From positions 25,243 to 89,242 of IMG/VR virus record IMGVR_UViG_3300022592_000003: a stretch of 64,000 bases of DNA. One strand, written 5' to 3'. Shown here piece by piece: positions 1 through 64,000 of this stretch (position 1 is its first letter; the number at the start of each line of letters is the position of its first letter). The notes beneath the pieces were generated by a model. It saw only the letters and a program-made list of their open reading frames with translations, searched no databases and was not told the origin of the DNA. The stretch is from a virus. Both the position numbers and the translations under genes were made by a program.

Positions 1-1160
1 TTAGATCAAAACGATCTAAGCAAGTAAAGAAACTTACTAGTCCGGTTAGGTTTGCTCTTACCGGTACTCCAATTGAAAACGGTAAGCCTGAAGAACTCTA
101 CAGCATCATGCAGTTTGTAGACTCTAAGGTCTTAGGCCGCTTTGATTTGTTTGATCAAACATTTATTGTACGCAATCGCTTTGGCGGGGTAGAGCGTTAC
201 AGGAACATCCCTACGCTAGCTAAAACCCTATCAGATGCCTCTGTGCGTAAGCGCCAGCAGGATCCTGATGTCGCACCCTACCTTCCAGATACAATCTTTG
301 CAGAGCCAATCCTCGTTGAGTTTGATAGGGGTGGGGCAAAGCTATACAAGAGTATCGCCAATGAGATTCTTAAAGATCTAGACGAAGCGGTAGATAGTTT
401 TGGTACCTCGTTTGATTTGTTCTCCCACTACTCCGGTGAACAAAACGATGAAGTTGCCAATGCCTTGAAGGGCAAGATCATGTCAAAGCTTACTGCGTTG
501 CGTATGCTGTGTGACGCACCTGCGCTTCTTAAAACATCTGCTGGCAAATACCGGTTTAATTCTAAGTCCGGATCTAAGTACGTCAATGAATTAGACGAGG
601 CCGGCCGGCTTGATGATCTTAAGAGCTCTCCTAAAATGGATGCCTTATCTAGGTATGTCTCAGAGTTCTTAGATAGTTATGAGCAAAATAAAGTTGTTAT
701 CTTTACTAGCTATGTGCACATGGTGCAGCTTATAGGGCGAGAGCTGGAGAAGTACTCGCCTCAGATGTATACAGGGGAAATGAATGCTAAAGAAAAAGAA
801 GAAGCCAAAGTCACGTTTCAAACTGACCCAAGTTGTCGTATTCTTATTAGTAGTGACGCCGGTGGCTATGGGGTGGATCTGCCTCAGGCTAATCTCCTCA
901 TTAATTACGACCTTCCATGGAATGCCGGACTCGCACTTCAACGTAATGGACGAATCAGAAGAGCATCCAGCACATGGCCCTCAATCGTAATTCAGGACTT
1001 CCTTATGGACGGGTCCATTGAAGAACGCCAGCATGCTATGTTGGTTCAGAAGATGGCCGTAGCCAACGCCATCATTGATGGAGAAGGTATCAATACCGAA
1101 GGCGGGGTAAATCTTACTGCCGGCACGCTTAGGGCTTTCCTATCCCAGATTTCGGTATAA
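1..1160 (+). CDS. SNF2-family DNA helicase/translocase, C-terminal part (5' truncated)
   Basis: The frame is open from base 3, so the gene begins before the window. The visible part starts in helicase motif III (ALTGTPIEN), followed by a long middle region and the second RecA-like lobe: IFTSYVHMVQLI (motif IV), ISSDAGGYGVDLPQANLLIN (motif V) and RNGRIRRASS (motif VI, usually QxxGRxxR). These are the SWI2/SNF2 helicase motifs, which in the family drive ATP-dependent movement on DNA. It heads the replication and recombination operon, so a role in remodelling phage DNA is inferred. The ATP-binding lobe (motifs I and II) is not in the window. Confidence 0.85.
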   Translation, partial: RSKRSKQVKKLTSPVRFALTGTPIENGKPEELYSIMQFVDSKVLGRFDLFDQTFIVRNRFGGVERYRNIPTLAKTLSDASVRKRQQDPDVAPYLPDTIFAEPILVEFDRGGAKLYKSIANEILKDLDEAVDSFGTSFDLFSHYSGEQNDEVANALKGKIMSKLTALRMLCDAPALLKTSAGKYRFNSKSGSKYVNELDEAGRLDDLKSSPKMDALSRYVSEFLDSYEQNKVVIFTSYVHMVQLIGRELEKYSPQMYTGEMNAKEKEEAKVTFQTDPSCRILISSDAGGYGVDLPQANLLINYDLPWNAGLALQRNGRIRRASSTWPSIVIQDFLMDGSIEERQHAMLVQKMAVANAIIDGEGINTEGGVNLTAGTLRAFLSQISV

Positions 1161-1169
1161 ACTTATGTT

Positions 1170-1322
1170 ATGCCTAACGCACCTAAGACCCCGACCCGCA
1201 CTATCCGTGTCTCTAACGAGCTCTGGACAGCTGTGAAGGATAAGGCTGCCATCGAAGATCGCACCGTTACAGACGTAATTATCGAGGCCTTGAAGGCCTA
1301 CGTTGGCGATTTGCATTCTTAA
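1170..1322 (+). CDS. small ribbon-helix-helix protein
   Basis: This 50-residue gene starts 9 bases after the helicase stop. After a short basic N-terminus the sequence TRTIRVSNELWTAVKDKA, then a second helix ending in EALKAYV, has the beta-strand/helix/helix spacing of Arc/MetJ-type ribbon-helix-helix DNA-binding proteins. Such proteins bind operators as dimers; a target is not visible. There is no good ribosome site, so it may be translationally coupled to the helicase. A promoter for the next gene overlaps its last codons. Confidence 0.7.
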   Translation: MPNAPKTPTRTIRVSNELWTAVKDKAAIEDRTVTDVIIEALKAYVGDLHS

Positions 1323-1339
1323 GGATTACCCTATAGAAT
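1311..1339 (+). promoter_or_regulatory. promoter for the gene at 1356
   Basis: A -35-like TTGCAT (1311-1316), 17-base spacer and -10 TAGAAT (1334-1339), followed by ATAACAG. The -10 and downstream bases fit the pattern shared by six other sites in the window. An AGGAGG ribosome site follows directly. Confidence 0.55.
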
Positions 1340-1355
1340 AATAACAGGAGGAAAG

Positions 1356-1790
1356 ATGCCAACTGTTATTGAACGCCCAGACCCACAAGACCCCGGCTTC
1401 ATGCCCAAGGTCTCAGAGTTTATATCCCTGCGTAGTCGCATTGACGACATGTCTAAGCAGCGTGACTCTATCAAAGCAGATCTCGCAGAATTAGTTGATA
1501 ACATCGGTGAGCCCGATGAAAAAGGAAACCTGTGGCTCCGTCTGCCCCACGAAGTAGACGGATTCACATCCTTACAGCGTCAGCGTAAAGTATCCCAATC
1601 TCTAGATGAAGAAGCCGCTACAGAGCTTCTTAAAGAGAAGGGTTTGTTTGATCGTTGCTTTACTATGATGCCAGTTCTTAAGGAAGACGAAGTAATGGCT
1701 TGTCTATACGAAGGCTTGATTACTGAAGAAGAAGTTGATAAGATGTTTCCAAAGAGAGTTTCATACGCATTTCTTACTAGCAAGGTTTAA
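1356..1790 (+). CDS. hypothetical protein, possible N-terminal coiled coil
   Basis: A 144-residue protein with a strong AGGAGG site 5 bases before ATG. Residues about 20-55 (SLRSRIDDMSKQRDSIKADL) look helical or coiled coil; the rest is charged with no motif I recognise. It lies directly before a MerR-like gene and the SSB-like and polymerase genes, so a replication-related role is a guess from position only. Confidence 0.75.
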   Translation: MPTVIERPDPQDPGFMPKVSEFISLRSRIDDMSKQRDSIKADLAELVDNIGEPDEKGNLWLRLPHEVDGFTSLQRQRKVSQSLDEEAATELLKEKGLFDRCFTMMPVLKEDEVMACLYEGLITEEEVDKMFPKRVSYAFLTSKV

Positions 1791-1792
1791 TA

Positions 1793-2260
1793 ATGGAAGA
1801 TAAGGTAGATCAATTTTTTGGTGGGCTGGATGACTTCTATCCAGGCTCCAAGAAAAAGCGTCGTCCTGTAGATCCAAATGCTAAACCAAAGCCAGTAAAA
1901 GAAGAAGGTTCCTGGGATGCAAATCCACAGGTTAAAAAACTACCTAATGGAAAAACGGTAGAGCTTTACAGTGTTGGGTCATTGTGCCAAGCACTAGGAA
2001 GACCAGTAGTTACAGTTAGACTATGGGAACGTAAGGGTTATATTCCACGTGCACCTTACCGACTAAAGTCTATGATCGTAGATGGGGTACGTAAGCCAGG
2101 CTGGCGTATGTATTCCAAGGATATGATCGAGTCAACTATCAAGAGCTTCCAAGATCGGGGCCTCATTGGGGCACCGAGAGTTGATTGGAATCGCCATCCA
2201 ACTTTAGCTATTGAGTTAGCAGAGTCTTGGAAAACGATTCACGATCAAGAAACAAACTAA
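1793..2260 (+). CDS. MerR-like helix-turn-helix DNA-binding protein
   Basis: A 155-residue protein. A basic, lysine-rich linker fills the first 55 residues; about residues 58-120 form a winged-helix of the MerR/excisionase type: YSVGSLCQALGRPVVTVRLW then ERKGYIPRAPYR, followed by MYSKDMIESTIKSFQDRG. The motif 'VGxLxxALxRxxxTVRxWxxxGxIPxxP' is typical of phage HTH proteins next to replication genes. No effector domain is present, so it more likely has an architectural or local regulatory role. It begins 2 bases after the previous stop. Confidence 0.75.
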   Translation: MEDKVDQFFGGLDDFYPGSKKKRRPVDPNAKPKPVKEEGSWDANPQVKKLPNGKTVELYSVGSLCQALGRPVVTVRLWERKGYIPRAPYRLKSMIVDGVRKPGWRMYSKDMIESTIKSFQDRGLIGAPRVDWNRHPTLAIELAESWKTIHDQETN

Positions 2261-2320
2261 CTACCTATCGTACGGATTCGACAGAATCCCAGATATCAGC
2301 CAACTACCTAAGGAGACGCC

Positions 2321-3022
2321 ATGAGCGTATCACTCAAAGCAACAAAGGCACCAAACGTTGATTCCTACGGGTCAACTACACCAAACCAAGAAGAGTTGGA
2401 AGAACTCTTTACCCCTGAAGATGAGAACGAAGTCCCTGAGCACTCATCTGTAATTCAGTCAGGCTGGGGCGCAGCTAAGAAAGCTGTTGCTAAATCAACA
2501 AAGACCTTCGCTACGGATTTTCGTTTTGACGAAGATGTTCAACTCATTAAATTCATCTCTGATGAACCTATGGTGTTCATGCAGCACTGGATTAACCGTC
2601 CAGGTAAAAAGTCGTTCATCAGTATCGGTGAGGATGATCCACTGATTGCAGTAGGCAGTAAGCCAGACCAGAAGTTTGCGTTTACCATTCTTAATCTTTC
2701 TGATGAAGATCCACAACTCCAACTAATGGTTGTCGGGGTTCGTCTATGCGGTCAACTTGAGAAACTTGCTTCAAATACGAAGACAGGTCCACTCAACCGT
2801 CCTGACCTATACTGGGCAGTAAGCAAGACTGGTCAAGGCACCAAGACTTCTTACTCCGTCGTTCCTGTCAAGGAACGTGACCTCGCTGAGGAATGGGAAA
2901 TTGATCCTATTGCCGCTGCCGAGCTTATCAAAACAATGAAGCCACTTGGACCCGATGCTCTCCACACATCCACTAAGGCTGAACTTGCAGAGATTGCTCG
3001 TGAAATCGCAGCCGGTAACTAG
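2321..3022 (+). CDS. putative single-stranded DNA-binding protein
   Basis: A 233-residue protein with site AAGGAG before ATG. The core (about residues 70-170: LIKFISDEPMVFMQHWINRP, then GKKSFISIGEDDPL and FAFTILNLSDEDPQLQLMVV) resembles the OB-fold SSB-like proteins of actinophages, which bind single strands at the fork. In those the segment after the strand usually carries a CPLC-type zinc pair; here it reads DDPL, so the cysteines appear lost. Position immediately before the DNA polymerase supports the call. The C-terminus is not the acidic tip of bacterial SSB. Confidence 0.62.
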   Translation: MSVSLKATKAPNVDSYGSTTPNQEELEELFTPEDENEVPEHSSVIQSGWGAAKKAVAKSTKTFATDFRFDEDVQLIKFISDEPMVFMQHWINRPGKKSFISIGEDDPLIAVGSKPDQKFAFTILNLSDEDPQLQLMVVGVRLCGQLEKLASNTKTGPLNRPDLYWAVSKTGQGTKTSYSVVPVKERDLAEEWEIDPIAAAELIKTMKPLGPDALHTSTKAELAEIAREIAAGN

Positions 3023-3038
3023 TCAAACCCATTAAGTT

Positions 3039-3075
3039 GAGGGGCCCGGTCTACCTCCTTTCTCACGGGCCCCTC
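3039..3075 (+). terminator. hairpin between SSB-like and polymerase genes
   Basis: A perfect 10-bp stem GAGGGGCCCG/CGGGCCCCTC (3039-3048 with 3066-3075) and a 17-base loop. There is no run of T after it, so it may be a weak terminator, attenuator or mRNA stabiliser rather than a classical terminator. Confidence 0.6.
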
Positions 3076-3094
3076 TTCTACCTAGAGGAGAGCA

Positions 3095-5071
3095 ATGAAT
3101 ATAATTACCAAGACAGAGCAACTAGAGGAACTTGTCGCATATTACTTGCAGCAGGAAGCCTTTGTATTTGACGTGGAAACTGTGGGCGACCACAGAGGAG
3201 ATCCACGTCAGAATATTGTCACTTGGATCGCATTGGCCACAGAAGGCCGTGTAGATGTTATTCCTATGGGTCACCCTAATGGAGACTACATACGCACAGA
3301 GTATCCATTGCTCCCCTCTGCACAAGATCGTATCATCAAGGGTTTGCCTATCCGTCCTTCAGACTACAGCAAGGATGAGCGCAAGGCAACAAAGATTTTT
3401 ACTGAGGCTCCTGAGCAGCTAACTCCAGGAGAAGTATTTAAGGCGCTAAAGCCTTTGTTCTTTAGTGATCTAACTAAGATCGGACATAACCTTAAGTTCG
3501 ACCTTCAGAGCGTTACCAAGTATATTGGTCAGCTCCCAGCGCAGCCGTACGCATGTACCCTTAACGCTGCGTTTATTCTTAATACGCAAGACCGTCTTAA
3601 CCTCGGTCTTGCTGACTGCTTGAAGCGTGAGTTTAACTATCACATGGTCAAGGGTGTAGGTAAAGAAGTAGAAGTCTATTCATTTGACGAGGTTGCAACC
3701 TACGCCGGATTAGATGCTGAGTGGACTTGGAACCTATGGAACAAGTACTCGGGCAAACTAGACGCCGATAACCTCCGTGGTCTCTTTAACCTAGAGATGG
3801 ACGTCTTAGATGTCATTTGCAACATGGAACTCCGTGGTGCAGACATTGACGTAGATCAACTAGGAAAGCTCAAGGCAAACCTAGAGATGCAGCTGGAGAC
3901 TACCAAGGCTAACATCTATAAGTTTGCTGGCAAAGCATTTAACATCAACAGCGTACCTGAGAAGCAGAAGCTTCTATTCTCTAAGAAGGCAGATGGTGGC
4001 CGAGGACTTCGTCCAAAGGTTTTCACACCGGCTGGAGAGAAGCGCATTGAGGCTGGCTCACAGCCTACCGTATCAGACTACTCAGTTGCTGAACCGGCGC
4101 TTAAGATGTTCGCCGGTAAGGACGCTTTAGTTGATGAGCTTCTTAGCTACTCTGACTTGAACAAGTTGCTTACCACCTATGTAGTGCCTTACCTTGGTGG
4201 CGACATTACTCGTACTCTTGCAGGCAAGTCTAAGACTGTTGCCAAGAAGAGCCTACTGCTCCGTGGTCGTATCCATACTGACTTCATTCAGTACGGTGCA
4301 GAGACTGGTCGCTTCTCAAGTCGTAACCCTAACTTGCAGAACGTTCCTAACCCACGTACTCCAAACGGTAAGGCTATTCGTAATCTATTCGTAGCTCCTG
4401 AGGGCAGCAAGCTGGTAGTAGCTGACTACTCCCAGATTGAGCCTCGTGTTCTTGCATCCTTTAGTGGTGACCGTATTATGTGTAACTCGTATAACGAGGG
4501 TGTAGATATTTACACAACAATCGGCAACACAGTTGGCGTAGATCGTTCTGCAGCTAAGACCTTAGTTCTTGCGATGATGTATGGTGTTGGTCCGGATAAG
4601 ATTGCCGACTCTATCGGCGTATCTGTTAACGAGGCTAGGAACCTATTGGATGCCTTTATGGCTAAGTTCCCATCGGTAGCAAAGTACAAGAAGCAGGTTA
4701 TCGCAGAGAGCCGCAGGCGTGGTCCTGTTCCCTACGCTTTGACCTATATGAACCGTCGTCGTTATATCCCTGATCTCAGGTCAAACGTCATGTGGCAACG
4801 CTCCAGAGCGGAACGTCAGGCGTTTAACACGGTAATCCAGGGCTCTTCGGCAGATCTCATAAAGCTTGCTATGATTAGGGCACACAAGATGATTCCGGAT
4901 GAGTCAAGTCTTATCCTAACTATTCACGACGAACTGGTAACTGTTACCCCAGATCATTTGGCTGAAGAAACAGCTGCTGCAATTCGTGAGGCTATGGAAG
5001 GTATTAAGGCTCTTAATATCCCAATGATCGCAGATGTAAAGACCGTACAACGGTGGGGAGAAGCCAAGTAA
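3095..5071 (+). CDS. polA: family A DNA polymerase (Pol I type) with 3'-5' exonuclease domain
   Basis: 658 residues; no 5'-nuclease domain. The exonuclease has ExoI FVFDVETVG (residue ~28) and ExoII KIGHNLKFDLQ (~130). The polymerase has motif A VVADYSQIEPRV (~440), motif B R484-x3-K488 ending in MMYGVG, and motif C LTIHDELV near 610. At the site equivalent to E. coli Phe762 (K+4 in motif B) the residue is Leu492. In phage polymerases that residue is known to affect rate, fidelity and dideoxynucleotide use. It probably copies the phage genome, with the SSB-like and RecA genes alongside. Start chosen for GAGGAG 6 bases upstream. Confidence 0.95.
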   Translation: MNIITKTEQLEELVAYYLQQEAFVFDVETVGDHRGDPRQNIVTWIALATEGRVDVIPMGHPNGDYIRTEYPLLPSAQDRIIKGLPIRPSDYSKDERKATKIFTEAPEQLTPGEVFKALKPLFFSDLTKIGHNLKFDLQSVTKYIGQLPAQPYACTLNAAFILNTQDRLNLGLADCLKREFNYHMVKGVGKEVEVYSFDEVATYAGLDAEWTWNLWNKYSGKLDADNLRGLFNLEMDVLDVICNMELRGADIDVDQLGKLKANLEMQLETTKANIYKFAGKAFNINSVPEKQKLLFSKKADGGRGLRPKVFTPAGEKRIEAGSQPTVSDYSVAEPALKMFAGKDALVDELLSYSDLNKLLTTYVVPYLGGDITRTLAGKSKTVAKKSLLLRGRIHTDFIQYGAETGRFSSRNPNLQNVPNPRTPNGKAIRNLFVAPEGSKLVVADYSQIEPRVLASFSGDRIMCNSYNEGVDIYTTIGNTVGVDRSAAKTLVLAMMYGVGPDKIADSIGVSVNEARNLLDAFMAKFPSVAKYKKQVIAESRRRGPVPYALTYMNRRRYIPDLRSNVMWQRSRAERQAFNTVIQGSSADLIKLAMIRAHKMIPDESSLILTIHDELVTVTPDHLAEETAAAIREAMEGIKALNIPMIADVKTVQRWGEAK

Positions 5072-5514
5072 TGTTTTGGAATAGACGTAAGAAGACGGTA
5101 GTAAAAAGGGTAGAGATCAAGTCTCTACCCCTACCAGTGTTGATTCGCCAGGTTATTTATGACACTATGCTCATGCCTGCAGAAGAGATTGCATACGCCA
5201 TGGGCTTGCCTCCTATATCCGACGATGTAGCTGAGATGGAAGAGCGTGAGAGTCAAAAGCGCTTAGAGAAGTTTTCTTCCTTAATTCCTTTCATAGATTC
5301 TCACTCAGATATTGCAGCCAAGATTGCCGCATCAGCATATCTAATTGAAGATGAGGACGAAGAAGACGGCGAACTAGGTAAGCTAGGTTTAGATGACATA
5401 GAACAGTTAACAAAGCTATTCCGACTGGTCTCTCTATCTTCTTCTATATCTTGTATCTCAACTTTATTTAATCTAGGACTAATCAAATCAATGGCGGTGG
5501 ATGATGAGCAGTAA
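5071..5514 (+). CDS. hypothetical protein
   Basis: 147 residues starting at the ATG that overlaps the polymerase stop (TAATG); GGGGAG 9 bases upstream supports this start rather than one 18 bases earlier inside the polymerase. The protein is basic at the start (NRRKKTVVKR), then helical and acidic (EDEDEEDGE near residue 92), with a moderately hydrophobic C-terminal third. I do not recognise the family. Overlap with polymerase implies coupled translation. Confidence 0.75.
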   Translation: MFWNRRKKTVVKRVEIKSLPLPVLIRQVIYDTMLMPAEEIAYAMGLPPISDDVAEMEERESQKRLEKFSSLIPFIDSHSDIAAKIAASAYLIEDEDEEDGELGKLGLDDIEQLTKLFRLVSLSSSISCISTLFNLGLIKSMAVDDEQ

Positions 5515-5890
5515 CTGGTGGGCTAATAAGCTGGGTGGTACTCCAAACACTACACCAACTCCAGCAACAACTCCTCCTACAGGAAACGTATATAGGGCAA
5601 CTCCCGGTGCACCAAATACTCCGGTGAGCTATGACCCTAATCAAGATCAGTTAGTTACTAAGGCTATGAGTGCTAAGAACAGTGGCTACTGTCCAGCATG
5701 TAACTCAGGGAACTATATGTCTACCCCTGGTGGTGGACGTACCCGGTGTTACGACTGCGGATATCCGATTGTTCAGCAAGGCTCTGGTTTATCAGGTTCA
5801 GGAACCGGTAAGGGTCCTGTTACCGCAGCAAAACAAGTAGGACAAAGTGGCGGGTTTAATCCAAGCGTAATCGTAGATAGGATCGGGTAA
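5501..5890 (+). CDS. zinc-ribbon protein of unknown function
   Basis: 129 residues, overlapping the previous gene by 14 bases. The first 50 residues are Pro/Thr/Asn-rich and flexible; residues 65-90 hold a zinc ribbon, CPAC then CYDC, of the treble or rubredoxin type; the C-terminus is Gly-rich. A role with RecA (the next gene, overlapping by 1 base) is possible only from position. Start could be the second ATG one codon later. Confidence 0.7.
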   Translation: MMSSNWWANKLGGTPNTTPTPATTPPTGNVYRATPGAPNTPVSYDPNQDQLVTKAMSAKNSGYCPACNSGNYMSTPGGGRTRCYDCGYPIVQQGSGLSGSGTGKGPVTAAKQVGQSGGFNPSVIVDRIG

Positions 5891-6951
5891 TGGCAGTAAT
5901 TAATTCGGATGCACTAAAGGTTGTAGCAAATATCAACAAGAAGCTTGGTGCAGGTACAGTTGTAACTGCTAACCAGGTAAACTTGCCGGATCGTATCCCA
6001 TCAGGCTCACTTACCCTAGACGTAGTTCTTGGTGGCGGTTGGCCTATGAACCGTTGGGTAGAGCTTGTAGGCGAAGCATCCCATGGTAAGACTGCAATTG
6101 CCCTACGCACTATCGCTGCTAACCAGGCAAAGAACCCAGAGTTCACCGCTGTGTGGATTGCTGCTGAGGACTTTGACCCTGAGTACGCAGAGCTTTGTGG
6201 CGTAGATACTGAGCGTGTAATTCTAGTTGAGACAAATAGCATGGAGGATGCTTTCGATGCCGTTATCCAGTTTATGGAAAGCAAGGCTGTGGACATGGTT
6301 GTTATTGATTCTTTGCCTGCCCTTGTTCCTTCAGCAGAAGATGAAAAGCATATGGAAGAATTCACGGTTGGCCGTGGAGCGTTAATCACTAACAAGTTCT
6401 TCCGTAAGGTTGCCTCTGCCACCAAGCGTGACTTGATTGAGTCAGAGCGTCCTATCCTTGGCATCATGATTAACCAGTACCGTATGAAGATCGGCGTCAT
6501 GCACGGCGATCCTCGTACAACTCCTGGTGGTCTTGGCAAGGACTATGCCTATAGCGTACGTTGCGAAGTAAAGCGTGACGACTGGCTAGAGGTTGGTACC
6601 GGTCAGGATAAGCGCCGTGTAGGCCAGACTATCCGTGTCCGTACTATTAAGAACAAGACCTACCCACCTCAGCAGACTGCCTACCTAGACTTCTACTTCT
6701 CAGAGGGTGGCCCTATTGACGCAGGTCAGTATGACACAGGTAAAGAGATTGTGGCTCTATCTATCCTTAATGGTATAGTAGACCGTCGTGGTGGTTGGAT
6801 GTACTACGGAGATCGTAAGTGGCAAGGTGCTCAGGCACTCATTGACTCACTCCGTGAAGAGATCGAACTACGTGAAGAAATTAGCAAGGCTGTTATGGAT
6901 ACTCTCAAGGTAGCTCCAGCACTAATGATGGAAGTACCGGATGAAGAGTGA
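5890..6951 (+). CDS. recA: RecA-like recombinase
   Basis: 353 residues. Walker A GEASHGKTA (61-69), Walker B VDMVVIDSLPA (~137), and a loop-2 like segment GDPRTTPGGLGKDYA after IMINQYRMK match RecA/UvsX ATPases that form filaments on single strands for recombination and repair. The bacterial RecA C-terminal domain is short. It follows an SSB-like gene and precedes two putative nucleases and a Cas4-like exonuclease, a full phage recombination set. Start ATG overlaps the preceding stop. Confidence 0.92.
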   Translation: MAVINSDALKVVANINKKLGAGTVVTANQVNLPDRIPSGSLTLDVVLGGGWPMNRWVELVGEASHGKTAIALRTIAANQAKNPEFTAVWIAAEDFDPEYAELCGVDTERVILVETNSMEDAFDAVIQFMESKAVDMVVIDSLPALVPSAEDEKHMEEFTVGRGALITNKFFRKVASATKRDLIESERPILGIMINQYRMKIGVMHGDPRTTPGGLGKDYAYSVRCEVKRDDWLEVGTGQDKRRVGQTIRVRTIKNKTYPPQQTAYLDFYFSEGGPIDAGQYDTGKEIVALSILNGIVDRRGGWMYYGDRKWQGAQALIDSLREEIELREEISKAVMDTLKVAPALMMEVPDEE

Positions 6952-7267
6952 AGGACAGAAACAATCTCTAAAGCATGAGAAGCGCTTAGAGAAAGTAGCA
7001 GGCGGTAAGCGCAATGCCGCCTCCGGTGCATTTTGGTCTCGTAAGGGGGACGTCAGAAACGATTTATATCTTTTTGAGCATAAGTGGACAGGAAAGAAGT
7101 CTTTTAGTGTACAATCCTCAGTGTTAAAGAAAATAACCACTGAGGCCATCCTAGATAGCCGAGAGCCTGTATTGGCTTTTCATCTAGACGGGGAGGACTA
7201 CGTAATCATACAGGAGACCCACTTTCATGAGCTTACACGAACAGTCAACAGAATCCAAGAAGAGTAA
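6941..7267 (+). CDS. putative PD-(D/E)XK nuclease
   Basis: 108 residues, overlapping recA by 11 bases. Residues about 22-50 read AASGAFWSRKGDVRNDLYLF then EHKWTGKKSFSV: a conserved SG/RKGD region, Asp, and E-x-K on a following strand, the arrangement of PD-(D/E)XK or resolvase-like phage nucleases. The substrate cannot be told from sequence. Position beside recA suggests recombination or repair. The call rests on motif spacing only. Confidence 0.55.
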   Translation: MKSEGQKQSLKHEKRLEKVAGGKRNAASGAFWSRKGDVRNDLYLFEHKWTGKKSFSVQSSVLKKITTEAILDSREPVLAFHLDGEDYVIIQETHFHELTRTVNRIQEE

Positions 7268-7727
7268 AGAATGTACTAAATGTAAAGTCGAGTTTCCTGC
7301 TACAAGAGAGTATTTCTCCCCTGCCAGGCGTGGGAAGTATGGCTTAACCCAGAGATGTAAAACTTGTGCAAATGCTCAGACTAAAGATTGGTATGAAAAT
7401 AAAGATGGTAGGTCATGGCATCTTAAAGACCAAAGCCAACGCAGGGCTGACCTTGCTAATTGGGTGGATACTTTTAAAGATGTTCCTTGTACAGACTGCG
7501 GTATTAACTATCCGCCTTATGTAATGGATTTTGATCACCTCCCTCAATTTGAAAAGTATTTTCCAATAGGGGTGTTAGTAAATAAACGAGTATCTAAGGA
7601 GATACTCTTAGAAGAAATAAAAAAGTGTGAAGTAGTCTGTGCTAATTGCCATAGGGAACGCACTAGGGTAAGGGGCCAATGGTCTGGTATACGGTATACT
7701 AATGCTGTGGGGGGCCATAAAGATTAG
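7227..7727 (+). CDS. HNH-type endonuclease, probably a free-standing homing gene
   Basis: 166 residues. An N-terminal zinc pair (CTKC, CKTC) is followed by the HNH core: CTDCG, MDFDHLP and CEVVCANCHRERT. The core closely resembles the one in the gene at 17312 (FDHL, CEVVCANCHAIRT), so the two are paralogues. Such genes cut DNA and spread into related phages. It interrupts the run of recombination genes, and AGGAGA 10 bases before ATG fixes the start. Confidence 0.8.
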   Translation: MSLHEQSTESKKSKECTKCKVEFPATREYFSPARRGKYGLTQRCKTCANAQTKDWYENKDGRSWHLKDQSQRRADLANWVDTFKDVPCTDCGINYPPYVMDFDHLPQFEKYFPIGVLVNKRVSKEILLEEIKKCEVVCANCHRERTRVRGQWSGIRYTNAVGGHKD

Positions 7728-7736
7728 GATTAAATA

Positions 7737-8069
7737 GTGCGTTACAGCGATGACCCCAGCTGGACTTGGCGATATGAAGCTAAGTGTCAGGGAGAAGATA
7801 CGGAAATATTTTTCCCTCCACGAGATAAAGCTTTATACAAGCCCATAGCTGACAAGGCAAAGGCAATCTGTTGGGGCACAGATGGCCGACCTGAATGCCC
7901 GGTTAGACAAGCATGTCTAAAAGAGGCTATAATTAATAATGAGCTACACGGAATCTTTGGTGGTATGTCACACAGAGAACGCAATGCAGCTCAGCGCAAG
8001 TATGAGAAACAGGGGATCACTCTAGACGAGTGGTTGGAGAAAGAGGGCAGAAAGTATGGCAAAACCTAA
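7737..8069 (+). CDS. WhiB-family iron-sulphur transcription regulator
   Basis: 110 residues from a GTG start. It carries four cysteines: one in AKCQGED, then AICWGTDGRPECPVRQAC (C-x8-C-x5-C rather than the usual C-x2-C-x5-C), followed by GIFGG in place of GVWGG and a basic C-terminus. WhiB proteins are confined to actinobacteria and their phages; they bind a 4Fe-4S cluster and sigma factor. It likely alters host transcription. A second WhiB lies at 39416 on the other strand. Confidence 0.88.
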   Translation: MRYSDDPSWTWRYEAKCQGEDTEIFFPPRDKALYKPIADKAKAICWGTDGRPECPVRQACLKEAIINNELHGIFGGMSHRERNAAQRKYEKQGITLDEWLEKEGRKYGKT

Positions 8070-8919
8070 GACTATCGCCAGCAAAGACTTGAAGGCGTTC
8101 CTAAACACCAGTAAGCGAGAGACTCGTTTAATGGGTGCTGTGGAGCGCCATGTCTTATCTAAGCCCTTTGATGAGCGTGACATGAGTTACATTCATCCAT
8201 CAGATATTATCAAAGACGACTGGTGCGCTCTTGCCCAGTATCACGCTGTACTCGGTAACTATGTAGAGACTCGTGACAAGACCACAGCCCGCCTAGCATC
8301 TATCTTTGCAGAGGGCCACACTATCCACGCTAAGTGGCAAGACTGGTTTCAAGAGATGGGTGTTCTTTACGGCACCTGGAACTACAACGAAGAACATAAG
8401 ATTTGGGCTGTATCTAAAGACGTACCAGCTGATGCTAAGTACGCTGAAGTCCCACTTCGTAGCGATAAGCATATGATCCGTGGTCATGCTGACGGTTGGA
8501 TCAAAGGCCTAGGAGATGACTGCCTAATTGAAATCAAATCTATCGGCACCGGAACTCTACGCTTTGAAGCCCCTGCCATTCTCCAGCAAGCTAACGGAGA
8601 TATCGAGCAGGCTTGGAAGCAGATCAAAACACCTTTCCGTGTACACCAGCTACAGGGCCAGGTCTACCTACATCTTTGCCACCTAATGGTTGAAGAAGGC
8701 ATTCTAGATACTGCTCCTAAAGAGATCGTATTTATCTATGAGCTTAAAGCAAACCAGGATTATAAAGAGTTCGTAGTTAGCTACAACCCAGAATTTACTA
8801 AAGAGATCTTTGACAAGGCTCTAGATGTAGCGTGGGCTGCAGAGAATAAGCGACCGCCTCAGTGCAGCGTTAGTACTAAAGGCTGTAAGCGTTGTGAACC
8901 ATTTCAGGAGGCAAAATGA
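8056..8919 (+). CDS. Cas4-like PD-(D/E)XK exonuclease
   Basis: 287 residues, overlapping whiB by 14 bases. It shows an N-terminal Cys in HPSDIIKDDWCALAQYH, nuclease residues RGHADGWIKG and LIEIKSIGTG (D, then E-x-K), QLQGQVYLHL, and three C-terminal cysteines (CSVSTKGCKRC). This layout matches the RecB/Cas4 iron-sulphur exonucleases common in phage recombination modules. It probably makes single-strand ends for the RecA. No cas1/cas2 or CRISPR is nearby, so it is not a CRISPR gene. Confidence 0.85.
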   Translation: MAKPKTIASKDLKAFLNTSKRETRLMGAVERHVLSKPFDERDMSYIHPSDIIKDDWCALAQYHAVLGNYVETRDKTTARLASIFAEGHTIHAKWQDWFQEMGVLYGTWNYNEEHKIWAVSKDVPADAKYAEVPLRSDKHMIRGHADGWIKGLGDDCLIEIKSIGTGTLRFEAPAILQQANGDIEQAWKQIKTPFRVHQLQGQVYLHLCHLMVEEGILDTAPKEIVFIYELKANQDYKEFVVSYNPEFTKEIFDKALDVAWAAENKRPPQCSVSTKGCKRCEPFQEAK

Positions 8920-9236
8920 AAAGAGTAGTTAGGTCTGATGGCACCGTTACAGTGGATTTAGGCACAGCAACTTATGGAGCTGGTGGTTTCAGCTACCCTA
9001 GTGTTTCCCATCAAACTTATGGCGGTGGAGGTTCTAAGTTTGATGATGTTATGAAAAAGACGTCAAACCTTCTCTCTAGAGAAAAACCTGTGTATAAAGA
9101 AGAGCCTGTATACAGCGTAGAAGATCAGGCAGCAACAATTGAGAATCTTATCGCTGATTTCTTGCCGGATTCAGATAAAGATTTACCTCGTAAAATAGCT
9201 GTTGCGGTAGTAGAAGAACTAAGAAAGGGCATGTAA
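8916..9236 (+). CDS. hypothetical protein
   Basis: 106 residues, overlapping the exonuclease stop (ATGA). The first half is Gly/Tyr/Ser-rich and looks disordered; the last 40 residues (IENLIADFLPDSDKDLPRKI) look helical. A ribosome site (AGGAGG) precedes ATG. Not recognised. Confidence 0.7.
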   Translation: MKRVVRSDGTVTVDLGTATYGAGGFSYPSVSHQTYGGGGSKFDDVMKKTSNLLSREKPVYKEEPVYSVEDQAATIENLIADFLPDSDKDLPRKIAVAVVEELRKGM

Positions 9237-9718
9237 TGTCTATATCTAGAGATGTGTTAGCCGCAGTTAACGAGCTCGGGTTCTCACTTACCCCAAAGCC
9301 TGAGGAAGATATTCCGGCACTACCTCGTGACATTACTGAGCTGGATGATGATGGTCTTATGGACTTGTTCGTACAGTTCACACAATGGAACGATCACCTA
9401 GCCGGTGCACAGGCTATCGCCATTATCAATGAGCGTGAAGCCCAGCGTGCACTAGACAACGCTGAGGCCAAGGCTATGCTTAAGCACTGGACCGGAGCTA
9501 AGGGTGATCGTGTTGCCCTAGTTAAGGCACAGATTGCTGATAGTCAGGACATCCAAGACCTACAACACGAGCTAGATGTTAAGTATGCTTTTAGAAAGCT
9601 TATTGAGACTCGTACTTCAAACGTAGAGCGTGACTCCCAGTTAGTGTCACGTGAGCTAACACGTCGTACTTCAGATGGTGGTGGCATGAGGGCAAGGACA
9701 AGGAGGTTCACAGCATGA
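9236..9718 (+). CDS. hypothetical helical protein
   Basis: 160 residues, start overlapping the previous stop by one base. It is largely helical and charged, with a likely coiled coil across residues 60-135 and an Arg-rich tail (MRARTRRFTA). It is embedded in the recombination operon but gives no catalytic motif. Not recognised. Confidence 0.72.
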   Translation: MSISRDVLAAVNELGFSLTPKPEEDIPALPRDITELDDDGLMDLFVQFTQWNDHLAGAQAIAIINEREAQRALDNAEAKAMLKHWTGAKGDRVALVKAQIADSQDIQDLQHELDVKYAFRKLIETRTSNVERDSQLVSRELTRRTSDGGGMRARTRRFTA

Positions 9719-9795
9719 AGCAAGTATTAGGCTTTCTTATGATTATTGTAGGAACATCCGTCGGCATGAGCATCTTCTTTGGGGGTAAGAAATGA
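9715..9795 (+). CDS. 26-residue membrane peptide
   Basis: A very short gene coupled at both ends: ATG overlaps the previous stop (ATGA) and its TGA overlaps the next ATG. AGGAGG lies 8 bases upstream. The peptide is one hydrophobic helix (VLGFLMIIVGTSVGMSIFF) ending in GGKK, a plausible single transmembrane segment. Function unknown; the perfect fit in the operon argues it is real. Confidence 0.6.
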   Translation: MKQVLGFLMIIVGTSVGMSIFFGGKK

Positions 9796-10343
9796 TTATT
9801 GGCCTTACAGGTTATGCACAGTCCGGTAAAGATACCGTAGCTAAGGTCTTAGTTGAGAACTACGGCTTTACTCGTGTAGCGTTTGCAGATAAGATTCGGG
9901 AGTATCTTTATGAGATGAACCCTATGTTTGATTCTATCGCCGGTGAGCCTGTATTCGTACGAGATCGTGTAGACCGTGATGGTTGGGAGAAGGCTAAGCA
10001 ATCTCCTCAGATCCGTCGTCTCCTACAGAACTCTGGTGTAGCTGCTCGTAAAGTTTTTGGCCCACAATTTTGGGTACATGAGGCGATGAAATCTATGCTA
10101 ACTGATCCTAGAATAGATATGAATTATGTAATAACTGATGTTCGTTTTCTTAATGAGGCGGACATGATTCGGGCCAATAATGGGCAAATTTGGCGTATCA
10201 AACGTATGGGTATTGAGGCAGTCAATGGTCATATCTCAGAGCATGAGCTTGACGATTACAAGGTTGACCAGATCTTTACTAACAACGGAACTCTAGAGGA
10301 TCTAGAGCTCATGATTAAGACAAGGATGATGGCATATGCCTAG
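9792..10343 (+). CDS. deoxynucleoside monophosphate kinase-like P-loop enzyme
   Basis: 183 residues. The P-loop GLTGYAQSGKDT (4-15) and VAFADKIREYLYEMNP, followed by VITDVRFLNEAD, match the phage dNMP kinases (T4 gp1-like), which phosphorylate dNMPs for DNA synthesis. It fits with the class II ribonucleotide reductase at 26148. The ATG overlaps the stop of the 26-residue peptide. Confidence 0.8.
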   Translation: MIIGLTGYAQSGKDTVAKVLVENYGFTRVAFADKIREYLYEMNPMFDSIAGEPVFVRDRVDRDGWEKAKQSPQIRRLLQNSGVAARKVFGPQFWVHEAMKSMLTDPRIDMNYVITDVRFLNEADMIRANNGQIWRIKRMGIEAVNGHISEHELDDYKVDQIFTNNGTLEDLELMIKTRMMAYA

Positions 10344-10692
10344 TCAGAGTAGGAAGCATCGTGGCTACAGATCTCAGAAGGTTGTGGCAAATTACCTGGC
10401 AGCTCATGGATTCCCTTTTGCCGAATCTACCGGAGCTGGTCGTTCTGGAACTGACATTACCGGTACTGTGGGTATTGATTGGGAAGTAAAAGCCCGTAAG
10501 GATTTCAGCCCCAGCGCCGTTATAAAGCAGCTTAAGGATCGGTCTAATGGGAAAGACCTACCCGTAGCTGTTCTCCGCTTAAACGGGCAGGGAGAGGTCA
10601 ATATAGGGGAATGGGTGACCATCCTTAGATTAGAAGATTTTGTTAATCTCATAAGAGATGCCGGTTATGGAGACCCGAGAGATACAGCTTAA
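10336..10692 (+). CDS. Holliday-junction resolvase-like nuclease
   Basis: 118 residues, overlapping the kinase by 8 bases. KHRGYRSQKVVANYLAAHGF is followed by GAGRSGTDITGTVGIDWEVK: an early Glu position is not clear, but GTDI and the E-x-K of WEVKARKDFS give the nuclease core of Hjc-type resolvases found in many actinophages. It would resolve recombination or replication branches before packaging. Confidence 0.75.
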   Translation: MPSQSRKHRGYRSQKVVANYLAAHGFPFAESTGAGRSGTDITGTVGIDWEVKARKDFSPSAVIKQLKDRSNGKDLPVAVLRLNGQGEVNIGEWVTILRLEDFVNLIRDAGYGDPRDTA

Positions 10693-10739
10693 GGTATAGT
10701 TTTCCTCGGGTGGGCACATACCCTAAAGGACTACAAACC

Positions 10740-11024
10740 GTGAATGAAGTAACAAAAGAAGAAGAGAAGTTCCTGCGTGTAAGCGCCGGATCTAATGCAC
10801 AATCCGTTGGCTCAGCTATCGCACATGCTCTATATGAATCCCCTCAGATCAAGCTACGTGCAGTAGGAGCCTCAGCAGTAAACCAAGCAGTAAAAGCAAT
10901 AGCCATCGCTAGAGGATACGTAGCCCCTAGGGGACTAGATCTTAGCTGTCGCCCAGGTTTCACAACCGTGGAGTCGAGAGACGGATCTATTTCTGCAATT
11001 GTCTTTACTATCTCGGTCAATTAA
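10740..11024 (+). CDS. SpoVS-like DNA/RNA-binding protein
   Basis: 94 residues from GTG at 10740, chosen for AAAGGA 9 bases upstream; an earlier GTG at 10710 has no site. It aligns along its length with Bacillus stage V sporulation protein S (86 residues): FLRVSAGSNAQSVGSAIAHA, then VGASAVNQAVKAIAIARGY and VAPRGLDLSCRPGFT. SpoVS has an Alba-like nucleic-acid-binding fold. In a phage it may bind DNA or RNA or interfere with host regulation; that is inference. It ends the first operon segment. Confidence 0.8.
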   Translation: MNEVTKEEEKFLRVSAGSNAQSVGSAIAHALYESPQIKLRAVGASAVNQAVKAIAIARGYVAPRGLDLSCRPGFTTVESRDGSISAIVFTISVN

Positions 11025-11054
11025 CATAGAGCTCTCTAACAGTTAGGTACCATA

Positions 11055-11405
11055 ATGGCAAAGTCAGATCTAGATTCTGCGGTAGCCGCAGAAAACACAC
11101 AGGGACGTAAGTCAGTAGGCCGTGAAGGAACAAAGTTCACTTCTCCGTCTGCTTCACCAAAGTCCGGCACACTCGTAGGCAAGAAGAATACTGCCGCTGG
11201 AGATCCAGCAGTTACAAACCCAGGTATTCGTGCCAACGCTCCTTACGCAGGAGAAAAGAAGGGTGCTGCATACTCAATCAAGGCAACATACATGAAGCAG
11301 ACTGCACCAGAAGCTGGCCTTACTCAGGCTAACGGTCGTATCGTCTCACCAGCAGTCACTCGTCAGAAGGACTCTTGGTCACAGGGACTTGAAACATCCT
11401 ACTAA
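11055..11405 (+). CDS. hypothetical low-complexity protein
   Basis: 116 residues rich in Ala, Gly, Thr, Lys and Ser with short repeated KSGTLVGKK-like stretches and no hydrophobic core; probably disordered. No good ribosome site: ATG lies close after a TACCAT box. It resembles the small tail-end virion accessory genes further right more than its neighbours. Not recognised. Confidence 0.6.
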   Translation: MAKSDLDSAVAAENTQGRKSVGREGTKFTSPSASPKSGTLVGKKNTAAGDPAVTNPGIRANAPYAGEKKGAAYSIKATYMKQTAPEAGLTQANGRIVSPAVTRQKDSWSQGLETSY

Positions 11406-11417
11406 TTCGTATATAAT
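11389..11417 (+). promoter_or_regulatory. promoter for the 11467 operon
   Basis: TTGAAA (11389-11394), 17-base spacer, TATAAT (11412-11417), the best sigma-70-like match in the window. It is followed by GAAAATAG, the shared downstream pattern. The transcript would start inside the 5' part of the hairpin at 11421. Confidence 0.7.
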
Positions 11418-11420
11418 GAA

Positions 11421-11448
11421 AATAGGGCCTTTTAAGTAAGGCCCTATT
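11421..11448 (+). terminator. hairpin after the 11055 gene
   Basis: An 11-bp perfect stem AATAGGGCCTT/AAGGCCCTATT (11421-11431 with 11438-11448), 6-base loop. It would end the upstream transcript; because it lies just after the promoter start site it would also form the very 5' end of the next mRNA. Confidence 0.65.
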
Positions 11449-11466
11449 ATCACGCTGGAGGGCGCA

Positions 11467-11706
11467 ATGAGTTTAAGCACGCTATATCAAGAAGCTAAAG
11501 AAAAGAATACCTTTATTATAGGTATGTGCGTCGTAGGCCAGTGGGCTGCAACACTAACCGATGCCGATAAAATAGCTTTTGACAATTCACTTAATGATGA
11601 CGACTTCTCTACGAGGAGTCTATTTCCCATTTACAAATCTGCAGGTGCAACATTCGGACTCACATCTCTACGAGAGCATAGAAACGGAAACTGTTCATGT
11701 CGCTAG
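11467..11706 (+). CDS. hypothetical protein
   Basis: 79 residues with GGAGGG 6 bases before ATG, ending in a Cys-containing tail (CSCR) and overlapping the next gene by 10 bases. The sequence LYQEAKEKNTFIIGMCVVGQ and acidic middle have no motif I know. Probably coupled to the phosphoesterase. Confidence 0.65.
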   Translation: MSLSTLYQEAKEKNTFIIGMCVVGQWAATLTDADKIAFDNSLNDDDFSTRSLFPIYKSAGATFGLTSLREHRNGNCSCR

Positions 11707-12866
11707 AAGACGCATACAATAACGCTAAAGCAGATGTTGCAGCCTCATCAGGCTTAAACTCTATAGATAAACTACTAAAGGCTAATGGTCTTACCCCTGA
11801 AGATGTGGGCAAGATTAGCAAGGTCAGCCTATCAAACAACCCTGATGATACAAAGATTGTTATCTCCCCTAAGTGGAGCGAAGGACCTGCATGGCAGCCT
11901 GTACAGGCAGCAGATCCAGTTATCATTAATCCAAAAATTCCCCAGACCCCTGCTTTGATTAGCAGTGGCTGGAAGGTAGCTATTGCGCTACCAGATCCAC
12001 AGATTGGATACCGTCGTTATGAAGACGGAAGCGTAGACCCATTCCACGATGAGGCAGCAATGGATGTTGCTTTACAAATCGTTGGACTTGATCACGGTCA
12101 TGCAGTGGACCAAGTAATCAACTTAGGAGACTTCCTAGATCTTCCTATGTACGGAACCTACGAACAAGAGGCTAACTTTGCACATACTGCTCAACTTGCT
12201 ATTAATCGTGGTCACCGCTTCCTTGCTGAGCAGCGTGTTAATGCCGGAACCGGAGCCAGGATCATTCTTCTTGAAGGCAATCACGACAAGCGCCTTAACC
12301 GTTTTATCAATACTAATGCTGCTGCAGCTTACGGTATTAAAGTAGCTAATACGCCTGAGGCTTGGCCTGTGCTAAGCTTGCAGAACCTATTGCGTTGTGA
12401 TGAACTTGGAGTGGAGTTTATTGATGGTTACCCTGCTGCTGCACATTGGATTAATAAGCGTCTCCGTGCTATGCATGGCGATAGGGCTAACGCATCTGGT
12501 TCGACGGCTGCCCAGTATGCGAATTCGAATCCGAATATTTCGACACTCTTTGGCCATACACATCGCATGGAACAACAGTCTAAGACTGTCTTTGATCGTG
12601 ATCAAGCCATTAAGAGCGTTTCTTTTAGTCCAGGGTGCCTCTGCCGGGTGGACGGAGCTGTCCCTTCCGTCAAGGGTGGTGTGGATGTCAAAGGCCAAGC
12701 GCTTCAGTATTTTGAAAATTGGCAACAAGGAGTAAGCGTTATCTTCTTCAAAGACGGAGATGATGATAGCTTCCACTTCGATCAGGTCCATATCCACAAA
12801 GGCAAGACTATGTACCGTGGACAAGAAATCCACTCTACCGTGGACGTAGTGGGTAACCCACTATAG
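11697..12866 (+). CDS. calcineurin-like metallophosphoesterase
   Basis: 389 residues. After an 85-residue N-terminal extension the metal-binding motifs appear in order: LPDPQIGY (D-x-Q in place of D-x-H), NLGDFLD (GD), LEGNHDKR (GNHD), AMHGD and LFGHTHRME (GHTHR). These coordinate two metals and hydrolyse phosphodiesters or nucleotides. The target is unknown; in phages such enzymes have been proposed in DNA repair or nucleotide control. It ends at a two-way terminator. Confidence 0.85.
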   Translation: MSLEDAYNNAKADVAASSGLNSIDKLLKANGLTPEDVGKISKVSLSNNPDDTKIVISPKWSEGPAWQPVQAADPVIINPKIPQTPALISSGWKVAIALPDPQIGYRRYEDGSVDPFHDEAAMDVALQIVGLDHGHAVDQVINLGDFLDLPMYGTYEQEANFAHTAQLAINRGHRFLAEQRVNAGTGARIILLEGNHDKRLNRFINTNAAAAYGIKVANTPEAWPVLSLQNLLRCDELGVEFIDGYPAAAHWINKRLRAMHGDRANASGSTAAQYANSNPNISTLFGHTHRMEQQSKTVFDRDQAIKSVSFSPGCLCRVDGAVPSVKGGVDVKGQALQYFENWQQGVSVIFFKDGDDDSFHFDQVHIHKGKTMYRGQEIHSTVDVVGNPL

Positions 12867-12869
12867 TAA

Positions 12870-12895
12870 AAAAGCCCCCAGTAATGGGGGCTTTT
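12870..12895. terminator. bidirectional terminator
   Basis: AAAAGCCCCC/GGGGGCTTTT (12870-12879 with 12886-12895), 6-base loop, A and T tracts on the two sides. It lies between the convergent phosphoesterase and endolysin genes and can end both. Confidence 0.85.
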
Positions 12896-12907
12896 CTATT
12901 TATTAAC

Positions 12908-13714
12908 TTAGTCGAGATGCTTCATGATCTCGCCCCATGTACCTGGGCCGACGATTCCATTTGAATCTAGATCTGGGCTGTCATCTTGAATAGCGATGAT
13001 AGCTTTCTTTGTAGCTGGGCCGTAATCTCCATCAGCATCGAGATCAAGCGCTTGCTGAATAAGCTTTACAGCGTCGCCCTTATCGCCAGGCTTAATCTGT
13101 CCTGGGAATGGTGGGATTACCTTTGCTACTGGTGTAGAAGGTGCTGCTACAGTTCCGTCCTTATAAGCTGGACGACCAAAGCCAACAACAGAGGCCCAGA
13201 GATGGCGCTTGTTATCTACCTTGTATCCACGGACATTCATAGCGCACTCGCCACCGTTGTTAGGTGAGCCCTTAGGCTTTGAGTCTGGGGTGGTGTTTCC
13301 TTCTACGGTTGTGATAGTTCCATCGCCGTTATCCTTGACCACAATACCAACGTGTTGGATTGGGCTATCTGGCTTGGCTTGTGGAATAAAGGAGAAGTAA
13401 ACAAGATCGCCTGGCTGTGGGTGAGCATTTGCTGCATCAGCCCATGTACCAGCCTTCTTAAACGCTGCTGCACCGGTTGGGGTGTATACAGTGTTAGGGA
13501 TCTTTACTCCCGCTTTATCAGCGCACCACATCATGAGGCTTCCACACCATGCCTGGAAGTTAGCCTTAGTGAAAGCGCCATAGATTGTTTCGTTATCCTT
13601 AGGGCCTTCAATAACGCCAACCTGTGACTTAGCTACTTCAAGCATACGAGCTGCTGTGCCGGGTTGTGCTGTGGTTACCGGAGGAACCGGATTTCCTACG
13701 TTTCCTAGTGCCAT
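12908..13714 (-). CDS. endolysin: CHAP-type hydrolase with peptidoglycan-binding domain
   Basis: 268 residues. Residues 20-180 form a CHAP/NlpC-like domain with Cys57 (QAWCGSLMMWC), His121 (IQHVGIVV) and Glu138/Asn140 (TVEGNT) as the likely catalytic set, which cleaves peptidoglycan amide bonds. Residues 208-268 (IKPGDKGDAVKLIQQALDLD then GDYGPATKKAI and GIVGPGTWGEIM) are a peptidoglycan-binding domain. No signal peptide, so release needs a holin; two membrane-protein genes follow upstream in the same operon. Site GGAGT precedes ATG. Confidence 0.9.
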   Translation of the reverse strand: MALGNVGNPVPPVTTAQPGTAARMLEVAKSQVGVIEGPKDNETIYGAFTKANFQAWCGSLMMWCADKAGVKIPNTVYTPTGAAAFKKAGTWADAANAHPQPGDLVYFSFIPQAKPDSPIQHVGIVVKDNGDGTITTVEGNTTPDSKPKGSPNNGGECAMNVRGYKVDNKRHLWASVVGFGRPAYKDGTVAAPSTPVAKVIPPFPGQIKPGDKGDAVKLIQQALDLDADGDYGPATKKAIIAIQDDSPDLDSNGIVGPGTWGEIMKHLD

Positions 13715-13724
13715 GTTTTACTCC

Positions 13725-14111
13725 TTAGTTATAGTGTGGGTCGTCTTCTGGTGCTGCTGGTGCCTCTGGTGCTGCAATTACTGGTGCAGCTGTCTTAGCG
13801 TCTGGTGCAATTGTGATTGCTGTACCTGACTGGTTAGCTTCAACCTGAAGATCAGCAGCTGTCTTAGAGTTTACATCAACTGCGGCAAATGCAGAGTTAA
13901 TTTCATCCATAGATAGCTTACCATCATTCATAAATCCACGGGCAAGCTTCTCTACAACTGCGGCAACTGCTGTTAGACCAGCAACTGTTACAGCCTTGAG
14001 TACTGAAATACCTGCCACTGAACCAGCACCAATTACTGATAGGCCTGATGCGGCAAATACTGCGACAATACGCAGAAGAATATTGCCGGTTAGTTTAAGT
14101 CCGTCTTTCAT
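13725..14111 (-). CDS. membrane protein, holin candidate
   Basis: 128 residues. Residues 10-60 contain two adjacent Ala/Gly/Val-rich hydrophobic stretches (IVAVFAASGLSVIGAGSVAG and AVTVAGLTAVAAVV), then a charged helix and an Ala/Pro-rich, acidic tail. It lies 10 bases upstream of endolysin and overlaps the next gene by one base. The hairpin-like membrane topology next to endolysin makes a holin or antiholin plausible, but no family signature is visible. Confidence 0.6.
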   Translation of the reverse strand: MKDGLKLTGNILLRIVAVFAASGLSVIGAGSVAGISVLKAVTVAGLTAVAAVVEKLARGFMNDGKLSMDEINSAFAAVDVNSKTAADLQVEANQSGTAITIAPDAKTAAPVIAAPEAPAAPEDDPHYN

Positions 14112-14293
14112 TATTCATCCTTAGGGTTACGAAGGCGTAGGGTAAGAATCCACACTACAAAAGATGCTAGGGTTACCTTACCAATTACGGTTTTAGCTGA
14201 GCCTGTGAGCACAAGCCAAGCTGAGAATAGCCCTACAAATGTCCAGATTTCACCAAAGAAATCTGACGAGATGTCTTTAAAGAATTGCTTCAT
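14111..14293 (-). CDS. small two-helix membrane protein
   Basis: 60 residues: amphipathic start, then two hydrophobic segments (WTFVGLFSAWLVLTGS and VTLASFVVWILTLRL) and a charged end RLRNPKDE. Overlaps its neighbours by one base on each side. Size and topology suit a class II holin; equally it could assist the surface protein upstream. Not assigned with certainty. Confidence 0.6.
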   Translation of the reverse strand: MKQFFKDISSDFFGEIWTFVGLFSAWLVLTGSAKTVIGKVTLASFVVWILTLRLRNPKDE

Positions 14294-16485
14294 TAGTTAC
14301 CGAATCTCCTTCTTACGGCGGCAATGACGGTTGTCAATACCAATATTTTTTTAGCTTTTTTACGTGTAATAGGTGACATATCGTTACCGATGTTAGCCAT
14401 GGCTACGAATGCGTGATTGAGAGCTTGTACACCTGGTACTGCCGCTAAAGCTCCGGTTACAGGAGTTTCGATTACGGGGACGGCAACGTCAGGTGCATTG
14501 AATGTTGTGCCGCCTGGTTGTCCGATAAATGTATCGCTCAAGGTTATCGCATCTGGAGGGATAGGGAGGCCTGAACCAGGTGGAGGTGGTGGAGGGGTTA
14601 GCTTTCCATCTTCTCCAACTACTTGTGGTTGTGTTTTAGTACCAAAGAATTCAATACCACCGTTTTCAACGCCAGCTTTATCTTCTTGAACGTGTGGCAC
14701 TAAATTTGACTCATCAGGTAGTTTGGGTATAGAATCAGGTAAGGAATCAGGATTATTAGGAATTAGGCCGGGGGTAGCAGATGAGTCTGTGGTGGGATCT
14801 GTGGAAGGTGCGGGAGCTGGCTGAGGATCTGCAGCAACGGGTGGGTTATCTGCGGCAGGCTGCGGTGCAGGAGCTGGGTCAGGTGCCGGATTGGGTGTTC
14901 CCTCTGGAGCGGGAGCTGGAGCGGGCTCTGGAGCAGGTGCCGGAGCATCGGTTCCAGCTGGATCCGCAGTCGCTGGAGCGTCTGCAGCCGCACTTGGATC
15001 AGCTGCAGCAGGATCCGGTGCATCAGCAGGTGCTGGCACGTCTGGCTGTGTCTGAGGCGCAGGATCGGGTGCAGCAACTGGAGCAGGAGCTGGTGCAGGC
15101 AAAGGATCTGGTTGTTGAGCGGAAACAGGTTGCGAATCAGATGGAAGAGGAGAAGTAGATGGTTGAACAGGTTCTGAAGGGGATTGCGCTGTTTGCGTGT
15201 CTTCTTGAGATGGCGATGGTTGTTGTGGTTCTACTGCTGGGTCTGGTGAAGGCGCTGGTGTAGGCGATGGATCCGATGAATTGGTTGGTGTTTGGTCCTG
15301 TGCTGTTGTTGTCGTTCCTGTTTCTGGTGTGGTCACTGAAAAAGTATCCTGAGGAGCAGAAACCGAAGACGTCTCTTGAACCGTGGATGTTGGAGTCTCG
15401 GATGGCAATGGAGCGGGACTTGGCACGACTACGGGAGCAGGCTCAGGAAGAAAAATAGTCACTGGGTTTGAGTACGATGAGTACATCTGTGCCGTATCTT
15501 GGTCTGACCTAATAGTGAATGTATAAGACTTATTCCATCCAGCGGTAGAGGCCACTACGGAAGCGTCTATTGTTAGGCTGGTGGTTGTAGATGCCACGCC
15601 CCAACCTCCAACACCGTCAGTCCACATAACGGCATATCGCTCAGGCAACAAGCCTTCTGAAGGCGCATCCCACGAAAGAGTTACTGTTGCCCCATCAACT
15701 GTACCTAATAAATTAGCAGGTGGGTTTATGACCTTAGATGGGATTGCTGCTAGTGCATCTTTAACAGATTGCAAAGCTGCAGCTGCTTGGTCTATAGCTG
15801 GCAATAAAGCTGGGTCTTTAGTGTAAGTTGTTGTAGATCCCTGACCAAACCATGAGGCCGGCATTACCTGCGAGTTGCCTGAAGGTGGGACTACATATAG
15901 GGTGGAGCATGCGCCACCACCATTTTCATAGTACCAGGCATCCATATTGTATGCGGTACCGGCTGTAAGCTGAATAGGTTGGCTCCAAGAGCCGCCGCAA
16001 CCCTTATCTCTCCAGTCATTGTTAATTAGCTGACCGTTTAAGGTCATATACCAACCATCATCAGCAATGTTCATAAACTTGTATGCGCCAGTATCTGGGA
16101 CGGTAATAGTTCCATAATAGTGGATAACTACATGGTCGTTATTACATCCCGCAACTGATCCAGCACCCCAGTTAACGGCTATCTGTGTAAAGACGGTTGA
16201 ACGACAAAATGTGTTTGCATTTGGTGTCCTAGTAGCAGAGCTGTTGTAGACGTCTACTTTAATTCCGGATCCGGTAGGGGTAACGACAGGTATGCTACTG
16301 TTGTCATAGGCTGCCTGTGCAGCGTCTAATGCGGTTTGGGTAGCGGTAACGGCACTATTAGCATTATCTACTAAAGTGTTGTACTCAGTTAAAGAGTAGG
16401 TTCCTGCTGCAGAGGCTGGTGATTCAAATAGTGTGGTATAAAAAGCTGCGAATAGTAGTACAAATATTGCTGCAAATAAGCGCAA
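14293..16485 (-). CDS. secreted PA14/fibronectin III surface protein with long Pro/Ala-rich linker
   Basis: 730 residues from a TTG start; AAGGAG lies about 12 bases upstream. Residues 1-26 form a signal peptide (hydrophobic core, ASA cleavage). Residues about 65-205 resemble a PA14 domain (VVIHYYGTITVPDTG, FMNIADDGWYMTLNGQLI), which in other proteins binds glycans; 255-345 is a fibronectin type III domain; about 350-590 is a Pro/Ala/Thr/Asp linker with PAPAPEP-like repeats. The C-terminus has a short hydrophobic stretch with KKAKK and RRR. No LPxTG motif. Likely exported to the host surface during infection, perhaps altering adsorption. Confidence 0.82.
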   Translation of the reverse strand: MRLFAAIFVLLFAAFYTTLFESPASAAGTYSLTEYNTLVDNANSAVTATQTALDAAQAAYDNSSIPVVTPTGSGIKVDVYNSSATRTPNANTFCRSTVFTQIAVNWGAGSVAGCNNDHVVIHYYGTITVPDTGAYKFMNIADDGWYMTLNGQLINNDWRDKGCGGSWSQPIQLTAGTAYNMDAWYYENGGGACSTLYVVPPSGNSQVMPASWFGQGSTTTYTKDPALLPAIDQAAAALQSVKDALAAIPSKVINPPANLLGTVDGATVTLSWDAPSEGLLPERYAVMWTDGVGGWGVASTTTSLTIDASVVASTAGWNKSYTFTIRSDQDTAQMYSSYSNPVTIFLPEPAPVVVPSPAPLPSETPTSTVQETSSVSAPQDTFSVTTPETGTTTTAQDQTPTNSSDPSPTPAPSPDPAVEPQQPSPSQEDTQTAQSPSEPVQPSTSPLPSDSQPVSAQQPDPLPAPAPAPVAAPDPAPQTQPDVPAPADAPDPAAADPSAAADAPATADPAGTDAPAPAPEPAPAPAPEGTPNPAPDPAPAPQPAADNPPVAADPQPAPAPSTDPTTDSSATPGLIPNNPDSLPDSIPKLPDESNLVPHVQEDKAGVENGGIEFFGTKTQPQVVGEDGKLTPPPPPPGSGLPIPPDAITLSDTFIGQPGGTTFNAPDVAVPVIETPVTGALAAVPGVQALNHAFVAMANIGNDMSPITRKKAKKILVLTTVIAAVRRRFGN
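14800..15290 (-). repeat. Pro/Ala-rich repeat-coding tract
   Basis: Degenerate short repeats encoding PAPAP, PDPA, ADPA and similar units within the PA14 protein. This tract gives long open frames on the other strand that are not genes. Variation in copy number between isolates would be expected. Confidence 0.6.
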
Positions 16486-16494
16486 TTGTTTTAT

Positions 16495-16524
16495 AACTAT
16501 CTCCTTCTATGGTCATAGATAGTT
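16495..16524. promoter_or_regulatory. inverted repeat between divergent genes
   Basis: AACTATCT (16495-16502) and AGATAGTT (16517-16524), 14-base spacer. On the minus strand mRNA it would fold over part of the ribosome site AAGGAGATAG of the PA14 gene. It could equally be an operator in DNA. Confidence 0.45.
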
Positions 16525-16592
16525 TAACATTACAAGGTGTATTTTTGTCGGCATACTACGTTCATTGTAACTACGAACCGTGTGGAGCTTTT

Positions 16593-16910
16593 ATGAGCGT
16601 AGGTAATGCTGCAAACTGGACTCAGATTATTTGGGGGATTGCAACTCTATTTATTTTTATAGTTACAACAGTGTGGGCATTTAGTAAGGTGTACTTCAAG
16701 CTCATGGGTGAGCTTAAAGAAATTAAGAATTACACATATAAGCGTAATAGCGGTGGGTCATTGATGGATAGCCTTCATCGAATTGAGGCTCGGAATGAGC
16801 GCCTAGATACGGCTATGGAAGAGAACACCCGTCTTACCCTAGAGACAGTCAAGTCCTTGTCTAAGCTAGAGGGACGCTTTAACAACCACCTCGAAGAGGG
16901 CAAGAATTAG
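16593..16910 (+). CDS. membrane-anchored coiled-coil protein, holin-like
   Basis: 105 residues from ATG at 16593, chosen because GTGGAG lies 7 bases upstream; an earlier in-frame ATG at 16509 has no site. One transmembrane segment (IIWGIATLFIFIVTTVWAF) is followed by a coiled coil (ELKEIKNYTYKR, RIEARNERLDTAMEENT). Single-pass membrane proteins with coiled coil next to lysis genes are found in many actinophages, some called holins. Function not proven. Confidence 0.65.
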   Translation: MSVGNAANWTQIIWGIATLFIFIVTTVWAFSKVYFKLMGELKEIKNYTYKRNSGGSLMDSLHRIEARNERLDTAMEENTRLTLETVKSLSKLEGRFNNHLEEGKN

Positions 16911-16936
16911 ACAACTTCTGAGTTATCCTATAGAAT
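16908..16936 (+). promoter_or_regulatory. promoter for the holin-like gene at 16980
   Basis: TAGACA (16908-16913), 17-base spacer, TAGAAT (16931-16936), then AGATATAG. It fits the shared pattern. The -35 overlaps the stop codon of the previous gene. Confidence 0.7.
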
Positions 16937-16979
16937 AGATATAGGCCCCCAAACGGGTTGGTATCTAACAAGGAGAATC

Positions 16980-17249
16980 ATGAAGTTCAATCAAGCAATT
17001 ATCACATCGTATGCCCGTAACTTGCTCGGTCAGGTTATCGCAGCTGCGACAATTGTTTCAAGCACCAGCGGAATCTCAAACCCACTCAACTTCCATGCCC
17101 ATCAATGGGGTTTGGTAGCTAACTCACTTTGGGCCTCTTTAGTCCCTGTAATCTTGCGTTTCGTCAATAAAAACGATCCAGCCTTTGGCGTGATCGCTAA
17201 GGACGTTACCGACCAGGCTACAGCCAAGATCAACGCAGCAACTAAGTAG
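16980..17249 (+). CDS. putative holin
   Basis: 89 residues, AAGGAG before ATG. A hydrophobic helix (LLGQVIAAATIVSS) and a second segment ending SLVPVILRFVNKNDPAFGVI. The ending 'LRxxNxxDPAFG' recurs in a widespread group of short phage membrane proteins usually called holins. It has its own promoter and terminator, which suits a separately timed lysis gene. Confidence 0.65.
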   Translation: MKFNQAIITSYARNLLGQVIAAATIVSSTSGISNPLNFHAHQWGLVANSLWASLVPVILRFVNKNDPAFGVIAKDVTDQATAKINAATK

Positions 17250-17261
17250 CTGCTAGCAATC

Positions 17262-17288
17262 AGCCGGAGGTACACCCTCCGGCTTTTT
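17262..17288 (+). terminator. Rho-independent terminator
   Basis: AGCCGGAGG/CCTCCGGCT (17262-17270 with 17276-17284), 5-base loop, then five T. Ends the holin-like unit. Confidence 0.85.
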
Positions 17289-17311
17289 GCATTTAGGAGT
17301 ACCATAGACCC

Positions 17312-17719
17312 ATGAAGGATACTCAAATGAAGACCTGTAAATCATGCATGGTTACGCTGCCAGAGACTAAGTTTAAACTTAGGTCCTCAACAGGGCGACA
17401 ATCTGGACAAAGACATTCTATGTGTAACAGGTGCCTATACGTTCGGTACACCCGGCCAGAGGCAGAACGAAAAGTAAAAGAAGTGCATGAATACCAGTTG
17501 GAAAAAGGATGTGTTGATTGCGGATATAACAAGCATCCAGCGGCACTAGAGTTTGATCATCTTTCAGGAACTAAAAAACTATTCAATATAGGTGAAAAAA
17601 TGGGGTCTTACAGCCGTACAATACTATGGGAAGAAATAGCAAAGTGTGAAGTAGTGTGTGCTAATTGTCACGCTATTCGTACAGCTACTCGTAGAACAAA
17701 GGTGGAGATAAATGCCTAA
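17312..17719 (+). CDS. HNH-type endonuclease
   Basis: 135 residues. Zinc pair CKSC, CNRC, then HNH core CVDCGYN, LEFDHLSG and CEVVCANCHAIRT, paralogous to the gene at 7227. Placed immediately after a terminator and just before an unrelated gene that it overlaps by 8 bases, as expected for a mobile endonuclease gene. GGAG lies 12 bases upstream of ATG. Confidence 0.8.
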   Translation: MKDTQMKTCKSCMVTLPETKFKLRSSTGRQSGQRHSMCNRCLYVRYTRPEAERKVKEVHEYQLEKGCVDCGYNKHPAALEFDHLSGTKKLFNIGEKMGSYSRTILWEEIAKCEVVCANCHAIRTATRRTKVEINA

Positions 17720-18258
17720 CTCGCATAACAACTGGCAGTATTTAGGTGCCAGCGGGTATGTAGGTGCATACACTACCACCGGTGGTGGTGGAACCCCAGC
17801 AGTACCACGAAGTGGAATGGATTTCCTTCGCATGGGTGTGGGACGTGCACCTCAAGCGGAGTATCCCTGACGGCTACTTAGGAACAATTCGTTCACGTCG
17901 TGACGATAAGGGCAAGCCCTACGCTATCTCAGACACAGTTCTTGATTCGCTAAAGAATCGCCAGAACCAACGTGCCTACCAGCGTGGTGTTCACAAAGGT
18001 GAGCGTATTGATCCAGCTTCGTACATGTGGCCAGAGAATTTAGAACCAGATCGTCGCTTGAAGCCAAGTCTCTACAAAGAAGTAGAAGTAGACGGCTCTC
18101 TTGTTATGATGGGAAAAAGAAATACCCCTAAGATGGCATTGGCACCAGCACCACACCTCGTTAACGACGGTAAAGCTGATGTCTCTGCTAATGTACCGGC
18201 AGAGTTTAATCCACGTACCGGAGCACTCTTTGCCCATTTGAAACCAAGGTGGCAGTAA
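17712..18258 (+). CDS. unknown protein made by probable +1 programmed frameshift
   Basis: Reading from ATG at 17712 (GGTGGAG 5 bases upstream) gives 52 residues ending ...APQAEYP then TGA at 17868. The +1 frame continues DGYLGTIRSRRDDKGKPYA from 17869 to 18258 with no good start of its own. A shift on CCC at 17865 joins them into a 181-residue product. The site GGAG-TAT-CCC-TGA-C copies the layout of the bacterial release factor 2 frameshift signal. Termination would leave a 52-residue peptide. The fold is unknown: the N-terminus is Gly/Thr-rich, the rest basic with short helices. An assembly indel in CCC is the alternative. Confidence 0.72.
17856..17871 (+). promoter_or_regulatory. RF2-like +1 frameshift signal
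   Basis: GCGGAG (17856-17861) directly followed by TAT, CCC, TGA and C. In prfB the order is a Shine-Dalgarno-like AGGGGG, TAT, CTT, TGA, C. Spacing between the ribosome-binding-like bases, shift codon and stop is identical. CCC to CCT re-pairing by tRNA-Pro is possible. Confidence 0.7.
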
Positions 18259-18479
18259 TGGCAAAATTTTATGACCAAGAGAATGATGAAGGCGGAAGCT
18301 ACGAACCACAGCACACAGCTGCTGAAAAGGGCGGTCACGCTTTAAATCTTAATCACGGTCCTACATGCGATCGCTGCAACGATTCGGTTATTAACGATAT
18401 TAAGGGTAAGTTAGGCCGTATTACTAACTTTAAGCTAGGTCATCTTGAAAGCAAGATGGATAAAGGAAAGTGGCGCTAA
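18258..18479 (+). CDS. small hypothetical protein with CxxC
   Basis: 73 residues from ATG overlapping the previous stop; AAGGTGG is 5 bases upstream. Acidic/aromatic start, a GGHALNLNHGPTCDRC segment, then a basic C-terminus (KLGRITNFKLGHLESKMDKG). The His and Cys pair may bind zinc. First of a chain of overlapping small genes. Unknown. Confidence 0.7.
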   Translation: MAKFYDQENDEGGSYEPQHTAAEKGGHALNLNHGPTCDRCNDSVINDIKGKLGRITNFKLGHLESKMDKGKWR

Positions 18480-19177
18480 TGTCTCCAGTAGGTCCAGCAT
18501 CACACAGAGGTTCATGGTCTGAAGTATCAGGTCGTTCACAGGGACGCAGTAATCCTGCGGTACCTGAGGCTATTGAAACACCTGCAAGCCGAGCTACCCC
18601 ACGCCCTTTAGATAAAGAAGGCGTCCCATTCCTTACTACCGGGGATGTCGCAAGTGACTTGGGAATCACTCATGGCGCTAATGCTAAGCATGCCGCCTAT
18701 GGCGAAGTCCCTCACTATATTGATACAAAGAGCGGTGATCTAAAAGATACTAGCAACAACCGTGTTTGGTTCTCTATGAAGGATATCGTAAATCATTTTG
18801 CTATTAAGTCTGGTGCCCATTTACCACCAGAGAAAAAGAGCCCATCTCAACTTGCCCACACCTCACGCTACAACCATTGGAAGACGCAGTATGAGGGAGC
18901 TCTAAACCATGTGTCTGAAATGAAGAAGTCCGGCATGAATCCAGGCGATCTTTTTAATCAGCCACACCCAAACAACAAAGATATTCATCGTAGACTTGTC
19001 TATGGAACACGTACTCAAAGTGAAGATGATCCAGGCATGGGTGATCTTTATGGTCGTGTTACTGGCTTAGGATCAAAGATCTCTAATCCAGTACAGTTCG
19101 GTCACATGAAGCCAGTATCAGGTGACTCTTCAGAAAAGATTGATTACTCGGATCCCAATAGACCACGGAGACGCTAA
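18479..19177 (+). CDS. hypothetical protein with HTH-like segment
   Basis: 232 residues from ATG overlapping the previous stop (TAATG). After a disordered Pro/Ser-rich start, residues about 58-105 (FLTTGDVASDLGITHGANAK) look like a helix-turn-helix of the MerR kind, with YIDTKSGDLKDTSNNRVWFS as a possible wing. The remainder is basic. Could be a DNA-associated protein of unknown role. Confidence 0.68.
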   Translation: MSPVGPASHRGSWSEVSGRSQGRSNPAVPEAIETPASRATPRPLDKEGVPFLTTGDVASDLGITHGANAKHAAYGEVPHYIDTKSGDLKDTSNNRVWFSMKDIVNHFAIKSGAHLPPEKKSPSQLAHTSRYNHWKTQYEGALNHVSEMKKSGMNPGDLFNQPHPNNKDIHRRLVYGTRTQSEDDPGMGDLYGRVTGLGSKISNPVQFGHMKPVSGDSSEKIDYSDPNRPRRR

Positions 19178-19536
19178 TGATGAACCAAGATGGTGTCTAT
19201 GACCATAGTAAGGGTCGTGGTGTTGTAGGAGAAGATCCAGAGCCATCACTACTCCGCTATGATTACATGGGCCCTTTTGAGAATGTTCAAGAGGCTTTCA
19301 TGGCACGTGCTCTTAAAGCTGTAACTATGCCGGCCCAATTAATTCCGGATATCGTTAGGCCACCACTTCCACAGATCCAGATGTTCCCACCACGTTTTGG
19401 TTACCGTACTCGTGAGATTGGTATCATGGACGTTATGGACGTGAATAATGAATTCCAGCCAACTCGTGTAGACTTTACTCGTGAGCCTGGCGGCATGCAG
19501 GGCACAGCCCGTAACGTTTCTGAAAGCGTATGGTAA
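19177..19536 (+). CDS. hypothetical protein
   Basis: 119 residues, start overlapping the previous stop by one base. Rich in Pro, Met and aromatic residues (PAQLIPDIVRPPLPQIQMFP), no motif. Position in a chain of coupled small genes suggests a minor virion or assembly protein, but this is inference. Confidence 0.68.
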   Translation: MMNQDGVYDHSKGRGVVGEDPEPSLLRYDYMGPFENVQEAFMARALKAVTMPAQLIPDIVRPPLPQIQMFPPRFGYRTREIGIMDVMDVNNEFQPTRVDFTREPGGMQGTARNVSESVW

Positions 19537-19697
19537 TGGAAGATATTAACATTGAGACTGTCTATGAAGGTAGTGTCATGTGCCCCAAGTGTGGGCATCT
19601 AATGACTCCGCTGGAGAAGATGTATGCCGGTGGCAATGTCTGCCCAGACTGCAGAAATGCACGCTATGAAAAGCACGCTAAAGGATTTATGTCATGA
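19536..19697 (+). CDS. 53-residue zinc-ribbon peptide
   Basis: Coupled at both ends (one-base and four-base overlaps). CPKCG and CPDCR are separated by 17 residues, a typical zinc ribbon. One of many such peptides in this genome. Binding partner unknown. Confidence 0.65.
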   Translation: MEDINIETVYEGSVMCPKCGHLMTPLEKMYAGGNVCPDCRNARYEKHAKGFMS

Positions 19698-19891
19698 AAG
19701 GCCGTCAGTTCACTTCAGTAGATAGCTGGGATAGGGCCTCCACAGGAGGTTGGACTGGGGGAGTATCCTCTAGCCTAAACCCTGGAAGTGAATCGGCATC
19801 TACAAAAAGGCGTCAAAAGACTAGCCATGCTAGAGGTAAAAAAGTAAGCCGTCCAAGGGTTCGGAAGCACCATAACCCTGACAAAAAGTAG
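19694..19891 (+). CDS. small basic protein
   Basis: 65 residues; ATGA overlap with the preceding gene. Ser/Gly-rich first half, strongly basic second half (KKVSRPRVRKHHNPDKK), which suggests nucleic-acid binding, perhaps with packaged DNA. No family recognised. Confidence 0.62.
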   Translation: MKGRQFTSVDSWDRASTGGWTGGVSSSLNPGSESASTKRRQKTSHARGKKVSRPRVRKHHNPDKK

Positions 19892-19912
19892 AATTAGGGA
19901 GATAATCCAACT

Positions 19913-20074
19913 ATGGCTAAAAAGATTCTTACACCAGAGGGTTCACCAATGGACTATAAGGTACAGAAGCTAAAGGCTAAGACTTCAGAAGATAAGATCC
20001 GAGAAGAACTTAAAGCCAAAGCCGCAACAACAGACAAGAAGTCGCCAGCTAAAAAGAAAGCAGGAAAGAAATAA
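19913..20074 (+). CDS. 53-residue Lys-rich protein
   Basis: AGGGAG about 11 bases before ATG; stop overlaps the next ATG by one base. About a third of residues are lysine, ending KKSPAKKKAGKK, like histone H1 tails or small phage DNA-condensing proteins. DNA binding is inferred from composition alone. Confidence 0.6.
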   Translation: MAKKILTPEGSPMDYKVQKLKAKTSEDKIREELKAKAATTDKKSPAKKKAGKK

Positions 20075-20280
20075 TGGGTATTCGTAGCTTTATACGAGAT
20101 CGTAAACCTGTAAACGCTTTTCGTGGATCAGAAAACGGAAACGCAGGAAGAGAATCTGCCTCAAGCTATGTTAATAGAACAAGCAATGATTCTACTTCTG
20201 ATTGGTCCGGCAGTGTTTGGGATGAGGGCGGTTCTTGGCACCCTAAAAAAAGCGGCTTACTAGGAAACGCAGAGGACTAA
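20074..20280 (+). CDS. small protein of a tandem paralogous family, member 1
   Basis: 68 residues. The start MGIRSFIRDRKPVNAFR with GNAGRESAS aligns with the starts of the next two genes (pattern RxFxRxRKxVxAxRxxExGxAGxxA). The remainder is Ser/Asp/Trp-containing and unlike the others. Coupled to the previous gene by one base. Confidence 0.65.
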   Translation: MGIRSFIRDRKPVNAFRGSENGNAGRESASSYVNRTSNDSTSDWSGSVWDEGGSWHPKKSGLLGNAED

Positions 20281-20282
20281 AC

Positions 20283-20693
20283 ATGGGACTTCGTAATTTT
20301 GTACGCAACCGTAAGCAGGTAACTGCATCTCGTGCTACCGAAGATGGTGGCGCCGGTCGTGAGGCAGCACAACGTCATGCTGGTATGGTTCCACCACCAC
20401 CTGGCATGGATAAGGTTTCTCAATGGCAGCAGTCTCAACGTATGCAGGGTTTGCTTGCTCAAAAAGATCGTCCTGTACACAATGACACTCGTCCTGATTG
20501 GGAACGTCAAGGCTTTAAGTCTGAAAACCATATGAATGAGAATAAAGAATTTACTGCTAAGGTTCAGGCAGATTACGCAGCTAGAGAACACGCTAAGTCA
20601 TGGCCTGCAAGGGAAAAAGAACTTCGTGAATCTAGCCCATCACCACAGGGTGGTCTTGTAAACCGTGCAATTCGGGAAGCAAAGGGCTACTAA
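20283..20693 (+). CDS. tandem paralogous family, member 2
   Basis: 136 residues. The start MGLRNFVRNRKQVTASRATE with GGAGREAA repeats the shared N-terminal module, then an unrelated charged, Gln/Pro-rich region. The shared module may be a docking or targeting tag; that is inference. Confidence 0.67.
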   Translation: MGLRNFVRNRKQVTASRATEDGGAGREAAQRHAGMVPPPPGMDKVSQWQQSQRMQGLLAQKDRPVHNDTRPDWERQGFKSENHMNENKEFTAKVQADYAAREHAKSWPAREKELRESSPSPQGGLVNRAIREAKGY

Positions 20694-20695
20694 GT

Positions 20696-20839
20696 ATGAA
20701 GATGGTAGATAGCTACGTTCGTAAGCGTAAGCAAGTAAAGGCTGACCGAGCCACTGAACAAGGTGTTGCTGGACATAAGGCTGCAATGGAAGCATTGCGA
20801 CCTAACAAAATCGAAAAGGATGAAAACAATGGCCGTTAA
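20696..20839 (+). CDS. tandem paralogous family, member 3 (short)
   Basis: 47 residues from ATG at 20696, two bases after the previous stop. MKMVDSYVRKRKQVKADRAT and GVAGHKAA match the shared module of the two genes before it; almost nothing follows. It overlaps the next gene by 11 bases. Confidence 0.62.
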   Translation: MKMVDSYVRKRKQVKADRATEQGVAGHKAAMEALRPNKIEKDENNGR

Positions 20840-21110
20840 TGAGACACGTTCACTTAATGGTGGACTAACAGAAGGCGTAACAGACGGTAAGTACCGTAAG
20901 GTTCGCCCAAACACTGAAGTTGCCGCAGGCACAGGTGACGATCTCACCCTCGCTAATCGCCGTGGACTTCACCCATACTGGAACTATGACTTTATTGACC
21001 AGGCTGCACCCTCAATGGTAGAGCCAGGATCACTATCTGCTGCTTCAAAGCCACGCTCTCCAATGCCAGTAGCGCATATCTACAACGATCAAATGGGCGC
21101 TAACTACTAA
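20829..21110 (+). CDS. hypothetical protein
   Basis: 93 residues from ATG at 20829 (AAAAGGA 8 bases upstream). NETRSLNGGLTEGVTDGKYR then HPYWNYDFIDQAAPSMVEPG; no known motif. Member of the chain of small genes, perhaps structural. Confidence 0.65.
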   Translation: MAVNETRSLNGGLTEGVTDGKYRKVRPNTEVAAGTGDDLTLANRRGLHPYWNYDFIDQAAPSMVEPGSLSAASKPRSPMPVAHIYNDQMGANY

Positions 21111-21111
21111 T

Positions 21112-21447
21112 ATGGACAAAGAGGGATACGACAAGAGTCCTAATCATCCGGTTCGGTCTAAAGAGGCCGCACCGGATAATGTCGTATCTATGCCAAACAT
21201 GCGTATGCGAAAGATGCGTGTTGGCTACCATAAGTTTATGGACAAGCATATAGGGGTAGAGCAGGTTATCCAACCTCCTGAGAATCTAGAGCCTAAAGAG
21301 CCTGAGACACGTTCAGAACACTTCGGCGTAGGGCAACAAGAAGGTACGCTTCATTCTCTCCATGAGCAGCGTATAAAACGTAATATGCGTGCCGGAGATG
21401 AATCGGTAGGTCGCATGATTAATATGGACGACCCAACAAAGGATTAA
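21112..21447 (+). CDS. hypothetical protein
   Basis: 111 residues, 1 base after the previous stop. Charged, Met/Arg-rich (MPNMRMRKMRVGYHKFMDK), with repeated Pro-Glu stretches. No hydrophobic core or motif. Unknown. Confidence 0.65.
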   Translation: MDKEGYDKSPNHPVRSKEAAPDNVVSMPNMRMRKMRVGYHKFMDKHIGVEQVIQPPENLEPKEPETRSEHFGVGQQEGTLHSLHEQRIKRNMRAGDESVGRMINMDDPTKD

Positions 21448-21448
21448 G

Positions 21449-22192
21449 ATGGCTAGCGTAGAAGATATCAATTATGGGAGTAGTTCTCCCGCAGGAAAGC
21501 AACAGGTACGTGAAACTACTGACGTTGTTGCCGGTGAAGTACGCCTGCCTGAGTCTGGCTTTGAACGCCAACGTACACATAAAGTAACTAATTTTGATAA
21601 ACCAGCTAAGTGCAGCAAGAGCGGTTGTCGTTTAGACGCCTCAAGGCGTGCAGAGATGACTGGCGCTGGAACTAAGAACTTCTGCTCACAGCACTGGGCT
21701 AAGATTGCACCCAATACCGATAGTTATGATCCAGCATCCGTAATGCTCGTTCGCCCAGAATATGGCGAAGAGATTCGTGGAGAAGACAGGGTTCAACGAC
21801 AGGTTAGCCGTGCTGAAGCAACTGCTGAAATCTTTAAGCATACCGGCATTCATCTACCTGTTCGTGGTCCAGGTAATCCACGTCAAGCTGTAGACCCTAA
21901 TTCTCCAGCACCAGATCATGTAACTCCCGTCATAGATAATGCCGTAGTTCGTGGTGGTCGTAACCTACCTGCTCTTAGCGAGGTTGATGCAAAGGCTCTT
22001 ATGCATAAGCGTAAGGTTGGCGGAGCAACTAAGAGTCAGGATGAAAAACTTGCTGACATCAAAGAAGAACTTCGCACTAACCCAAGTACAGCAACACCCA
22101 ATGATTTTGATGAATATGAAGACTTAATGAGTAGTTCTACCCCATCTAGGCGTGAATCAGGTCTTCGTAGCGGAGAACATCCACAGGATTAG
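21449..22192 (+). CDS. hypothetical protein with Cys/His cluster
   Basis: 247 residues. Residues about 50-80 carry C-x4-C ... C-x2-H (KCSKSGCRLDASRR, NFCSQHWAK), a likely zinc site of the type seen in actinobacterial small zinc proteins. The rest is hydrophilic with no recognised domain. It ends the chain of small genes before a new promoter. Confidence 0.68.
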   Translation: MASVEDINYGSSSPAGKQQVRETTDVVAGEVRLPESGFERQRTHKVTNFDKPAKCSKSGCRLDASRRAEMTGAGTKNFCSQHWAKIAPNTDSYDPASVMLVRPEYGEEIRGEDRVQRQVSRAEATAEIFKHTGIHLPVRGPGNPRQAVDPNSPAPDHVTPVIDNAVVRGGRNLPALSEVDAKALMHKRKVGGATKSQDEKLADIKEELRTNPSTATPNDFDEYEDLMSSSTPSRRESGLRSGEHPQD

Positions 22193-22212
22193 CGTTCTCC
22201 AGGTTTATCCTA

Positions 22213-22218
22213 TATAAT
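22213..22218 (+). promoter_or_regulatory. -10 element for the 22249 operon
   Basis: TATAAT preceded by TTTATCCTA and followed by AAATATAG, the shared pattern. No convincing -35 is seen at 17 bases. AAGGAG precedes the next ATG. Confidence 0.55.
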
Positions 22219-22248
22219 AAATATAGAAGACTTACTAAGGAGAGCAAG

Positions 22249-22830
22249 ATGGCTATTCCAATTTTAGGCCAAGGCGGCGGCGCTGCCGATGAAGGCACAT
22301 ATACAGAGATCAAGGACGATGGTCCTAAGATTCGTCTGCTCTATTGCTATAACTGCCGCACAATCGAGGAACTCCCTGACTTTGAGGGTAACCCCGATGA
22401 TGACGTCTTGCTGCAGGTACTCGTTGATAAGCATGAGTCTGCCGGCATTCCACACACTGGCTTCTTATCTAAGATCGGTGTAAAACTATACTCACGTCCT
22501 GAGGTACGCAAGCAAGTAATCGAAAACCTACGCAACAAGGTAGGTGGCGGCCTTGCTGATATTGACCCAGACTATTACACAACCAAGGCCACATTCGGTG
22601 ATGATGCTATGAAGTGCTTTAACCTTCATATGCGTCCTTCACAGGGTTGTATGGATTGGAAGCGTGAAAACAAGCGTCTTATTCCTAAGGGTACAGACGA
22701 TATCCGTAAAGAATTAGGTCTGGAGAGTGCAGCAAAGTCTGCTAGTACAAAGGTTTACCTTTGCGACTTCTGCCCTGCTAAGACCTATGTAGTTGAACAA
22801 AACCGTAAAAAAATGGGACTATACGAATAG
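22249..22830 (+). CDS. hypothetical Cys-rich protein
   Basis: 193 residues. An early pair CYNC (~33-36), a middle region that is helical, and a late zinc-ribbon-like pair CDFC (~178). Four cysteines at the two ends could form one zinc site. First gene after a promoter. Conserved-looking but not identified. Confidence 0.72.
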   Translation: MAIPILGQGGGAADEGTYTEIKDDGPKIRLLYCYNCRTIEELPDFEGNPDDDVLLQVLVDKHESAGIPHTGFLSKIGVKLYSRPEVRKQVIENLRNKVGGGLADIDPDYYTTKATFGDDAMKCFNLHMRPSQGCMDWKRENKRLIPKGTDDIRKELGLESAAKSASTKVYLCDFCPAKTYVVEQNRKKMGLYE

Positions 22831-22837
22831 AGGAAAT

Positions 22838-23110
22838 ATGTCAGAAGATACAACAACACCTACAACACCTGAAACCCCTGAAATCGCATTTGGCTTCGCA
22901 GTCTTGGTAGATGCTGAGGGAAACGTATTCGTAGAGCGTAACAAGGAAGCTTTTGCTCTCCCTGTAGACCGTGATGCGACTCTCCTAGAAGTTCGCCGTT
23001 ACGCATCTGAAGTCCTCATGGATTTGCAGGCTCAGTCAGCCGCTGAATATGTGGCTCTTCGTTTAGCTGTAGATAAGGCTAAGGCAGCAGAGGCAGCCCC
23101 GACAGCATAA
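22838..23110 (+). CDS. hypothetical protein
   Basis: 90 residues from ATG at 22838 with AGAGGAA upstream. Thr/Pro-rich start, then FGFAVLVDAEGNVFVE and a helical second half (LLEVRRYASEVLMDLQAQSA). It resembles small conserved phage proteins but I cannot name it. Confidence 0.68.
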   Translation: MSEDTTTPTTPETPEIAFGFAVLVDAEGNVFVERNKEAFALPVDRDATLLEVRRYASEVLMDLQAQSAAEYVALRLAVDKAKAAEAAPTA

Positions 23111-23161
23111 CTCTTTCGCTCATGCCGAGACGTAACGACTAAGACGAGAGAGAATAGGCGC

Positions 23162-24076
23162 ATGGACTTTGAGAATTATGGAGACGTACCCAGCATTACA
23201 CCTGGGTCTACTTCCTATTTCAGTGCGCCTTCTTCCGAGCTTGATCCAAAGCTCTTTCAGGGAGATCATCTCAACGCTTGGGTACGTTCCGGCATCCTAA
23301 ATATGCTCTTTGAGTATTTGGTGAAGTATTACGCTGATCCACATGCTTGGGTGCATGCTTGGCTTGCAGGCTCTGGAGTCTCCTATCAATGGGAGGCTTC
23401 CAGAGAACCTGGCGATCTAGATTGCTTGGTTGGAATTGACTATGTCAAGTTCCGTCAGAGTAATCCTGAGTTTACCGGCTACTCCGATGTTGAGATCTCA
23501 AAGACTTTCAACGAAGGTTTCAATGGGGACCTAATGCCTAAGACCCGTAACTGGGAAGGCTATGAGCTTACATACTATGTAAACCCACAGTCAGACATTA
23601 GGGATATTAATCCTTATGCAGCTTATGATCTCACTGCAGATTCTTGGACTGTATATCCGGAGCATAACCCACAGCCGCCATACAGCCGTGCATGGGAACA
23701 GAAAACCCAGCGGGATGAAGACATGGCCCAGGATATGTTAAAGAAGTATGCGGATGCCTTGAACGAGGTACGCAATACTGCTAATCCGGCTTATCGTGTA
23801 AACGCAGAGCGAAAGCTACGTCTTGCTATGGAGCAGGCTTCAGCTTTCTATGATGATATTCACCAGAACCGTAAAGTTGCTTTCAGCAAGACCGGATCTG
23901 GATACGCAGACTTCAACAATTACCGTTGGCAGGCTGGTAAGCGTTCTGGAGTAATCCAGGCGTTACGCTCTATTAAAGAACATAAGACCGCACTAGATAC
24001 AGAGACACAGAAGCAAACCTACGGAATAGAGCTGCCAGATGCTGCAACCCTAGTCCGGAGAACTTTGCGTGGCTAA
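23162..24076 (+). CDS. nucleotidyltransferase-fold protein
   Basis: 304 residues. WLAGSGVSYQWEASREPGDL followed by DCLVGID gives the GS ... D-x-D motif of the polymerase beta/minimal nucleotidyltransferase fold (about residues 66-90), which transfers nucleotides to RNA, protein or small molecules. A third acidic residue further along is not certain. The C-terminal half is helical. It begins a four-gene coupled set with the HAD-like and TGT-like genes, so a shared modification pathway is possible. Confidence 0.68.
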   Translation: MDFENYGDVPSITPGSTSYFSAPSSELDPKLFQGDHLNAWVRSGILNMLFEYLVKYYADPHAWVHAWLAGSGVSYQWEASREPGDLDCLVGIDYVKFRQSNPEFTGYSDVEISKTFNEGFNGDLMPKTRNWEGYELTYYVNPQSDIRDINPYAAYDLTADSWTVYPEHNPQPPYSRAWEQKTQRDEDMAQDMLKKYADALNEVRNTANPAYRVNAERKLRLAMEQASAFYDDIHQNRKVAFSKTGSGYADFNNYRWQAGKRSGVIQALRSIKEHKTALDTETQKQTYGIELPDAATLVRRTLRG

Positions 24077-24167
24077 GTGTAAAAACTGTAAGCACCCCAT
24101 GGAATACGGGGTATGTGAGGTCGAAAACTGTAATTGTATTTGTGAACGCAATTTATCGGAGGACTAA
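24069..24167 (+). CDS. 32-residue Cys-rich peptide
   Basis: GTG start with GGAGAA 5 bases upstream; overlaps the previous gene by 8 bases and ends right before the next ATG. Seven cysteines and one His (CKNCKH, CEVENCNCIC) in 32 residues suggest a zinc or iron-sulphur peptide. Too short for a family call. Confidence 0.6.
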   Translation: MAKCKNCKHPMEYGVCEVENCNCICERNLSED

Positions 24168-24632
24168 ATGGCTACGGCACTCATCTCAGTAGAGGGAGTA
24201 ATGAAGACCGAAGGTGGGGACCCGATTCAAGAGGGTATCCGACTCTATCGCATCCTGGCTGAACACTATCGGGTGGTAATCTGCTCCGACCTATCTGAAG
24301 ACCTAACAGAGCATTGGCTACGAGCCAATATGATTGTCGGCTATGCCGATATCTATGACACTCGCCATTTCTTTGAGGGTCAGGATTTGCGGGCCCGACA
24401 CCTAGACCTAGCTTTACAGCGGGGTCGAGTAGCTCTATTTGTAGATCCCGATGCGGATCGGTGCGCCTATGCACTCTCTAAGAACGTAACTACTCTCATG
24501 TTTGCTGAACCTAAGTTTGTCCGTACAACCCGTATGGTCAAGCCTTGGGACGAGCTGAAGGTTGAGATTGAACGTCAGCGGGATGCCCTTCTTGATGCTC
24601 ACCTCGGAAGTCAGATTAAGCGGTACGAATGA
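24168..24632 (+). CDS. HAD-like fold protein with degenerate active site
   Basis: 154 residues. The order of strands fits the haloacid dehalogenase fold: first strand ALISVEGVMKTEGG, motif II VVICSDLSEDLTEHW, motif IV RVALFVDPDADRCAYALSKN. The nucleophile pair D-x-D at the first strand is replaced by S-x-E, so ordinary phosphatase activity is doubtful. It may be a binding or regulatory relic. Overlaps the TGT-like gene by 4 bases. Confidence 0.6.
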   Translation: MATALISVEGVMKTEGGDPIQEGIRLYRILAEHYRVVICSDLSEDLTEHWLRANMIVGYADIYDTRHFFEGQDLRARHLDLALQRGRVALFVDPDADRCAYALSKNVTTLMFAEPKFVRTTRMVKPWDELKVEIERQRDALLDAHLGSQIKRYE

Positions 24633-26107
24633 ACATTGTCTTCATGGGCGGTGAAGTACCCTCACACAGGATCCTCCTGGCTAATGCCGGAGTTAAGCAC
24701 ATCAGCGTCAACTACTTCAGGTTGGTAAAGCGTGGTCTCCCAAAGACCAAAGACTACCTACTTAAAGAGCGGTTCCCTGATGACGTCCTCATCTATGTAG
24801 ATGGCGGCGGCCACCAGATCAATGATCTCAACATGACACAGCGGGAGCTCGAAGAGTATGCCGCTGACTACCAGGACTTCATTACTATTAATGAGGATAG
24901 AATCCACCTCGCAACCGAGTTGGATGCCAAAGCTTTGGGCCCTAACTGGATCAACCACCAGCGTCGTACCTTTTGGGAGGATTTTGGCCTAGAGCGTGCC
25001 TCTATGGTGTGGCACTCAGAAACAGGCCATACTGGTCTCTACAACCTCGCAGAGCAATATCTCAACGTTTCTATCTTGGGTGAGTCTATCGAGGACGATA
25101 CGAGCCTCTCAGCCCGTTCTAGGGCCCTTTTGAGCCAGTTTCCTGACCTGCAGTTCCATGGTGTAGCATGTGCTAAGCCAGATAATTTGAGGCAGGTACC
25201 GGTAACCACAGCTGCTACCCTTTCTTGGCTAAGTCCTATGATGAGAGGTGAGACAATTGTCTGGGATGGCACTAGACTAGTCCGCTACCAGAAGAAACAG
25301 AAAGACCAGGCTCGACCCCGCTACAAGGCGATCATCGAGAAGGCTGGGCTGGACTTTGACAAGATTATTAATGACGATAGTAACGAGGTTACCCGCCTCG
25401 CCATCTGGAGTTATCTGCAGCTAGAGAATTCATTAGACAAGCAAAGGAAGCCCATGTTATCTGATCAGAGTGATCCACTAGATAGTGCAGGTTCTGCGGA
25501 AACTAGGGGTATCAGTCCTGATAACAGAGGGTCTGAGGTGCGGAAAGATTTGACCGCCCGCAAGCCTGAAGACATGCAAACCCTGCCAGTTTTCGGGGTT
25601 ACGAATAAGACTATTTTCGAGAAAGACGTTGATGGCAGGGATGTTATCAGGGAGGCTCCGGTATTAGAGAGCACCCATACTTCCTTCCGTCAGTGCAACA
25701 CCTGCTTCGTTGCAAGCAATTGTCCGGCCTTCAAACCGAACAATTCTTGTGCCTTCAGCCTCCCGGTAGAGATTAAGACCAAGGAGCAGTTGAAGGGATT
25801 ACTCAACGCAATTATCGAAATGCAGGGCGCTAGAGTCGCTTTTGCACGTTTTGCGGAGGAATTAAACGGCGGATACCCGGATCCAAACACCGGGCAGGAG
25901 ATTGACCGACTCTTTAAGATCGTAAATGAGGTCAAGAAGTTAGAGGAGAACAAGGAGGTTCTCCGCATGACGGTGGAGCGTCAAAGCTCAGGAGGAGTCA
26001 TGTCAGCACTATTCGGAGACCGGGCCAACACCCTAAAGGAGTTGTCTGGAAATGGGTTAAGTGAAGGGGACGCCAGCAAAATAATCAAAGACCAATTAGA
26101 AGGATAG
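24629..26107 (+). CDS. TGT/DpdA-like protein with C-terminal Cys cluster
   Basis: 492 residues. Residues 1-240 resemble the tRNA-guanine transglycosylase barrel, including its phage/DNA branch (DpdA): IYVDGGGHQ (like D-S-G-G-F-Q), MVWHSETGHTGLYNLAEQY, QFHGVACAKPDNL and LSWLSPMMRGETIVWDG. The Asp that acts as nucleophile in the SVDSTSW-like strand is not present (TTAATLSW). Residues ~350-375 carry CNTCFVASNC and a later Cys, a possible metal site, and the C-terminal third is helical. No deazaguanine synthesis genes are in the window. Base modification is possible but unproven. Confidence 0.55.
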   Translation: MNIVFMGGEVPSHRILLANAGVKHISVNYFRLVKRGLPKTKDYLLKERFPDDVLIYVDGGGHQINDLNMTQRELEEYAADYQDFITINEDRIHLATELDAKALGPNWINHQRRTFWEDFGLERASMVWHSETGHTGLYNLAEQYLNVSILGESIEDDTSLSARSRALLSQFPDLQFHGVACAKPDNLRQVPVTTAATLSWLSPMMRGETIVWDGTRLVRYQKKQKDQARPRYKAIIEKAGLDFDKIINDDSNEVTRLAIWSYLQLENSLDKQRKPMLSDQSDPLDSAGSAETRGISPDNRGSEVRKDLTARKPEDMQTLPVFGVTNKTIFEKDVDGRDVIREAPVLESTHTSFRQCNTCFVASNCPAFKPNNSCAFSLPVEIKTKEQLKGLLNAIIEMQGARVAFARFAEELNGGYPDPNTGQEIDRLFKIVNEVKKLEENKEVLRMTVERQSSGGVMSALFGDRANTLKELSGNGLSEGDASKIIKDQLEG

Positions 26108-26147
26108 ACCTGATCACAGTGAGAATATATAAGAAAGAGGATATGTA

Positions 26148-28178
26148 GTGTTTTCGTTTAAACTAGCAGAAGATTTTGTCAGTTCCTATCGTTCGAAGAA
26201 GGTCCCCTGGGGTTACCAGGATGCTGCGGGTAACTCCGTAGGCGAGATTACTTTCTTGCGTACCTACTCCCGTCTTAAAGAGGACGGAACCAAGGAAACT
26301 TGGACAGATGTATGTGAGCGTGTCATTGACGGCATGTATTCACTTCAGAAAGACCACGCCAAGCAGAACCGTCTGCCTTGGTCTGACGTTAAGGCCGCTT
26401 CCTCAGCGAAGGAAGCCTTTGACCGCCTCTGGAACCTAAAGTGGACTCCACCCGGCCGTGGCCTATGGATGATGGGTACACCCCTCGTCAATGTTCAGAA
26501 GAACTCTGCAGCGTTGCAGAACTGCTCCTTTGTATCTACAAATGCTATGACCAAGATTGACCCAGCCAAGCCTTTCGCCTTCCTTATGGAGGCATCTATG
26601 CTGGGAGTCGGTGTTGGCTTTGATGATAAGGGGGCAGATAAAGACTTTACTATCTACCCTTGCGAAGCAGGAGAAACATATGTCATCCCCGACACCCGAG
26701 AAGGCTGGGTTGAATCCACAGCCGCCCTCATCAATTCTTACCTTAAGCCAGATACGAAGTGCCCTGTATTTGACTACTCACAAATCCGACCAGCCGGTAC
26801 TCCGATTAAAACCTTTGGAGGCACCGCAGCCGGAGCAGAACCGCTAATCAAACTCCACAACCATATCTCTAGGATCTTTGGAAGTCGTGCCGGTGACAAG
26901 CTCACCCGTCGTGACATTGCAGATCTTGGAAACCTTATTGGCGTTTGCGTAGTATCCGGTAACGTCCGCCGCTCAGCAGAGCTTCTCATTGGTCGTATTG
27001 ACGATGAGGAATTTCTGAACTTAAAGAATGCTGAAGCATTCCCAGAGCGTAACTCCTACGATCCAGAGAATCCTGGTTGGGGTTGGATGTCTAACAACTC
27101 TGTCGAGGTATCTGTCGGTCAGGACCTAACCCCCATCATTGAGGGTATTGCCCGCAACGGTGAGCCTGGCGTAATCTGGATGGATGTAACCCGTAAGTAC
27201 GGTCGTCTTGCAGATCCTGAGAACAACAAGGACTGGCGTGCAGCTGGGTACAACCCATGTGCAGAGCAGTCATTGGAATCAATGGAGTGCTGTACTTTGG
27301 TTGAGACATATATCAATCGTCACGACAGCCTAGAGGATTTCAAGCGCACCTTGAAATTCGCATACCTCTACGCTAAAACAGTTACTTTGATCCCTACGCA
27401 CTGGGAGGAGACCAACGCTATCATGCAGCGTAACCGCCGCATCGGTACGTCAATCTCCGGTATCGCCAACTTTGCCGATACAAAGGGTCTCCCACTCCTT
27501 CGTACATGGATGGATGAGGGTTACAAGGTAGTAACTAGCTATGACAAGAGTTACTCTGAATGGCTCGGCATCCGTGAATCAATCAAGATGACAACTGTAA
27601 AGCCATCCGGCACAGTCTCAATCTTGGCTGGAGAATCTCCAGGAGTTCACTGGACCCCAGGCGGCGAGTACTTCCTTCGTACCATCCGCTTTGCTAACAA
27701 TGACCCTATGTTGCCTCTATTTAAGATGGCTAACTACCGCATTGAGCCTTCGAGTACCGACCCAGATAATACCTCAGTCGTATACTTCCCGATCAAGTCT
27801 CAGGCCCAGCGTTCTGAGAAGGATGTCTCTATTTACGAGAAGATGGCACTGGCAGCTACTGCCCAGCGTTACTGGTCAGATAACTCTGTATCTGTAACCG
27901 TGTCGTTTAATCCTAAGACTGAGGCCGAAGCTATTGGCACCGTACTGCACATGTACGATGGTCAATTAAAGACCGTATCATTCCTTGCTATGGATGATAC
28001 TCTTTATCCCCAAATGCCGTACACCCAGAGTACTGCTGAGGAATATGAAGCAGCAACTGCAAGTCTTTTTCCAATTGACCTAGCTGGTGTCTACGCAGGT
28101 ATGGCCTTCGATGCTATCGGAGAAGCGTACTGCACAACAGATGCTTGCGAAATTAAGTTGGTAAAGGACAATCAGTAA
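26148..28178 (+). CDS. nrdJ: adenosylcobalamin-dependent (class II) ribonucleotide reductase
   Basis: 676 residues from GTG with AAGAGG 7 bases upstream. It matches the monomeric RTPR type: LQNCSFVST (first redox Cys), NPCAEQSLE (radical Cys and Glu), MECCTLVET (second redox Cys), and C-terminal YCTTDACEIK pair that is reduced by a redoxin. It converts ribonucleotides to deoxyribonucleotides using B12, independent of oxygen. The stop overlaps the NrdH redoxin gene. It depends on host B12 or uptake. Confidence 0.92.
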   Translation: MFSFKLAEDFVSSYRSKKVPWGYQDAAGNSVGEITFLRTYSRLKEDGTKETWTDVCERVIDGMYSLQKDHAKQNRLPWSDVKAASSAKEAFDRLWNLKWTPPGRGLWMMGTPLVNVQKNSAALQNCSFVSTNAMTKIDPAKPFAFLMEASMLGVGVGFDDKGADKDFTIYPCEAGETYVIPDTREGWVESTAALINSYLKPDTKCPVFDYSQIRPAGTPIKTFGGTAAGAEPLIKLHNHISRIFGSRAGDKLTRRDIADLGNLIGVCVVSGNVRRSAELLIGRIDDEEFLNLKNAEAFPERNSYDPENPGWGWMSNNSVEVSVGQDLTPIIEGIARNGEPGVIWMDVTRKYGRLADPENNKDWRAAGYNPCAEQSLESMECCTLVETYINRHDSLEDFKRTLKFAYLYAKTVTLIPTHWEETNAIMQRNRRIGTSISGIANFADTKGLPLLRTWMDEGYKVVTSYDKSYSEWLGIRESIKMTTVKPSGTVSILAGESPGVHWTPGGEYFLRTIRFANNDPMLPLFKMANYRIEPSSTDPDNTSVVYFPIKSQAQRSEKDVSIYEKMALAATAQRYWSDNSVSVTVSFNPKTEAEAIGTVLHMYDGQLKTVSFLAMDDTLYPQMPYTQSTAEEYEAATASLFPIDLAGVYAGMAFDAIGEAYCTTDACEIKLVKDNQ

Positions 28179-28405
28179 TGGTAACCGTATACAGCAATCC
28201 AAATTGCTCACAATGCGAGGCTACTAAGCGCTTTCTTACTTTGAAGGAGATTCCTTTCGAAGCTAAGATGCTGGAGGATTCTCCAGAGATTATGCCACTG
28301 ATCAAGGAGAAGGGGTACAAGGTAGCTCCTGTAGTAGTTACCGATACCGATTCGTGGTCAGGCTTTAAACTAGACAAGCTAAACGAACTAGCAGAAACCG
28401 CCTAA
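28178..28405 (+). CDS. nrdH: NrdH-like glutaredoxin
   Basis: 75 residues. CSQC active site at residues 10-13 after VTVYSNPN; VAPVVVTD cis-proline region and WSGFKLDKL match NrdH redoxins that pass electrons from thioredoxin reductase to ribonucleotide reductase. It overlaps the reductase stop by one base, which supports a joint function. Confidence 0.88.
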   Translation: MVTVYSNPNCSQCEATKRFLTLKEIPFEAKMLEDSPEIMPLIKEKGYKVAPVVVTDTDSWSGFKLDKLNELAETA

Positions 28406-28413
28406 GGAGAACC

Positions 28414-28557
28414 ATGTCAGACGATCTAAACCCAGACCTATTCGATGAAGACTTCGAAGATGACTTCGAAGACGGCCTTGATGAACTAGACCTCGATGAT
28501 GAGGACCTAGATGACCTCGAAGCAGACCTCGCAGATGACGAGGATGTAGAGGCCTAA
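28414..28557 (+). CDS. 47-residue highly acidic protein
   Basis: AAGGAG precedes ATG. By my count 27 of 47 residues are Asp or Glu and there is no Lys or Arg; Phe and Leu are spaced regularly. Such composition is seen in DNA-mimic inhibitors and in disordered acidic tails. It is the last gene of the reductase operon. Function cannot be set from sequence. Confidence 0.65.
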   Translation: MSDDLNPDLFDEDFEDDFEDGLDELDLDDEDLDDLEADLADDEDVEA

Positions 28558-28564
28558 AAAACGG

Positions 28565-28576
28565 CCAACACAAACA
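28565..28576 (+). repeat. CCAACACAAACA element, copy 1
   Basis: Exact 12-mer on the sense strand, 7 bases after the acidic-protein stop and just before a terminator hairpin. The only copy in a plus-strand unit. Confidence 0.8.
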
Positions 28577-28578
28577 TT

Positions 28579-28610
28579 TGGCCCCCGACTCAATGAAGAG
28601 CCGGGGGCCA
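28579..28610. terminator. bidirectional terminator
   Basis: 13-bp stem with one G/T mismatch (28579-28591 with 28598-28610; TGGCCCCCGACTC against GAGCCGGGGGCCA), 6-base loop. It lies between convergent operons. T-rich sequence follows on the plus side. Confidence 0.8.
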
Positions 28611-28624
28611 TTTGCTTGTCCTAA

Positions 28625-28834
28625 TTAACTAGCTAAGACACGACCTGAGTTATCCGTTAACTCAAAGTACTGAGTGTCCGAGTCATCTATATCTTCATAG
28701 CTCTCTAGCTCATCAGGATATGTGTCGCCTGCAAGAAGCTGCTCGTATATATCCTTAGCATGCTCGGCGTCATCTGCGTCAAATATTAGTGTGCCATTCT
28801 TCTGCATACTAAACATTACTCTGAACTTAGCCAT
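28625..28834 (-). CDS. small hypothetical protein
   Basis: 69 residues from ATG with AAGGAGG 7 bases upstream; a start 9 codons earlier lacks a site. KFRVMFSMQKNGTLIFDADD then an acidic helix. Pattern of a strand-rich start with 'A-x-H-A' helix resembles several of its minus-strand neighbours (for example 29812), so they may share a fold. Unknown. Confidence 0.7.
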   Translation of the reverse strand: MAKFRVMFSMQKNGTLIFDADDAEHAKDIYEQLLAGDTYPDELESYEDIDDSDTQYFELTDNSGRVLAS

Positions 28835-28958
28835 TGGTTTCCTCCTTGTATTGGCATTCACATTCTTTTACATCAAAGTCGTCATTAGATTCCCAATAGA
28901 CGACCCCCGTACCATGACACATATTACAGGTACGGGGTAGTACGGTTTCCATGTCCAT
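28827..28958 (-). CDS. 43-residue zinc-finger peptide
   Basis: Start overlaps the previous stop (TGATG); it overlaps the next gene by 8 bases and contains that gene's ribosome site. RTCNMCHGTGVVYW and CECQY resemble half of a DnaJ-type zinc finger (CxxCxGxG). Role unknown. Confidence 0.62.
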   Translation of the reverse strand: MDMETVLPRTCNMCHGTGVVYWESNDDFDVKECECQYKEETNG

Positions 28959-29224
28959 CATGCATCAGCCTTCCAGGTCAACTCACCTGCTAGGTGTGTA
29001 GGCTTACCAGCTTCATTTGTAGCACCGATAACCATCTTGATTGACTTGCGCGGTGTGTTCTCAAGTACGTAAGCCTTGAGATATCGCTTAGCTGCAGATG
29101 GGTTAGCCCAAGCAGAGTGCATAGAACCATTGCTGTCTGTAACAGTCAATAACCATGCCCCACCCTTCTCTACAGTTGTGTTCTTAGTTAGTGTTGCTTC
29201 TAGTTTCTTAGTTACTTTAGCCAT
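28958..29224 (-). CDS. hypothetical protein
   Basis: 88 residues, AGGAGGG before ATG. LTVTDSNGSMHSAWANPSAA, KRYLKAYVLENTPRKSIKM; predicted alpha/beta with no catalytic motif. Coupled to the zinc peptide. Confidence 0.7.
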   Translation of the reverse strand: MAKVTKKLEATLTKNTTVEKGGAWLLTVTDSNGSMHSAWANPSAAKRYLKAYVLENTPRKSIKMVIGATNEAGKPTHLAGELTWKADA

Positions 29225-29234
29225 CTGTGCCCTC

Positions 29235-29471
29235 CTAGAGCTTTATATCTTCGTTGAAGCCGACTTTCTTTAGATCTCGCAAGATGTTCTTGCCAGCTCT
29301 ACGATCACCCAGAGATTGTGGTCCGAAGAACACAACCTTTCGTGTATCTGGGTTGACCACCTTAACGTGGTGTTTACCTGGCGTGATGCTGACTTCCAGG
29401 CCAGCTATCTCTAGGGCATCCACCAGCTTGCGTATTTCCTTTGTCTTTATTGGCAATGATGCAAATAGCAT
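29235..29471 (-). CDS. HicA-like small protein
   Basis: 78 residues. KTKEIRKLVDALEIAGLEVS, then TPGKHHVKVVNP (the G-x-H-H strand) and AGKNILRDLKKVG match the order of the HicA mRNA interferase fold (double-strand RNA-binding-like, active His). No HicB antitoxin gene is adjacent. It may be a solitary toxin-like protein or an RNA-binding derivative. GGGGGA is upstream. Confidence 0.5.
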   Translation of the reverse strand: MLFASLPIKTKEIRKLVDALEIAGLEVSITPGKHHVKVVNPDTRKVVFFGPQSLGDRRAGKNILRDLKKVGFNEDIKL

Positions 29472-29503
29472 TCCATCATTCCCCCTTTCTTGGTGTAGAC
29501 TTG

Positions 29504-29568
29504 GGGCGTAAGCTCTTAAAGAACAGAGTTCACGCCCTCAAGGCCCCGGGATTGCGCCCCGGGGCTTT
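29504..29568 (-). terminator. paired hairpins between 29567 and 29471 genes
   Basis: Two stems: GGGCGT/ACGCCC (29504-29509 with 29532-29537) and an 11-bp GC-rich stem with one wobble (29540-29550 with 29558-29568). On the minus strand the GC-rich one comes first. Likely terminator or attenuator before the HicA-like gene. Confidence 0.6.
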
Positions 29569-29764
29569 ATATTTCTTCGATTGTTTCTATGTATGCTTCC
29601 TCATTGGGTCTGTTCAGATCCTTAACATTAACCCAGTTGGCTACATTCCTGTCGTATACGCATAGACTCCACTCTCTGTTACTGTCTATAGACTGGTCAT
29701 CTACTCTCCACTTTTTGATCTTGACTCTGAACGTAACACGTAGGTCATATAGATCGTTATCCAT
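29567..29764 (-). CDS. hypothetical protein
   Basis: 65 residues; AGGAGAT upstream. VTFRVKIKKWRVDDQSIDSN and aromatic-rich second half; acidic end. It has its own promoter-like sequence holding a CCAACACAAACA copy. Not recognised. Confidence 0.65.
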   Translation of the reverse strand: MDNDLYDLRVTFRVKIKKWRVDDQSIDSNREWSLCVYDRNVANWVNVKDLNRPNEEAYIETIEEI

Positions 29765-29784
29765 TTATCCCCTATCTCCTAATC

Positions 29785-29814
29785 CATTCTAGCGGGATTG
29801 TTTGTGTTGGGTCA
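29785..29814 (-). promoter_or_regulatory. possible promoter overlapping a CCAACACAAACA copy
   Basis: On the minus strand TTGACC, an 18-base spacer that contains CCAACACAAACA, and TAGAAT followed by GGATTAG. The element would sit between -35 and -10, as an operator would. Confidence 0.45.
29799..29810 (-). repeat. CCAACACAAACA element, copy 2
   Basis: Exact 12-mer one base after the stop of the 29812 gene, on its sense strand. Confidence 0.8.
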
Positions 29815-30006
29815 AATTTCAAAGCCGGAGTCATCATAGATCTCCCCGATCTCTGTCCAACCAGCCATTTCATCCTTAGACCATAGATGCGTCTCATCAT
29901 TTGAGATGCTGTTCTCAGCCATGGCCACCGCATCTTCACGGTTATTGGCTTCAAGCGTATAGTCATAGATCACATGCTCATGGATAGTTACTCTGTATCG
30001 TTTCAT
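29812..30006 (-). CDS. hypothetical protein
   Basis: 64 residues from the ATG with GGAGGT 6 bases upstream. MKRYRVTIHEHVIYDYTLEA then NREDAVAMAENSIS; a strand, a helix, and an acidic end ('D-A-x-x-x-A' pattern of a small alpha/beta fold). Overlaps the next upstream gene by 4 bases. Confidence 0.68.
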   Translation of the reverse strand: MKRYRVTIHEHVIYDYTLEANNREDAVAMAENSISNDETHLWSKDEMAGWTEIGEIYDDSGFEI

Positions 30007-30146
30007 CCCTTTACCTCCCAATCGTCACATACGGATTGAACTGCATCATCTAGATCTGCACAGAGGAGTTCGATCTCATCCTCTGACCAGTCAGCTACCA
30101 TCAAGCGTGTTACTTTTGCTTGCCAGACTACTTCGTTCTCAGGCAT
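30003..30146 (-). CDS. 47-residue acidic protein
   Basis: Coupled by ATGA to the following gene and overlapping the 30139 gene by 8 bases. VVWQAKVTRLMVADWSEDEI then helix LCADLDDAVQ; same small alpha/beta pattern as neighbours. Unknown. Confidence 0.6.
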   Translation of the reverse strand: MPENEVVWQAKVTRLMVADWSEDEIELLCADLDDAVQSVCDDWEVKG

Positions 30147-30612
30147 TTAGTGCTCCTGTCTCGTAGGTGAGTATTGCTGCTTCATCGCTGAAACATTCTT
30201 CAACGATCTTTGGGTGAACTTCTTCCCGCATTACACGGAAAGAATCTCTAGGCCAGCCTTGATCCATAACCCTAGTAAGTAAATTAGCTAAGGCATAGTC
30301 TGGGTAGGTGGTGTTTGCGTACTTCAGAAGTTGTGCTGCCGCTTCATCCTGCCCTAACTCGTAGCGGAACACTGCTTGGATTGTAATGAATGGGGCTAGA
30401 TCTTCAGACGGTGCCTTGCGACACATATACTCGATAAACTCAAGACTGTCTTCAATACCCCACTTCACTGGAGCACCCATCAACCAGTCCCTAACCTGTA
30501 GGTCAGAGTTAACGCCTAAGATAACCGCCTCTAACTTTTCACCGTCTAAATCAATTCCGGTGTTTAGTGTCTCGGTGATTAACTCACATACTAGCTTTCT
30601 TGTTACTATCAT
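30139..30612 (-). CDS. DUF4192-like protein
   Basis: 157 residues; AGGAGAG before ATG. RDWLMGAPVKWGIEDSLEFI, LAPFITIQAVFRYELGQDEA and YALANLLTRVMDQGWP fit the C-terminal half of DUF4192 proteins, a family of unknown function largely from actinobacteria and their phages. Overlaps the glycosylase gene by 29 bases. Confidence 0.65.
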   Translation of the reverse strand: MIVTRKLVCELITETLNTGIDLDGEKLEAVILGVNSDLQVRDWLMGAPVKWGIEDSLEFIEYMCRKAPSEDLAPFITIQAVFRYELGQDEAAAQLLKYANTTYPDYALANLLTRVMDQGWPRDSFRVMREEVHPKIVEECFSDEAAILTYETGALNA

Positions 30613-31066
30613 TCTTGCTCTCCTTTTTTACGATGGTACGGAATGTCCTACCGGGTGTAGGCCATTTGTATGGCAGGTCAGGACGTACACGAAACCGGTA
30701 CCAAACCGGATCTTTACGTTTGAGGTTAGAACGATGTGACTTGTGGAACTCATCGTTACCCCACCACCATGGTGGATCCCAACCTTGTATATCGTGTGTT
30801 GCATATAGCTCTTGCAGCTGTGCCTGTACGTTATCTTGATAGCCACGTTGTCTCCACTCCATGCACATAGCGTTCGTGTACATGTAGAGATAGCCTTCGT
30901 GACCACGCCACATTACTGCTGCAGGGTGATTAACCCACCCCTTAGTTAGACCTAAGTTAGCCCTCAGAATTTGCAACGCTTCTACACGTTGCTTACCAAG
31001 TCTCTTATTGTCTAAGGATTTTGCTGTTCTTGTTTGGTCTGGCCAAGGCAGGAATGTATTAACCAT
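30584..31066 (-). CDS. pyrimidine-dimer DNA glycosylase-like protein (actinobacterial type)
   Basis: 160 residues. MVNTFLPWPD, SLDNKRLGKQRVEALQIL, NHPAAVMWRGHEGYLYMY and CMEWRQRG match the MSMEG_6728-type family related to T4 endonuclease V, which starts repair of UV dimers by cutting the glycosidic bond. The C-terminal 60 residues are basic and variable. Useful to a phage exposed to light. Start overlaps the preceding stop (TAATG). Confidence 0.75.
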   Translation of the reverse strand: MVNTFLPWPDQTRTAKSLDNKRLGKQRVEALQILRANLGLTKGWVNHPAAVMWRGHEGYLYMYTNAMCMEWRQRGYQDNVQAQLQELYATHDIQGWDPPWWWGNDEFHKSHRSNLKRKDPVWYRFRVRPDLPYKWPTPGRTFRTIVKKESKNDSNKKASM

Positions 31067-31143
31067 TAGTCCTCCTTAGGCTCTATACACTTGTGGTATT
31101 CCCACAAGCCTTGTTTCATGTGATCTCCACACCAATTGCACAT
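31066..31143 (-). CDS. 25-residue Cys/His peptide
   Basis: Overlaps both neighbours by one base. MCNWCGDHMKQGLWEYHKCI has C-x2-C ... H-x-C spacing suited to zinc. AAGGAGGA near its end serves the glycosylase gene. Possibly real small protein or a leader peptide coupling translation. Confidence 0.5.
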   Translation of the reverse strand: MCNWCGDHMKQGLWEYHKCIEPKED

Positions 31144-31301
31144 TATTCCTCCAATAGCATTGGGATTAGATCTTCTGCATCATGTTTGATGAGTAGGTTG
31201 CGTACGGTCTCTTTGTTCTTAGCGTAGAGATCGTCCTCTCGTTGTTTAAGCATCTCACTCAGCCATGTGGCTGGGTCATCCTGTCTTAAACGGTTGTTCA
31301 T
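31143..31301 (-). CDS. 52-residue hypothetical protein
   Basis: ATGA overlap with the previous stop; its stop overlaps the next ATG. Charged helix (TWLSEMLKQREDDLYAKNKE) typical of a small helical binding protein. GGAGGA near the end is the next gene's ribosome site. Confidence 0.6.
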   Translation of the reverse strand: MNNRLRQDDPATWLSEMLKQREDDLYAKNKETVRNLLIKHDAEDLIPMLLEE

Positions 31302-31489
31302 GCTTGACCTACAAGCACGATGTGGTTATCTTGGGCCCACTCTTCAGGTTCAGATACAGATTCGATGGTGAGGTTTTCCCCACCATCGGCTAGTTCATCT
31401 GACGCATACAAGAGCCACATCTGGGCGCTCTCGTAATCGTTGAATGGTCCTATCAACGTCTCAGTGAGACTGTCGTATATGACATGCAT
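31298..31489 (-). CDS. hypothetical protein
   Basis: 63 residues, TGGAGT 5 bases before ATG, and a CCAACACAAACA copy just upstream. HVIYDSLTETLIGPFNDYES then acidic; small alpha/beta pattern similar to other short neighbours. Unknown. Confidence 0.65.
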   Translation of the reverse strand: MHVIYDSLTETLIGPFNDYESAQMWLLYASDELADGGENLTIESVSEPEEWAQDNHIVLVGQA

Positions 31490-31500
31490 TTTGACTCCAT

Positions 31501-31512
31501 TGTTTGTGTTGG
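31501..31512 (-). repeat. CCAACACAAACA element, copy 3
   Basis: Exact 12-mer immediately after the TAA of the VWA gene and 11 bases before the next ATG. Confidence 0.8.
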
Positions 31513-33348
31513 TTAACGATTGCGCTTTTTGATAGCGCCTGTGACTACTGACTTGGCAAACGGTAGAAGATCACGAGCCGACTTGATTCGACCATAGATC
31601 TCAGCACCGTGACGCCATTCATTCTCATTAGATCCTCGACCTGCATACCATTCAGCCGTACTGTCATCCATGATCAATGTCATGGCTGTTAGCACGCCTC
31701 GCTTGGCAATACGTTCGATGATCTCATCGTTCTTGTTGGCGTCAAACGCACCGTCGGTGATGATGAACAGCATCTTGTTCTTCTTACGAGAGGACATAAG
31801 TAACTGTTCGGCAGCAAGCAATGTGGAATACGGATTGGTTCCACCATTGCCATAGATGAACTTATACCTGCTCTTATCAGCAAGCTCAGTACGGCCATAC
31901 GCCAGCTCAGCCTGGTCATCGAATGCATAGACTGTGACTGGAGCACCGATCTGTTCTAGAGCACGCTTGATTGTCCAGCATGCGATAGAAGCATCACGGT
32001 CGTTACCACCACCGGACATAGAGCCTGATCTATCCACCATGATTACGGCTTCAACATCAGCACCATCATTGCCTTCGTCCCAACGATCGAATGCTTCATC
32101 AACTTCACAGCCTCTGATAGCACGCTGAACATTGAGCTTACCGCTGGCTTCCTCACGATGCCACATAGGTTCACACTCGTCACGCAAACGTTGTAGTTCA
32201 CGAGCAAACTTGCGATACAAGACCATGGATTCATCAGGGACGATAGTCTTATCGAACTTACCCTTCTTGATCGCATCATCATGTTTACCGTCTCCGCCAA
32301 CGATTACCTTCTGCTTAGTCTTGATATCCTGCTGAACGTCTTTACGTTCTAGCACTGTCTGGATAGTGTCCTCAAGCATGTCTTTGACTGATTGTGGAAT
32401 ACCACCAAGACTATCTACATGGCCTTGGCCAGGAGTCATAGATGGTGGTAGGTTGCTCTGCTGATTTTGCTCTCTAATGTCTAGAGCTTCTTGAGCAGAT
32501 TGTGGTTGCGTGGTTGTTTGTGTTGGATTGGATTTAGGAGCGACTGATGTTGACTCAGCCTTACCCATACCACCAGCACGCTTGGCATCCTTCTCCTGAG
32601 CCTTGCCAGGTTCGGGACGACCTTTGGTTACTGGGTCACGATTAGTACAGCCGTTAGGACCTTGCGGCATGTTCGGCATGTCTAGATTACCTAGCACCTC
32701 ATCATTGAAGCGCTTGATAAGTTCCTGACCCTTAGCATAGTCACGTGGGAATGCCAACAGACGATACTGATCTACGATGTCTGCGATTACTGGCACGAGT
32801 TCAGGCTTAGCAAACATATCTCTGAATGCTTGCCTGATTTCAATTGGTAGATATCTACGACCACGGACTAGCAAATAGTTTCCTGCTGCTTCCTCCGGTG
32901 TTGTTGATAGCCACCTAGATATTGTTGCTGTTAGATACGGCGCAATAGATGGATAACGAGCGACTAGCAAGGTTTCAATACGCTGATCCTCCAGCATATT
33001 GGCTGCTTGCATTAAGTCGTTCTCGACTACCCACTTCATGAACGTAGTACCACGACGTGGTGTATACAAGTGATGAGCAAGCTCATGATAATTAAGGCCG
33101 TTGACTTGAGTTAGTGTCTCAAGATCTATCTCCTTGATCTCATCGGCATTGAACGTAATAGATTGTCCGTCTGACCATGCTGGCGCTGGACCACCTTGAA
33201 CTACGTTAATCGTAACCGGATCTCCAGAGAGAACACGGTCAGCCTGCTCATACACACGGCAGAGAGCGTTGAGTCGTACAGATCGTTCCTGTGCTTCCTC
33301 GTCACGTTCCTGCCGATACCACGCATCATTCAGGTCTTCCTCAAACAT
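31513..33348 (-). CDS. HExxH-containing VWA-domain protein (CobT-like partner of AAA+)
   Basis: 611 residues. HELAHH at 88-93 is a zinc-protease-like motif in the N-terminal domain. A Pro/Gln/Thr linker follows (about 240-310), then a conserved helical part, then a von Willebrand A domain with MIDAS VDRSGSMSG (about 440). Such proteins pair with MoxR/CobS-type AAA+ ATPases, here the gene immediately upstream, 9 bases apart. Known pairs insert metals or remodel proteins. A link to the B12-dependent reductase is tempting but unsupported. The linker contains a CCAACACAAACA copy. Confidence 0.82.
   Translation of the reverse strand: MFEEDLNDAWYRQERDEEAQERSVRLNALCRVYEQADRVLSGDPVTINVVQGGPAPAWSDGQSITFNADEIKEIDLETLTQVNGLNYHELAHHLYTPRRGTTFMKWVVENDLMQAANMLEDQRIETLLVARYPSIAPYLTATISRWLSTTPEEAAGNYLLVRGRRYLPIEIRQAFRDMFAKPELVPVIADIVDQYRLLAFPRDYAKGQELIKRFNDEVLGNLDMPNMPQGPNGCTNRDPVTKGRPEPGKAQEKDAKRAGGMGKAESTSVAPKSNPTQTTTQPQSAQEALDIREQNQQSNLPPSMTPGQGHVDSLGGIPQSVKDMLEDTIQTVLERKDVQQDIKTKQKVIVGGDGKHDDAIKKGKFDKTIVPDESMVLYRKFARELQRLRDECEPMWHREEASGKLNVQRAIRGCEVDEAFDRWDEGNDGADVEAVIMVDRSGSMSGGGNDRDASIACWTIKRALEQIGAPVTVYAFDDQAELAYGRTELADKSRYKFIYGNGGTNPYSTLLAAEQLLMSSRKKNKMLFIITDGAFDANKNDEIIERIAKRGVLTAMTLIMDDSTAEWYAGRGSNENEWRHGAEIYGRIKSARDLLPFAKSVVTGAIKKRNR
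32515..32526 (-). repeat. CCAACACAAACA element, copy 4 (in coding sequence)
   Basis: Exact 12-mer in the disordered linker of the VWA gene, read as Pro-Thr-Gln-Thr. Confidence 0.8.
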
Positions 33349-33357
33349 TTACCCTCC

Positions 33358-34767
33358 TTATACTATGGCGGTGTGTTGGGTTACCCATTGTGCTAACTGC
33401 TCATCAATAGGTAGGTCTACTTGCTGCTCAACTTCGATCTGGATTTCCATACCGAAGTCAGTCTTGATGTTGTGCTCGTGTGTCTGGAATACCAGACGTA
33501 CGGATGCTTGCTCGTCTGCTGAGAAGTGAGCAATGAAGTTCTCAACTGCAAAGTCATAGCCGAGATCCTCATCCTTGATGAACTCCTCGATCTCCATGAG
33601 CATGTTAGTTGAGATTGGGGTCTCATACTGACCCTTGGCTGCCTCGCCACGCAATTGCTTAACGAGTGATAGCAAGGACTTGGATGAGACTAGCTTTGCC
33701 TCGACATTGTCGTCGTAATCCCATGACAGTTGAATGTCAAAGCGGTTACGCATAGCAAAGTTGAGCGGTGTGGTACCGATATAGTCTGGGTTCATGGTCG
33801 CAAAGATTGTTAGATCCTTGTGGGCCACGATTGTTTCACCCATATGATCGAGCAGCGTAATGCTACGACGACCATCGGTGAGTGGATATAGGGTGGTATA
33901 GATCTTAGGACTGATGAAGTTCATCTCGTCCAGTAGTAGTACACCACCGTTGCGAACAACGTCAGTTACTGGCCCGTCAATCCAGCCATAGCTGCCGTTG
34001 CCATCAGGAATAAAGCCACCGAATAGCTGGCGAGACTCCATAGATGCGTTACCAGATACTGTTGCCATACGCAAGCCACGTGCTGCGGCCCACGCTTCAA
34101 CAGCTGTAGTCTTACCGGGGCCGGTTGGGCCGTAGATAAGAACGTTGATGTGCTTATCACGTGCTTTGTCGAAGATGTTGAAGTCTTCAACGTTGTACAG
34201 CTTACGATGTACATATCGTTCTGCCAAATGCTGTGGCGGAACTGTAGCTAGTGATACAGCAAATGTTGGAGACGCTGTCTGCTGTACAGGAGCGGCATCC
34301 TCGTTTGTTTGTGTTGGGACAGGAACTACTAGAGGAACTGTAGTGCTTGTCGCAGCACGATTATCTGTTACGTATGCTTCCAATGAATCATCTCCGATGC
34401 TGATTTGTTCGTAGAAGTTACACACAACATCTACCAGAGGTGTTGTGTCTGTTGTTGGTTCAGCCTTGGAATGCTTGTCGCATGCCTTGGTGCCCAACAC
34501 TGGGGAATATCCCTTGGAAGTCATGGCACGCTCATCCGCTGGCGTAACGTATACGCCAACAGGAGTCCGTGTCAATATCTCACTATCCAAAATGCTACTA
34601 GTTAGACTGTCAAGAGTAGTTTCCTCCCACTTATTGTGAGGACCCTTAGTTCCATCGGTCAACCTAGAGTACACACGCACATTACCATCATGCGGTGTGA
34701 TAAGAACTTGACGACGCTTGCCGTTCAAGCCCTCATCGTATGACTCAGTGAACATTGCTATGTCCAT
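33358..34767 (-). CDS. MoxR/CobS-like AAA+ ATPase
   Basis: 469 residues. About 180 N-terminal residues without a known domain, then Walker A YGPTGPGKTT (~215), pore-loop-like SGNASMESRQLFGGFIP, Walker B GGVLLLDEMNF, sensor 1 IFATMNPDY and arginine finger region NFAMRNRFD. MoxR-type ATPases act as chaperones with VWA partners such as the next gene. A CCAACACAAACA copy lies in its linker. GAAAGGG precedes ATG. Confidence 0.85.
   Translation of the reverse strand: MDIAMFTESYDEGLNGKRRQVLITPHDGNVRVYSRLTDGTKGPHNKWEETTLDSLTSSILDSEILTRTPVGVYVTPADERAMTSKGYSPVLGTKACDKHSKAEPTTDTTPLVDVVCNFYEQISIGDDSLEAYVTDNRAATSTTVPLVVPVPTQTNEDAAPVQQTASPTFAVSLATVPPQHLAERYVHRKLYNVEDFNIFDKARDKHINVLIYGPTGPGKTTAVEAWAAARGLRMATVSGNASMESRQLFGGFIPDGNGSYGWIDGPVTDVVRNGGVLLLDEMNFISPKIYTTLYPLTDGRRSITLLDHMGETIVAHKDLTIFATMNPDYIGTTPLNFAMRNRFDIQLSWDYDDNVEAKLVSSKSLLSLVKQLRGEAAKGQYETPISTNMLMEIEEFIKDEDLGYDFAVENFIAHFSADEQASVRLVFQTHEHNIKTDFGMEIQIEVEQQVDLPIDEQLAQWVTQHTAIV
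34306..34317 (-). repeat. CCAACACAAACA element, copy 5 (in coding sequence)
   Basis: Exact 12-mer in the linker before the ATPase domain, read again as Pro-Thr-Gln-Thr. Confidence 0.8.
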
Positions 34768-34793
34768 TTGTTACCCTTTCTCTCGGTTATTGC

Positions 34794-35033
34794 TTAGTTG
34801 TCAGGACCGAACAGTCGTTCGGCCATCACAGTTATGAAGGTGAAGCTTGCTTGCCTAGATTGTGGCCACTCAGTAATCAATTCAAATAGAATATCTTTCT
34901 CAGAGGCACTATCTATTACTTTGCTGAATTGTCCTTGAGCAAACTCAATGAACTCTTCACGTTCTTCTTCAGGAATCATGTCAAGAGTAAACTCTTGTGG
35001 TTCGATTCCCTCATCGTCACATTCGTGACACAT
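34794..35033 (-). CDS. acidic protein with N-terminal CxxC
   Basis: 79 residues; GAAAGGAA before ATG. MCHECDDEGIEP then helical, Glu-rich sequence. Upstream of the ATPase in the same direction, 26 bases apart. Unknown; may be an accessory of the ATPase pair by position. Confidence 0.65.
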   Translation of the reverse strand: MCHECDDEGIEPQEFTLDMIPEEEREEFIEFAQGQFSKVIDSASEKDILFELITEWPQSRQASFTFITVMAERLFGPDN

Positions 35034-35225
35034 ATGCTTTCCTTTCTCTAGATGTTTGGTTGGCTTACCTCTGGCGCCTTCAGGGACTTTTGGGTCTAGC
35101 TCAACGTCACCTCAACTGCCGCTACACACGATGGTATCTGTGTGCACTAGTCATTTTGGATCGGTCTCTTGCATCACCGCCGGTATGTCGGAAGTAGGCT
35201 TAGCCAACCAAACATAGCTGACAAC
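35034..35225 (-). ncRNA. possible structured RNA or small inverted-repeat element
   Basis: No convincing gene. A 13-bp perfect pair TGTTTGGTTGGCT (35053-35065) and AGCCAACCAAACA (35202-35214), extendable by one more A/T pair, closes about 136 bases. Inside on the minus strand are a hairpin ACACA/TGTGT and other GC-rich stretches. This could be a noncoding RNA or a MITE-like element, though no second copy or target duplication is seen. Confidence 0.4.
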
Positions 35226-35522
35226 CTAGAGCTGCCAGCCGATCGAGACACTTACTGAACCATCTACATCATAGTGATCTAGATTGATTCCACGTTGCCA
35301 GCGGTCAAGCATTACCTTTTTACCGCTTTCACGTGTGGATTCGTAGCAACCAAGATATGACTCGTGGTAATGCTCGAAGCCTTTATGTCGGGTGTTATAT
35401 ATTTCCAAGTACTGTTGATGTGCTTGGATACGACGTCCGCAATTGCCGCAAGAGTTGATTGCTGTTACCAGTTCATTCTCAGAGGCTGTCTGCGACGCCC
35501 TTAACTTAGCCTTTTCAGACAT
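35226..35522 (-). CDS. hypothetical protein with CxxC
   Basis: 98 residues from ATG at 35522 (GAAAGGG upstream). ELVTAINSCGNCGRRIQAHQ and later HYHESYLGCYES suggest a zinc site. DVDGSVSVSIGWQL ends it. A CCAACACAAACA copy lies upstream. Unknown. Confidence 0.68.
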   Translation of the reverse strand: MSEKAKLRASQTASENELVTAINSCGNCGRRIQAHQQYLEIYNTRHKGFEHYHESYLGCYESTRESGKKVMLDRWQRGINLDHYDVDGSVSVSIGWQL

Positions 35523-35541
35523 AGTCACCCTTTCTCGGGTT

Positions 35542-35553
35542 TGTTTGTGTTGG
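35542..35553 (-). repeat. CCAACACAAACA element, copy 6
   Basis: Exact 12-mer immediately after the TAA of the 35554 gene, 19 bases before the next ATG. Confidence 0.8.
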
Positions 35554-36054
35554 TTAGTATTTACCCTGGGCTTTTTCCATGACTACAACGTCAACAGAGT
35601 TTTGTGTACTGTTAACGAGGATGTCATGGAAAGCACCATGGTCCATCTGCTTACTTAAAGCACCGGCTACAGTACCTAAGTAATTTCCTGCACTGCCTGG
35701 CTTATTACGGAGAATAGCCCGTGTAGCCACTACAGTTTCACCCCATGCATATGCAAGAGGCGCTAGATATTCACTGTATGCCTTCACAGTGTTATCCATT
35801 CCATCAGGTGTGCCAGCGATAGCAGCAGAAAGAATCTCGAGGGTGCGAGATCTTTCTTCAGTATCTGCGTTTGACAACAGGAAGCTCATTACAGCATCCC
35901 TGAAGTTTGTAGATATCTCGCTCATCTGTACTAGATTGCGAGGAACTAAGCCACCTCTAAGGTACTGCGATGCAAGAGCAGGATCCGTTGTTTCACCTGA
36001 CATGTATGCAGCGATAGAGATGTTAGGATCATAATTAACTTTGAGATCCAACAT
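35554..36054 (-). CDS. hypothetical helical protein
   Basis: 166 residues with mostly helical, soluble sequence (LEILSAAIAGTPDGMDNTVK, AYSEYLAPLAYAWGETVVAT). No motif. Overlaps the next upstream gene by 20 bases. Confidence 0.7.
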   Translation of the reverse strand: MLDLKVNYDPNISIAAYMSGETTDPALASQYLRGGLVPRNLVQMSEISTNFRDAVMSFLLSNADTEERSRTLEILSAAIAGTPDGMDNTVKAYSEYLAPLAYAWGETVVATRAILRNKPGSAGNYLGTVAGALSKQMDHGAFHDILVNSTQNSVDVVVMEKAQGKY

Positions 36055-36772
36055 ATGCGGCTACCATCCTTTCTAGTTCGTTCATTGGTTGTTTTACTAT
36101 GTTGCCATTCTGTACTCTGATAGGCGAACCATCCCAAAGTACAGAAACCTTTTTATTCCCATAGTCACGCTTGCCAAGACCGTTACATGACCAACACATT
36201 TCTGTTAGTTTTGTTAGGTGACTGTCTGTTTGATTATGACTACATTCGAGTTGGTGATACTTTCTCCAATTATTTGAAGGCTGTGCGCCTGGATGATCAG
36301 GGCAAATAAATGTCCCATCCTCAGCAGTACTACCTACAAAACAAGTTGGTGGATTACACCAGCCATCTATTTTGCCGATCTGCCTACACATACGGCAGCC
36401 TTGGGTCTTTGATGGGGTAAACGCAGCATCACGTTCGGTGATATAGAATTTGAAATTACGGCGGTTAACTTGAATACCGGCATACTTCCAGATGGTATAT
36501 CGCATGCTCTGACTATCTAAGCAATTGAATGATCCACCCCAATGGGTAGATACCTGACCACCTTGTAAGGTCATAGTATCGTCAGGGTGAATTGTGATTA
36601 GTGGGTGCCTGTTAGTCCATTGATTGACTATCTGTATGTCGCTAGTCTTATTGAACTTGTTGGCATACTGAATGCGATTGCGTTGACCGTCATAGAGCGT
36701 ACGCTCCCATTTCTTACGGCCATTAGCAAGATACGATTGCCATTCAGCATACGTATGAACTCGCCAACTCAT
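36035..36772 (-). CDS. Cys-rich protein with HNH/zinc-like pattern
   Basis: 245 residues. Cysteines and histidines in the second half: GCRMCRQIG, WCNPPTC, FICPDHPG, LECSH, MCWSCNGLG. This could form two zinc sites, and ICPDHPG looks like a deposit protein or zinc-finger fold; no clear HNH catalytic His is seen. Overlaps the next gene by 4 bases. Unknown. Confidence 0.65.
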   Translation of the reverse strand: MSWRVHTYAEWQSYLANGRKKWERTLYDGQRNRIQYANKFNKTSDIQIVNQWTNRHPLITIHPDDTMTLQGGQVSTHWGGSFNCLDSQSMRYTIWKYAGIQVNRRNFKFYITERDAAFTPSKTQGCRMCRQIGKIDGWCNPPTCFVGSTAEDGTFICPDHPGAQPSNNWRKYHQLECSHNQTDSHLTKLTEMCWSCNGLGKRDYGNKKVSVLWDGSPIRVQNGNIVKQPMNELERMVAAYVGSQS

Positions 36773-37080
36773 TGCGCCTCCGCTGTCTCAAATAAACCTG
36801 CATAGCAGGCTACAGGAGCTGGATCCTCCATGTCAACATACTGGAGTTCGATAACACGCTCACGGTCACGCTCGAGTGTTTGTGTTGGCTCATTATCGAA
36901 CCACACAGATGTGAGTGATATCACAGATGAATCAGGTTTGAGTAACTTGAGGGCAAACCCCAAGCCATCCATCAAGCCACTGTGGTATGCACGACTATGC
37001 TGATGGTCATCCCAATGCAGGTCATCGTGCTCCTCAACTATCTGTTGCTCTATAGCCTTTACTATCTTCTTGCGCTTCAT
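36769..37080 (-). CDS. hypothetical protein
   Basis: 103 residues. A basic start (MKRKKIVKAIEQQIVE), His-rich HDDLHWDDHQHSRAYH, then strands. A CCAACACAAACA copy is in its coding sequence. Overlaps both neighbours by 4 bases. Unknown. Confidence 0.68.
   Translation of the reverse strand: MKRKKIVKAIEQQIVEEHDDLHWDDHQHSRAYHSGLMDGLGFALKLLKPDSSVISLTSVWFDNEPTQTLERDRERVIELQYVDMEDPAPVACYAGLFETAEAQ
36877..36888 (-). repeat. CCAACACAAACA element, copy 7 (in coding sequence)
   Basis: Exact 12-mer inside the 36769 gene, read as Pro-Thr-Gln-Thr. Confidence 0.8.
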
Positions 37081-37349
37081 ACTAGTGACTTACCTAGTAG
37101 GGAAACAGACTGAGGGTTGTAAACCTTGCCTGTCTTCCAATGAGGTATTGATTTGTGATCAGCACGACCACCGGCAGCCTTCCAAGCCTCACGCTTTTCG
37201 TGGCTCTTGAGAGTACGACCGTTGACATGTGTGAAGTTAGACTTCTCCATCTGTGCTGGTCCTGGGTTTTGCTTGCGAGCCTTACCGTTCTTACGGTCAC
37301 CCGCTGTGTTTGCTTTCGGAGTTGATACTCCGCCTTTACCTTTTGCCAT
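37077..37349 (-). CDS. small basic protein
   Basis: 90 residues, Lys/Arg/Gly-rich (MAKGKGGVSTPKANTAGDRK) with SHEKREAWKAAGGRADHKSI. Composition suggests nucleic-acid binding. GAAAGGGG before ATG. Unknown. Confidence 0.65.
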   Translation of the reverse strand: MAKGKGGVSTPKANTAGDRKNGKARKQNPGPAQMEKSNFTHVNGRTLKSHEKREAWKAAGGRADHKSIPHWKTGKVYNPQSVSLLGKSLV

Positions 37350-37369
37350 TGTCTGGCCCCTTTCGGAGG

Positions 37370-37624
37370 TTAGTAGATTGTCTCTACACTGCTGTGTAGA
37401 GTTGTGATGCCATCCTCATCCCATAGGAATGAGGCTTCCTTGTAGGTCAGTCCCTTATAGGCAACCGCATCTACAATGAATTCTAGTCGTGCGATAGAGC
37501 GTTCAAAGACTCCTTGAACAGTCTCATCAATCAGTAATATGCGTCCTTGCTTGAAGGCTTGTTCTTGTACCTCAGCAATAGTTAGCTTAGGTGAGAGGCG
37601 CATCTCAAGATATATATCGTCCAT
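37370..37624 (-). CDS. hypothetical protein
   Basis: 84 residues; overlaps the preceding gene by one base. LSPKLTIAEVQEQAFKQGRI followed by LLIDETVQGVFERSIARLEF; alpha/beta, no motif. Confidence 0.66.
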   Translation of the reverse strand: MDDIYLEMRLSPKLTIAEVQEQAFKQGRILLIDETVQGVFERSIARLEFIVDAVAYKGLTYKEASFLWDEDGITTLHSSVETIY

Positions 37625-37890
37625 TATTTATGCCAATCTACTAGATAGGTTGTGCCCCACTTATCATAGGGAATGTTGATGATGGTCCAAATCTTCCACC
37701 ACCTATATCCTGCTCGTGATAGTTCAGTGCCGTTGTAATGGGCAAAGTCTTCATGATCTAATGCTCGCTCTATCGCAAAACTTGATAGATGATTGCAAGC
37801 ATTGGCAAACCACCTGAGTGGCAAGATGTTGGTCTTGTGCTCTGGTGTGGTTGAATACTCAAACCTACCGTGCAAGTCTTCCGGTTCCAT
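37624..37890 (-). CDS. hypothetical protein
   Basis: 88 residues; GAAAGGAGT before ATG. Trp- and His-rich (LPLRWFANACNHLSSFAIER, YRWWKIWTIINIPYDKWG). First gene downstream of the tRNA-Arg. Unknown. Confidence 0.66.
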   Translation of the reverse strand: MEPEDLHGRFEYSTTPEHKTNILPLRWFANACNHLSSFAIERALDHEDFAHYNGTELSRAGYRWWKIWTIINIPYDKWGTTYLVDWHK

Positions 37891-37987
37891 AGTTACTCCT
37901 TTCTATTAGTAATGAGCAGTTTATAGAGATGCTCAGCTCTTGGCGAGGGAGGTTTTCTGACTACAAGTCATCCCGCACTCCGTGCCG

Positions 37988-38060
37988 TGCCCTCAGCCAG
38001 AATCGAACTGGCAACACTCACCTTAGGACGATGATGTTCTATCCATTGAACTATGAGGGC
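37988..38060 (-). tRNA. tRNA-Arg (anticodon CCT)
   Basis: The minus strand folds as a full cloverleaf: acceptor GCCCTCA/TGAGGGC, D stem GTTC/GAAC, anticodon stem TCATC/GGTGA with loop GTCCTAA (anticodon CCT, reads AGG), T stem GCCAG/CTGGC with loop TTCGATT, discriminator A. CCA is not encoded. It lies within noncoding sequence between two small genes and may supply a codon rare in the host. Confidence 0.9.
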
Positions 38061-38181
38061 GTAAGCAGTTTAGCCTTGTCATGCTTAGGACAGGAGTTCT
38101 TTTACCTCAGGAAGAACTATAGAAACCAACCACATGTGGACTCTCGTCTCTTAGACCACTTAATGTGTGTTATTAAATTGT
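38061..38181 (-). other. noncoding stretch upstream of tRNA-Arg
   Basis: Contains a 7-bp hairpin AGTTCTT/AAGAACT (38095-38101 with 38112-38118) and a palindrome CCACATGTGG. No gene start. Probably part of the tRNA precursor or a second structured RNA. Confidence 0.4.
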
Positions 38182-38625
38182 TTAGCGGATGAACTGAGCC
38201 CAAGTAGATGTTGTTGTGATCTTGAACTCAGTATCTGTTGAGCCTTGGATGATTGCGATAGCATTTTCTACCTGATCGTAATCACTCAATGGCTTGCTGT
38301 AGTTTCGAGTTTTATACTCAGGACTACGAGAACACTGTGGGTATTTACCCAAGGCTGCCTCTAGTTCTGTAGTATCAAAGTAGATACTGGCACGATAGCT
38401 ATTCGCATAGCCTCCTATACCGATATCAAACTTTGTTGCCTTAGCGATGTTCTTCTTGACCCATGCTTCGGCCTTCTTTTCCCAAGCGGCACGACGCTTT
38501 TCAATGGTGGCAGAGTCTTTTTCCCACTCTGTTATCTCATCGTCCATACGCTTGATTGTTGCTTTTAACTTGGCGACTAGATCTTTCTTAGCCCAAGTTG
38601 TTGCGATTACCTTGGTTGAGGTCAT
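38182..38625 (-). CDS. hypothetical coiled-coil protein
   Basis: 147 residues from ATG with AGGAGGG 8 bases upstream. Residues 10-70 are a long charged helix (DLVAKLKATIKRMDDEITEW, EKRRAAWEKKAEAWVKKNI), then an alpha/beta tail. The upstream 400 bases are noncoding and hairpin-rich. Unknown. Confidence 0.7.
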   Translation of the reverse strand: MTSTKVIATTWAKKDLVAKLKATIKRMDDEITEWEKDSATIEKRRAAWEKKAEAWVKKNIAKATKFDIGIGGYANSYRASIYFDTTELEAALGKYPQCSRSPEYKTRNYSKPLSDYDQVENAIAIIQGSTDTEFKITTTSTWAQFIR

Positions 38626-39030
38626 GGTAATAGCCCTCCTTTGTTGTACGTGGTCCCCACCACGGCTGTGGCGGGGCGTGTTTGTGTTGGTGCATGTTTT
38701 ATAGACCACATGCTCTGCGTCTTCATGTGCATACCATCTCTATACAGTCAGAACTAAGCCTTTGCCGTGTACATCCCACGAAGTATGTACGAGAGCAAAG
38801 GGTCCGGCCCATGCCTCTAGACTTATTAGCGTAGGCCTCTCAGCCATTGCGTTCGGATCCTTATGAACATGCCATTCCTAACCTGATCGTCGTGCGAGTC
38901 TGTATGTCTTGGATTACCTATGTAATCCAGTATGAGCAGGCACGTGCATCCTGCTCATACTGCATCGCATAGAAAAAAACGGGCGGGGGAGAGTACCCTC
39001 AGACTCTCAACCCCACCCCCTCACATAAGA
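38626..39030 (-). other. 405-base noncoding region with several strong hairpins
   Basis: Holds: a GC stem (minus strand CCCCGCCAC/GTGGTGGGG, near 38656-38677), a CCAACACAAACA copy, CCTTTGC/GCAAAGG with inner GTACAT/ATGTAC (38759-38801), GGATTAC/GTAATCC (38911-38928), a perfect 12-bp AGTATGAGCAGG/CCTGCTCATACT (38929-38961), and GAGAGT/ACTCTC (38989-39008). No open frame with a ribosome site. Best read as structured RNA or a long leader for the 38182 gene. Confidence 0.5.
38679..38690 (-). repeat. CCAACACAAACA element, copy 8
   Basis: Exact 12-mer in the noncoding leader, directly followed on the minus strand by a GC-rich hairpin. Confidence 0.8.
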
Positions 39031-39291
39031 CTAGAACTCACGCTCCTCATAGGCACTGAGGGCATACTCCAACTTGTTAAAATACTCACCCACATGGCAT
39101 GTGCCACGAGCATGGTTATATGTCCATACGACATAGGGATCGTATGGGCTACGCTCTGAAGCGTCACATAGAATGATGTCGGTGTATTCATCAGCCTGCT
39201 TGTGCTTGATGATTACTGCACCAGTGCTGGCACCGCCGTCACCCTGAAGAATTGTGCCTTCAGTAATAGTTACAAGTGTGGACTCAACCAT
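39031..39291 (-). CDS. hypothetical protein
   Basis: 86 residues, start overlapping the previous stop (TAATG). TLVTITEGTILQGDGGASTG, AVIIKHKQADEYTDIILCDA; a beta-rich small protein. TTGGAGG is upstream. Unknown. Confidence 0.68.
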   Translation of the reverse strand: MVESTLVTITEGTILQGDGGASTGAVIIKHKQADEYTDIILCDASERSPYDPYVVWTYNHARGTCHVGEYFNKLEYALSAYEEREF

Positions 39292-39422
39292 TATTTAGCC
39301 TCCAATATATTGTTAATCAGTTTGAGCATATGTATCTCAGCCTGAAGTTGATACATCTTGATCTGTATATCAGCGAGTTGCTGTGAGATTTCTAGCAATC
39401 GCTCTGAGTCATCGTCTAGCAT
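39291..39422 (-). CDS. 43-residue coiled-coil peptide
   Basis: ATG overlaps the end of the WhiB gene. Heptad-like pattern (LLEISQQLADIQIKMYQLQA) across the whole peptide suggests a short coiled coil that may dimerise or bind a partner. Placement between WhiB and the next gene with overlaps at both ends supports that it is real. Confidence 0.6.
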   Translation of the reverse strand: MLDDDSERLLEISQQLADIQIKMYQLQAEIHMLKLINNILEAK

Positions 39423-39766
39423 GCGTACTTCTCCTTTAACTTAAGGCTCTTGAGGATTTGTTCTAGCGGTAGGTTTTTCTGGCCGGTAACCAACACGCCT
39501 CTATCCTTAGGTGTAGTACCACCCTGAATAGAGTGTCGGTCATCACGATCAACAGCATCTTTCAAGCACTCTAACTTGACAGGGCAATTAGCACAGACAC
39601 GCAAGGCTGCTTCAGCCTTAGCCTTGTAGTGCATGCCTCGCTCACCATCAGCAAAGTAAAACGCCTCAACATCACAGCCACGACAATTAGCCTTGTCCTG
39701 CCATGATAGGTCAGTACTCAACAGGGTGAGGATATGATGCCCTGGTCTAGCCATAGTTTCATTCAT
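39416..39766 (-). CDS. WhiB-family regulator, second copy
   Basis: 116 residues. ANCRGCDVEAF and RVCANCPVKLEC give C ... C-x2-C-x5-C for the iron-sulphur cluster; the usual GVWGG turn reads IQGGTTPKDR, and the C-terminus is basic. It differs clearly from the copy at 7737, so two distinct WhiB-type switches are encoded, one in the replication block and one in the accessory block. Confidence 0.85.
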   Translation of the reverse strand: MNETMARPGHHILTLLSTDLSWQDKANCRGCDVEAFYFADGERGMHYKAKAEAALRVCANCPVKLECLKDAVDRDDRHSIQGGTTPKDRGVLVTGQKNLPLEQILKSLKLKEKYAC

Positions 39767-39866
39767 AGTTTTCCCACTCTCTAATCTCTTTATCTATCTC
39801 AAACTGGCGTTCAATAAGCCATGCCACAGATAGCAAGGCTACGAATCCAACTAGTATCACTAACAT
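39759..39866 (-). CDS. 35-residue membrane peptide
   Basis: MLVILVGFVALLSVAWLIER then a charged tail (FEIDKEIREWENYE). One transmembrane helix. Overlaps WhiB by 8 bases; the ribosome site is weak. Plausible but uncertain. Confidence 0.45.
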   Translation of the reverse strand: MLVILVGFVALLSVAWLIERQFEIDKEIREWENYE

Positions 39867-39899
39867 ATCTATCTGCTTTCTACTCTCATCATAGAGAGT

Positions 39900-39958
39900 G
39901 GTAAGTAGACAGGGATATCCGCATATCTAGGGGAGTCTCCCCAGCCTGTCCACTTACC
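39900..39958 (-). other. two-level hairpin
   Basis: GGTAAGT/ACTTACC and GACAGG/CCTGTC separated by one mismatch (39900-39913 with 39945-39958), with an inner GGGGA/TCCCC (39930-39934 with 39938-39942). Likely a terminator or regulatory RNA structure ahead of the WhiB unit. Confidence 0.55.
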
Positions 39959-39983
39959 ACCACCTACAAAAAATTGCGGGGGA

Positions 39984-40175
39984 TTACATAGAGATAGATA
40001 GATACCAAAGACCTAGATAAAGAGAGACAGACACATGCTTACTGATCTTGAAACCAATAAAAAATGGTATCTGGCTGTTCCAACCGTAGAACAAGGAGTC
40101 ATTCCATAGCCAGCCAGCACCAAATGAGATGCTCTCACGCTTAAATACAAGCGGTAATTCCTTTGAGTAATACAT
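39984..40175 (-). CDS. small hydrophobic protein
   Basis: 63 residues, strong AGAAAGGAAAG before ATG. Aromatic-rich with a hydrophobic second half (IPFFIGFKISKHVSVSLYLG). May be membrane associated. Its 3' coding end contains GATA-type tetranucleotide repeats. Unknown. Confidence 0.6.
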   Translation of the reverse strand: MYYSKELPLVFKRESISFGAGWLWNDSLFYGWNSQIPFFIGFKISKHVSVSLYLGLWYLSISM

Positions 40176-40209
40176 TTACTTTCCTTTCTCGAAAAAAATG
40201 GCGGGGAAT

Positions 40210-40413
40210 CTACCTACCAGATGATCTCCCATTAAGAAGATCAGGAGAGTCAACAGATACATAGGTAAAGCCTTGCTTAGGCATCAAGATAAGACGAAAC
40301 CCAGCCTGACGCTCTCTAATGCCCTTAGATACACAATCCTTAGACATACAGTACTCATACCCTGTTTCCCAGCGTGCCTCAGGCACAATCTGGTCACAAT
40401 ATGGACATTTCAT
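40210..40413 (-). CDS. zinc-finger protein
   Basis: 67 residues, AGGAGT upstream of ATG. MKCPYCDQIV and YEYCMSKDCVSKG give a four-Cys zinc site; basic middle (KGIRERQAGFRLIL). Possible nucleic-acid binding. Unknown partner. Confidence 0.68.
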   Translation of the reverse strand: MKCPYCDQIVPEARWETGYEYCMSKDCVSKGIRERQAGFRLILMPKQGFTYVSVDSPDLLNGRSSGR

Positions 40414-40732
40414 AATTACTCCTAACTACTCTCCAGATAGAGAGTGAGAGATACACCTGTGATGTATCTATCGCCAACTACCTGATAATAGACAAGCCAC
40501 TAGCCCCACAACCTGGTCTTACCGGCAGGTAAGCAATTCGGCTATGAGGCCAGTGGCCTATCTTGGACATAGTGGTACTCAGACTCCGACTCATACATGG
40601 CATGCCACAATGCCGTATCGCTGTACGGGTGTCGTGGCAATAGCAGCCCCCATCTATATCCACAGCGTTGAACTATGGACATAGATAGAGGCAGGGGGCA
40701 ATAAATACCCCCTGCGACTATTGGACTATCAA
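40414..40732 (-). other. 319-base noncoding region with a chain of hairpins
   Basis: Contains CTTACC/GGTAAG (40518-40533), AGGCC/GGCCT (40547-40559), nested TGCCAC/GTGGCA with CCGTA/TACGG (40603-40639) and GCAGGGGG/CCCCCTGC (40691-40715). The last is a likely terminator for the gene at 40733. A 61-codon open frame here has no credible ribosome site. Probably structured RNA. Confidence 0.5.
40691..40715 (-). terminator. terminator after the 40733 gene
   Basis: 8-bp perfect stem GCAGGGGG/CCCCCTGC with 9-base AT-rich loop, 18 bases beyond the stop of the minus-strand gene. Confidence 0.65.
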
Positions 40733-41281
40733 CTAGGCGTTGATAGACTCCTTCTCCTGTACCTGATTTAACTGGTATTGAGAGAGCAACTTCTCAAACT
40801 TGACCTTCAGAGCCATTACTAATGCGTCAGACGCAGGAGTAGGCACGATGATGGTCTTGGCTACCTTGTCGAACTGGTCGCTAAGTGCTTCCAATTGGGC
40901 GACAATGGCTGTACCCGCTAATGCGTCAGCCATAGCCAATGACTTTGCTTCGTCAATGGCAAGGCTAGACACACGAGCGAGTTCAGCACGCATCTCCTCA
41001 GGTGTATTCTTGACCTGAATAGATGAGTAGTTATTAGCAATGAAGGTGATGTTCATAGACTTGGCGTCTACGCCAGACTTATGGACATACCAAGCAGCAT
41101 AGGCTGTACCGATGTTCTGCTTACCCTTCAAGCCCACGAGAATATGCTCGGGGGTAACAGCAGGGTCAGCAACATACTCCGCTACTATCTCGGAGATGTG
41201 CCAGCCCTTCTTGTCGTTGAAGCGTGAACAGAGGGCATTGAGACGTGCCTGTGTTGCGTCATTAAGCGTCGCTAGTGACAT
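40733..41281 (-). CDS. hypothetical protein, first gene of the minus block
   Basis: 182 residues from ATG at 41281 (GAGAAAG upstream); an upstream GTG start would lack a site. Alpha-helical (LNDATQARLNALCSRFNDKK, AELARVSSLAIDEAKSLAMA). First gene of the accessory block, so probably the earliest expressed; many phages put host-takeover proteins here. No family recognised. Confidence 0.72.
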   Translation of the reverse strand: MSLATLNDATQARLNALCSRFNDKKGWHISEIVAEYVADPAVTPEHILVGLKGKQNIGTAYAAWYVHKSGVDAKSMNITFIANNYSSIQVKNTPEEMRAELARVSSLAIDEAKSLAMADALAGTAIVAQLEALSDQFDKVAKTIIVPTPASDALVMALKVKFEKLLSQYQLNQVQEKESINA

Positions 41282-41617
41282 TTGGCTTGCTTTCTCGGGT
41301 GTAGGTCGTTCGCCTAGACCCGCCCCCACCCACCAGCAACGCTGATGAGTGAGAGCGGGTGTAGGAGTCGGAGTCCTTTCCCTTTCTTGCCCCTTATGGG
41401 TTACAAACTTGTATCAAACCCCCCCACCTTTAACGAACTCGCCACACGCCGATTGACGAGGCGAGACGAACTAGCAGCTCCTGGGTGGGGTAGGCAGTGG
41501 CCTAATCTCGATATGTGAGATAGCTCACTGCGGGGGAAGTTGGGAGGCGGAAAGCAACTAACTATGATCATAGTTTTCATGGAGGAAAATTTTTGGGGTA
41601 GCTGTACAATCTAGGCA
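41282..41617. promoter_or_regulatory. divergent control region
   Basis: 336 bases without a gene. It holds hairpins CTCGCC/GGCGAG (41438-41465) and GTGAG/CTCAC (41515-41528), a direct repeat TAGGCAGTGG (41501 and 41612), and a 16-bp perfect palindrome AACTATGATCATAGTT (41560-41575), a typical operator shape. It separates the minus-strand accessory block from the plus-strand block, so it likely controls both. Confidence 0.55.
41605..41610 (+). promoter_or_regulatory. -10 box for a leaderless GTG gene
   Basis: TACAAT seven bases before GTG at 41618, the spacing of leaderless actinobacterial mRNAs. No -35 is evident. Confidence 0.4.
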
Positions 41618-41725
41618 GTGGACAAATATGATAAGTTGTTTATCTGTGCCTTCTGTGGCAAAACATGGGTAGTCCCATCTCTAGCGAGGGAATGTGAAGT
41701 AAAGTGCCTAGAAAAGATTTCATAG
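41618..41725 (+). CDS. 35-residue zinc-finger peptide
   Basis: GTG start. FICAFCGKTWVV and ARECEVKC give C-x2-C ... C-x3-C for a zinc finger. Overlaps the next gene by 22 bases. No ribosome site, so likely leaderless. Confidence 0.5.
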   Translation: MDKYDKLFICAFCGKTWVVPSLARECEVKCLEKIS

Positions 41726-42219
41726 GTCATAACGTAGATCCGGATGAGGCTAATAAGAAGCTCAATCTCGGTGCAGCTATGTTTGGCTTTGCTAATCCTG
41801 CTTTTAATGATGAGCCGGGGGATGAGAATACTCCTGGTCCAGAAGGCGGGGAAGATCCATCAGCTGGATATACATCAGAGATATTTGGGGATGGGTGGGA
41901 ACAACATCCTGCTCCATCAACTGGAAAGCGTCGTAGAGCTCTGTGGATCGGTTATCACAGGGGTATGAGCATGATGGTGATCATCTTTACAACCAAGACT
42001 CATAAGAAGTCCGGGGGACAGAGAAAGTTCTACGGGGATTCACAGCCATGGATCCGGTATCTAGATGTAAGTTTAGAGATGTGGGAAGAGTTAGTCGGGT
42101 ATCACTCAACTGGGGAATGGCTAAAGTTCTCAGGTGTAGAGAATAACTACTACTATCCTACAAGAGCTGCTGAGATTGATCATTTGACTCAAGAGTACAA
42201 AGAAGGACTATCTTCATAA
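41704..42219 (+). CDS. KTSC-like domain protein
   Basis: 171 residues from GTG. A Pro/Glu-rich disordered first half, then ALWIGYHRGMSMMVIIFTTK, IRYLDVSLEMWEELVGYHST: the order strand-strand-'Y-x-V-x-x-x-x-W-x-x-L ... S-x-G' is that of KTSC domains, short modules often fused to or near nucleic-acid enzymes. A similar one is at 43635. Call is tentative. Confidence 0.5.
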   Translation: MPRKDFIGHNVDPDEANKKLNLGAAMFGFANPAFNDEPGDENTPGPEGGEDPSAGYTSEIFGDGWEQHPAPSTGKRRRALWIGYHRGMSMMVIIFTTKTHKKSGGQRKFYGDSQPWIRYLDVSLEMWEELVGYHSTGEWLKFSGVENNYYYPTRAAEIDHLTQEYKEGLSS

Positions 42220-42226
42220 AATAGGC

Positions 42227-42232
42227 TATAAT
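42227..42232 (+). promoter_or_regulatory. -10 element for hsp20
   Basis: TATAAT then TAATATAG, the shared pattern. A small hairpin GAAGC/GCTTC follows at the 5' end of the mRNA. AAGGAG lies before the hsp20 ATG. Confidence 0.55.
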
Positions 42233-42290
42233 TAATATAGAAGCGCCGAACGGGCTTCTTTTAACTTATATCGTCTAAGGAGATATAACT

Positions 42291-42797
42291 ATGGCACACC
42301 CATATCAAAACCCAGGTAAAGACCAATATAACGATCGCTATCCAGATTGGTCAAAACATACCAAGACAGTGGTGGTACAACCACCAGTAACGATCCAATC
42401 CCTCTTTCCCCAGTTCAATCGCTGGGCTATTGGATTCGATCCCCTCTTAGAGACCCTAAGCAACATCAGCGCCTCTGCAAAGACAAGTAGCTACCCGCCC
42501 TATAACATCTACAAGGATGAGGACAAATACGTCCTAGAACTGGCTGTAGCAGGCTTTGGCAAGGAAGATATCACTATCTCGGTAAAAGAGCTCCAGTTGA
42601 CCGTAGAAGGCCAATTAGAGGCATCTGAGGACGAACCTATCCATAAGGGAATCGCTACCAGAGACTTCAAGCAGAACTTCGCTCTAGCGGAGTATGTAGT
42701 AGTCAAGGGAGCAGAGATGAAGGATGGCATGCTCCGTATTACCTTGAAGCAGGAATTACCTGAAGAGCTACAACCCAAGATTATCAAAATCAAGTAA
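42291..42797 (+). CDS. hsp20: Hsp20/alpha-crystallin small heat-shock protein
   Basis: 168 residues. YPPYNIYKDEDKYVLELAVA with GFGKEDITISVKELQLTVEG and LRITLKQELPEEL form the alpha-crystallin domain (about residues 64-165). Such chaperones hold unfolding proteins and occur in many aquatic phages, probably helping virion protein folding. It has its own promoter. Confidence 0.88.
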   Translation: MAHPYQNPGKDQYNDRYPDWSKHTKTVVVQPPVTIQSLFPQFNRWAIGFDPLLETLSNISASAKTSSYPPYNIYKDEDKYVLELAVAGFGKEDITISVKELQLTVEGQLEASEDEPIHKGIATRDFKQNFALAEYVVVKGAEMKDGMLRITLKQELPEELQPKIIKIK

Positions 42798-42805
42798 TTA
42801 TCTGC

Positions 42806-42811
42806 TAGAAT
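42806..42811 (+). promoter_or_regulatory. -10 element for the RNA/tRNA unit
   Basis: TAGAAT then AATAATAG, the shared pattern, immediately upstream of the structured RNA. Confidence 0.6.
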
Positions 42812-42815
42812 AATA

Positions 42816-43060
42816 ATAGAGCTCCAGTAGGTACCGCAGTCAGGGGCCCTCTTCCTAACGAGGGCTTCGATAACCCTGTAGGCATTGGGCCTACTGGAAC
42901 TACAACTATTGACCACGACTCTGAACAAGTCATCGTCAGTTCGTTACTACTGAACCTAACCTGTGAGAAGCATCATACGAAGGTGTTCAGACCGAAAGAG
43001 ATTGCTCTGCTAACTCACTAGGTAGTAACAGGCAGCAGGCTTTAACCGTGGCTGTCAATC
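42816..43060 (+). ncRNA. structured noncoding RNA
   Basis: No gene. Domain 1: TCCAGTAGG/CCTACTGGA (42823-42831 with 42890-42898) enclosing CAGGG/CCCTG (42841-42845 with 42874-42878) and GCCCTC/GAGGGC (42846-42851 with 42860-42865). Domain 2: ATTGACCACG pairs with CGTG and GTCAAT (42908-42917 with 43047-43050 and 43054-43059), holding CTGAACA/TGTTCAG, TCAGT/ACTGA and GTGAG/CTCAC, two of which would form a pseudoknot. It sits between a promoter and tRNA-Asn. Function unknown. Confidence 0.65.
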
Positions 43061-43061
43061 T

Positions 43062-43134
43062 TGACCTTTAGCTCAGCTGGCAGAGCACTCGACTGTTAAT
43101 CGAGTTGTCCCTGGTTCGAACCCAGGAAGGTCAG
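43062..43134 (+). tRNA. tRNA-Asn (anticodon GTT)
   Basis: Acceptor TGACCTT/AAGGTCA, D stem GCTC/GAGC, anticodon stem CTCGA/TCGAG with loop CTGTTAA (anticodon GTT), T stem CCTGG/CCAGG with loop TTCGAAC, discriminator G. CCA not encoded. Directly abuts the tRNA minihelix that follows. Confidence 0.93.
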
Positions 43135-43175
43135 GGGAGTAAATGGCCATCCCAGTTCGACTCTGGGTACTCCCA
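43135..43175 (+). ncRNA. tRNA minihelix (acceptor and T arm only)
   Basis: GGGAGTA/TACTCCC acceptor (7 bp), 9-base link AATGGCCAT in place of the D and anticodon arms, T stem CCCAG/CTGGG with canonical loop TTCGACT, discriminator A at 43175. All pairs are perfect. It is either a decayed tRNA or a selected minihelix. Confidence 0.7.
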
Positions 43176-43177
43176 CG

Positions 43178-43224
43178 GGGGCGTAAGTGTGATTCCGTAT
43201 GAAAGATTACGATCTTTACGCCCC
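43178..43224 (+). terminator. hairpin closing the tRNA unit
   Basis: GGGGCGTAA/TTACGCCCC (43178-43186 with 43216-43224), 29-base loop. May end the RNA unit or stabilise the precursor. Confidence 0.5.
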
Positions 43225-43273
43225 GCCTTATTTGTAAGTACATAGTTCCCCGCCGAAAGTTTGGAGAAGGTAA

Positions 43274-43468
43274 ATGGTAGGTGCAATATTTGGCCTTGTT
43301 GTCGGAGTGTTCGTTACTTGGGTCTGGTTGACTGAAGGGTCACCTAAGGCTCGTAAGGATAATCATCAAACAGGTGTAGTCCAGGTTCGTTGCTCACATT
43401 GTGGACAGATGAACTGGGTTAGCTATAACAATGTCCGTGTTGATACTAAATGCCCTAAGTGTGCATAA
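43274..43468 (+). CDS. membrane-anchored zinc-ribbon protein
   Basis: 64 residues; GGAGAAGG before ATG. One transmembrane helix (AIFGLVVGVFVTWVWL) followed by a zinc ribbon CSHCG ... CPKC on the inner side. Such small anchors are not assigned. Overlaps the next gene by one base. Confidence 0.66.
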   Translation: MVGAIFGLVVGVFVTWVWLTEGSPKARKDNHQTGVVQVRCSHCGQMNWVSYNNVRVDTKCPKCA

Positions 43469-43635
43469 TGCCTAAATACGACTATAAGTGTGAGACCTGT
43501 AATTCAACTATTGAAGTTACCCGCTCTTTTGATGAAGAGGGTTCTCCGCTGTGCACCACCTGTAATTCCACTATGATTAGGCAATGGAACGCCACACCGG
43601 CGATTTTCCGTGGTGGAGGCTGGGGAGGTAAGTAA
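43468..43635 (+). CDS. FmdB-like zinc-ribbon protein
   Basis: 55 residues. MPKYDYKCETC, LCTTCNSTMIRQWNATPAIF and the Gly-rich end GGGWGG match the FmdB regulatory zinc-ribbon family, common in bacteria and phages. Role unknown. One-base overlaps at both ends. Confidence 0.72.
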   Translation: MPKYDYKCETCNSTIEVTRSFDEEGSPLCTTCNSTMIRQWNATPAIFRGGGWGGK

Positions 43636-44060
43636 TGTCAGATAGATATCGGGCTAAGAGGTTTATGCCTACAGTTGACCCCGATAACTATGCTGCTATT
43701 GCTGCTGCCCTAAAGCATGATCGTGAGACTAGCCGCCTATGTGGACCGGGCTATGACGAGATCTATGCCCCTCAATCTAACCCTCTAAGGCCTAGAGCCC
43801 AGAAGTGCTGCTATAACCCGGCTACTGAGACGCTAGTCATTGTAATGACAGACCCCGGCGTCGGTGGTAGGCCTAGATATAGTTGGATCCAGTATGATAT
43901 GGTTAACCCTGAGATGTGGACAGAGTTGAAGTCTGGCTCTTCTACAAATGAGTTTGTAACCCAAGCTCTTAGTGGTTGGCCTTGGCTAAACACATCTTTT
44001 GGAAAACTGCCACGTACACGCTCTGAAACCTTCGAACTAGGTTTTCAAGAATATCTGTGA
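43635..44060 (+). CDS. KTSC-like protein
   Basis: 141 residues. KCCYNPATETLVIVMTD then YSWIQYDMVNPEMWTELKSG resemble the KTSC-type order seen at 41704. No catalytic residues. Call is tentative. Confidence 0.5.
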   Translation: MSDRYRAKRFMPTVDPDNYAAIAAALKHDRETSRLCGPGYDEIYAPQSNPLRPRAQKCCYNPATETLVIVMTDPGVGGRPRYSWIQYDMVNPEMWTELKSGSSTNEFVTQALSGWPWLNTSFGKLPRTRSETFELGFQEYL

Positions 44061-44087
44061 TAAGCTAAATCTCTACGAGAGGGTAAT

Positions 44088-44654
44088 ATGACAACGATCG
44101 CTGCAATCCAAGGTGACGGCTGGGTAGTAATGGGTGGAGACACTCAATCTACTGTGGCTGAGTATAAGCGCCTAGTTATGTCTAACGACAAGGTAATTAA
44201 CAACAATGGCATTCTCATTGCCGGTTGTGGTATGGGTCGTGGCATGGATCTATTGCAGAAGGCTTGGAAGGCTCCAAAGCCCCGCCCAAATCAGAGCATC
44301 GCTCAACTAGATGCGTGGATGGCGAAAACTTTTATTCCCGGAATGCGTAAGCTCTTTATTGAAGGTGGCTACGACATGAAGGATGACGGCGACTACGCCC
44401 AGCACGAAGGTGCATTTATCGTAGCTGTCCAGGGAGTTGTCTTCTATATTGACGACGACTATTCATTTGACCGTGAGGCTCGTGGAATTACTGCCTCAGG
44501 TAGCGGCGGCGACTTTGCCACAGGTTCTTTATATGGCAAGGATCTCTCAACCATTGATGCAGCCTGTGACGCTATGAGGACCGCTATTGATGCCGCTAGG
44601 GCATATGACGTATATTCTGGTGGAGAGACTCGGATTTACGTACAAGAAGCGTAA
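44088..44654 (+). CDS. proteasome beta-subunit-like Ntn hydrolase
   Basis: 188 residues; GAGGG upstream of ATG. After Met removal the sequence starts TTIAAIQGDGWVVMGGDTQS: Thr1 and Asp17 fall at the proteasome positions and a Lys occurs at 34 (NDKVINN), close to Lys33. SGSGGDFATGSL matches the later GSG strand. These residues form the threonine protease active site. No alpha subunit or HslU-like ATPase is adjacent. It sits before the PASTA-family genes, so virion protein processing or host protein removal are both possible. Confidence 0.7.
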   Translation: MTTIAAIQGDGWVVMGGDTQSTVAEYKRLVMSNDKVINNNGILIAGCGMGRGMDLLQKAWKAPKPRPNQSIAQLDAWMAKTFIPGMRKLFIEGGYDMKDDGDYAQHEGAFIVAVQGVVFYIDDDYSFDREARGITASGSGGDFATGSLYGKDLSTIDAACDAMRTAIDAARAYDVYSGGETRIYVQEA

Positions 44655-44693
44655 GACATATGCCATACTGAGCGCCTAAGGAAAGGCGTGTCC

Positions 44694-45338
44694 ATGGCAA
44701 CAGATTCATCCGGCAACCAGCAAGTTGCTTTTGAGTGGGGCAATCTCCCCATGCAACCAAATAATACCCGTACCGATACCTATGTTAGTCGTCCAGGCGA
44801 GTTAAATAGCTATTCTTATCAATATGTTGGTCCAGCTCTTGGAACTGGCGACAGCCATATTATTAATGGGCTTGAGTGGGATGGTTTCCCAGATAGTCAG
44901 CCTAACGCCGGTGTCACACACGTAGATAGCGGAAATCTTTTTTACTGGCCTTCATCAGGTGTTTGCTACAACAATCCTAAAGCTCCTGGCAATCGTTGGC
45001 AGGATATGATTGAGTATCTTCGCTCTGCAGGAGTTGACCCAGCAATTCTTAAGGAAGCTACCTTCACCGGTGGTTCTGACAAGTATGACTGGCAAAATGG
45101 AAGTTACGATATTGAAAATGCAGGAATTATCTTTTGGTCATACATTCCTGAAGATTCAATTCAATGGATTGACTGGCAAAACGGTGCTGTTTACACCGGA
45201 AAAGATTTTGATGGTTTTGTAATTAATTCCGCTCATTCTTGGGGACAAGAAGTTGGCGTAAATGACGTTCCTTGGAGCTTCTGGTTCACAGCCTTTACAA
45301 ATGATCCTGCCAAAAACAACACAGCGAGTTGGTTATAA
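44694..45338 (+). CDS. paralogous virion-type protein, member 1
   Basis: 214 residues from ATG with AAGGAAAGG 7 bases upstream. The start SSGNQQVAFEWGNLPMQPNN matches the starts of the genes at 45496 and 46376. The rest is Asn/Trp/Tyr-rich beta sequence typical of surface or fibre proteins, without a PASTA domain. Likely displayed on the virion; inferred. Confidence 0.66.
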   Translation: MATDSSGNQQVAFEWGNLPMQPNNTRTDTYVSRPGELNSYSYQYVGPALGTGDSHIINGLEWDGFPDSQPNAGVTHVDSGNLFYWPSSGVCYNNPKAPGNRWQDMIEYLRSAGVDPAILKEATFTGGSDKYDWQNGSYDIENAGIIFWSYIPEDSIQWIDWQNGAVYTGKDFDGFVINSAHSWGQEVGVNDVPWSFWFTAFTNDPAKNNTASWL

Positions 45339-45340
45339 AT

Positions 45341-45496
45341 ATGAAACTAGAAATCAAATGCGTTAAGTGCAATGACACAGAGCAATCAACAGACGTTCTA
45401 AAAGGCTTAAAGGCTTTTTACAACCCGTGTGAAGACTGTGGTTCTAAGCAAGAAGTTAAGTGGGTTGAGTTCACACAGAAAACAGGTAACAAGTAA
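45341..45496 (+). CDS. 51-residue zinc-ribbon protein
   Basis: CVKC and CEDCG with 21 residues between them; Lys-rich. Stop overlaps the next ATG by one base. The small unit sits within the PASTA-family set. Unknown. Confidence 0.63.
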   Translation: MKLEIKCVKCNDTEQSTDVLKGLKAFYNPCEDCGSKQEVKWVEFTQKTGNK

Positions 45497-46326
45497 TGAC
45501 TTATCCAGTAGATGATGCAGGAAATCCACAAGTTGACTTTGTATGGGGCCATATGCCTCTTCAGCCAAACGATCAGCGTGGTGCTTATGACAACGAAGGT
45601 AACCTTTCAACCAATAAGCCACAGAACAAGTACTGGACTGTTTCTAAGCCAGTAGGAAGTGCAAACCTTTCTACCGGTTGGACTGAAATTCCTTTTAATA
45701 CCGGTGATGGTGGAAACACTCGTTATCAGACAATTACATGGGATAGCCATGAAATCGCTACCGGCACATGGGAAAACTACCCAGGCTTTGCTACAGGTGG
45801 TGTTAATGACGACCTTATCCCTAACGCAACAGTACCTAACGTTGTTGGCCTAGGACTTTCATTTGCCTCTTCTGCACTTAATGCAGTAGGTCTTGGCCTT
45901 GGTAATGTTACTAACCACGTTGAGAGTGATAACCCTGCTCTTGATGGGGTTGTTTACTCACAATCAGTTCCTGCGGGAACTATCGTAAACCAAGGAGATA
46001 CTGTAGACCTAGTTCAAAACCAGTATGTAGTTCCAGTTAACCACATTGCCGGGTTCAGCACTACAAACCTTCCATCCGGATGGACACTTGGCGATAACGA
46101 AATTGTTATGTACATCACCGGTCGTACAATCGTACCGAGTGGTTCAGCAATTACTGTAACTGGAAATACAAATGCAACGTTGAACCAAAACTTCAATGTT
46201 ATTCAAGTTGCAAATGATGACCACTACAACACTGGTGGAACCGCTGTAAAACTACACGGTGCAGATGTACCATTCATTAACCCAAATACCAACACTGTTA
46301 CAGACGCTGTTTGGGTAAACCTTTAA
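45496..46326 (+). CDS. PASTA-domain virion-type protein, member 2
   Basis: 276 residues. Shared N-terminal module VDDAGNPQVDFVWGHMPLQP, then about residues 112-175 a PASTA domain: VPNVVGLGLSFASSALNAVG ... GVVYSQSVPAGTIVNQGDTV. PASTA domains of actinobacterial kinases and penicillin-binding proteins bind cell-wall peptides. A phage virion protein bearing one could hold the particle to peptidoglycan. C-terminal third is beta-rich. Confidence 0.72.
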   Translation: MTYPVDDAGNPQVDFVWGHMPLQPNDQRGAYDNEGNLSTNKPQNKYWTVSKPVGSANLSTGWTEIPFNTGDGGNTRYQTITWDSHEIATGTWENYPGFATGGVNDDLIPNATVPNVVGLGLSFASSALNAVGLGLGNVTNHVESDNPALDGVVYSQSVPAGTIVNQGDTVDLVQNQYVVPVNHIAGFSTTNLPSGWTLGDNEIVMYITGRTIVPSGSAITVTGNTNATLNQNFNVIQVANDDHYNTGGTAVKLHGADVPFINPNTNTVTDAVWVNL

Positions 46327-46375
46327 TATTCCCTTAGACGTAAGGGTCTTAACCAATCTATAGATAGGAAATACA

Positions 46376-46912
46376 ATGTCAAACCCAGTAGATGACGCAG
46401 GTAACGTTGTTATTGACTTCGTTTGGGGTAATCTACCATTACAACCAGATGATGTTCGAGTAACTTCTCCAAGCCAAACTGTAACAGTTGGCGGAGCACA
46501 AAACCATAGCTGGACCAATTATGGTACTAAAGCTAGCGCTAAGATAAATCCTGCACAAGATACACACGTTATCGCAGAAGAGGCTTGGGCAAACTTCCCA
46601 GCATTTGCTGCTAACGAAGGTGTTCCAGCTTCTTCAACAACAATCACTATCCCAGATGTAACTGGATATGGACTTATTAGTGCTGTTGAGGCTCTTGTTC
46701 TTGCAGGTGCTAACGTAGGAACTGTTTCTTACCGCACAACAGGAGCAACCTATGCTAACACAGGTACGGTTTATTCAGTCTCCACATCAGGATCTAATAC
46801 TGAAGGAACAACCGTTAACCTAGTAGTCTACAAGTACCAAGATGCTTCACATCCAGGAATTAACCATAGCTCAGCTATTGGTCCTTGGACTGAAGGAACA
46901 GTCGCTGGTTAA
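46376..46912 (+). CDS. PASTA-domain virion-type protein, member 3
   Basis: 178 residues. Same N-terminal module (VDDAGNVVIDFVWGNLPLQP) and a PASTA domain at about 88-153 (IPDVTGYGLISAVEALVLAG ... GTVYSVSTSGSNTEGTTVNL). The C-terminal tail NHSSAIGPWTEGTVAG is short. Third copy of the family. It ends at a strong terminator. Confidence 0.72.
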   Translation: MSNPVDDAGNVVIDFVWGNLPLQPDDVRVTSPSQTVTVGGAQNHSWTNYGTKASAKINPAQDTHVIAEEAWANFPAFAANEGVPASSTTITIPDVTGYGLISAVEALVLAGANVGTVSYRTTGATYANTGTVYSVSTSGSNTEGTTVNLVVYKYQDASHPGINHSSAIGPWTEGTVAG

Positions 46913-46928
46913 TAAGACTTATGTAAAT

Positions 46929-46957
46929 AGCCGGGAGTTAACGCTCCCGGCTTTTTG
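46929..46957 (+). terminator. Rho-independent terminator
   Basis: AGCCGGGAG/CTCCCGGCT (46929-46937 with 46944-46952), 6-base loop, then five T. Confidence 0.88.
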
Positions 46958-46978
46958 CTTTAGTGGGATACTTATCCC

Positions 46979-47242
46979 ATGACGTTCTTAAAGAAACACC
47001 AACACCGCCAACCTGCTAAGGACGTGGCCACTGTTGGACGTCTTGGCGGAGGATACCCAGTCCCAGCCTCAGATTGGTATCAAGACCTTTATGGTGTAGG
47101 ATTTACCGGTATAGGAAACTACTCCGGTTCAGATATGGACTCAACATCAAGTCAGGGGACAGATAGCGATGACACAGGTAGCGGAGCCGGAGCAACTGGA
47201 GACGCCTCTGGCGGAGCAGCTGCAGGGTCGAATTCAGTGTGA
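46979..47242 (+). CDS. Ser/Gly-rich small protein
   Basis: 87 residues. Basic start (KKHQHRQPAKD), then GGGYPVPASDWYQDLYGVGF and a Ser/Asp/Thr/Gly-rich disordered tail. Overlaps the next gene by 74 bases in another frame. No clear ribosome site. Unknown. Confidence 0.55.
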   Translation: MTFLKKHQHRQPAKDVATVGRLGGGYPVPASDWYQDLYGVGFTGIGNYSGSDMDSTSSQGTDSDDTGSGAGATGDASGGAAAGSNSV

Positions 47243-47384
47243 TTCTTGCTCAGCTAGAGCAATGGTCGTCTGTATCCTGCCTTATGGTGAATTAACCTTC
47301 TGTATGCACCACTATAATCAACATGCCCAAGCACTTACAGACCAGGGCGGAATTGCTAAACTTTTGTCTGTAACTGAGGATTAG
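47169..47384 (+). CDS. small zinc-binding protein (DUF7455-like)
   Basis: 71 residues; GGGGA before ATG. QCDSCSARAMVVCILPYGEL then TFCMHHYNQH follow the C-x2-C ... C-x2-H-H pattern of small actinobacterial zinc proteins. Role unknown. Confidence 0.65.
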   Translation: MTQVAEPEQLETPLAEQLQGRIQCDSCSARAMVVCILPYGELTFCMHHYNQHAQALTDQGGIAKLLSVTED

Positions 47385-47396
47385 ATCGGAAACTAT

Positions 47397-48086
47397 ATGC
47401 TATTTGGCAAAGGCGGACAAAACATTGTCCAAGCAGGAACAGGTAACGGCGGTGCAGTTCAGGCACTTGGCGGAATTGCTAACCAGTTCCTAAGCAACAA
47501 GACACGACATGAGCAACGTAAAGATCTAATTACTCATCAGACCAATGAGAAGATTCGTGGCAACATGATTGAAGCTGCGGCATCACCCCTCATTATGGGT
47601 CACTACTTTGATTACGCAAACCAGACTCATGGCGCAGATCACCCAAATGTTGTCAACGGTCTTATTAACCCAGAGACAAAAAACCCCTACCAAGCATCTG
47701 ACCCTCTTCGTCCAGCATTTGCACACTTTGTAAATAACTTTGGTATTCAAAGCGGTAAGTATGGCATTATGCCAGGCGCACCATCTAAGGGCGCTGAACA
47801 AGAAAAGGCACGTCAAGCACGCCTTGAAAAGTTCCCACAGTCCTCTGTAGGCTCTCGTACAAAGCACATGGCTGAAGGTGCGGGAGAAGGAAGAGACGCA
47901 AACTTTAAGGATACACAAGCTGCTCATAAGGCCGGATATATTACTGCTGAGCAAGCTTCAGATTTAAACCCTAAATTTAAGCAACAATATAGTGACTATA
48001 AGGCAAAGAATCCTGGATACAAGGGTTCTTCAGAAGCAAAGATTAATTCAGTAAATTCTACAGTAAACAGCATGGAGACAAAGTAA
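47397..48086 (+). CDS. hypothetical protein, basic C-terminus
   Basis: 229 residues. Gly-rich start (FGKGGQNIVQAGTGNGGAVQ), a mixed centre (IEAAASPLIMGHYFDYANQT), and a Lys-rich end. Abuts the next gene. Likely virion or assembly related from position; no motif. Confidence 0.68.
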   Translation: MLFGKGGQNIVQAGTGNGGAVQALGGIANQFLSNKTRHEQRKDLITHQTNEKIRGNMIEAAASPLIMGHYFDYANQTHGADHPNVVNGLINPETKNPYQASDPLRPAFAHFVNNFGIQSGKYGIMPGAPSKGAEQEKARQARLEKFPQSSVGSRTKHMAEGAGEGRDANFKDTQAAHKAGYITAEQASDLNPKFKQQYSDYKAKNPGYKGSSEAKINSVNSTVNSMETK

Positions 48087-50036
48087 ATGAGTCGTCAATT
48101 TGCAAAGGTTCTAGGAACAGGTTCAAAGCCAGATGTTTACAAGGGTGCCCCAGGTAATCCTGACATCGTTGTGCACAATGAAGTTGTCCCAAGGGAAAAA
48201 GAAGACCTTACAAATAAGTCTCTTGTTGCTAATGCCCCTAAGCAGGCCGAGTCTGAGCAAGAGCGTAGTGCTGCTCGAGGCGTTCAGTTTAACCGTAGGC
48301 AGTATGGCAAGAACTCACGTAAGCGTGAATTAAAAAATCTTAGTACTACAACTATGCGTCTTAATGAAAAAACTGGCGAAGCTTACGATACTGAAGAGGT
48401 TAAGCCAGCCCCATCCGGACGTGTCATGCCAACCCGTAAGGCAAACCCTAAGTACGTATTAAACCCTGACAATAAAAACAATGCCGAGGCTTTGCGTGCT
48501 AACGAAGATCTTGCAGCCCGCACATCTACGCCTGCAAATACCGATGAAATTTCTGATATGTCAACTGGCGAAGCAGAATTTAATAAAAAGCAAGCAGAGC
48601 TTGACAAGTCTTTGGGAGGAAATAAGGCACGACGTCGTGCAGCAGAACTTGGTTTAGGTGGAAATCTTCGTTCTCTAAACGGAGTTACCTATGACATTAA
48701 CGAAAAAAATGCTGAAGTTTTTAAGCCTACAAAAAACAATAAGTATACTGCTACCGGTACATTTTCTGATTGGAATAGGCGTGAAGAAAACTGGAAAAAT
48801 GATGTAAACGCTGAAAGAAATATCCCTGAGCGTCCAAAGGCTGCAGAAGCTGTAGAGACCTCTAGCGCCCCAGTAAATGTTAAAGATTCAGGGTATCGCC
48901 CAAGCAAGTCTGCTGGAGATATTGCAGCTGAAAAGGCTGATCAAGATCTAGTAACTGCAGGACGTCTTGCAGAAAAGGGAAAGCTAGATAGCGGTTCTCG
49001 AAACAAGAGAACTCCTACCCCTAAGCCACGAACAGGTACTGTAATCCCACAAGTTGCTATTGATACCTTTGGTAGCCAAAAAGTAGATCGTGAGCAAGCA
49101 GAACTAGAAAACAAAAATCTTCGTGAGAACCGTACTGAAGCAACACAGACTACTGTTGTTGACCAAAACAAGACGCCTTCTCGCCCAGCTCGTGGAAAAA
49201 CTCTTGAGCGTCAAGCAGTTCTTGGGGGAATCCGTGAAGAGCGTGCTGCAGATCTTGCTGCTCAAGGAAAGACTATGACAACTGTTGCACCAGAGGTCAT
49301 GGATACCGCAAAGCGTCTTGGTCGCACATCTCACTATAATCTTACTGAAGATTACATGAATAGCACTGGGTTCTTAGCCCATGAAGCTGTTCAGAAGGCC
49401 ACTGTTGCACACGCCCTTGGTGTACATCACCTACTCGGTGTAGAAGGAAAAGATACGCTACATCAGTACCTTGGTGGACGTCCACTTGAAGCTAAATCAC
49501 GTTTAGCTGCAGCATATAAGATCGTAGATCGCAATCGTCGTGGAAATCCTGAAAAGGTCCCAGGAGAGTTTGCACTTCTTCATGGTATGGTACATGCTGG
49601 TTCTGGTCCAACTCAGACTCTTCGTGCTGTTCGTTCAGGTGGAAAGACCGATGTAGTAGTAAACGGTCAAACACCTGTACTTGCAGAAGGTTCTAGCGAG
49701 AATCGCACAGTTACACATGATAAGGCTAGCAAAATTACCGCAGAAGTTACAAAGGCACCTAAGGTGGCTCGTGGATCTGTCGCTGCTAGCCCGGTTGCTC
49801 CTTTGGCAGGAACTAACCGTGTTGCAGTCCGCACCATTGGTCAGAAGCCTGAAGAAGCTGAAGTTCGTGAATTCAGCCCACAAGAGCTTCGTAACAAGGA
49901 AAATGTCCCAACAGTAGATGATTCTAAGTCTAAATTAGGCCCTGTAGAAAAAGAAGTAGAGGGTGAAAGCTCTGATATTGTTGAGCGTCTAAAAAAGGGT
50001 CCTAAGCGCATGGAAGATATTGCGGACGTAAAGTAA
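48087..50036 (+). CDS. large hydrophilic protein of unknown function
   Basis: 649 residues, strongly charged and low in hydrophobics for the first 400 (many N-K-E-R blocks), with a more ordered segment near 410-510 (LTEDYMNSTGFLAHEAVQKA, HHLLGVEGKDTLHQYLGGRP). It may be a disordered internal head or scaffold-like protein; no enzyme motif. Start ATG one base after the previous stop. Confidence 0.7.
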   Translation: MSRQFAKVLGTGSKPDVYKGAPGNPDIVVHNEVVPREKEDLTNKSLVANAPKQAESEQERSAARGVQFNRRQYGKNSRKRELKNLSTTTMRLNEKTGEAYDTEEVKPAPSGRVMPTRKANPKYVLNPDNKNNAEALRANEDLAARTSTPANTDEISDMSTGEAEFNKKQAELDKSLGGNKARRRAAELGLGGNLRSLNGVTYDINEKNAEVFKPTKNNKYTATGTFSDWNRREENWKNDVNAERNIPERPKAAEAVETSSAPVNVKDSGYRPSKSAGDIAAEKADQDLVTAGRLAEKGKLDSGSRNKRTPTPKPRTGTVIPQVAIDTFGSQKVDREQAELENKNLRENRTEATQTTVVDQNKTPSRPARGKTLERQAVLGGIREERAADLAAQGKTMTTVAPEVMDTAKRLGRTSHYNLTEDYMNSTGFLAHEAVQKATVAHALGVHHLLGVEGKDTLHQYLGGRPLEAKSRLAAAYKIVDRNRRGNPEKVPGEFALLHGMVHAGSGPTQTLRAVRSGGKTDVVVNGQTPVLAEGSSENRTVTHDKASKITAEVTKAPKVARGSVAASPVAPLAGTNRVAVRTIGQKPEEAEVREFSPQELRNKENVPTVDDSKSKLGPVEKEVEGESSDIVERLKKGPKRMEDIADVK

Positions 50037-50218
50037 TGTCTCGTTCTGAAGTATTTACCGCTCAGCCTCGTGAAACCAAGATCTTCAAAGATCTTCGACA
50101 CAATGCTCGTGAGGCTGCGGAGTACTTAACCGGTCTTAAGCCTACTCAGGCTGATGACTCACACGTTATTACTCGCCAACGCTACGGACGTGGTGCTAGT
50201 GGGGAGTCAAGCAACTAA
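50036..50218 (+). CDS. 60-residue hypothetical protein
   Basis: Start and stop overlap neighbours by one base. RETKIFKDLRHNAREAAEYL is helical; the tail YGRGASGESSN is flexible. Unknown. Confidence 0.62.
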   Translation: MSRSEVFTAQPRETKIFKDLRHNAREAAEYLTGLKPTQADDSHVITRQRYGRGASGESSN

Positions 50219-50517
50219 TGGCACCTAGAAAATCTACGCCTAGAAAGCCAGCTACCCAGTTACAGAAGCTTGCTTCTGAATCTCCGTTTGTCTGGAACTC
50301 CTACCGTTATGGACATGACTGGGACTGCCCTAAGTGTGGAGAACGTGTTTTCCACTCTAACAACTCTGGTCGTTTAAAGTTGTCTCAGTTTGCGGCACAG
50401 AATAACACTCAAGGCATAAGTAACAAAGCTCAGCTACACTTAGCTCGTGGTTGCCAGACAACCGAAAACAAATTACCACATCGTAAAGACTTGGATGGCC
50501 CAGAAGATGACAACTAA
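50218..50517 (+). CDS. zinc-binding hypothetical protein
   Basis: 99 residues. Basic start, then DWDCPKCGERVFHSNNSGRL and ARGCQTTENK; Cys/His spacing fits a zinc site. Overlaps the HNH gene by 11 bases. Unknown. Confidence 0.63.
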   Translation: MAPRKSTPRKPATQLQKLASESPFVWNSYRYGHDWDCPKCGERVFHSNNSGRLKLSQFAAQNNTQGISNKAQLHLARGCQTTENKLPHRKDLDGPEDDN

Positions 50518-50815
50518 GAAAAAGGTAGTCGCTGGCGGCAAAGAGTACAAAGGCTCAGCTGCTAATGGCGGACGTAAGATTGTTGTAGAGCACTATAAGG
50601 GCAAAGATCCAAAGACTGGCAAGATGGTCTGGAAGACGACGTCTACTAATGCTGCCCGTGCTAAGTATGAGAAGACTCACGGCAAGCTATCTAAGGGTAC
50701 AGACGTGGATCATAAAGACAATAACCACGATAACGACTCTTCAAGCAACCTGCGCCCGCTCTCCCACGGCAAGAATACTGCCAAGGAGAACAAGCACAGG
50801 GCTCGTAAAAAATAA
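50507..50815 (+). CDS. HNH-type protein near terminase
   Basis: 102 residues from ATG at 50507 (an in-frame ATG 12 bases earlier is possible). The core VDHKDNNHDNDSSSNLRPLS followed by GKNTAKENKHRARKK matches the HNH_3 kind: D-H-K-D-N-N ... N-L-R ... N-T-A. In some phages an HNH protein next to terminase aids DNA cutting during packaging. The other HNH genes here look mobile. Confidence 0.65.
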   Translation: MTTKKKVVAGGKEYKGSAANGGRKIVVEHYKGKDPKTGKMVWKTTSTNAARAKYEKTHGKLSKGTDVDHKDNNHDNDSSSNLRPLSHGKNTAKENKHRARKK

Positions 50816-50931
50816 TGGACGAAGACTGCTCACCTAATAAGGTCTGCAGGAACTTGCAGGGCATCACTATCGAAATCTCTGCAAGTTCCTGGAAAGACCT
50901 GTTAAAGCAAGAGGGTAAGTGGCAGGACTAA
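50815..50931 (+). CDS. 38-residue peptide
   Basis: ATG overlaps the previous stop. Two Cys, acidic/basic mix, end KQEGKWQD. The coding sequence holds a 13-bp inverted repeat (50847-50859 with 50879-50891), so this may be a transcript end rather than a gene. It ends convergent to the transglycosylase gene. Confidence 0.4.
   Translation: MDEDCSPNKVCRNLQGITIEISASSWKDLLKQEGKWQD
50847..50891. terminator. inverted repeat between convergent units
   Basis: CAGGAACTTGCAG/CTGCAAGTTCCTG, 13 bp perfect, 19-base loop, no T tract. It lies at the junction of plus and minus transcription. Confidence 0.5.
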
Positions 50932-51443
50932 ACCATCTGAGGGCGTATCTTCAACCATTGCTGAACTAGCTTGTGATCACGCTCACCTGGATCAGCGTGC
51001 CAAGGGGACCAGTTAGTACCCCCAGAACTCATCTTGTAGGCGATCTGAGCGTTTTTTACCGGATTAGTAAGGTCTTGTGCCGACTTGAGTCCAAAGTCCT
51101 TTATACGGGCCTTTAAAGCCCCGTAAAGGTTAATCTGGAAGACCCCATAAGAGTCGTCTTGAGTCCTACGGCTGAAATTGTGTGCGATTGGGTTTCCATG
51201 AGTTTCTTTCATTGCCACAGCCCAAGCTACGTTGAGGGAGTGTCCTTTAAAGCCTACGCCTTGAAGAACTAAGTAAAGCTGTTGTGGGGTCAGCTTCTTT
51301 GCGTTCATATACTCAGCGATAGGGGTAAGGCAACCCTTTACAGGAGCCAAAGCCGCTTTTGCTGAATTTGTTAGAAGGTTACTAAAAATAAGAACCACTA
51401 CTACAAATAGCGTTATATGATTTTTCTTAACATTAAACTTCAC
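50928..51443 (-). CDS. secreted lytic transglycosylase-like protein
   Basis: 171 residues. Residues 1-30 form a signal peptide (ITLFVVVVLIFSNLL then AKA). The rest resembles lysozyme-like transglycosylases: AWAVAMKETHGNPIAHNFSR with Glu80 as likely catalytic acid, DDSYGVFQINLYG, NPVKNAQIAYKM and WSPWH. It would act on peptidoglycan outside the membrane. It is the only minus-strand gene in the late block and has its own promoter. Confidence 0.82.
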   Translation of the reverse strand: MKFNVKKNHITLFVVVVLIFSNLLTNSAKAALAPVKGCLTPIAEYMNAKKLTPQQLYLVLQGVGFKGHSLNVAWAVAMKETHGNPIAHNFSRRTQDDSYGVFQINLYGALKARIKDFGLKSAQDLTNPVKNAQIAYKMSSGGTNWSPWHADPGERDHKLVQQWLKIRPQMV

Positions 51444-51584
51444 ACTATCTCCTAGGCTAGAGAGCCAACCCGAATCTTTTACCTACTGTCACTAGATAAA
51501 AAATAGCCCAGCGTCTGTCTGCCAGGCTAGTTGCAACTCTTTTGTTTCGTTGTTAGTGTTAGGGAGGTTTATTTCCCTATTACT

Positions 51585-51614
51585 ATCCTAGCAGTAAATA
51601 CAGGGTTGGTGCAA
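51585..51614 (-). promoter_or_regulatory. promoter for the transglycosylase gene
   Basis: On the minus strand TTGCAC, 18-base spacer, TAGGAT (51590-51585), then AGTAATAG, the shared pattern. The leader is about 130 bases. Confidence 0.6.
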
Positions 51615-51671
51615 CCGTCAAACCGAAATATGGTGTAAGATATCTCACAAGATACTTAAAAAGGGGCAAAA

Positions 51672-51953
51672 ATGAGAATAGTACAAAGAATTGTTACAAA
51701 ACAAGGCCATCCAGTGCCTAGCAGTTCTCATGCACCTAGAGGACCATTTCCACCAGAATTATTTGTAGATCCAGAAATCATTACGGACTACACACCTTTT
51801 GATGATGAGCATCCTAGAGGTGCAACTGCACAGAACGACTTTAAGTCACCTAAGCTCTTTAGGTGTAAAGACTGTGCTGTGATAGTATTAGAGCATGAAG
51901 TACCAGACCACTGGTGTACGGAGGCGGCAGAAGAAGATGGCGAAGACGCATGA
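51672..51953 (+). CDS. zinc-binding hypothetical protein
   Basis: 93 residues; AAGGGG before ATG. RCKDCAVIVLEHEVPDHWC gives C-x2-C ... H-x2-C; a Pro-rich start. First gene of the packaging operon. Overlaps the next by 17 bases. Unknown. Confidence 0.68.
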   Translation: MRIVQRIVTKQGHPVPSSSHAPRGPFPPELFVDPEIITDYTPFDDEHPRGATAQNDFKSPKLFRCKDCAVIVLEHEVPDHWCTEAAEEDGEDA

Positions 51954-52230
51954 TGTTGGGAAGTTTTACTGGCATTTAATGACATACCCAGTAAAACCTC
52001 CAGTAGTTTTAGAACGAGCAGAGACTCAAGAGATTGACGGCAAATATCGTTTCGGTAAGGGTTGGTGCTTTAGGCTCCCACTTACACGCCGATCTATCGT
52101 CATTGGGAAATGGGTAAAGGCCTACTCTGAGAGTGAAGCGCTTACCGTAGCGATTAACGGTCGTGGCATGAAGCAAACAGAAGTTGATTGGGATCTAATT
52201 AGATTTGGCGGGGAATATGAAGATCTTTAA
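51937..52230 (+). CDS. hypothetical protein
   Basis: 97 residues from ATG at 51937 (GGAGG upstream). Beta-rich (VGKFYWHLMTYPVKPPVVLE, GWCFRLPLTRRSIVIGKWV). Overlaps the next gene. Unknown. Confidence 0.65.
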   Translation: MAKTHDVGKFYWHLMTYPVKPPVVLERAETQEIDGKYRFGKGWCFRLPLTRRSIVIGKWVKAYSESEALTVAINGRGMKQTEVDWDLIRFGGEYEDL

Positions 52231-52456
52231 GCGTAAGAGTAAAACAACAAAAGAGCTTACTAAGATTCAGCGCAGAGTTGGATCACTTCCTACCCAAGAG
52301 TTACTTACCTGGACTGACCAGATTATGTACTCAGTGGGTCGTAACCTTTCTGCTTGGCAGAAGACGCAGTACAAAGATAATTTAGCAGAGGCACGCTTAG
52401 GCGCAGAGTCACTAAGCGCTATCCTAGAAACACTTAGCGAAAGACATGGTCTGTGA
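52217..52456 (+). CDS. hypothetical helical protein next to terminase
   Basis: 79 residues from ATG (GGGGAA upstream). KRKSKTTKELTKIQRRVGSL then helices with DQIMYSVGRNLSAWQ. Coupled by 4 bases to terminase large subunit. Could be a small terminase-associated protein; the size is below that of most small terminase subunits. Confidence 0.6.
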   Translation: MKIFKRKSKTTKELTKIQRRVGSLPTQELLTWTDQIMYSVGRNLSAWQKTQYKDNLAEARLGAESLSAILETLSERHGL

Positions 52457-54030
52457 GCGAAAACGAGTTTGATGAGCTAGAGCCGGAGGATTTTGACGAA
52501 GACGGTAATGTCATCGTTGAAGAGGCAGAAGATGACGGCTTAGACGAGCTTTCTAAAGAGTTTGTTAAAGTATTGGTAAATAAGATCATGGACTTCATGA
52601 AAGTCTTGGTAGGCCACGATCTGCACCCATATCAGACTCCCCTAGCCCGTAGGCTTATTGAGTCAGTGATTATCAATGACGGTGAAGAAATCACCGCACT
52701 TGCTTCTCGTCAGTCAGGTAAGTCAGAAACTATTGCTAACACAGTGGCTACCCTTATGGTTATCCTCCCACGCCTAGCCAAGATGTACCCAGAGCTATTG
52801 GGTAAGTTTGGTGATGGAATTATGGTGGGAATGTTCGCACCGGTCCAGTCACAGGTAGAAACCCTATACGGACGTACAGTATCCCGCCTTACTAGCGAAT
52901 CTGCTATGGAAGTTTTGGGCGACCCTGAAATTGACGATATGGTTGCTAAGACCCCTGGAGTTGTAAGGAACATCAGACTTAAGAACTCAGGCAGTAGCCT
53001 TATGATGATGACAGCTAACCCACGAGCTAAGATTGAATCTAAGTCCTTCCACCTTATCATCATTGATGAGTGTCAAGAAGCGGACGACTTTGTAGTGGCC
53101 AAGTCAATTGCACCGATGGGTGCGTACTATAACGCCACCATGGTTAAGACCGGAACCCCTACCACACACAAGAACAACTTCTACAAGGCTATTCAGTTCA
53201 ACCGTCGTAGGCAGACCGGTAGGAATGCTCGACAGAACCACTACCAGTGGGACTGGAAAGATGTGGCTAAGGTAAACCCTAACTACGAAAAGTTTATTAA
53301 GAAGGAGATGCTTCGCATTGGTGAAGACTCCGATGAGTTCCAGCTCTCCTACAACTGTAAGTGGTTGCTAGAGCGAGGTATGTTCGTAACCTCTAGCATC
53401 ATGGAAGATCTCGGGGATACCTCTCAGGAGCTAGTAAAGTCTTGGCACCGTTCACCAGTCGTAGTTGGTATTGACCCAGCACGTAAGATGGACTCAACTG
53501 TTGTGACAGTAGTCTGGGTTGACTGGGATCGCCCCGATGAATACGGCTACTATGATCATAGAGTGTTAAACTGGCTTGAGCTTCAGGGTGATGACTGGGA
53601 AGAGCAGTACTTCCAGATCCAGCAGTTCCTATCAGCTTACGATGTGCTTGCTATCGGAATTGACGCCAACGGTGTTGGTGATGCAGTGGCCGGACGTTTA
53701 AAGGTCTTGATGCCTCGTGCAGAGGTAATTCCGGTAACTTCTAGCCCAACTGAGCAGTCTAAGCGTTGGAAGCACCTACAGGCCCTAATCCAGCGTCAGA
53801 TGGTCTCATGGCCAGCTCATGCTAAGACTCGTCGCCTTCGTATCTGGAAGAAGTTCTACCAGCAGATGACAGATGCTGAAGTTCAGTACAAGGGCCCAAA
53901 CTTTATGGTTGCAGCCCCAGACGAGGCCCACGCCCACGACGACTTCGTGGATTCACTAGCTTTGGCATGTTCCCTCACACAAGAACTTGTAATGCCAACA
54001 ATTGAGGTATCGGCAAGTCCTTTCTTTTAA
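52453..54030 (+). CDS. terL: terminase large subunit
   Basis: 525 residues from GTG. ATPase: SRQSGKSET (Walker A-like, ~90), LIIIDECQE (Walker B, ~200), GTPTTHKNN (coupling). Nuclease: GIDPARKMDS (~345), GIDANGVGD (~400), HDDFVDSLALA (~498). Acidic N-terminus. It cuts and pumps DNA into the head through the portal at 54902. Confidence 0.95.
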   Translation: MSENEFDELEPEDFDEDGNVIVEEAEDDGLDELSKEFVKVLVNKIMDFMKVLVGHDLHPYQTPLARRLIESVIINDGEEITALASRQSGKSETIANTVATLMVILPRLAKMYPELLGKFGDGIMVGMFAPVQSQVETLYGRTVSRLTSESAMEVLGDPEIDDMVAKTPGVVRNIRLKNSGSSLMMMTANPRAKIESKSFHLIIIDECQEADDFVVAKSIAPMGAYYNATMVKTGTPTTHKNNFYKAIQFNRRRQTGRNARQNHYQWDWKDVAKVNPNYEKFIKKEMLRIGEDSDEFQLSYNCKWLLERGMFVTSSIMEDLGDTSQELVKSWHRSPVVVGIDPARKMDSTVVTVVWVDWDRPDEYGYYDHRVLNWLELQGDDWEEQYFQIQQFLSAYDVLAIGIDANGVGDAVAGRLKVLMPRAEVIPVTSSPTEQSKRWKHLQALIQRQMVSWPAHAKTRRLRIWKKFYQQMTDAEVQYKGPNFMVAAPDEAHAHDDFVDSLALACSLTQELVMPTIEVSASPFF

Positions 54031-54117
54031 AAGATACACCTTTAGGCTGACTAATGGTTAAATAAAAGCGAGAATTATGCCCGAGGACCTCAATCCCAAT
54101 CCTATAGGAGAATAAAA

Positions 54118-54525
54118 ATGGCAGTAGAAAACATCGCCCCAACGCCTCAGTTCCCTGAGCGCCCAGGCAACTCTTACGAGCGTAAGATGTCTCCTGCAAC
54201 ACCTGGCCTCCGTGGCCCACTTCGTTTTGAAGAAGGTATTGCAACAGACACAGACGTTCCAAATGACTTCCAACTTGGTTTGGATCAAGGTTATGACACC
54301 CCAGAAGGTCGTCCTAACCACAATGTGAACGTATTTGAAAAGTATGCAGAAGAGACAATGCGTGAGCGTGCTCACGTCGGTTCAGCTGCATGGGTAGAAG
54401 CACCAACATACCTTGGCGAGTTCGCACAGGGTAACTTCGGAGATCACTCAACAGTGGTTATCGAAGAAGTCATTCGCAACGGCTCACGCCAGGAGCGCAT
54501 GAACCCAGCTTCAGTCCTAGACTAA
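54118..54525 (+). CDS. hypothetical protein between terminase and portal
   Basis: 135 residues; AGGAGAA before ATG. Pro/Arg/Asp-rich, mostly unstructured, with HSTVVIEEVIRNGSRQERMN at the end. Located where head accessory genes are usual; followed by a terminator. Confidence 0.68.
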   Translation: MAVENIAPTPQFPERPGNSYERKMSPATPGLRGPLRFEEGIATDTDVPNDFQLGLDQGYDTPEGRPNHNVNVFEKYAEETMRERAHVGSAAWVEAPTYLGEFAQGNFGDHSTVVIEEVIRNGSRQERMNPASVLD

Positions 54526-54545
54526 AAAATACGATAGACTATACC

Positions 54546-54588
54546 GGTCTCCAGCTCTGTACCCCTTTCTCCGGAGCTGGAGGCCTTT
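54546..54588 (+). terminator. terminator
   Basis: GGTCTCCAGCTC/GAGCTGGAGGCC (54546-54557 with 54574-54585; one wobble), 16-base loop, then TTT. Confidence 0.8.
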
Positions 54589-54601
54589 ATAGGAGGAGAC
54601 C

Positions 54602-54868
54602 ATGGCACAACCTAATAACCCAAAGCTGTATAATATGTTATTAGCGCAAGCTAAGGCAAAGTTTCCTTCGCACAAACCAAATGGTTTAAGTTTTCCAGCA
54701 GCTAAATGGTTTGGACAAGAATATGCAAGAGAAGGCGGTGGATTCGTAGATTCCATTAAGCAAGTAGATCCAAATCTACGTGACTTTAAGCAAGAAGAGA
54801 TTGACAAAGAAAAGCGTAAAGAAGCAGCAGATAAAAAGAAAGCAAAACAATCAGGTTTTGTGGTTTAA
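54602..54868 (+). CDS. hypothetical protein
   Basis: 88 residues; AGGAGG before ATG. KLYNMLLAQAKAKFPSHKPN, AAKWFGQEYAREGGGFVDSI then a Lys/Glu-rich helix. Resembles small basic head proteins upstream of portal. Unknown. Confidence 0.68.
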   Translation: MAQPNNPKLYNMLLAQAKAKFPSHKPNGLSFPAAKWFGQEYAREGGGFVDSIKQVDPNLRDFKQEEIDKEKRKEAADKKKAKQSGFVV

Positions 54869-54901
54869 GTTGGGGGCAACTATGAAGTCAGGATGTAATC
54901 A

Positions 54902-56617
54902 ATGAGCGGTGGTATGGATTTTTCACCTCCCAGTTATAGGGCGGCGTCATCTGATTTAACCATCTCCATTTCTCCACTAGGTCTAGTGGAACTTGCCGAT
55001 GAAGAGTTTGAAGTACACGGCCCACGTCTAAACCGTTACTCACTAAACTGGGCGATGTACCTTGGACACCACTGGTCTTACCGCCGTGAAATTGGCGAAT
55101 CGCAAATGGTATATAACTACTATCGTGCGTTTACAGACTTCATCATTAACTTTACTTTTAGCCGTGGCGTATCATTCCGTAGCCCACAGCAAACCGAAGC
55201 TATCGTTCCAGACATCCTAAAGCGTGTATGGGAAATTGATAACGATAAGCACGGTATCCTTTGGGAGATGGGCCAGCAAGGCGGCGTCTCAGGAGACTGC
55301 TTCGTCAAGGTAGCTTACGAAGAGGCTTTCCAGGATTCAACAGGTCGTCCACACCCAGGTCGTGTACGTATCCTTCCTCTTAACGCTTCTTTCTGTTTCC
55401 CAGAATTCCACCCACACGATCGCTCACGTTTGATTCGCTTCAAGCTCAAGTATCGCTTCTGGGGTACATCTGTAGAAGGCACACGCCAGGTCTACACATA
55501 TACAGAAATTTTGACTGATGACCGCATCGAAGAATACATTAATGACGAGCTCATTGATAGCCGTCCTAATCCAATCGGCGTTGTCCCAGTCATTCACATT
55601 CCTAACGTCCGTGTATCTGGTTCTCCATGGGGACTATCTGATTGCCACGACGTTATCACCCTCAACCGTAACTATAACGAGGTAGCTACCGATATCGCAG
55701 ATATCATCAACTACCACGCAGCTCCAGTTACAGTTATTACCGGTGCTAAGGCTTCAGCCCTTGAAAAGGGTCCTAAGAAGGTTTGGGCAGGTCTTCCTAA
55801 GGAAGCTCAGGTCTTCAACCTTGAAGGTGGCGGCCAAGGTCTCCAAGGCGCTATGGAATACCTTAAGATCATTAAGACTTCTATGCACGAAATGGTTGGT
55901 GTCCCAGAGACAGCTCTTGGACAGGTTCAGCCTATCTCTAACACCTCGGGTGTTGCTTTGGCTATTCAGTACCAGCCATTGATGAACCGTTACCACCAGA
56001 AGCTTGTGCAGTATCAAGAAGGCCTACGCCGTATCAACGAGTTGGTGCTTTTGACCCTTGCTTTTAAGGAGCCAGAGTCATTTATCTACAACCCAGATAT
56101 TAACGGCCCAATCAAGCCAGGCCAGCTTACAGCCCTAGATTTGGCTAGCCCATTGACCTATGAGTCAATCGTGCATATGCCACCTCCACTTCCACTAGAT
56201 AAGTTGATCGTACTCAACGAAATCCAGCAGAAAATGAACATGAACCTCGAAAGCCGTGAAGGCGCTCTTCGTCAGCTTGGCGAGGAATTCCCAGATGAGA
56301 AGCTTGCCGAAATTCGTGCAGAGCTTATTGCTGATGCTAAGGCTGACGGAGCTATCGCTCTTGTCAAGCAGCAGATAAATTCAGCAATCACCTCACTTAC
56401 TGGTATGATGCCTGATGGAACTCTTCCACCGGGAGCAGAACCTGGCGATGGCACTGGCCCTGGACCTACAGGACAACCTGGCGTTATCAGTCCAATGGAA
56501 GAAGCAACAATTACAGAACTTCAGCAAGAGATGGTCGTGGAAGCATACGGATCCCGTATCCCAGCGCAGACTGCAAACACGCAGACTGACACACCTAACT
56601 CTGAAGAAAACCAATGA
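54902..56617 (+). CDS. portal protein
   Basis: 571 residues. GWLxxG-type portal features are present: NYYRAFTDFIINFTFSRGVS, SGDCFVKVAYEEAF, SPWGLSDCHDVITLNRNYNE, and MVGVPETALGQVQPISNTSG. C-terminal part Pro/Gly/Gln-rich. The portal ring anchors terminase and tail. Position after terminase and before scaffold and capsid supports the call. Confidence 0.88.
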   Translation: MSGGMDFSPPSYRAASSDLTISISPLGLVELADEEFEVHGPRLNRYSLNWAMYLGHHWSYRREIGESQMVYNYYRAFTDFIINFTFSRGVSFRSPQQTEAIVPDILKRVWEIDNDKHGILWEMGQQGGVSGDCFVKVAYEEAFQDSTGRPHPGRVRILPLNASFCFPEFHPHDRSRLIRFKLKYRFWGTSVEGTRQVYTYTEILTDDRIEEYINDELIDSRPNPIGVVPVIHIPNVRVSGSPWGLSDCHDVITLNRNYNEVATDIADIINYHAAPVTVITGAKASALEKGPKKVWAGLPKEAQVFNLEGGGQGLQGAMEYLKIIKTSMHEMVGVPETALGQVQPISNTSGVALAIQYQPLMNRYHQKLVQYQEGLRRINELVLLTLAFKEPESFIYNPDINGPIKPGQLTALDLASPLTYESIVHMPPPLPLDKLIVLNEIQQKMNMNLESREGALRQLGEEFPDEKLAEIRAELIADAKADGAIALVKQQINSAITSLTGMMPDGTLPPGAEPGDGTGPGPTGQPGVISPMEEATITELQQEMVVEAYGSRIPAQTANTQTDTPNSEENQ

Positions 56618-56622
56618 TTTAA

Positions 56623-56650
56623 CCTGACAAACTAGCGATAGTTTGTCAGG
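56623..56650 (+). terminator. hairpin after portal
   Basis: CCTGACAAACT/AGTTTGTCAGG, 11 bp perfect, 6-base loop. No T tract follows, so partial termination or processing is likely. Confidence 0.6.
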
Positions 56651-56725
56651 CTATATACCAAACTAACCCGCAGGTCATCGTGGCATTAAATCGGACAACG
56701 ACCTCTTAAACCTAAAGGAACAAGC

Positions 56726-57499
56726 ATGTCAGAAACAACACCAGTTGTTGTTGATAGTGCAGTGGCCCAGGAAGCTTTTGCTTCTGAAGTTAATGGCACC
56801 GCATCAGCAGCACAGCAAGAAGTAGTCCCACCTGTTGCAGATGCAAAGGCAGGATACACAGAAGTAGATCTTCAACGAGTTCGGGAACAAGAGAAGTCAA
56901 AGCTGTATCCACAGATTGACTCGCTTAAAGAAGAAATCAATCTACTTAAGAAAGATCGTGAAGCGCAGGTAGCGGAAGCACAGCGCATTGCGAAAGAGAA
57001 AGAAGAAGAAGCCCGTAAGAAGGCAGAATCTGAGATGGATGTCCGTTCACTTCTTGAAAAGAAGGAACAAGAATGGGCAGCCCAGCTAGAAGGTATCCGT
57101 CAGGAAAGCGCCCGCAAGGACGCACTTCTAGAGCGTGAGCGTCAGTATGCTGAACTTACCGCTTATCGTAATCGTCGTATTGCTGAAGAGCAAGAGAACA
57201 TTATGCCTGAGCTTGTAGATCTAATCTCAGGAAATACTGCAGACGAGATTGAACAGAGTATTACAGGACTTAGGGATCGTTCCACTAAGATTCTGGAATC
57301 GGCGCAGCAGGCTATGCAGTCAGCTCGTCGTGATATGAAGGGCACAAGTACTACTTTGCCCCCAACCATGGAAAATAATTCGGGTCAACAACAGTTCACA
57401 GCGGATCAGATTGCCGCAATGTCGGTTACCGAGTACGCAAAATACAGAGATCGTTTGTTCCCAGGAGCAAACAATCAAAATAAGGGAATCTTCGGGTAA
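56726..57499 (+). CDS. scaffold-like coiled-coil protein
   Basis: 257 residues. Residues about 45-160 are almost continuous charged coiled coil (REQEKSKLYPQIDSLKEEIN), with a Gly/Asn/Gln tail ending YAKYRDRLFPGANN. Directly upstream of the capsid gene, as scaffold proteins are. AAAGGAAC before ATG. Confidence 0.82.
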   Translation: MSETTPVVVDSAVAQEAFASEVNGTASAAQQEVVPPVADAKAGYTEVDLQRVREQEKSKLYPQIDSLKEEINLLKKDREAQVAEAQRIAKEKEEEARKKAESEMDVRSLLEKKEQEWAAQLEGIRQESARKDALLERERQYAELTAYRNRRIAEEQENIMPELVDLISGNTADEIEQSITGLRDRSTKILESAQQAMQSARRDMKGTSTTLPPTMENNSGQQQFTADQIAAMSVTEYAKYRDRLFPGANNQNKGIFG

Positions 57500-57552
57500 G
57501 CAATTACCTTCCAAACCAACCTCAACATATATGAACAAGGAGTAATACCGAC

Positions 57553-58629
57553 ATGGCATCAGCCGTAACAGGTACCGGCAATCTCGCCGCAGCACCTACA
57601 GCGTATTCTGGCGCAAACAGCCAGCTTACACAAGCAATTCAGACCATCTGGTCTAAGGAAATTCTTTTCCAGTCAATGCCAATTCTTCGCTTCGAACAGT
57701 TCGCAGTAAAGAAGACTGAACTTGGTGTCGCACCAGGTCTCCAGATCAACTTCATGCGTTACAACAACCTCGGCTTTGCAGCCCCATTGGTTGAAGGCGT
57801 TCGTATGTCAACAAACGCATTGACAGCACAGCAATTCTCAATCACAGTTGCAGAGCATGGCTATGCAATTGCAGTATCTGAGCTCCTCCTTAACGCATCA
57901 TTCGATGACGTTATGGCATCAGCTTCACGTCTTCTTGGACGTAACATGGCTCTCTACCTTGATGGCCAGGCTCGTGACACACTCATGGCAGCATCCTCAG
58001 TTATCTACGGCGAAGATCGCACAGGTCTTGACGCTGTAAACAACTGGTACGGATACGGCACAGAAGCTACATCACGTGCTTCACTCACCGGTTCTTCATT
58101 CCTCTCAACACGTACCGTTAAGGACGCTGTCGAGACATTGGCAACCAAGAACATCCCAAGGTTGGGCGAGACATACGTCGCTTTCGTTCACCCACACCAG
58201 TCTCGTCGTCTTCGTGACCTCCCAGAGTTCATCGAAGTAACAAAGTACGCAGCTCCAGGTAACTTCATGCTCGGTGAAATCGGTCGTCTCTACGACACAG
58301 TCTTCATTGAGACAACACAAATCCAGAAGGTAACAAACGGCGCAGGTTCTGGCTACACAGCTGACTCAACCGTTGCTCCTGGAGATATCGTTTACCCAAC
58401 TGGCGGAGGTTACACCACCCCAGTAACAAAGACCGGTAACGGTAACAAGGATCGCTACTCAGCGATCTTCATTGGTGACAATGCATTCGGACACGCAATC
58501 TCACTTCCAGTTGAGCTTCGTGACGGCGGTATCCTCGACTTCGGTCGTGAGCACGCTCTTGCATGGTACGCAATCTACGGCCTCGGTCTTATCACCGATC
58601 AAAGCGTAGTAATTGCGGAGACAAATTAG
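57553..58629 (+). CDS. major capsid protein (N4-gp56 type)
   Basis: 358 residues. AIQTIWSKEILFQSMPILRF, ITVAEHGYAIAVSELLLNAS, YVAFVHPHQSRRLRDLPEFI and FMLGEIGRLYDTVFIETTQI match the N4-gp56 family of HK97-fold capsids. AAGGAG lies 10 bases upstream. Expected to be the most abundant virion protein. Confidence 0.93.
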   Translation: MASAVTGTGNLAAAPTAYSGANSQLTQAIQTIWSKEILFQSMPILRFEQFAVKKTELGVAPGLQINFMRYNNLGFAAPLVEGVRMSTNALTAQQFSITVAEHGYAIAVSELLLNASFDDVMASASRLLGRNMALYLDGQARDTLMAASSVIYGEDRTGLDAVNNWYGYGTEATSRASLTGSSFLSTRTVKDAVETLATKNIPRLGETYVAFVHPHQSRRLRDLPEFIEVTKYAAPGNFMLGEIGRLYDTVFIETTQIQKVTNGAGSGYTADSTVAPGDIVYPTGGGYTTPVTKTGNGNKDRYSAIFIGDNAFGHAISLPVELRDGGILDFGREHALAWYAIYGLGLITDQSVVIAETN

Positions 58630-58648
58630 CCTAAACAGTGGTAAGATT

Positions 58649-58677
58649 CTCCTAGTAGGTAAACTGCCTACTAGGAG
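58649..58677 (+). promoter_or_regulatory. hairpin that masks the endonuclease VII ribosome site
   Basis: CTCCTAGTAGG/CCTACTAGGAG (58649-58659 with 58667-58677), 7-base loop. The 3' arm contains most of AGGAGG (58673-58678), the ribosome site for the ATG at 58689. In capsid read-through mRNA this would block translation. Confidence 0.65.
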
Positions 58678-58688
58678 GTCTTACACAT

Positions 58689-59246
58689 ATGGCAGTAAAG
58701 CACGTAAAAACAAAATGTCCGCAAGGGCATAGCTATACAAAAGATAATTCGTACATAGATAAAAACGGTTATCGCCACTGTAGGACTTGTCGTAAAGATA
58801 CGATGAGAATCCGCAGAGAAGATGACGTAAGAGTTGGACGTGGCGTTAATAACGCTTCTAAAACCGAGTGTCCTAAAGGGCACCCGTACGATGAAGAAAA
58901 TACAATTACATATGTAAAGCCTAATGGTAAATCAAAAAGAGCTTGCCGAGAGTGCGCCAGAGCTAATATGGCTACCCAAAACGTTAAGCGTTATGGAATA
59001 ACCAAAGCGGACTTTGAAGCCCTAATAGAAGCACAAGACTCTAAATGTGCTATATGCAAAGGTAAGTTCTGGGATGAGGTCTCCTCTCCCCACATTGATC
59101 ATGACCACACTTGCTGTAATGGGCAAATGCGTTCTTGCGGTAAATGTATAAGAGGACTTCTTTGCAGAAACTGTAACCAGGTTCTTGGCTGTGCCAAGGA
59201 CAATATTGAGGTCTTAAAAGCCGCAATAAAATACCTTAACAACTAA
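58689..59246 (+). CDS. recombination endonuclease VII-like homing gene
   Basis: 185 residues. Two zinc pairs (CPQG ... CRTC, CPKG ... CREC) then the endonuclease VII core RYGITKADFEALIEAQDSKC followed by AICKGKF, HIDHDHTC and GLLCRNCNQVLG. It would cut branched or target DNA. It lies between capsid and the next head gene, where free-standing homing genes often insert. Confidence 0.85.
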   Translation: MAVKHVKTKCPQGHSYTKDNSYIDKNGYRHCRTCRKDTMRIRREDDVRVGRGVNNASKTECPKGHPYDEENTITYVKPNGKSKRACRECARANMATQNVKRYGITKADFEALIEAQDSKCAICKGKFWDEVSSPHIDHDHTCCNGQMRSCGKCIRGLLCRNCNQVLGCAKDNIEVLKAAIKYLNN

Positions 59247-59266
59247 CTAACAGGAGAATACACATC

Positions 59267-59632
59267 GTGGCAAAAGCAAAAGTTACCGACGTCACAGGAC
59301 GTCAGCGTGAAGAACAAATCAAGGCAAACGCAGAGGCTCTAGCAGCCAAAGCTACCGAAATGTCTATGGCAACAGCGACAAAAGAATACCGTGATGCTAC
59401 AGAGGTAGTGGATATGACCACACCGGCTGTACCAACCGTAATTGATGAGGTCGAAGATCTCGGCGTAAGCCTCGCAGACGACTCAGTTGTCGTGCGTGTT
59501 GCAGAAGACATCGAAATGATGACAATTGGAGCTGGCAACCACTACTCTTTCCAGGCCGGTAAGAAGTACAAGGTTACACAAGCTGTAGCTAACCATCTAA
59601 AAGAAAAAGGTTACTTGTACGATCGCCTCTAA
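59267..59632 (+). CDS. hypothetical head protein
   Basis: 121 residues from GTG (AGGAGAA upstream). Ala/Lys/Glu-rich helix then beta-rich C-terminus (GNHYSFQAGKKYKVTQAVAN) ending LKEKGYLYDRL, a pattern seen in small head or decoration-like proteins. Tentative. Confidence 0.65.
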   Translation: MAKAKVTDVTGRQREEQIKANAEALAAKATEMSMATATKEYRDATEVVDMTTPAVPTVIDEVEDLGVSLADDSVVVRVAEDIEMMTIGAGNHYSFQAGKKYKVTQAVANHLKEKGYLYDRL

Positions 59633-59652
59633 GCCGTACAAGGCATAGAAGT

Positions 59653-59695
59653 CCCACTCCTACAACCGCCCTCCTGTAGGAGTGGGGCCTTTTTT
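59653..59695 (+). terminator. Rho-independent terminator after head genes
   Basis: CCCACTCCTACA/TGTAGGAGTGGG (59653-59664 with 59675-59686), 10-base loop, then six T. Strong. Confidence 0.9.
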
Positions 59696-59753
59696 ATATA
59701 GATTTATTTGCATTTTTACAGGATGATTATCCTATTAGTTATATGGAGGATTA

Positions 59754-60839
59754 GTGGCCACAGTAGCACAACTCTCTGACAGGCTCAGAGCAGAAATTGG
59801 CGATATCGCCAGGTCCTTTACGGATACCTTTACCGGTGATGGTATTACCTCCCGCTACCAACTTTCTCAAGCCCCTATTCAGGGCTATACCCTTGTAGTA
59901 AAAATTGATGGCTCTGACGTCTCATCCCACGTTACTGTGGAAGAAGGCGTGGGAGTCTTAACTTTTGAGCATGACTATGTACCGAACAACAATGCTGTCA
60001 TCAGCGTTTACGGTCAGGCCTACCGCTACTTCACAGACTCTGAGATTTCTTATTACATCAACACAGCATTCCTAGAGCATGCTCAGCACTCTACAGATAC
60101 TGCCGGAAGCCGCATTACCCAGATCGGTTTGCTTCCCCCAATTGAAGAATATCCGCTAGTTCTCTTGGCCTCAACTATGGCCTTATACACCTTGGCAAAT
60201 GATGCAGCCTTTGATATTGACATCATCTCTCCAGATGGCGTAAGCATTCCACGTTCAGAGCGTTACCGTCAACTCTCTGAGATGGTTCAGACCCGCAAGG
60301 AACAATACAAAGAACTTTGTTCGATGTTGGATATCGGCGTGTATCGTATTGAGGTTAAGACCCTACGCCGCATCAGCCGTGCCACTAACCGTTACGTACC
60401 TATTTATCGTCCTCAAGAGATTGATGACGGATCTATTCCACAGCGTGTCTACCTCAACATGCCGGACTACGGAGATATCACCCCTCCAAGCACAGCAATG
60501 TCACGTGACCTTTCAATGTACTCAGGCGATGACTTCAAGATTGACTTCCAGTTTGCCTTTGACGTCTCTAGCTACACGCCTAAATCTCAGATCAGAATCT
60601 TTGCCTCTGGCGACTATGCCCAGGTTGGCCCACTGATTTTGGGAACATTTACCATTACAAAGAAGCAGTCAGTTGTAGGTGGCCCTACAGATACCCTAGA
60701 ATTGACCCTACCAGGCTCTGTAACGTCCGATCTACCCAAGACCGCATACTACGACCTCCAGATGACTTCGGGGGCTGACGGAACCGTTAGAACCTATGTA
60801 ACTGGCAAGGTATTTACTAGAGCTCAGGTGACCACATGA
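59754..60839 (+). CDS. probable head-tail connector or minor tail protein
   Basis: 361 residues from GTG, GGAGG 4 bases upstream. Residues 1-200 helical (SDRLRAEIGDIARSFTDTFT, YYINTAFLEHAQHST) resemble connector-like proteins; the last 120 are immunoglobulin-like strands (DFKIDFQFAFDVSSYTPKSQ). An upstream TTATCCTATTAG resembles the shared -10 region. Overlaps the next gene by 4 bases. Confidence 0.6.
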   Translation: MATVAQLSDRLRAEIGDIARSFTDTFTGDGITSRYQLSQAPIQGYTLVVKIDGSDVSSHVTVEEGVGVLTFEHDYVPNNNAVISVYGQAYRYFTDSEISYYINTAFLEHAQHSTDTAGSRITQIGLLPPIEEYPLVLLASTMALYTLANDAAFDIDIISPDGVSIPRSERYRQLSEMVQTRKEQYKELCSMLDIGVYRIEVKTLRRISRATNRYVPIYRPQEIDDGSIPQRVYLNMPDYGDITPPSTAMSRDLSMYSGDDFKIDFQFAFDVSSYTPKSQIRIFASGDYAQVGPLILGTFTITKKQSVVGGPTDTLELTLPGSVTSDLPKTAYYDLQMTSGADGTVRTYVTGKVFTRAQVTT

Positions 60840-61153
60840 GTAACCCACAGATCTGGCAGCCTAACCCAGAGTATGGCCTAGAAATCCCGGATATTACCAA
60901 CGTAATCTACCCGGCCCCTCTAAGCATCAACGTACTAACTGAGGGGTCAATCCTACCCCCACTGGCATACCATCACCCACAGCCGGTACCCTCTGATGTA
61001 TGGGTTATTAACCACCATTTGAACTTTAATCCAAACGTAACAGTAGTAGACTCAGCAGGTACAAACGTTGAAGGAGAGCTGCAGTATAACGACTTAAACA
61101 CTGTAACCCTCAGGTTTAACGCCGCATTTGCTGGAGATGCTTACCTTTCATAA
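60836..61153 (+). CDS. hypothetical virion protein
   Basis: 105 residues. IWQPNPEYGLEIPDITNVIY, HPQPVPSDVWVINHHLNFNP, then a beta-rich end (VTVVDSAGTNVEG). Similar short modules with 'P-S-x-x-W-x-I-x-H' occur in phage tail or fibre proteins. Likely a tail component. Confidence 0.65.
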   Translation: MSNPQIWQPNPEYGLEIPDITNVIYPAPLSINVLTEGSILPPLAYHHPQPVPSDVWVINHHLNFNPNVTVVDSAGTNVEGELQYNDLNTVTLRFNAAFAGDAYLS

Positions 61154-61164
61154 GGAGATAATGA

Positions 61165-62904
61165 ATGTCACGTAAATTTTTAACACCGATTGACCTAAGC
61201 AAGAATGAGCTTCAAAATGCTCGTATACAAAACCTTGCTAGTGCGCCATCGTCTCCAGTAGTTGGTCAGATCTACTACGATACATCCCTCAACGGCCTCT
61301 ACATCTACAACGGTACCGCATGGGCCCTTGCTGGTGGAATCTCAGCAGGCACGTTATCCGCACGACCTCTTGCTTCGGCAGTGGCTGCAGGATCCTTCTA
61401 TTACACAACCGATACCCACGTTATCTACTACTCTGATGCCTCCACATGGCAGCAAGTAGGTATCGGTACTAATACCACAGATACCCTTTATAACAAGACA
61501 CTTTCTTCACCTACCATCCTTGGACCTATGTATGTCCAGAGTGGCGGCGGTGCTGGCGGTACCAACAACACTATTACTGCCAATAACTCAACTGGCGTTC
61601 TTACTATTAACTCAGGTTATGGCGTAGAAATTGATGCCACAGGTAACATTAACTTTGGTCCGTCTGGAACAGCTACAGTAAATAGCGATGTTATTACAAC
61701 TAACACCGCTTCACAGACCCTCACCAATAAGACATTGGGATCCGGTACATCTCTTACCGCTAACCTAAATGCTAACTCTAACAAGATTACAAACCTTGCT
61801 ACACCAACCGCATCTACAGATGCCGCAAACAAGTCATACGTTGATAGCGTAGCTCAAGGACTTAGCATCCTTAGCTCTGCTGAATACTTCAGCGCAGGAA
61901 CTATTGCAGGTACTTATGCAGCTGGTTCTGCCGGTGTTGATGGTGGTACAGGTGTTGGCGCAACAATTACCTATTCTGCCACTGGTGCAACAACTATTGA
62001 CTCAGGTCCAGACAACCTTAACGTTGGCGACCGTATCGTTGTAGCCGGCGGTACCGCAGCACTCTCTGGTGCTAACTCAATTGCTAACGGTCTTTATACA
62101 GTAACAACTGCCGGTACATCTGGAGTTGCTACAGTTCTTACACGTTCTACAGATTACGACAATCACCTTAACGGCCAGGTAGTATCTGGTACATTTGTTT
62201 ACATTGCTTTGGGAGCAACCTACGGCGGAACCGGTTGGGTTCAAAAGCTTCAAGGAACTGCTACAAACGTAGGCGATGGTATCAAGGTTGGTACAGACCC
62301 TATTCAGTGGGCACAGTTCTCTGGCGTAGGAACCTACACAGCTTCTAATGGTGTAACCCTTTCTGGTAACAACTTTACCTTCACTCCACTATCAACTGGT
62401 GGTTTGACAACTGGTGCTTCAGGCGCATCTGTTCTTCTCCCTACAAACTCTGGTTTGGGAACAACCTCATCAGGTTTGGCAGTAGGCGCAGGTACAGGCA
62501 TTACTGTTTCAGGCGGAACAGTATCTCTTACCAACACCTCACTAACTGTAAACGGCAGCACAGTGGCCCTTGGCGGATCCACAACGATTACCGCTAACAC
62601 CACTAACGCCCTTACCTTGGGTACAGGCCTTACTGGAACATCCTTTAACGGTTCGGCTGCAGTAACAGCTGCGATTGATACCTCTGTAGTAGTACGTAAG
62701 TACTCAACTACTTTGGCTACATCAGCTACTTCCTACACAGTTACCCACAACCTAGGAACCCTAGATGTGCAGGTTACTTTGTATGATGCATCTACTGGTG
62801 TTGAATACTTTGCAGATGTAACCCACGCCACTACAAATACAATTACAGTGGCTTTCTCAACCGCTCCTTCAGCGAACCAAATCCGAGTCGTAGTATTCGG
62901 ATAA
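61165..62904 (+). CDS. tail fibre-like protein
   Basis: 579 residues; AAGGAG before ATG at 61165. Start SRKFLTPIDLSKNELQNARI, IYYDTSLNGLYIYNGTAW; the middle NKITNLATPTASTDAANKSY is a standard tail-fibre repeat; the rest is Gly/Thr/Ala-rich beta repeats. C-terminus VVVRKYSTTLATSATSYTVT ... DVQVTLYDASTGVEYFADVT. Host receptor binding is the usual role. Confidence 0.8.
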   Translation: MSRKFLTPIDLSKNELQNARIQNLASAPSSPVVGQIYYDTSLNGLYIYNGTAWALAGGISAGTLSARPLASAVAAGSFYYTTDTHVIYYSDASTWQQVGIGTNTTDTLYNKTLSSPTILGPMYVQSGGGAGGTNNTITANNSTGVLTINSGYGVEIDATGNINFGPSGTATVNSDVITTNTASQTLTNKTLGSGTSLTANLNANSNKITNLATPTASTDAANKSYVDSVAQGLSILSSAEYFSAGTIAGTYAAGSAGVDGGTGVGATITYSATGATTIDSGPDNLNVGDRIVVAGGTAALSGANSIANGLYTVTTAGTSGVATVLTRSTDYDNHLNGQVVSGTFVYIALGATYGGTGWVQKLQGTATNVGDGIKVGTDPIQWAQFSGVGTYTASNGVTLSGNNFTFTPLSTGGLTTGASGASVLLPTNSGLGTTSSGLAVGAGTGITVSGGTVSLTNTSLTVNGSTVALGGSTTITANTTNALTLGTGLTGTSFNGSAAVTAAIDTSVVVRKYSTTLATSATSYTVTHNLGTLDVQVTLYDASTGVEYFADVTHATTNTITVAFSTAPSANQIRVVVFG

Positions 62905-62913
62905 GGAGTCTAG

Positions 62914-63315
62914 GTGTCACGCAAATTTCTATCACCTATAAATTTAGTAGGTAGTGCTGCTGACCCTGTTTCTGGAACCGCTGGAGATCTTTACTTTAAT
63001 ACCGGAACCAACGTGGTTAAGGTATACAACGGAACTACTTGGACCGTAATAGGTTCTGGTGGGGGCTCATCAGTCACAACGTCTGATACGGCACCTTCCA
63101 GCCCTACATCTGGAGCACTTTGGTTTGACTCAGCAACGGGTCAATTGTTTATCTACTACTCAGGTTACTGGCTAGAAGTTGGAGCTGGTGGAGGTTCTGG
63201 ACAGAACTCCATCACTGCAGTTGACGGCGGAGTATTTGACGGTGTAGCTCCGTATGACGGAGGAACCCCAAGTACGGTATCATGGGCTAACATAGTTATT
63301 GGAGGAACGCCATAA
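62914..63315 (+). CDS. short fibre-like protein
   Basis: 133 residues from GTG, AAGGAG upstream. SRKFLSPINLVGSAADPVSG and LYFNTGTNVVKVYNGTTWT repeat the N-terminal module of the 61165 gene, then GALWFDSATGQLFIYYSGYW. A shortened relative that could assemble with it. Confidence 0.72.
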   Translation: MSRKFLSPINLVGSAADPVSGTAGDLYFNTGTNVVKVYNGTTWTVIGSGGGSSVTTSDTAPSSPTSGALWFDSATGQLFIYYSGYWLEVGAGGGSGQNSITAVDGGVFDGVAPYDGGTPSTVSWANIVIGGTP

Positions 63316-63918
63316 ATGGGAGTTCAAACACAGATTCAGCTGCGCCGTGGAACGGCCGCACAATGGACTTCAGCTAACCCTACGCTTGCCGCAGGTGAAA
63401 TGGCTGTAGAAACTGACACCAAGCTATTTAAGATTGGTGATGGCGCAACAGCGTGGACATCCCTAGGCTATGCCAGCATTCCACAGGGAACCGGATTTAG
63501 CGTATCCTCACAGTACAACGTACCTACCTTAAAGTCTCCTAAAGAAATCACAACCGTATCTGCCACTGCAGCTACCGGTACAGTTAACTTTGACTATCTA
63601 ACTCAGGGTGTTCTTTACTACACCACCAACTCTTCAGCTAACTTCACACTCAATATTCGTGGAAACTCTACAACGGCTCTTAACTCTGTTATGAACACAG
63701 GTGACGCAGTAACTGTGGCATTTTTAAATACCAACGGATCTACAGCCTATTATGCAAATGCTTTTACTATTGACGGTACATCAGTAAGCCCTAAATGGCA
63801 GGGCGGAACAGCCCCTTCTGCGGGTAACGCTTCTGCAATTGACTCTTATACACTAACTATTATTAAGACAGGTTCAGCAGCATATACAGTGCTTGCAGCC
63901 TTGACTAAGTTTGCGTAG
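63316..63918 (+). CDS. tail fibre-like protein with RRGTAAQW module
   Basis: 200 residues. QIQLRRGTAAQWTSANPTLA and GEMAVETDTKLFKIGDGATA form the N-terminal trimer module common to phage fibres and tropism proteins. The rest is beta-rich. Starts directly after the previous stop. Confidence 0.78.
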   Translation: MGVQTQIQLRRGTAAQWTSANPTLAAGEMAVETDTKLFKIGDGATAWTSLGYASIPQGTGFSVSSQYNVPTLKSPKEITTVSATAATGTVNFDYLTQGVLYYTTNSSANFTLNIRGNSTTALNSVMNTGDAVTVAFLNTNGSTAYYANAFTIDGTSVSPKWQGGTAPSAGNASAIDSYTLTIIKTGSAAYTVLAALTKFA

Positions 63919-63924
63919 GCCTAA

Positions 63925-64000
63925 ATGTCACCACTTATTGAAAGCTTAGGTGGAGCTCACGGATTTGGTTTATTTGCCGCATCTGGTGGTACGCCTATTG
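63925..64000 (+). CDS. partial gene at window end
   Basis: ATG at 63925 opens a frame to the window end (MSPLIESLGGAHGFGLFAAS). Probably another tail or fibre protein from position. 3' truncated. Confidence 0.5.
   Translation, partial: MSPLIESLGGAHGFGLFAASGGTPI

Follow-up and report, generated by a model that had tools for sequence, protein, structure and literature searches.

The window analysed here, a 64-kb stretch of freshwater phage DNA corresponding to bases 25243-89242 of an 89-kb virus record, carries a tRNA-Asn gene followed by two small structured RNAs. The first of these, which we call the minihelix, is flanked by genes encoding an Hsp20 (42291-42797) and an HslV-like peptidase (44088-44654), both of which have homologues in many freshwater viral contigs. 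An actinobacterial host is likely, since the large terminase of this phage shares 51-53% identity with its counterparts in the Streptomyces phages BRock, LuckySocke, Alone3, GiJojo and pSt2308. The features discussed below are the following:

43062-43134, plus strand: tRNA-Asn (anticodon GTT), discriminator G at 43134 (Rfam RF00005, 66.1 bits; ARAGORN)
43135-43141, plus strand: 5' strand of the minihelix acceptor stem, GGGAGTA, pairing with 43168-43174 (sequence and fold)
43142-43150, plus strand: 9-nt linker, AATGGCCAT, replacing the D arm, the anticodon arm and part of the variable region
43151-43167, plus strand: T arm, CCCAG-TTCGACT-CTGGG (sequence and fold)
43168-43174, plus strand: 3' strand of the acceptor stem, TACTCCC (sequence and fold)
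43175, plus strand: minihelix discriminator A (sequence)
43176-43227, plus strand: hairpin RNA H (covarying pairs in eight sequences; covariance-model matches)
L228:1496-1536, minus strand: second, complete copy of the minihelix (40/41 identical) in genome G013 (IMGVR_UViG_3300020731_000031)

The 41-nt minihelix (43135-43175, plus strand) consists of a tRNA acceptor stem and T arm only. All 12 pairs of its 7-bp acceptor stem and 5-bp T stem are Watson-Crick pairs, and the anatomy given in the original prediction (7-bp acceptor stem, 5-bp T arm, TTCGACT loop and 9-base join) is exact in the sequence. The parts of a functional tRNA that are missing are the D arm and the anticodon arm, where only 9 nt are found, and no CCA is encoded at the 3' end. 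Neither ARAGORN nor Rfam calls the element as a gene. ARAGORN places tRNA-Asn at 43061-43135, i.e. one base over at each end compared with Rfam. Since the Rfam match ends at 43134 and the ARAGORN end is one base too long, the spacer is zero, as had been claimed: the first base of the minihelix (43135) follows the tRNA discriminator (43134).

The minihelix is the minimum free energy fold of its sequence, accounting for 95% of the ensemble (-17.4 kcal/mol, z -2.65), and tRNA-Asn, minihelix and H are recovered as three separate modules when 174 nt are folded together. Such structures are expected by chance at 2.9e-4 per 64-kb window according to an analytic estimate, and none occurred in 200 order-1 Markov-simulated windows. 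A loose scan of 1.8 Mb returned many chance or overlapping structures; the perfect ones were those of the window family alone. Furthermore, 71 T-arm elements lie near a tRNA but outside ARAGORN calls in the 333 loci that were fetched (585 distinct tRNA sequences), and the minihelix alone among them has both a fully paired acceptor stem and a linker no longer than 15 nt.

The original prediction proposed to look for the same truncated form in relatives, and one was found in the distant relative G013. The single difference between the two copies falls in the linker, AATGG(C/A)CAT; the truncation is the same and the stems are intact in both. The two genomes share about 72% nucleotide identity over 14 kb of alignable sequence, with their longest blocks at 77-78% and none longer than 120 bp above 78%. 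The binomial probability of at least 40/41 matches at the genome-average identity is about 3e-5, a rough value because functional RNAs evolve off the genome average. The decayed pairing and neighbour-like drift of a pseudogene are therefore not what is seen in an element that is 40/41 identical against a 72% background. The G013 copy lies at another locus, inverted relative to neighbouring genes, in a cluster ordered tRNA-Met, tRNA-Leu, hairpin X, minihelix, H', tRNA-Gln. Hairpin X exactly fills the interval between the tRNA-Leu discriminator and the minihelix; it has a bulged stem similar to that of H and is here the upstream element, unlike tRNA-Asn in the window. In this cluster, the minihelix therefore separates two hairpin RNAs (X and H'). 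Selection, which had been called plausible on the grounds that random decay would not keep 12 perfect pairs, is supported by the recurrence of this truncation at such a background identity. The pairs themselves are invariant between the two copies (n=2), so that their conservation is sequence identity and not covariation.

The neighbour that both copies have in common is the downstream hairpin H, which the original prediction did not include. The adjacency to tRNA-Asn that it emphasised holds in the window and is not an essential feature, the G013 minihelix following a hairpin. H, about 50 nt long, starts one base past the minihelix discriminator. Its alignment (8 sequences) contains 16 pairs, 7 of which show changes on both sides, as well as an invariant ATTCCGTATG core and a 2-nt UC bulge; H is presumed to have a function. 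Its covariance model (R2) gives 11 matches at 10 distinct loci, and in every H locus position 1 of the model is the discriminator base of the upstream element. This element is tRNA-Asn or tRNA-Met(CAT) in eight loci and the minihelix in two, the latter adjoining the 5' side of H in both genomes. Since H elsewhere directly follows a full tRNA, the minihelix takes the place of a tRNA before H. Moreover, H has diverged between the two genomes, whereas the adjoining minihelix has not.

The distribution of the minihelix is narrow. The HslV and Hsp20 proteins served to retrieve 160 related loci and the capsid protein 80 more, and whole records were also searched. The 150 related records, many of them fragments, were searched by covariance model or by a pattern that tolerated mismatches, and the minihelix was found in 2/150 contigs, with no further copy among these partly fragmentary records; neither MCP relatives nor distant Hsp20 relatives gave one. 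The minihelix covariance model (R1) also gave a weak match in G043 (E 0.016), rejected because it lies in a gene start region. In viral contigs, the exact minihelix pattern, which excluded the G013 linker change, had no match. A T-loop/acceptor pattern matched 14 contigs, one being the G013 minihelix and the others full tRNAs or other T-arm sequences, while a linker pattern matched 52 contigs, many through tRNA-Leu, with the G013 copy as the sole minihelix. In close relatives (L002, L004, L005, L013 and L238), the tRNA-Asn discriminator is directly followed by H; hence, compared with them, the 41 nt of the minihelix are a clean addition in the window. Relatives were also examined for the two outcomes that would have spoken against the original prediction, a full tRNA at this site or stems in decay, and neither was found.

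We tentatively favour the view that the minihelix is a maintained tRNA-derived module that serves as a processing signal in place of a tRNA, although we hold this short of an even chance. Among the three functions originally proposed (a processing signal, a substrate of RNase P or of the CCA enzyme, a decoy), it is the one that best fits the anatomy. An acceptor stem, T stem and T loop form the classical minimal substrate of RNase P, cut at the canonical site (PMC11143913, PMC11221534), and phage tRNA dimers with only a few bases between their members, such as T4 Pro-Ser, are split by RNase P (PMC11143913). Since minihelices are RNase P substrates and RNase P splits adjoining T4 tRNAs, a minimal tRNA surrogate is the best-supported reading. 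In its predicted fold the minihelix has this anatomy, with acceptor and T stems (7+5 bp) stacked coaxially and a T loop, and its being a substrate of RNase P or of the CCA enzyme is plausible from established biochemistry.

In such a scheme, tRNA-Asn, minihelix and H would be transcribed together, and host RNase P would cut between 43134 and 43135, directly exposing the tRNA-Asn discriminator. Cutting or trimming after 43175 would fall to the tRNA 3' maturation pathway (either RNase Z with CCA addition, or exonucleases) and would give H its 5' end. In G013, RNase P acting at the 5' side of the minihelix would free the 3' end of X. Two points count against a processing signal: RNase P cuts truncated substrates, and those without CCA, less well, and the element is rare among the related contigs. 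Moreover, the minihelix is not required to mature tRNA-Asn or H, since close relatives have both without it.

The main competing explanation, which we consider unlikely though deserving serious attention, is a persistent non-functional remnant. A tRNA inserted between tRNA-Asn and H would have lost its D and anticodon arms by internal deletion and would be undecayed as yet or recently copied between lineages. Its patchy distribution (2/150 contigs) is consistent with such a remnant, as are the lability of tRNA clusters, the zero-spacer tRNA tandems present in related loci and a linker like tRNA-Leu variable arms. The minihelix itself likely derives from a class II tRNA in which the whole segment from the 5' acceptor strand up to the variable arm was deleted, the linker resembling, as judged by eye in the 52 contigs matched by a linker and T-loop pattern, the 3' half of tRNA-Leu variable arms. 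This origin is suggestive only, because the search pattern was taken from the minihelix itself. However, a remnant accounts poorly for identical deletion boundaries and undamaged stems in two genomes that share 72% identity, and for the divergence of the adjacent hairpin next to an unchanged minihelix. Recent copying would require the transfer of some 41 nt with no flanking sequence, which would be unusual, and the G013 copy differs in genomic location and orientation.

More doubtful is a role in trans, in which the minihelix would be released, receive CCA and perhaps be aminoacylated, thereby competing for RNase P, the CCA enzyme, EF-Tu, a synthetase or a tRNA-targeting nuclease. The acceptor domain is complete with its discriminator A, and related phages encode another anticodon-less tRNA-like RNA, the ring-less mini-tmRNA described below. 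However, neither G3-U70 nor another clear minihelix identity set is present, a search for a phage CCA enzyme domain found none, and a diffusible decoy has no need of tight placement before H.

Two other explanations are very improbable. The 3' ends of tRNAs are commonly reproduced in phage attachment sites, which could make the element an attP core or integration scar with the 3' end of a host tRNA gene; however, the matching 5' acceptor strand, unneeded by an attP, is present, no tyrosine integrase domain (PF00589) was found in G000 or in the G013 fragment, and two patterns of the minihelix 3' end match none of 84,980 species genomes. A ribosome-binding site and small ORF start (GGGAG-TAA-ATG), with a frame opening MAIPVRLWVLPR... 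and MDIPVRLWVLPR... in the two genomes, would leave the perfect 12-bp tRNA geometry and canonical T loop beside a tRNA to coincidence; the spacing is just 3 nt, synonymous changes are absent and the frame diverges immediately past the minihelix.

Several known systems resemble the minihelix in part. As summarized in PMC11143913, the RNase P minihelix substrates AT1 and pATSer (McClain, Guerrier-Takada and Altman 1987) are laboratory constructs, whereas the window minihelix is phage-encoded, without CCA and with a 9-nt linker. The T4 dimeric precursors (Pro-Ser; PMC11143913) are similar in being closely spaced phage tRNAs without encoded CCA that are split by RNase P; the downstream partner here differs in being anticodon-less and therefore cannot be a translating tRNA. 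Phage P1/P7 C4 antisense RNA and bacteriophage M3 RNA, which PMC11143913 includes among the substrates of RNase P, are likewise non-tRNA phage RNAs matured by this enzyme, but they are not acceptor/T-arm tRNA derivatives within a tRNA cluster. The tRNA-like domain of tmRNA and the YrlA Y RNAs are also tRNA mimics without an anticodon arm. The minihelix differs from them: pair 3 is G-C, so that the G3-U70 of tmRNA is absent, and AATGGCCAT stands where tmRNA has the D-loop segment GGNNUCGAC. The phage's own record has no tmRNA match. In eukaryotes, MALAT1/MEN-beta mascRNA and the TMERs of gammaherpesvirus-68 place a tRNA-like module next to an RNA whose end is made by RNase P or RNase Z, and in TMERs the tRNA-like unit is followed by hairpins with no spacer. 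These have more complete tRNA-like folds and no homology with the minihelix.

Minihelices are familiar both from laboratory work, where tRNA is reduced to them, and as models for the early evolution of tRNA. We found no report of a phage-encoded one in the part of the literature that is open and was searched. Our analysis leaves room, below an even chance, for the broader idea that a tRNA was pared down by the phage to the acceptor domain and retained as a stand-alone mobile 41-nt module, for processing punctuation or for CCA-tailed mimicry in trans. If maintained, the minihelix would be a natural case of selection on the acceptor domain alone. Besides, this phage lineage has a tRNA cluster full of unannotated structured RNAs (minihelix, H, X and mini-tmRNA), and such clusters make roles of phage tRNA clusters beyond translation directly testable.

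The mini-tmRNA, of about 81 nt and without the ring, is encoded by the five Streptomyces phages BRock, LuckySocke, Alone3, GiJojo and pSt2308, and also by a freshwater relative:

L248:12807-12887: mini-tmRNA
L249:12697-12777: mini-tmRNA
L338, L339 and L340: mini-tmRNA
L012:2174-2254: mini-tmRNA of a freshwater relative of the window phage

It matches tmRNA from one end to the other, apart from the absent mRNA-like ring (gathering search: 57-65 bits in BRock and LuckySocke; 43.7 in L012, under the cut-off of 47). Its acceptor stem shows compensatory variation and retains the alanine identity pair G3-U70, and most copies retain a D-loop segment of the GGNNUCGAC type. It has no RNA annotation in the five Streptomyces phages, and a predicted CDS overlaps it in GiJojo. 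It may serve as a decoy in trans-translation or mimic a tRNA in the manner of a Y RNA. BRock gp191 and LuckySocke gp37, annotated as Ro-like RNA-binding protein, and an RNA ligase are encoded among dozens of tRNA genes (L248, L249), in genomes that also carry the mini-tmRNA. A Ro/Y RNA system was considered for the window phage and rejected, the TROVE domain PF05731 being absent from its possibly incomplete record.

Other structured elements occur near the minihelix. A longer one, with the sequence CATCATACGAAGGTGTTCAGACCGA..., lies upstream of tRNA-Asn at about 42920-43055; it has no Rfam match in the window and is shared by relatives (L003 1-180 and L097), where it precedes tRNA-Asn or tRNA-Gln. 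In addition, a divergent gene (40733-41329) has a leader hairpin on the minus strand of the window at about 41330-41400. The loop of this hairpin is T-loop-like (TTCGANT) in L084 3159-3203, L086 7-49, L013 1084-1131 and L094 3002-3044, and differs from this motif in the window.

Follow-up and report, generated by a model that had tools for sequence, protein, structure and literature searches.

A proteasome-like threonine hydrolase with an intact active site in a virus very probably infecting freshwater actinobacteria

Introduction

What use would a phage have for a proteasome-like hydrolase? The question is raised by one open reading frame in the window (the whole stretch of 64,000 nucleotides analysed here), which is part of an 89 kb IMG/VR contig that is linear and possibly incomplete. 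An earlier note, made from the letters of the DNA, had described this frame as a phage-encoded proteasome-like threonine hydrolase and had named interference with the host proteasome, mimicry of it and virion maturation as possible roles. Phage proteasome homologues are not new as a class, the PPH and AAH families having been described in 2021 (Fuchs, Alva and Lupas 2021, PMC8665760). Such homologues have been catalogued, and in the literature we found no report of one that had been characterised.

Results

The gene and its translation start

The open reading frame was found at exactly the coordinates given for it in the earlier note (Table 1). The product begins M-T-T-I-A-A-I-Q, the ATG being followed directly by ACA (Thr). 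In 72 of 74 relatives, too, this start has a purine-rich site resembling a Shine-Dalgarno sequence before it, and the start codons of the relatives (68 ATG, 4 TTG and 2 ATC) are followed by Thr in every case; the hydrolase therefore has no propeptide. Maturation would consist of Met removal alone, which would expose Thr1. Comparison with the nearest relatives gave a pairwise dN of 0.12-0.16 and a dS of at least 1.3, so that dN/dS is about 0.1 or less with dS near saturation. The gene is under purifying selection.

Table 1. Positions in the window of the hydrolase gene, its main sequence elements and the other genes that bear on its function.
Feature	Position	Strand	Remarks
VWA protein gene	31513-33348	-	Paired with the AAA+ gene
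MoxR/CobS-like AAA+ ATPase gene	33358-34767	-	
Shine-Dalgarno site GAGAGGG	44077..44083	+	4 bases 5' of the ATG (sequence)
Proteasome-like Ntn (threonine) hydrolase gene	44088..44654	+	188 aa, no propeptide
Thr1 codon (predicted nucleophile, exposed by Met removal)	44091..44093	+	Thr1 in 40/40 distinct relatives; model residue 2 aligns to BPH residue 1
Asp17 codon	44139..44141	+	39 D and 1 E among 40 distinct relatives
Lys33-equivalent codon (position 34 here, one-residue insertion)	44190..44192	+	Lys in 40/40; aligned to beta5i Lys33
Acidic cavity ('pore') loop GYDMKDDGDYAQHEGA	44367..44414	+	Residues 93-108, between H2 and the next strand
Ser129-equivalent codon in GSG motif	44502..44504	+	38 S and 2 T among 40 distinct relatives
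Asp166...Ser169-equivalent motif D-V-Y-S, then GG	44607..44618	+	Aligned to DNYSGG of beta5i
Terminase, portal, scaffold-like and capsid genes	52453-58629	+	Streptomyces phage BRock/LuckySocke type

Fold and active site

The hydrolase was matched by the Pfam Proteasome model (PF00227) at 4.4e-5, above the gathering score, and the same model matched 40/41 members of the family alignment at 0.01 or lower (best 2.5e-12); a six-frame PF00227 search of the record itself missed the gene at the search threshold, even though the protein passes the gathering score. PHROG 1040 ('peptidase HslV family') matched the protein over its full length (4.6e-25), and the family profile matched proteasome beta subunits in the PDB at 2e-8. 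An AlphaFold2 model built from 41 sequences had a mean pLDDT of 89.9 and a pTM of 0.88, and Foldseek matched it to HslV, BPH and proteasome beta at about 1e-10. The best structural match, tied with several proteasome subunits, was BPH (betaproteobacterial proteasome homologue, PDB 5ovs/5ovt), on which VIA-align placed 169 residues of the model (Z 19.2, 2.6-2.7 A) with model residue 2 on chain residue 1. The model contains the helices H1 (50-58) and H2 (71-92) and ends with the last strand at 182-187, as group I homologues do. A BFVD fold search returned further viral proteins with the same fold, including one from the Gordonia phage Daredevil. The comparison with HslV and proteasome beta that had been suggested as a check thus confirmed an Ntn hydrolase fold, with Z about 19 and Thr1 at its start.

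Active-site conservation was assessed in 40 distinct relatives, each less than 90% identical (Table 1). The placing of Thr1 and Asp17 at the proteasome active-site positions, claimed earlier, was borne out. The Lys that had been put next to the Lys33 position is present and invariant, but it is Lys33 itself displaced by one inserted residue, because the profile alignment to mouse proteasome beta5i pairs Lys34 with Lys33. The GSG strand is likewise there, and it carries Ser138, the equivalent of Ser129. After Met removal the hydrolase residues are Thr1, Asp17, Lys34, Gly47, the GSG with Ser138, Asp173 and Ser176; the beta5i alignment sets the last three on Ser129, Asp166 and Ser169, with GSGG on GSGN and DxYSGG on DNYSGG. 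Thr2 and Gly47 are also invariant in all 40 relatives. The Asp166 equivalent is D in 40/40, and the Ser169 equivalent is S in 36/40 with two Thr and two Cys. Since the equivalents of Ser129, Asp166 and Ser169 are present as well, the active site is complete, and the earlier note had caught only some of its residues. Loss of Thr1 or Lys among relatives, which that note had named as a refutation, was not seen (both 40/40).

The protein thus combines the proteasome fold with the N-terminal Thr1, Asp17, Lys33 and Gly47 that mark PF00227 members, and its identity as an Ntn hydrolase of the proteasome fold, with the active site intact, is almost certain. The fold, the full catalytic set, conservation and viral context all lend good support to its description as a phage-encoded proteasome-like threonine hydrolase.

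Place among proteasome homologues

Known families were considered in turn. Membership in HslV was rejected on the NCBIfam HslV models (19.5 against a cut-off of 137 and 18.4 against 157.75 bits), and membership in PrcB on TIGR03690 (11.6 against 191.9 bits), the missing propeptide and the lack of an alpha gene nearby. PPH proteins have about 140 residues and no helix H2 (PMC8665760), whereas the hydrolase has 188 residues with H2 present. Connectase, a proteasome-fold homologue that acts as a ligase and not as a protease (PMC8665760), was rejected given that the model has H1 and H2 and no two-helix S3/S4 insertion. LuckySocke gp42, annotated 'peptidase', was discarded as a relative, not being an Ntn hydrolase.

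The hydrolase resembles AAH in being a group I subunit of about 180 aa with T1/D17/K33 and no propeptide, and, as the model ends at strand 182-187, it is compact and lacks S12 and the C-terminal H5. The nearest profile match of the window family was an AAH reference set (3e-28, compared with 7e-9 for a single HslV sequence); this set is a proxy chosen by taxonomy, Rhizobium, Streptomyces, Bacillus and phage sequences being taken as AAH. Plasmid-borne relatives occur in Rhizobium, Sinorhizobium, Paraburkholderia, Bacillus and Streptomyces, which is the distribution given for AAH. A maximum-likelihood tree separated three clades, namely the window family (94/95), the AAH proxy (100/99) and the DSL-LC01-type proteins (86/74), without settling their order. 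The tree and the profile comparison therefore indicate a distinct subfamily near AAH. It differs from the AAH proxy set in forming a separate clade, keeping Asp166/Ser169, carrying the acidic loop motif YDMKDDG and occurring in actinophages. With HslV it shares the fold, the Thr-Thr start and the GSGG motif, but it has no HslU, an extra cavity loop and Asp166/Ser169. BPH, at 18% identity, lay outside the tree sampling; an acidic cavity loop and the lack of a dedicated unfoldase are common to both proteins (for BPH, PMC8665760).

A single pattern scan of IMG/VR yielded 84 related loci. No bacterial relative of the window family was found in a scan of genome contigs with the window-family pattern, and among 396 genomes sampled from the Streptomyces phylum there was no member and one weaker match of AAH type. 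No PADLOC defence family matched the hydrolase. PHROG 1040 is wide in scope, since AAH-like, Arthrobacter/Microbacterium phage and DSL-LC01 proteins fall into it too. The DSL-LC01 protein WJZ48484 and the SEA-PHAGES 'protease' of Pitbull, Hum25, LeeroyJenkins and WaterT are actinophage-borne members of the same superfamily that are already in GenBank, but they are only 26-32% identical to the hydrolase and fall outside the window clade. Judged by these sequence comparisons, the window family is apparently an undescribed subfamily next to the presumed AAH and would be specific to actinobacterial viruses.

The acidic cavity loop

Between H2 and the next strand lies a loop that is inserted relative to E. 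coli HslV. It is almost invariant (G93, Y94, D95 and K97 in 75/75 sequences) and has a mean charge of -4.3 in the family. Model confidence is low (pLDDT 64) at residues 101-110, within the loop. The corresponding 'pore loop' is short in HslV, whose gatekeeper is HslU; in BPH, apparently without an unfoldase, it is long and acidic (Fuchs et al., PMC8665760). Because the loop lies at the site of this pore loop and is acidic as in BPH, we propose by analogy that it may gate entry without an unfoldase.

The phage and its host

The capsid protein of the record is 71-73% and the terminase 51-53% identical to those of Streptomyces phages of the BRock/LuckySocke group, and IMG/VR holds at least 600 related capsid loci. 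DUF7455 is present in the window. Of 80 hydrolase-family loci scanned by regular expression, 27 had DUF7455-like genes and 12 had WhiB-like genes; the same scan returned neither in 80 viral loci of AAH type. A homologue with 32% identity adjoins a WhiB gene in DSL-LC01, an actinophage (PMC10611076). We conclude that the record very probably comes from a virus of freshwater actinobacteria. No AAH was found in an Actinobacteria-specific phage by Fuchs et al. (PMC8665760), and the window clade comes close to filling this gap, being AAH-like with strict membership subject to the proxy noted above. Two proteins in the window, at 7737-8069 (+) and 39416-39766 (-), appear WhiB-like by eye and point to an actinobacterial host.

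Genes around the hydrolase

From the hydrolase gene the distance downstream to the terminase gene is 8.4 kb, and to the capsid gene 13.5 kb. The earlier statement that neither an alpha subunit nor an ATPase is adjacent was right: no alpha subunit was found in the surroundings within the window, and the nearest AAA+ gene is 9.3 kb off on the other strand. In the 89 kb record, possibly incomplete, no HslU-type AAA_2 scored above the cut-off; the control for this search was positive in all 14 genomes. An HslU supplied by the host is conceivable.

Directly downstream are three consecutive proteins (44688-45338, 45496-46326 and 46376-46912, all +) with a common N-terminal tag of about 25 aa, DxxGNxxVDFVWGNxPxQPND. 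Their C-termini differ, and two have a PASTA domain. Sequences flanking many related IMG/VR loci also contain the VDFVWGN tag, and a tagged downstream protein had no credible match among named phages. These are possibly virion-anchored decoration proteins.

Proposed function and alternatives

On balance we lean towards an active peptidase housed in a ring chamber, without an unfoldase of its own, that acts inside the infected cell. The hydrolase would be a threonine peptidase of the proteasome family, of the compact group I kind in the neighbourhood of HslV, BPH and AAH, and it most likely assembles, as its relatives do, into a closed homo-oligomeric ring chamber. With no dedicated phage unfoldase, the invariant acidic cavity loop would restrict entry, so that the polypeptides degraded in the infected actinobacterium would be unstructured, misfolded or chaperone-delivered. 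The purpose may be host takeover or phage proteostasis and not virion assembly. Two points stand against this reading: connectase shares the fold and yet is a ligase, and a MoxR/CobS-type AAA+ gene was present in 7/7 tested hydrolase records longer than 60 kb.

The latter point also speaks for a rather unlikely alternative, in which the hydrolase and this non-adjacent AAA+ protein, with its VWA partner, form an energy-dependent protease. Altogether the AAA+ gene was present in 11/20 tested hydrolase records, among them that of DSL-LC01, in which the capsid protein shows no detectable relationship, and none of its matches comes from a Streptomyces phage, the group to which LuckySocke and BRock, both without the hydrolase, belong. 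However, the gene lies on the opposite strand some 9 kb away, and the co-occurrence is not independent because the phages of the window clade are related. Among 17 phage records with a hydrolase only DSL-LC01 was evident in the AAA+ matches. The AAA+ gene often occurs where the hydrolase does not (it was matched in 271 phage records, most of them from cyanophages and Gordonia phages), and the partner is therefore a lead only. We also count against it that Fuchs et al. (PMC8665760) found no co-occurring AAA+ for these homologue families.

It is unlikely that the hydrolase is a highly specific processing enzyme or connectase-like transpeptidase with one phage or host substrate, such as the VDFVWGN-tagged proteins. 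Several of these are encoded directly downstream, many related loci have the tag no more than 8 kb from the hydrolase, and connectase itself is a ligase (PMC8665760); but the tag is not always adjacent, its distance reaching 8 kb, and no connectase-type S3/S4 insertion is evident in the model.

Virion maturation, in which the hydrolase would be a prohead protease cleaving scaffold or capsid proteins, was made improbable by the distribution of the gene. The record has no match to peptidase S78 and no recognised protease gene among its portal, scaffold-like and capsid genes, and the hydrolase sits in a conserved place 8 kb upstream of the terminase and is present in 7/7 close relatives. However, the complete genome of LuckySocke, with a 73% identical capsid protein and the same portal-scaffold-capsid order, has neither the hydrolase nor an annotated capsid protease, and LeeroyJenkins has a hydrolase homologue as well as a separate capsid maturation protease. 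The capsid protein also matches its family from near its own start, and the scaffold-like gene is separate. Among the matches listed, the hydrolase was found in 7/7 informative contigs with a capsid protein at least 89% identical, mostly 12-17 kb upstream, one contig with an 86% identical capsid protein had a divergent copy, and five contigs with 84-85% identical capsid proteins and 17-28 kb of upstream sequence had none. Thus the hydrolase is core to its clade and is not required by the capsid module, and a maturation role is unlikely because phages with the same module lack the gene.

Interference with or mimicry of the host 20S proteasome, by co-assembly with PrcB/PrcA, is very unlikely because selection acts on the catalytic site (an inhibitor or mimic would not need the seven conserved catalytic positions), the affinity is to AAH, HslV and BPH and not to PrcB by model score, and homologues are encoded by phages that infect Moorella, Geobacillus, Psychrobacter and Vibrio, which would be expected to lack a 20S proteasome, even though the host is actinobacterial, PrcB was present in two Actinobacteria tested and the C-terminal DxYSGG motif is beta-like.

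Returning to the peptidase without its own unfoldase, the clade is well populated (the 84 loci above), strongly selected and belongs to a lineage with cultured capsid relatives that infect Streptomyces, and its function is therefore testable; in particular, it would allow the idea that an acidic cavity loop gates entry without an unfoldase to be put to the test. In a broader form, which is conceivable but doubtful, an undescribed actinophage branch would use an ATP-independent acid-gated (or MoxR/VWA-driven) ring protease to reshape the proteome of the infected actinobacterium beside the Pup-proteasome of the host.

Other genes in the window

An Hsp20 small heat-shock protein gene (42291-42797, +; PHROG 432, 5e-34) lies 1.3 kb upstream of the hydrolase gene, and such a gene is near the hydrolase in 7/31 loci. 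An FmdB-type zinc-ribbon protein (Pfam Zn_ribbon_8) is encoded nearby at 43459-43635 (+), with a similar gene in 15/31 loci. Farther away, 14293-16485 (-) encodes a 730-aa protein that has a very long repeat region rich in Pro, Ala and Asp and whose N-terminal part looks PA14-like by eye.
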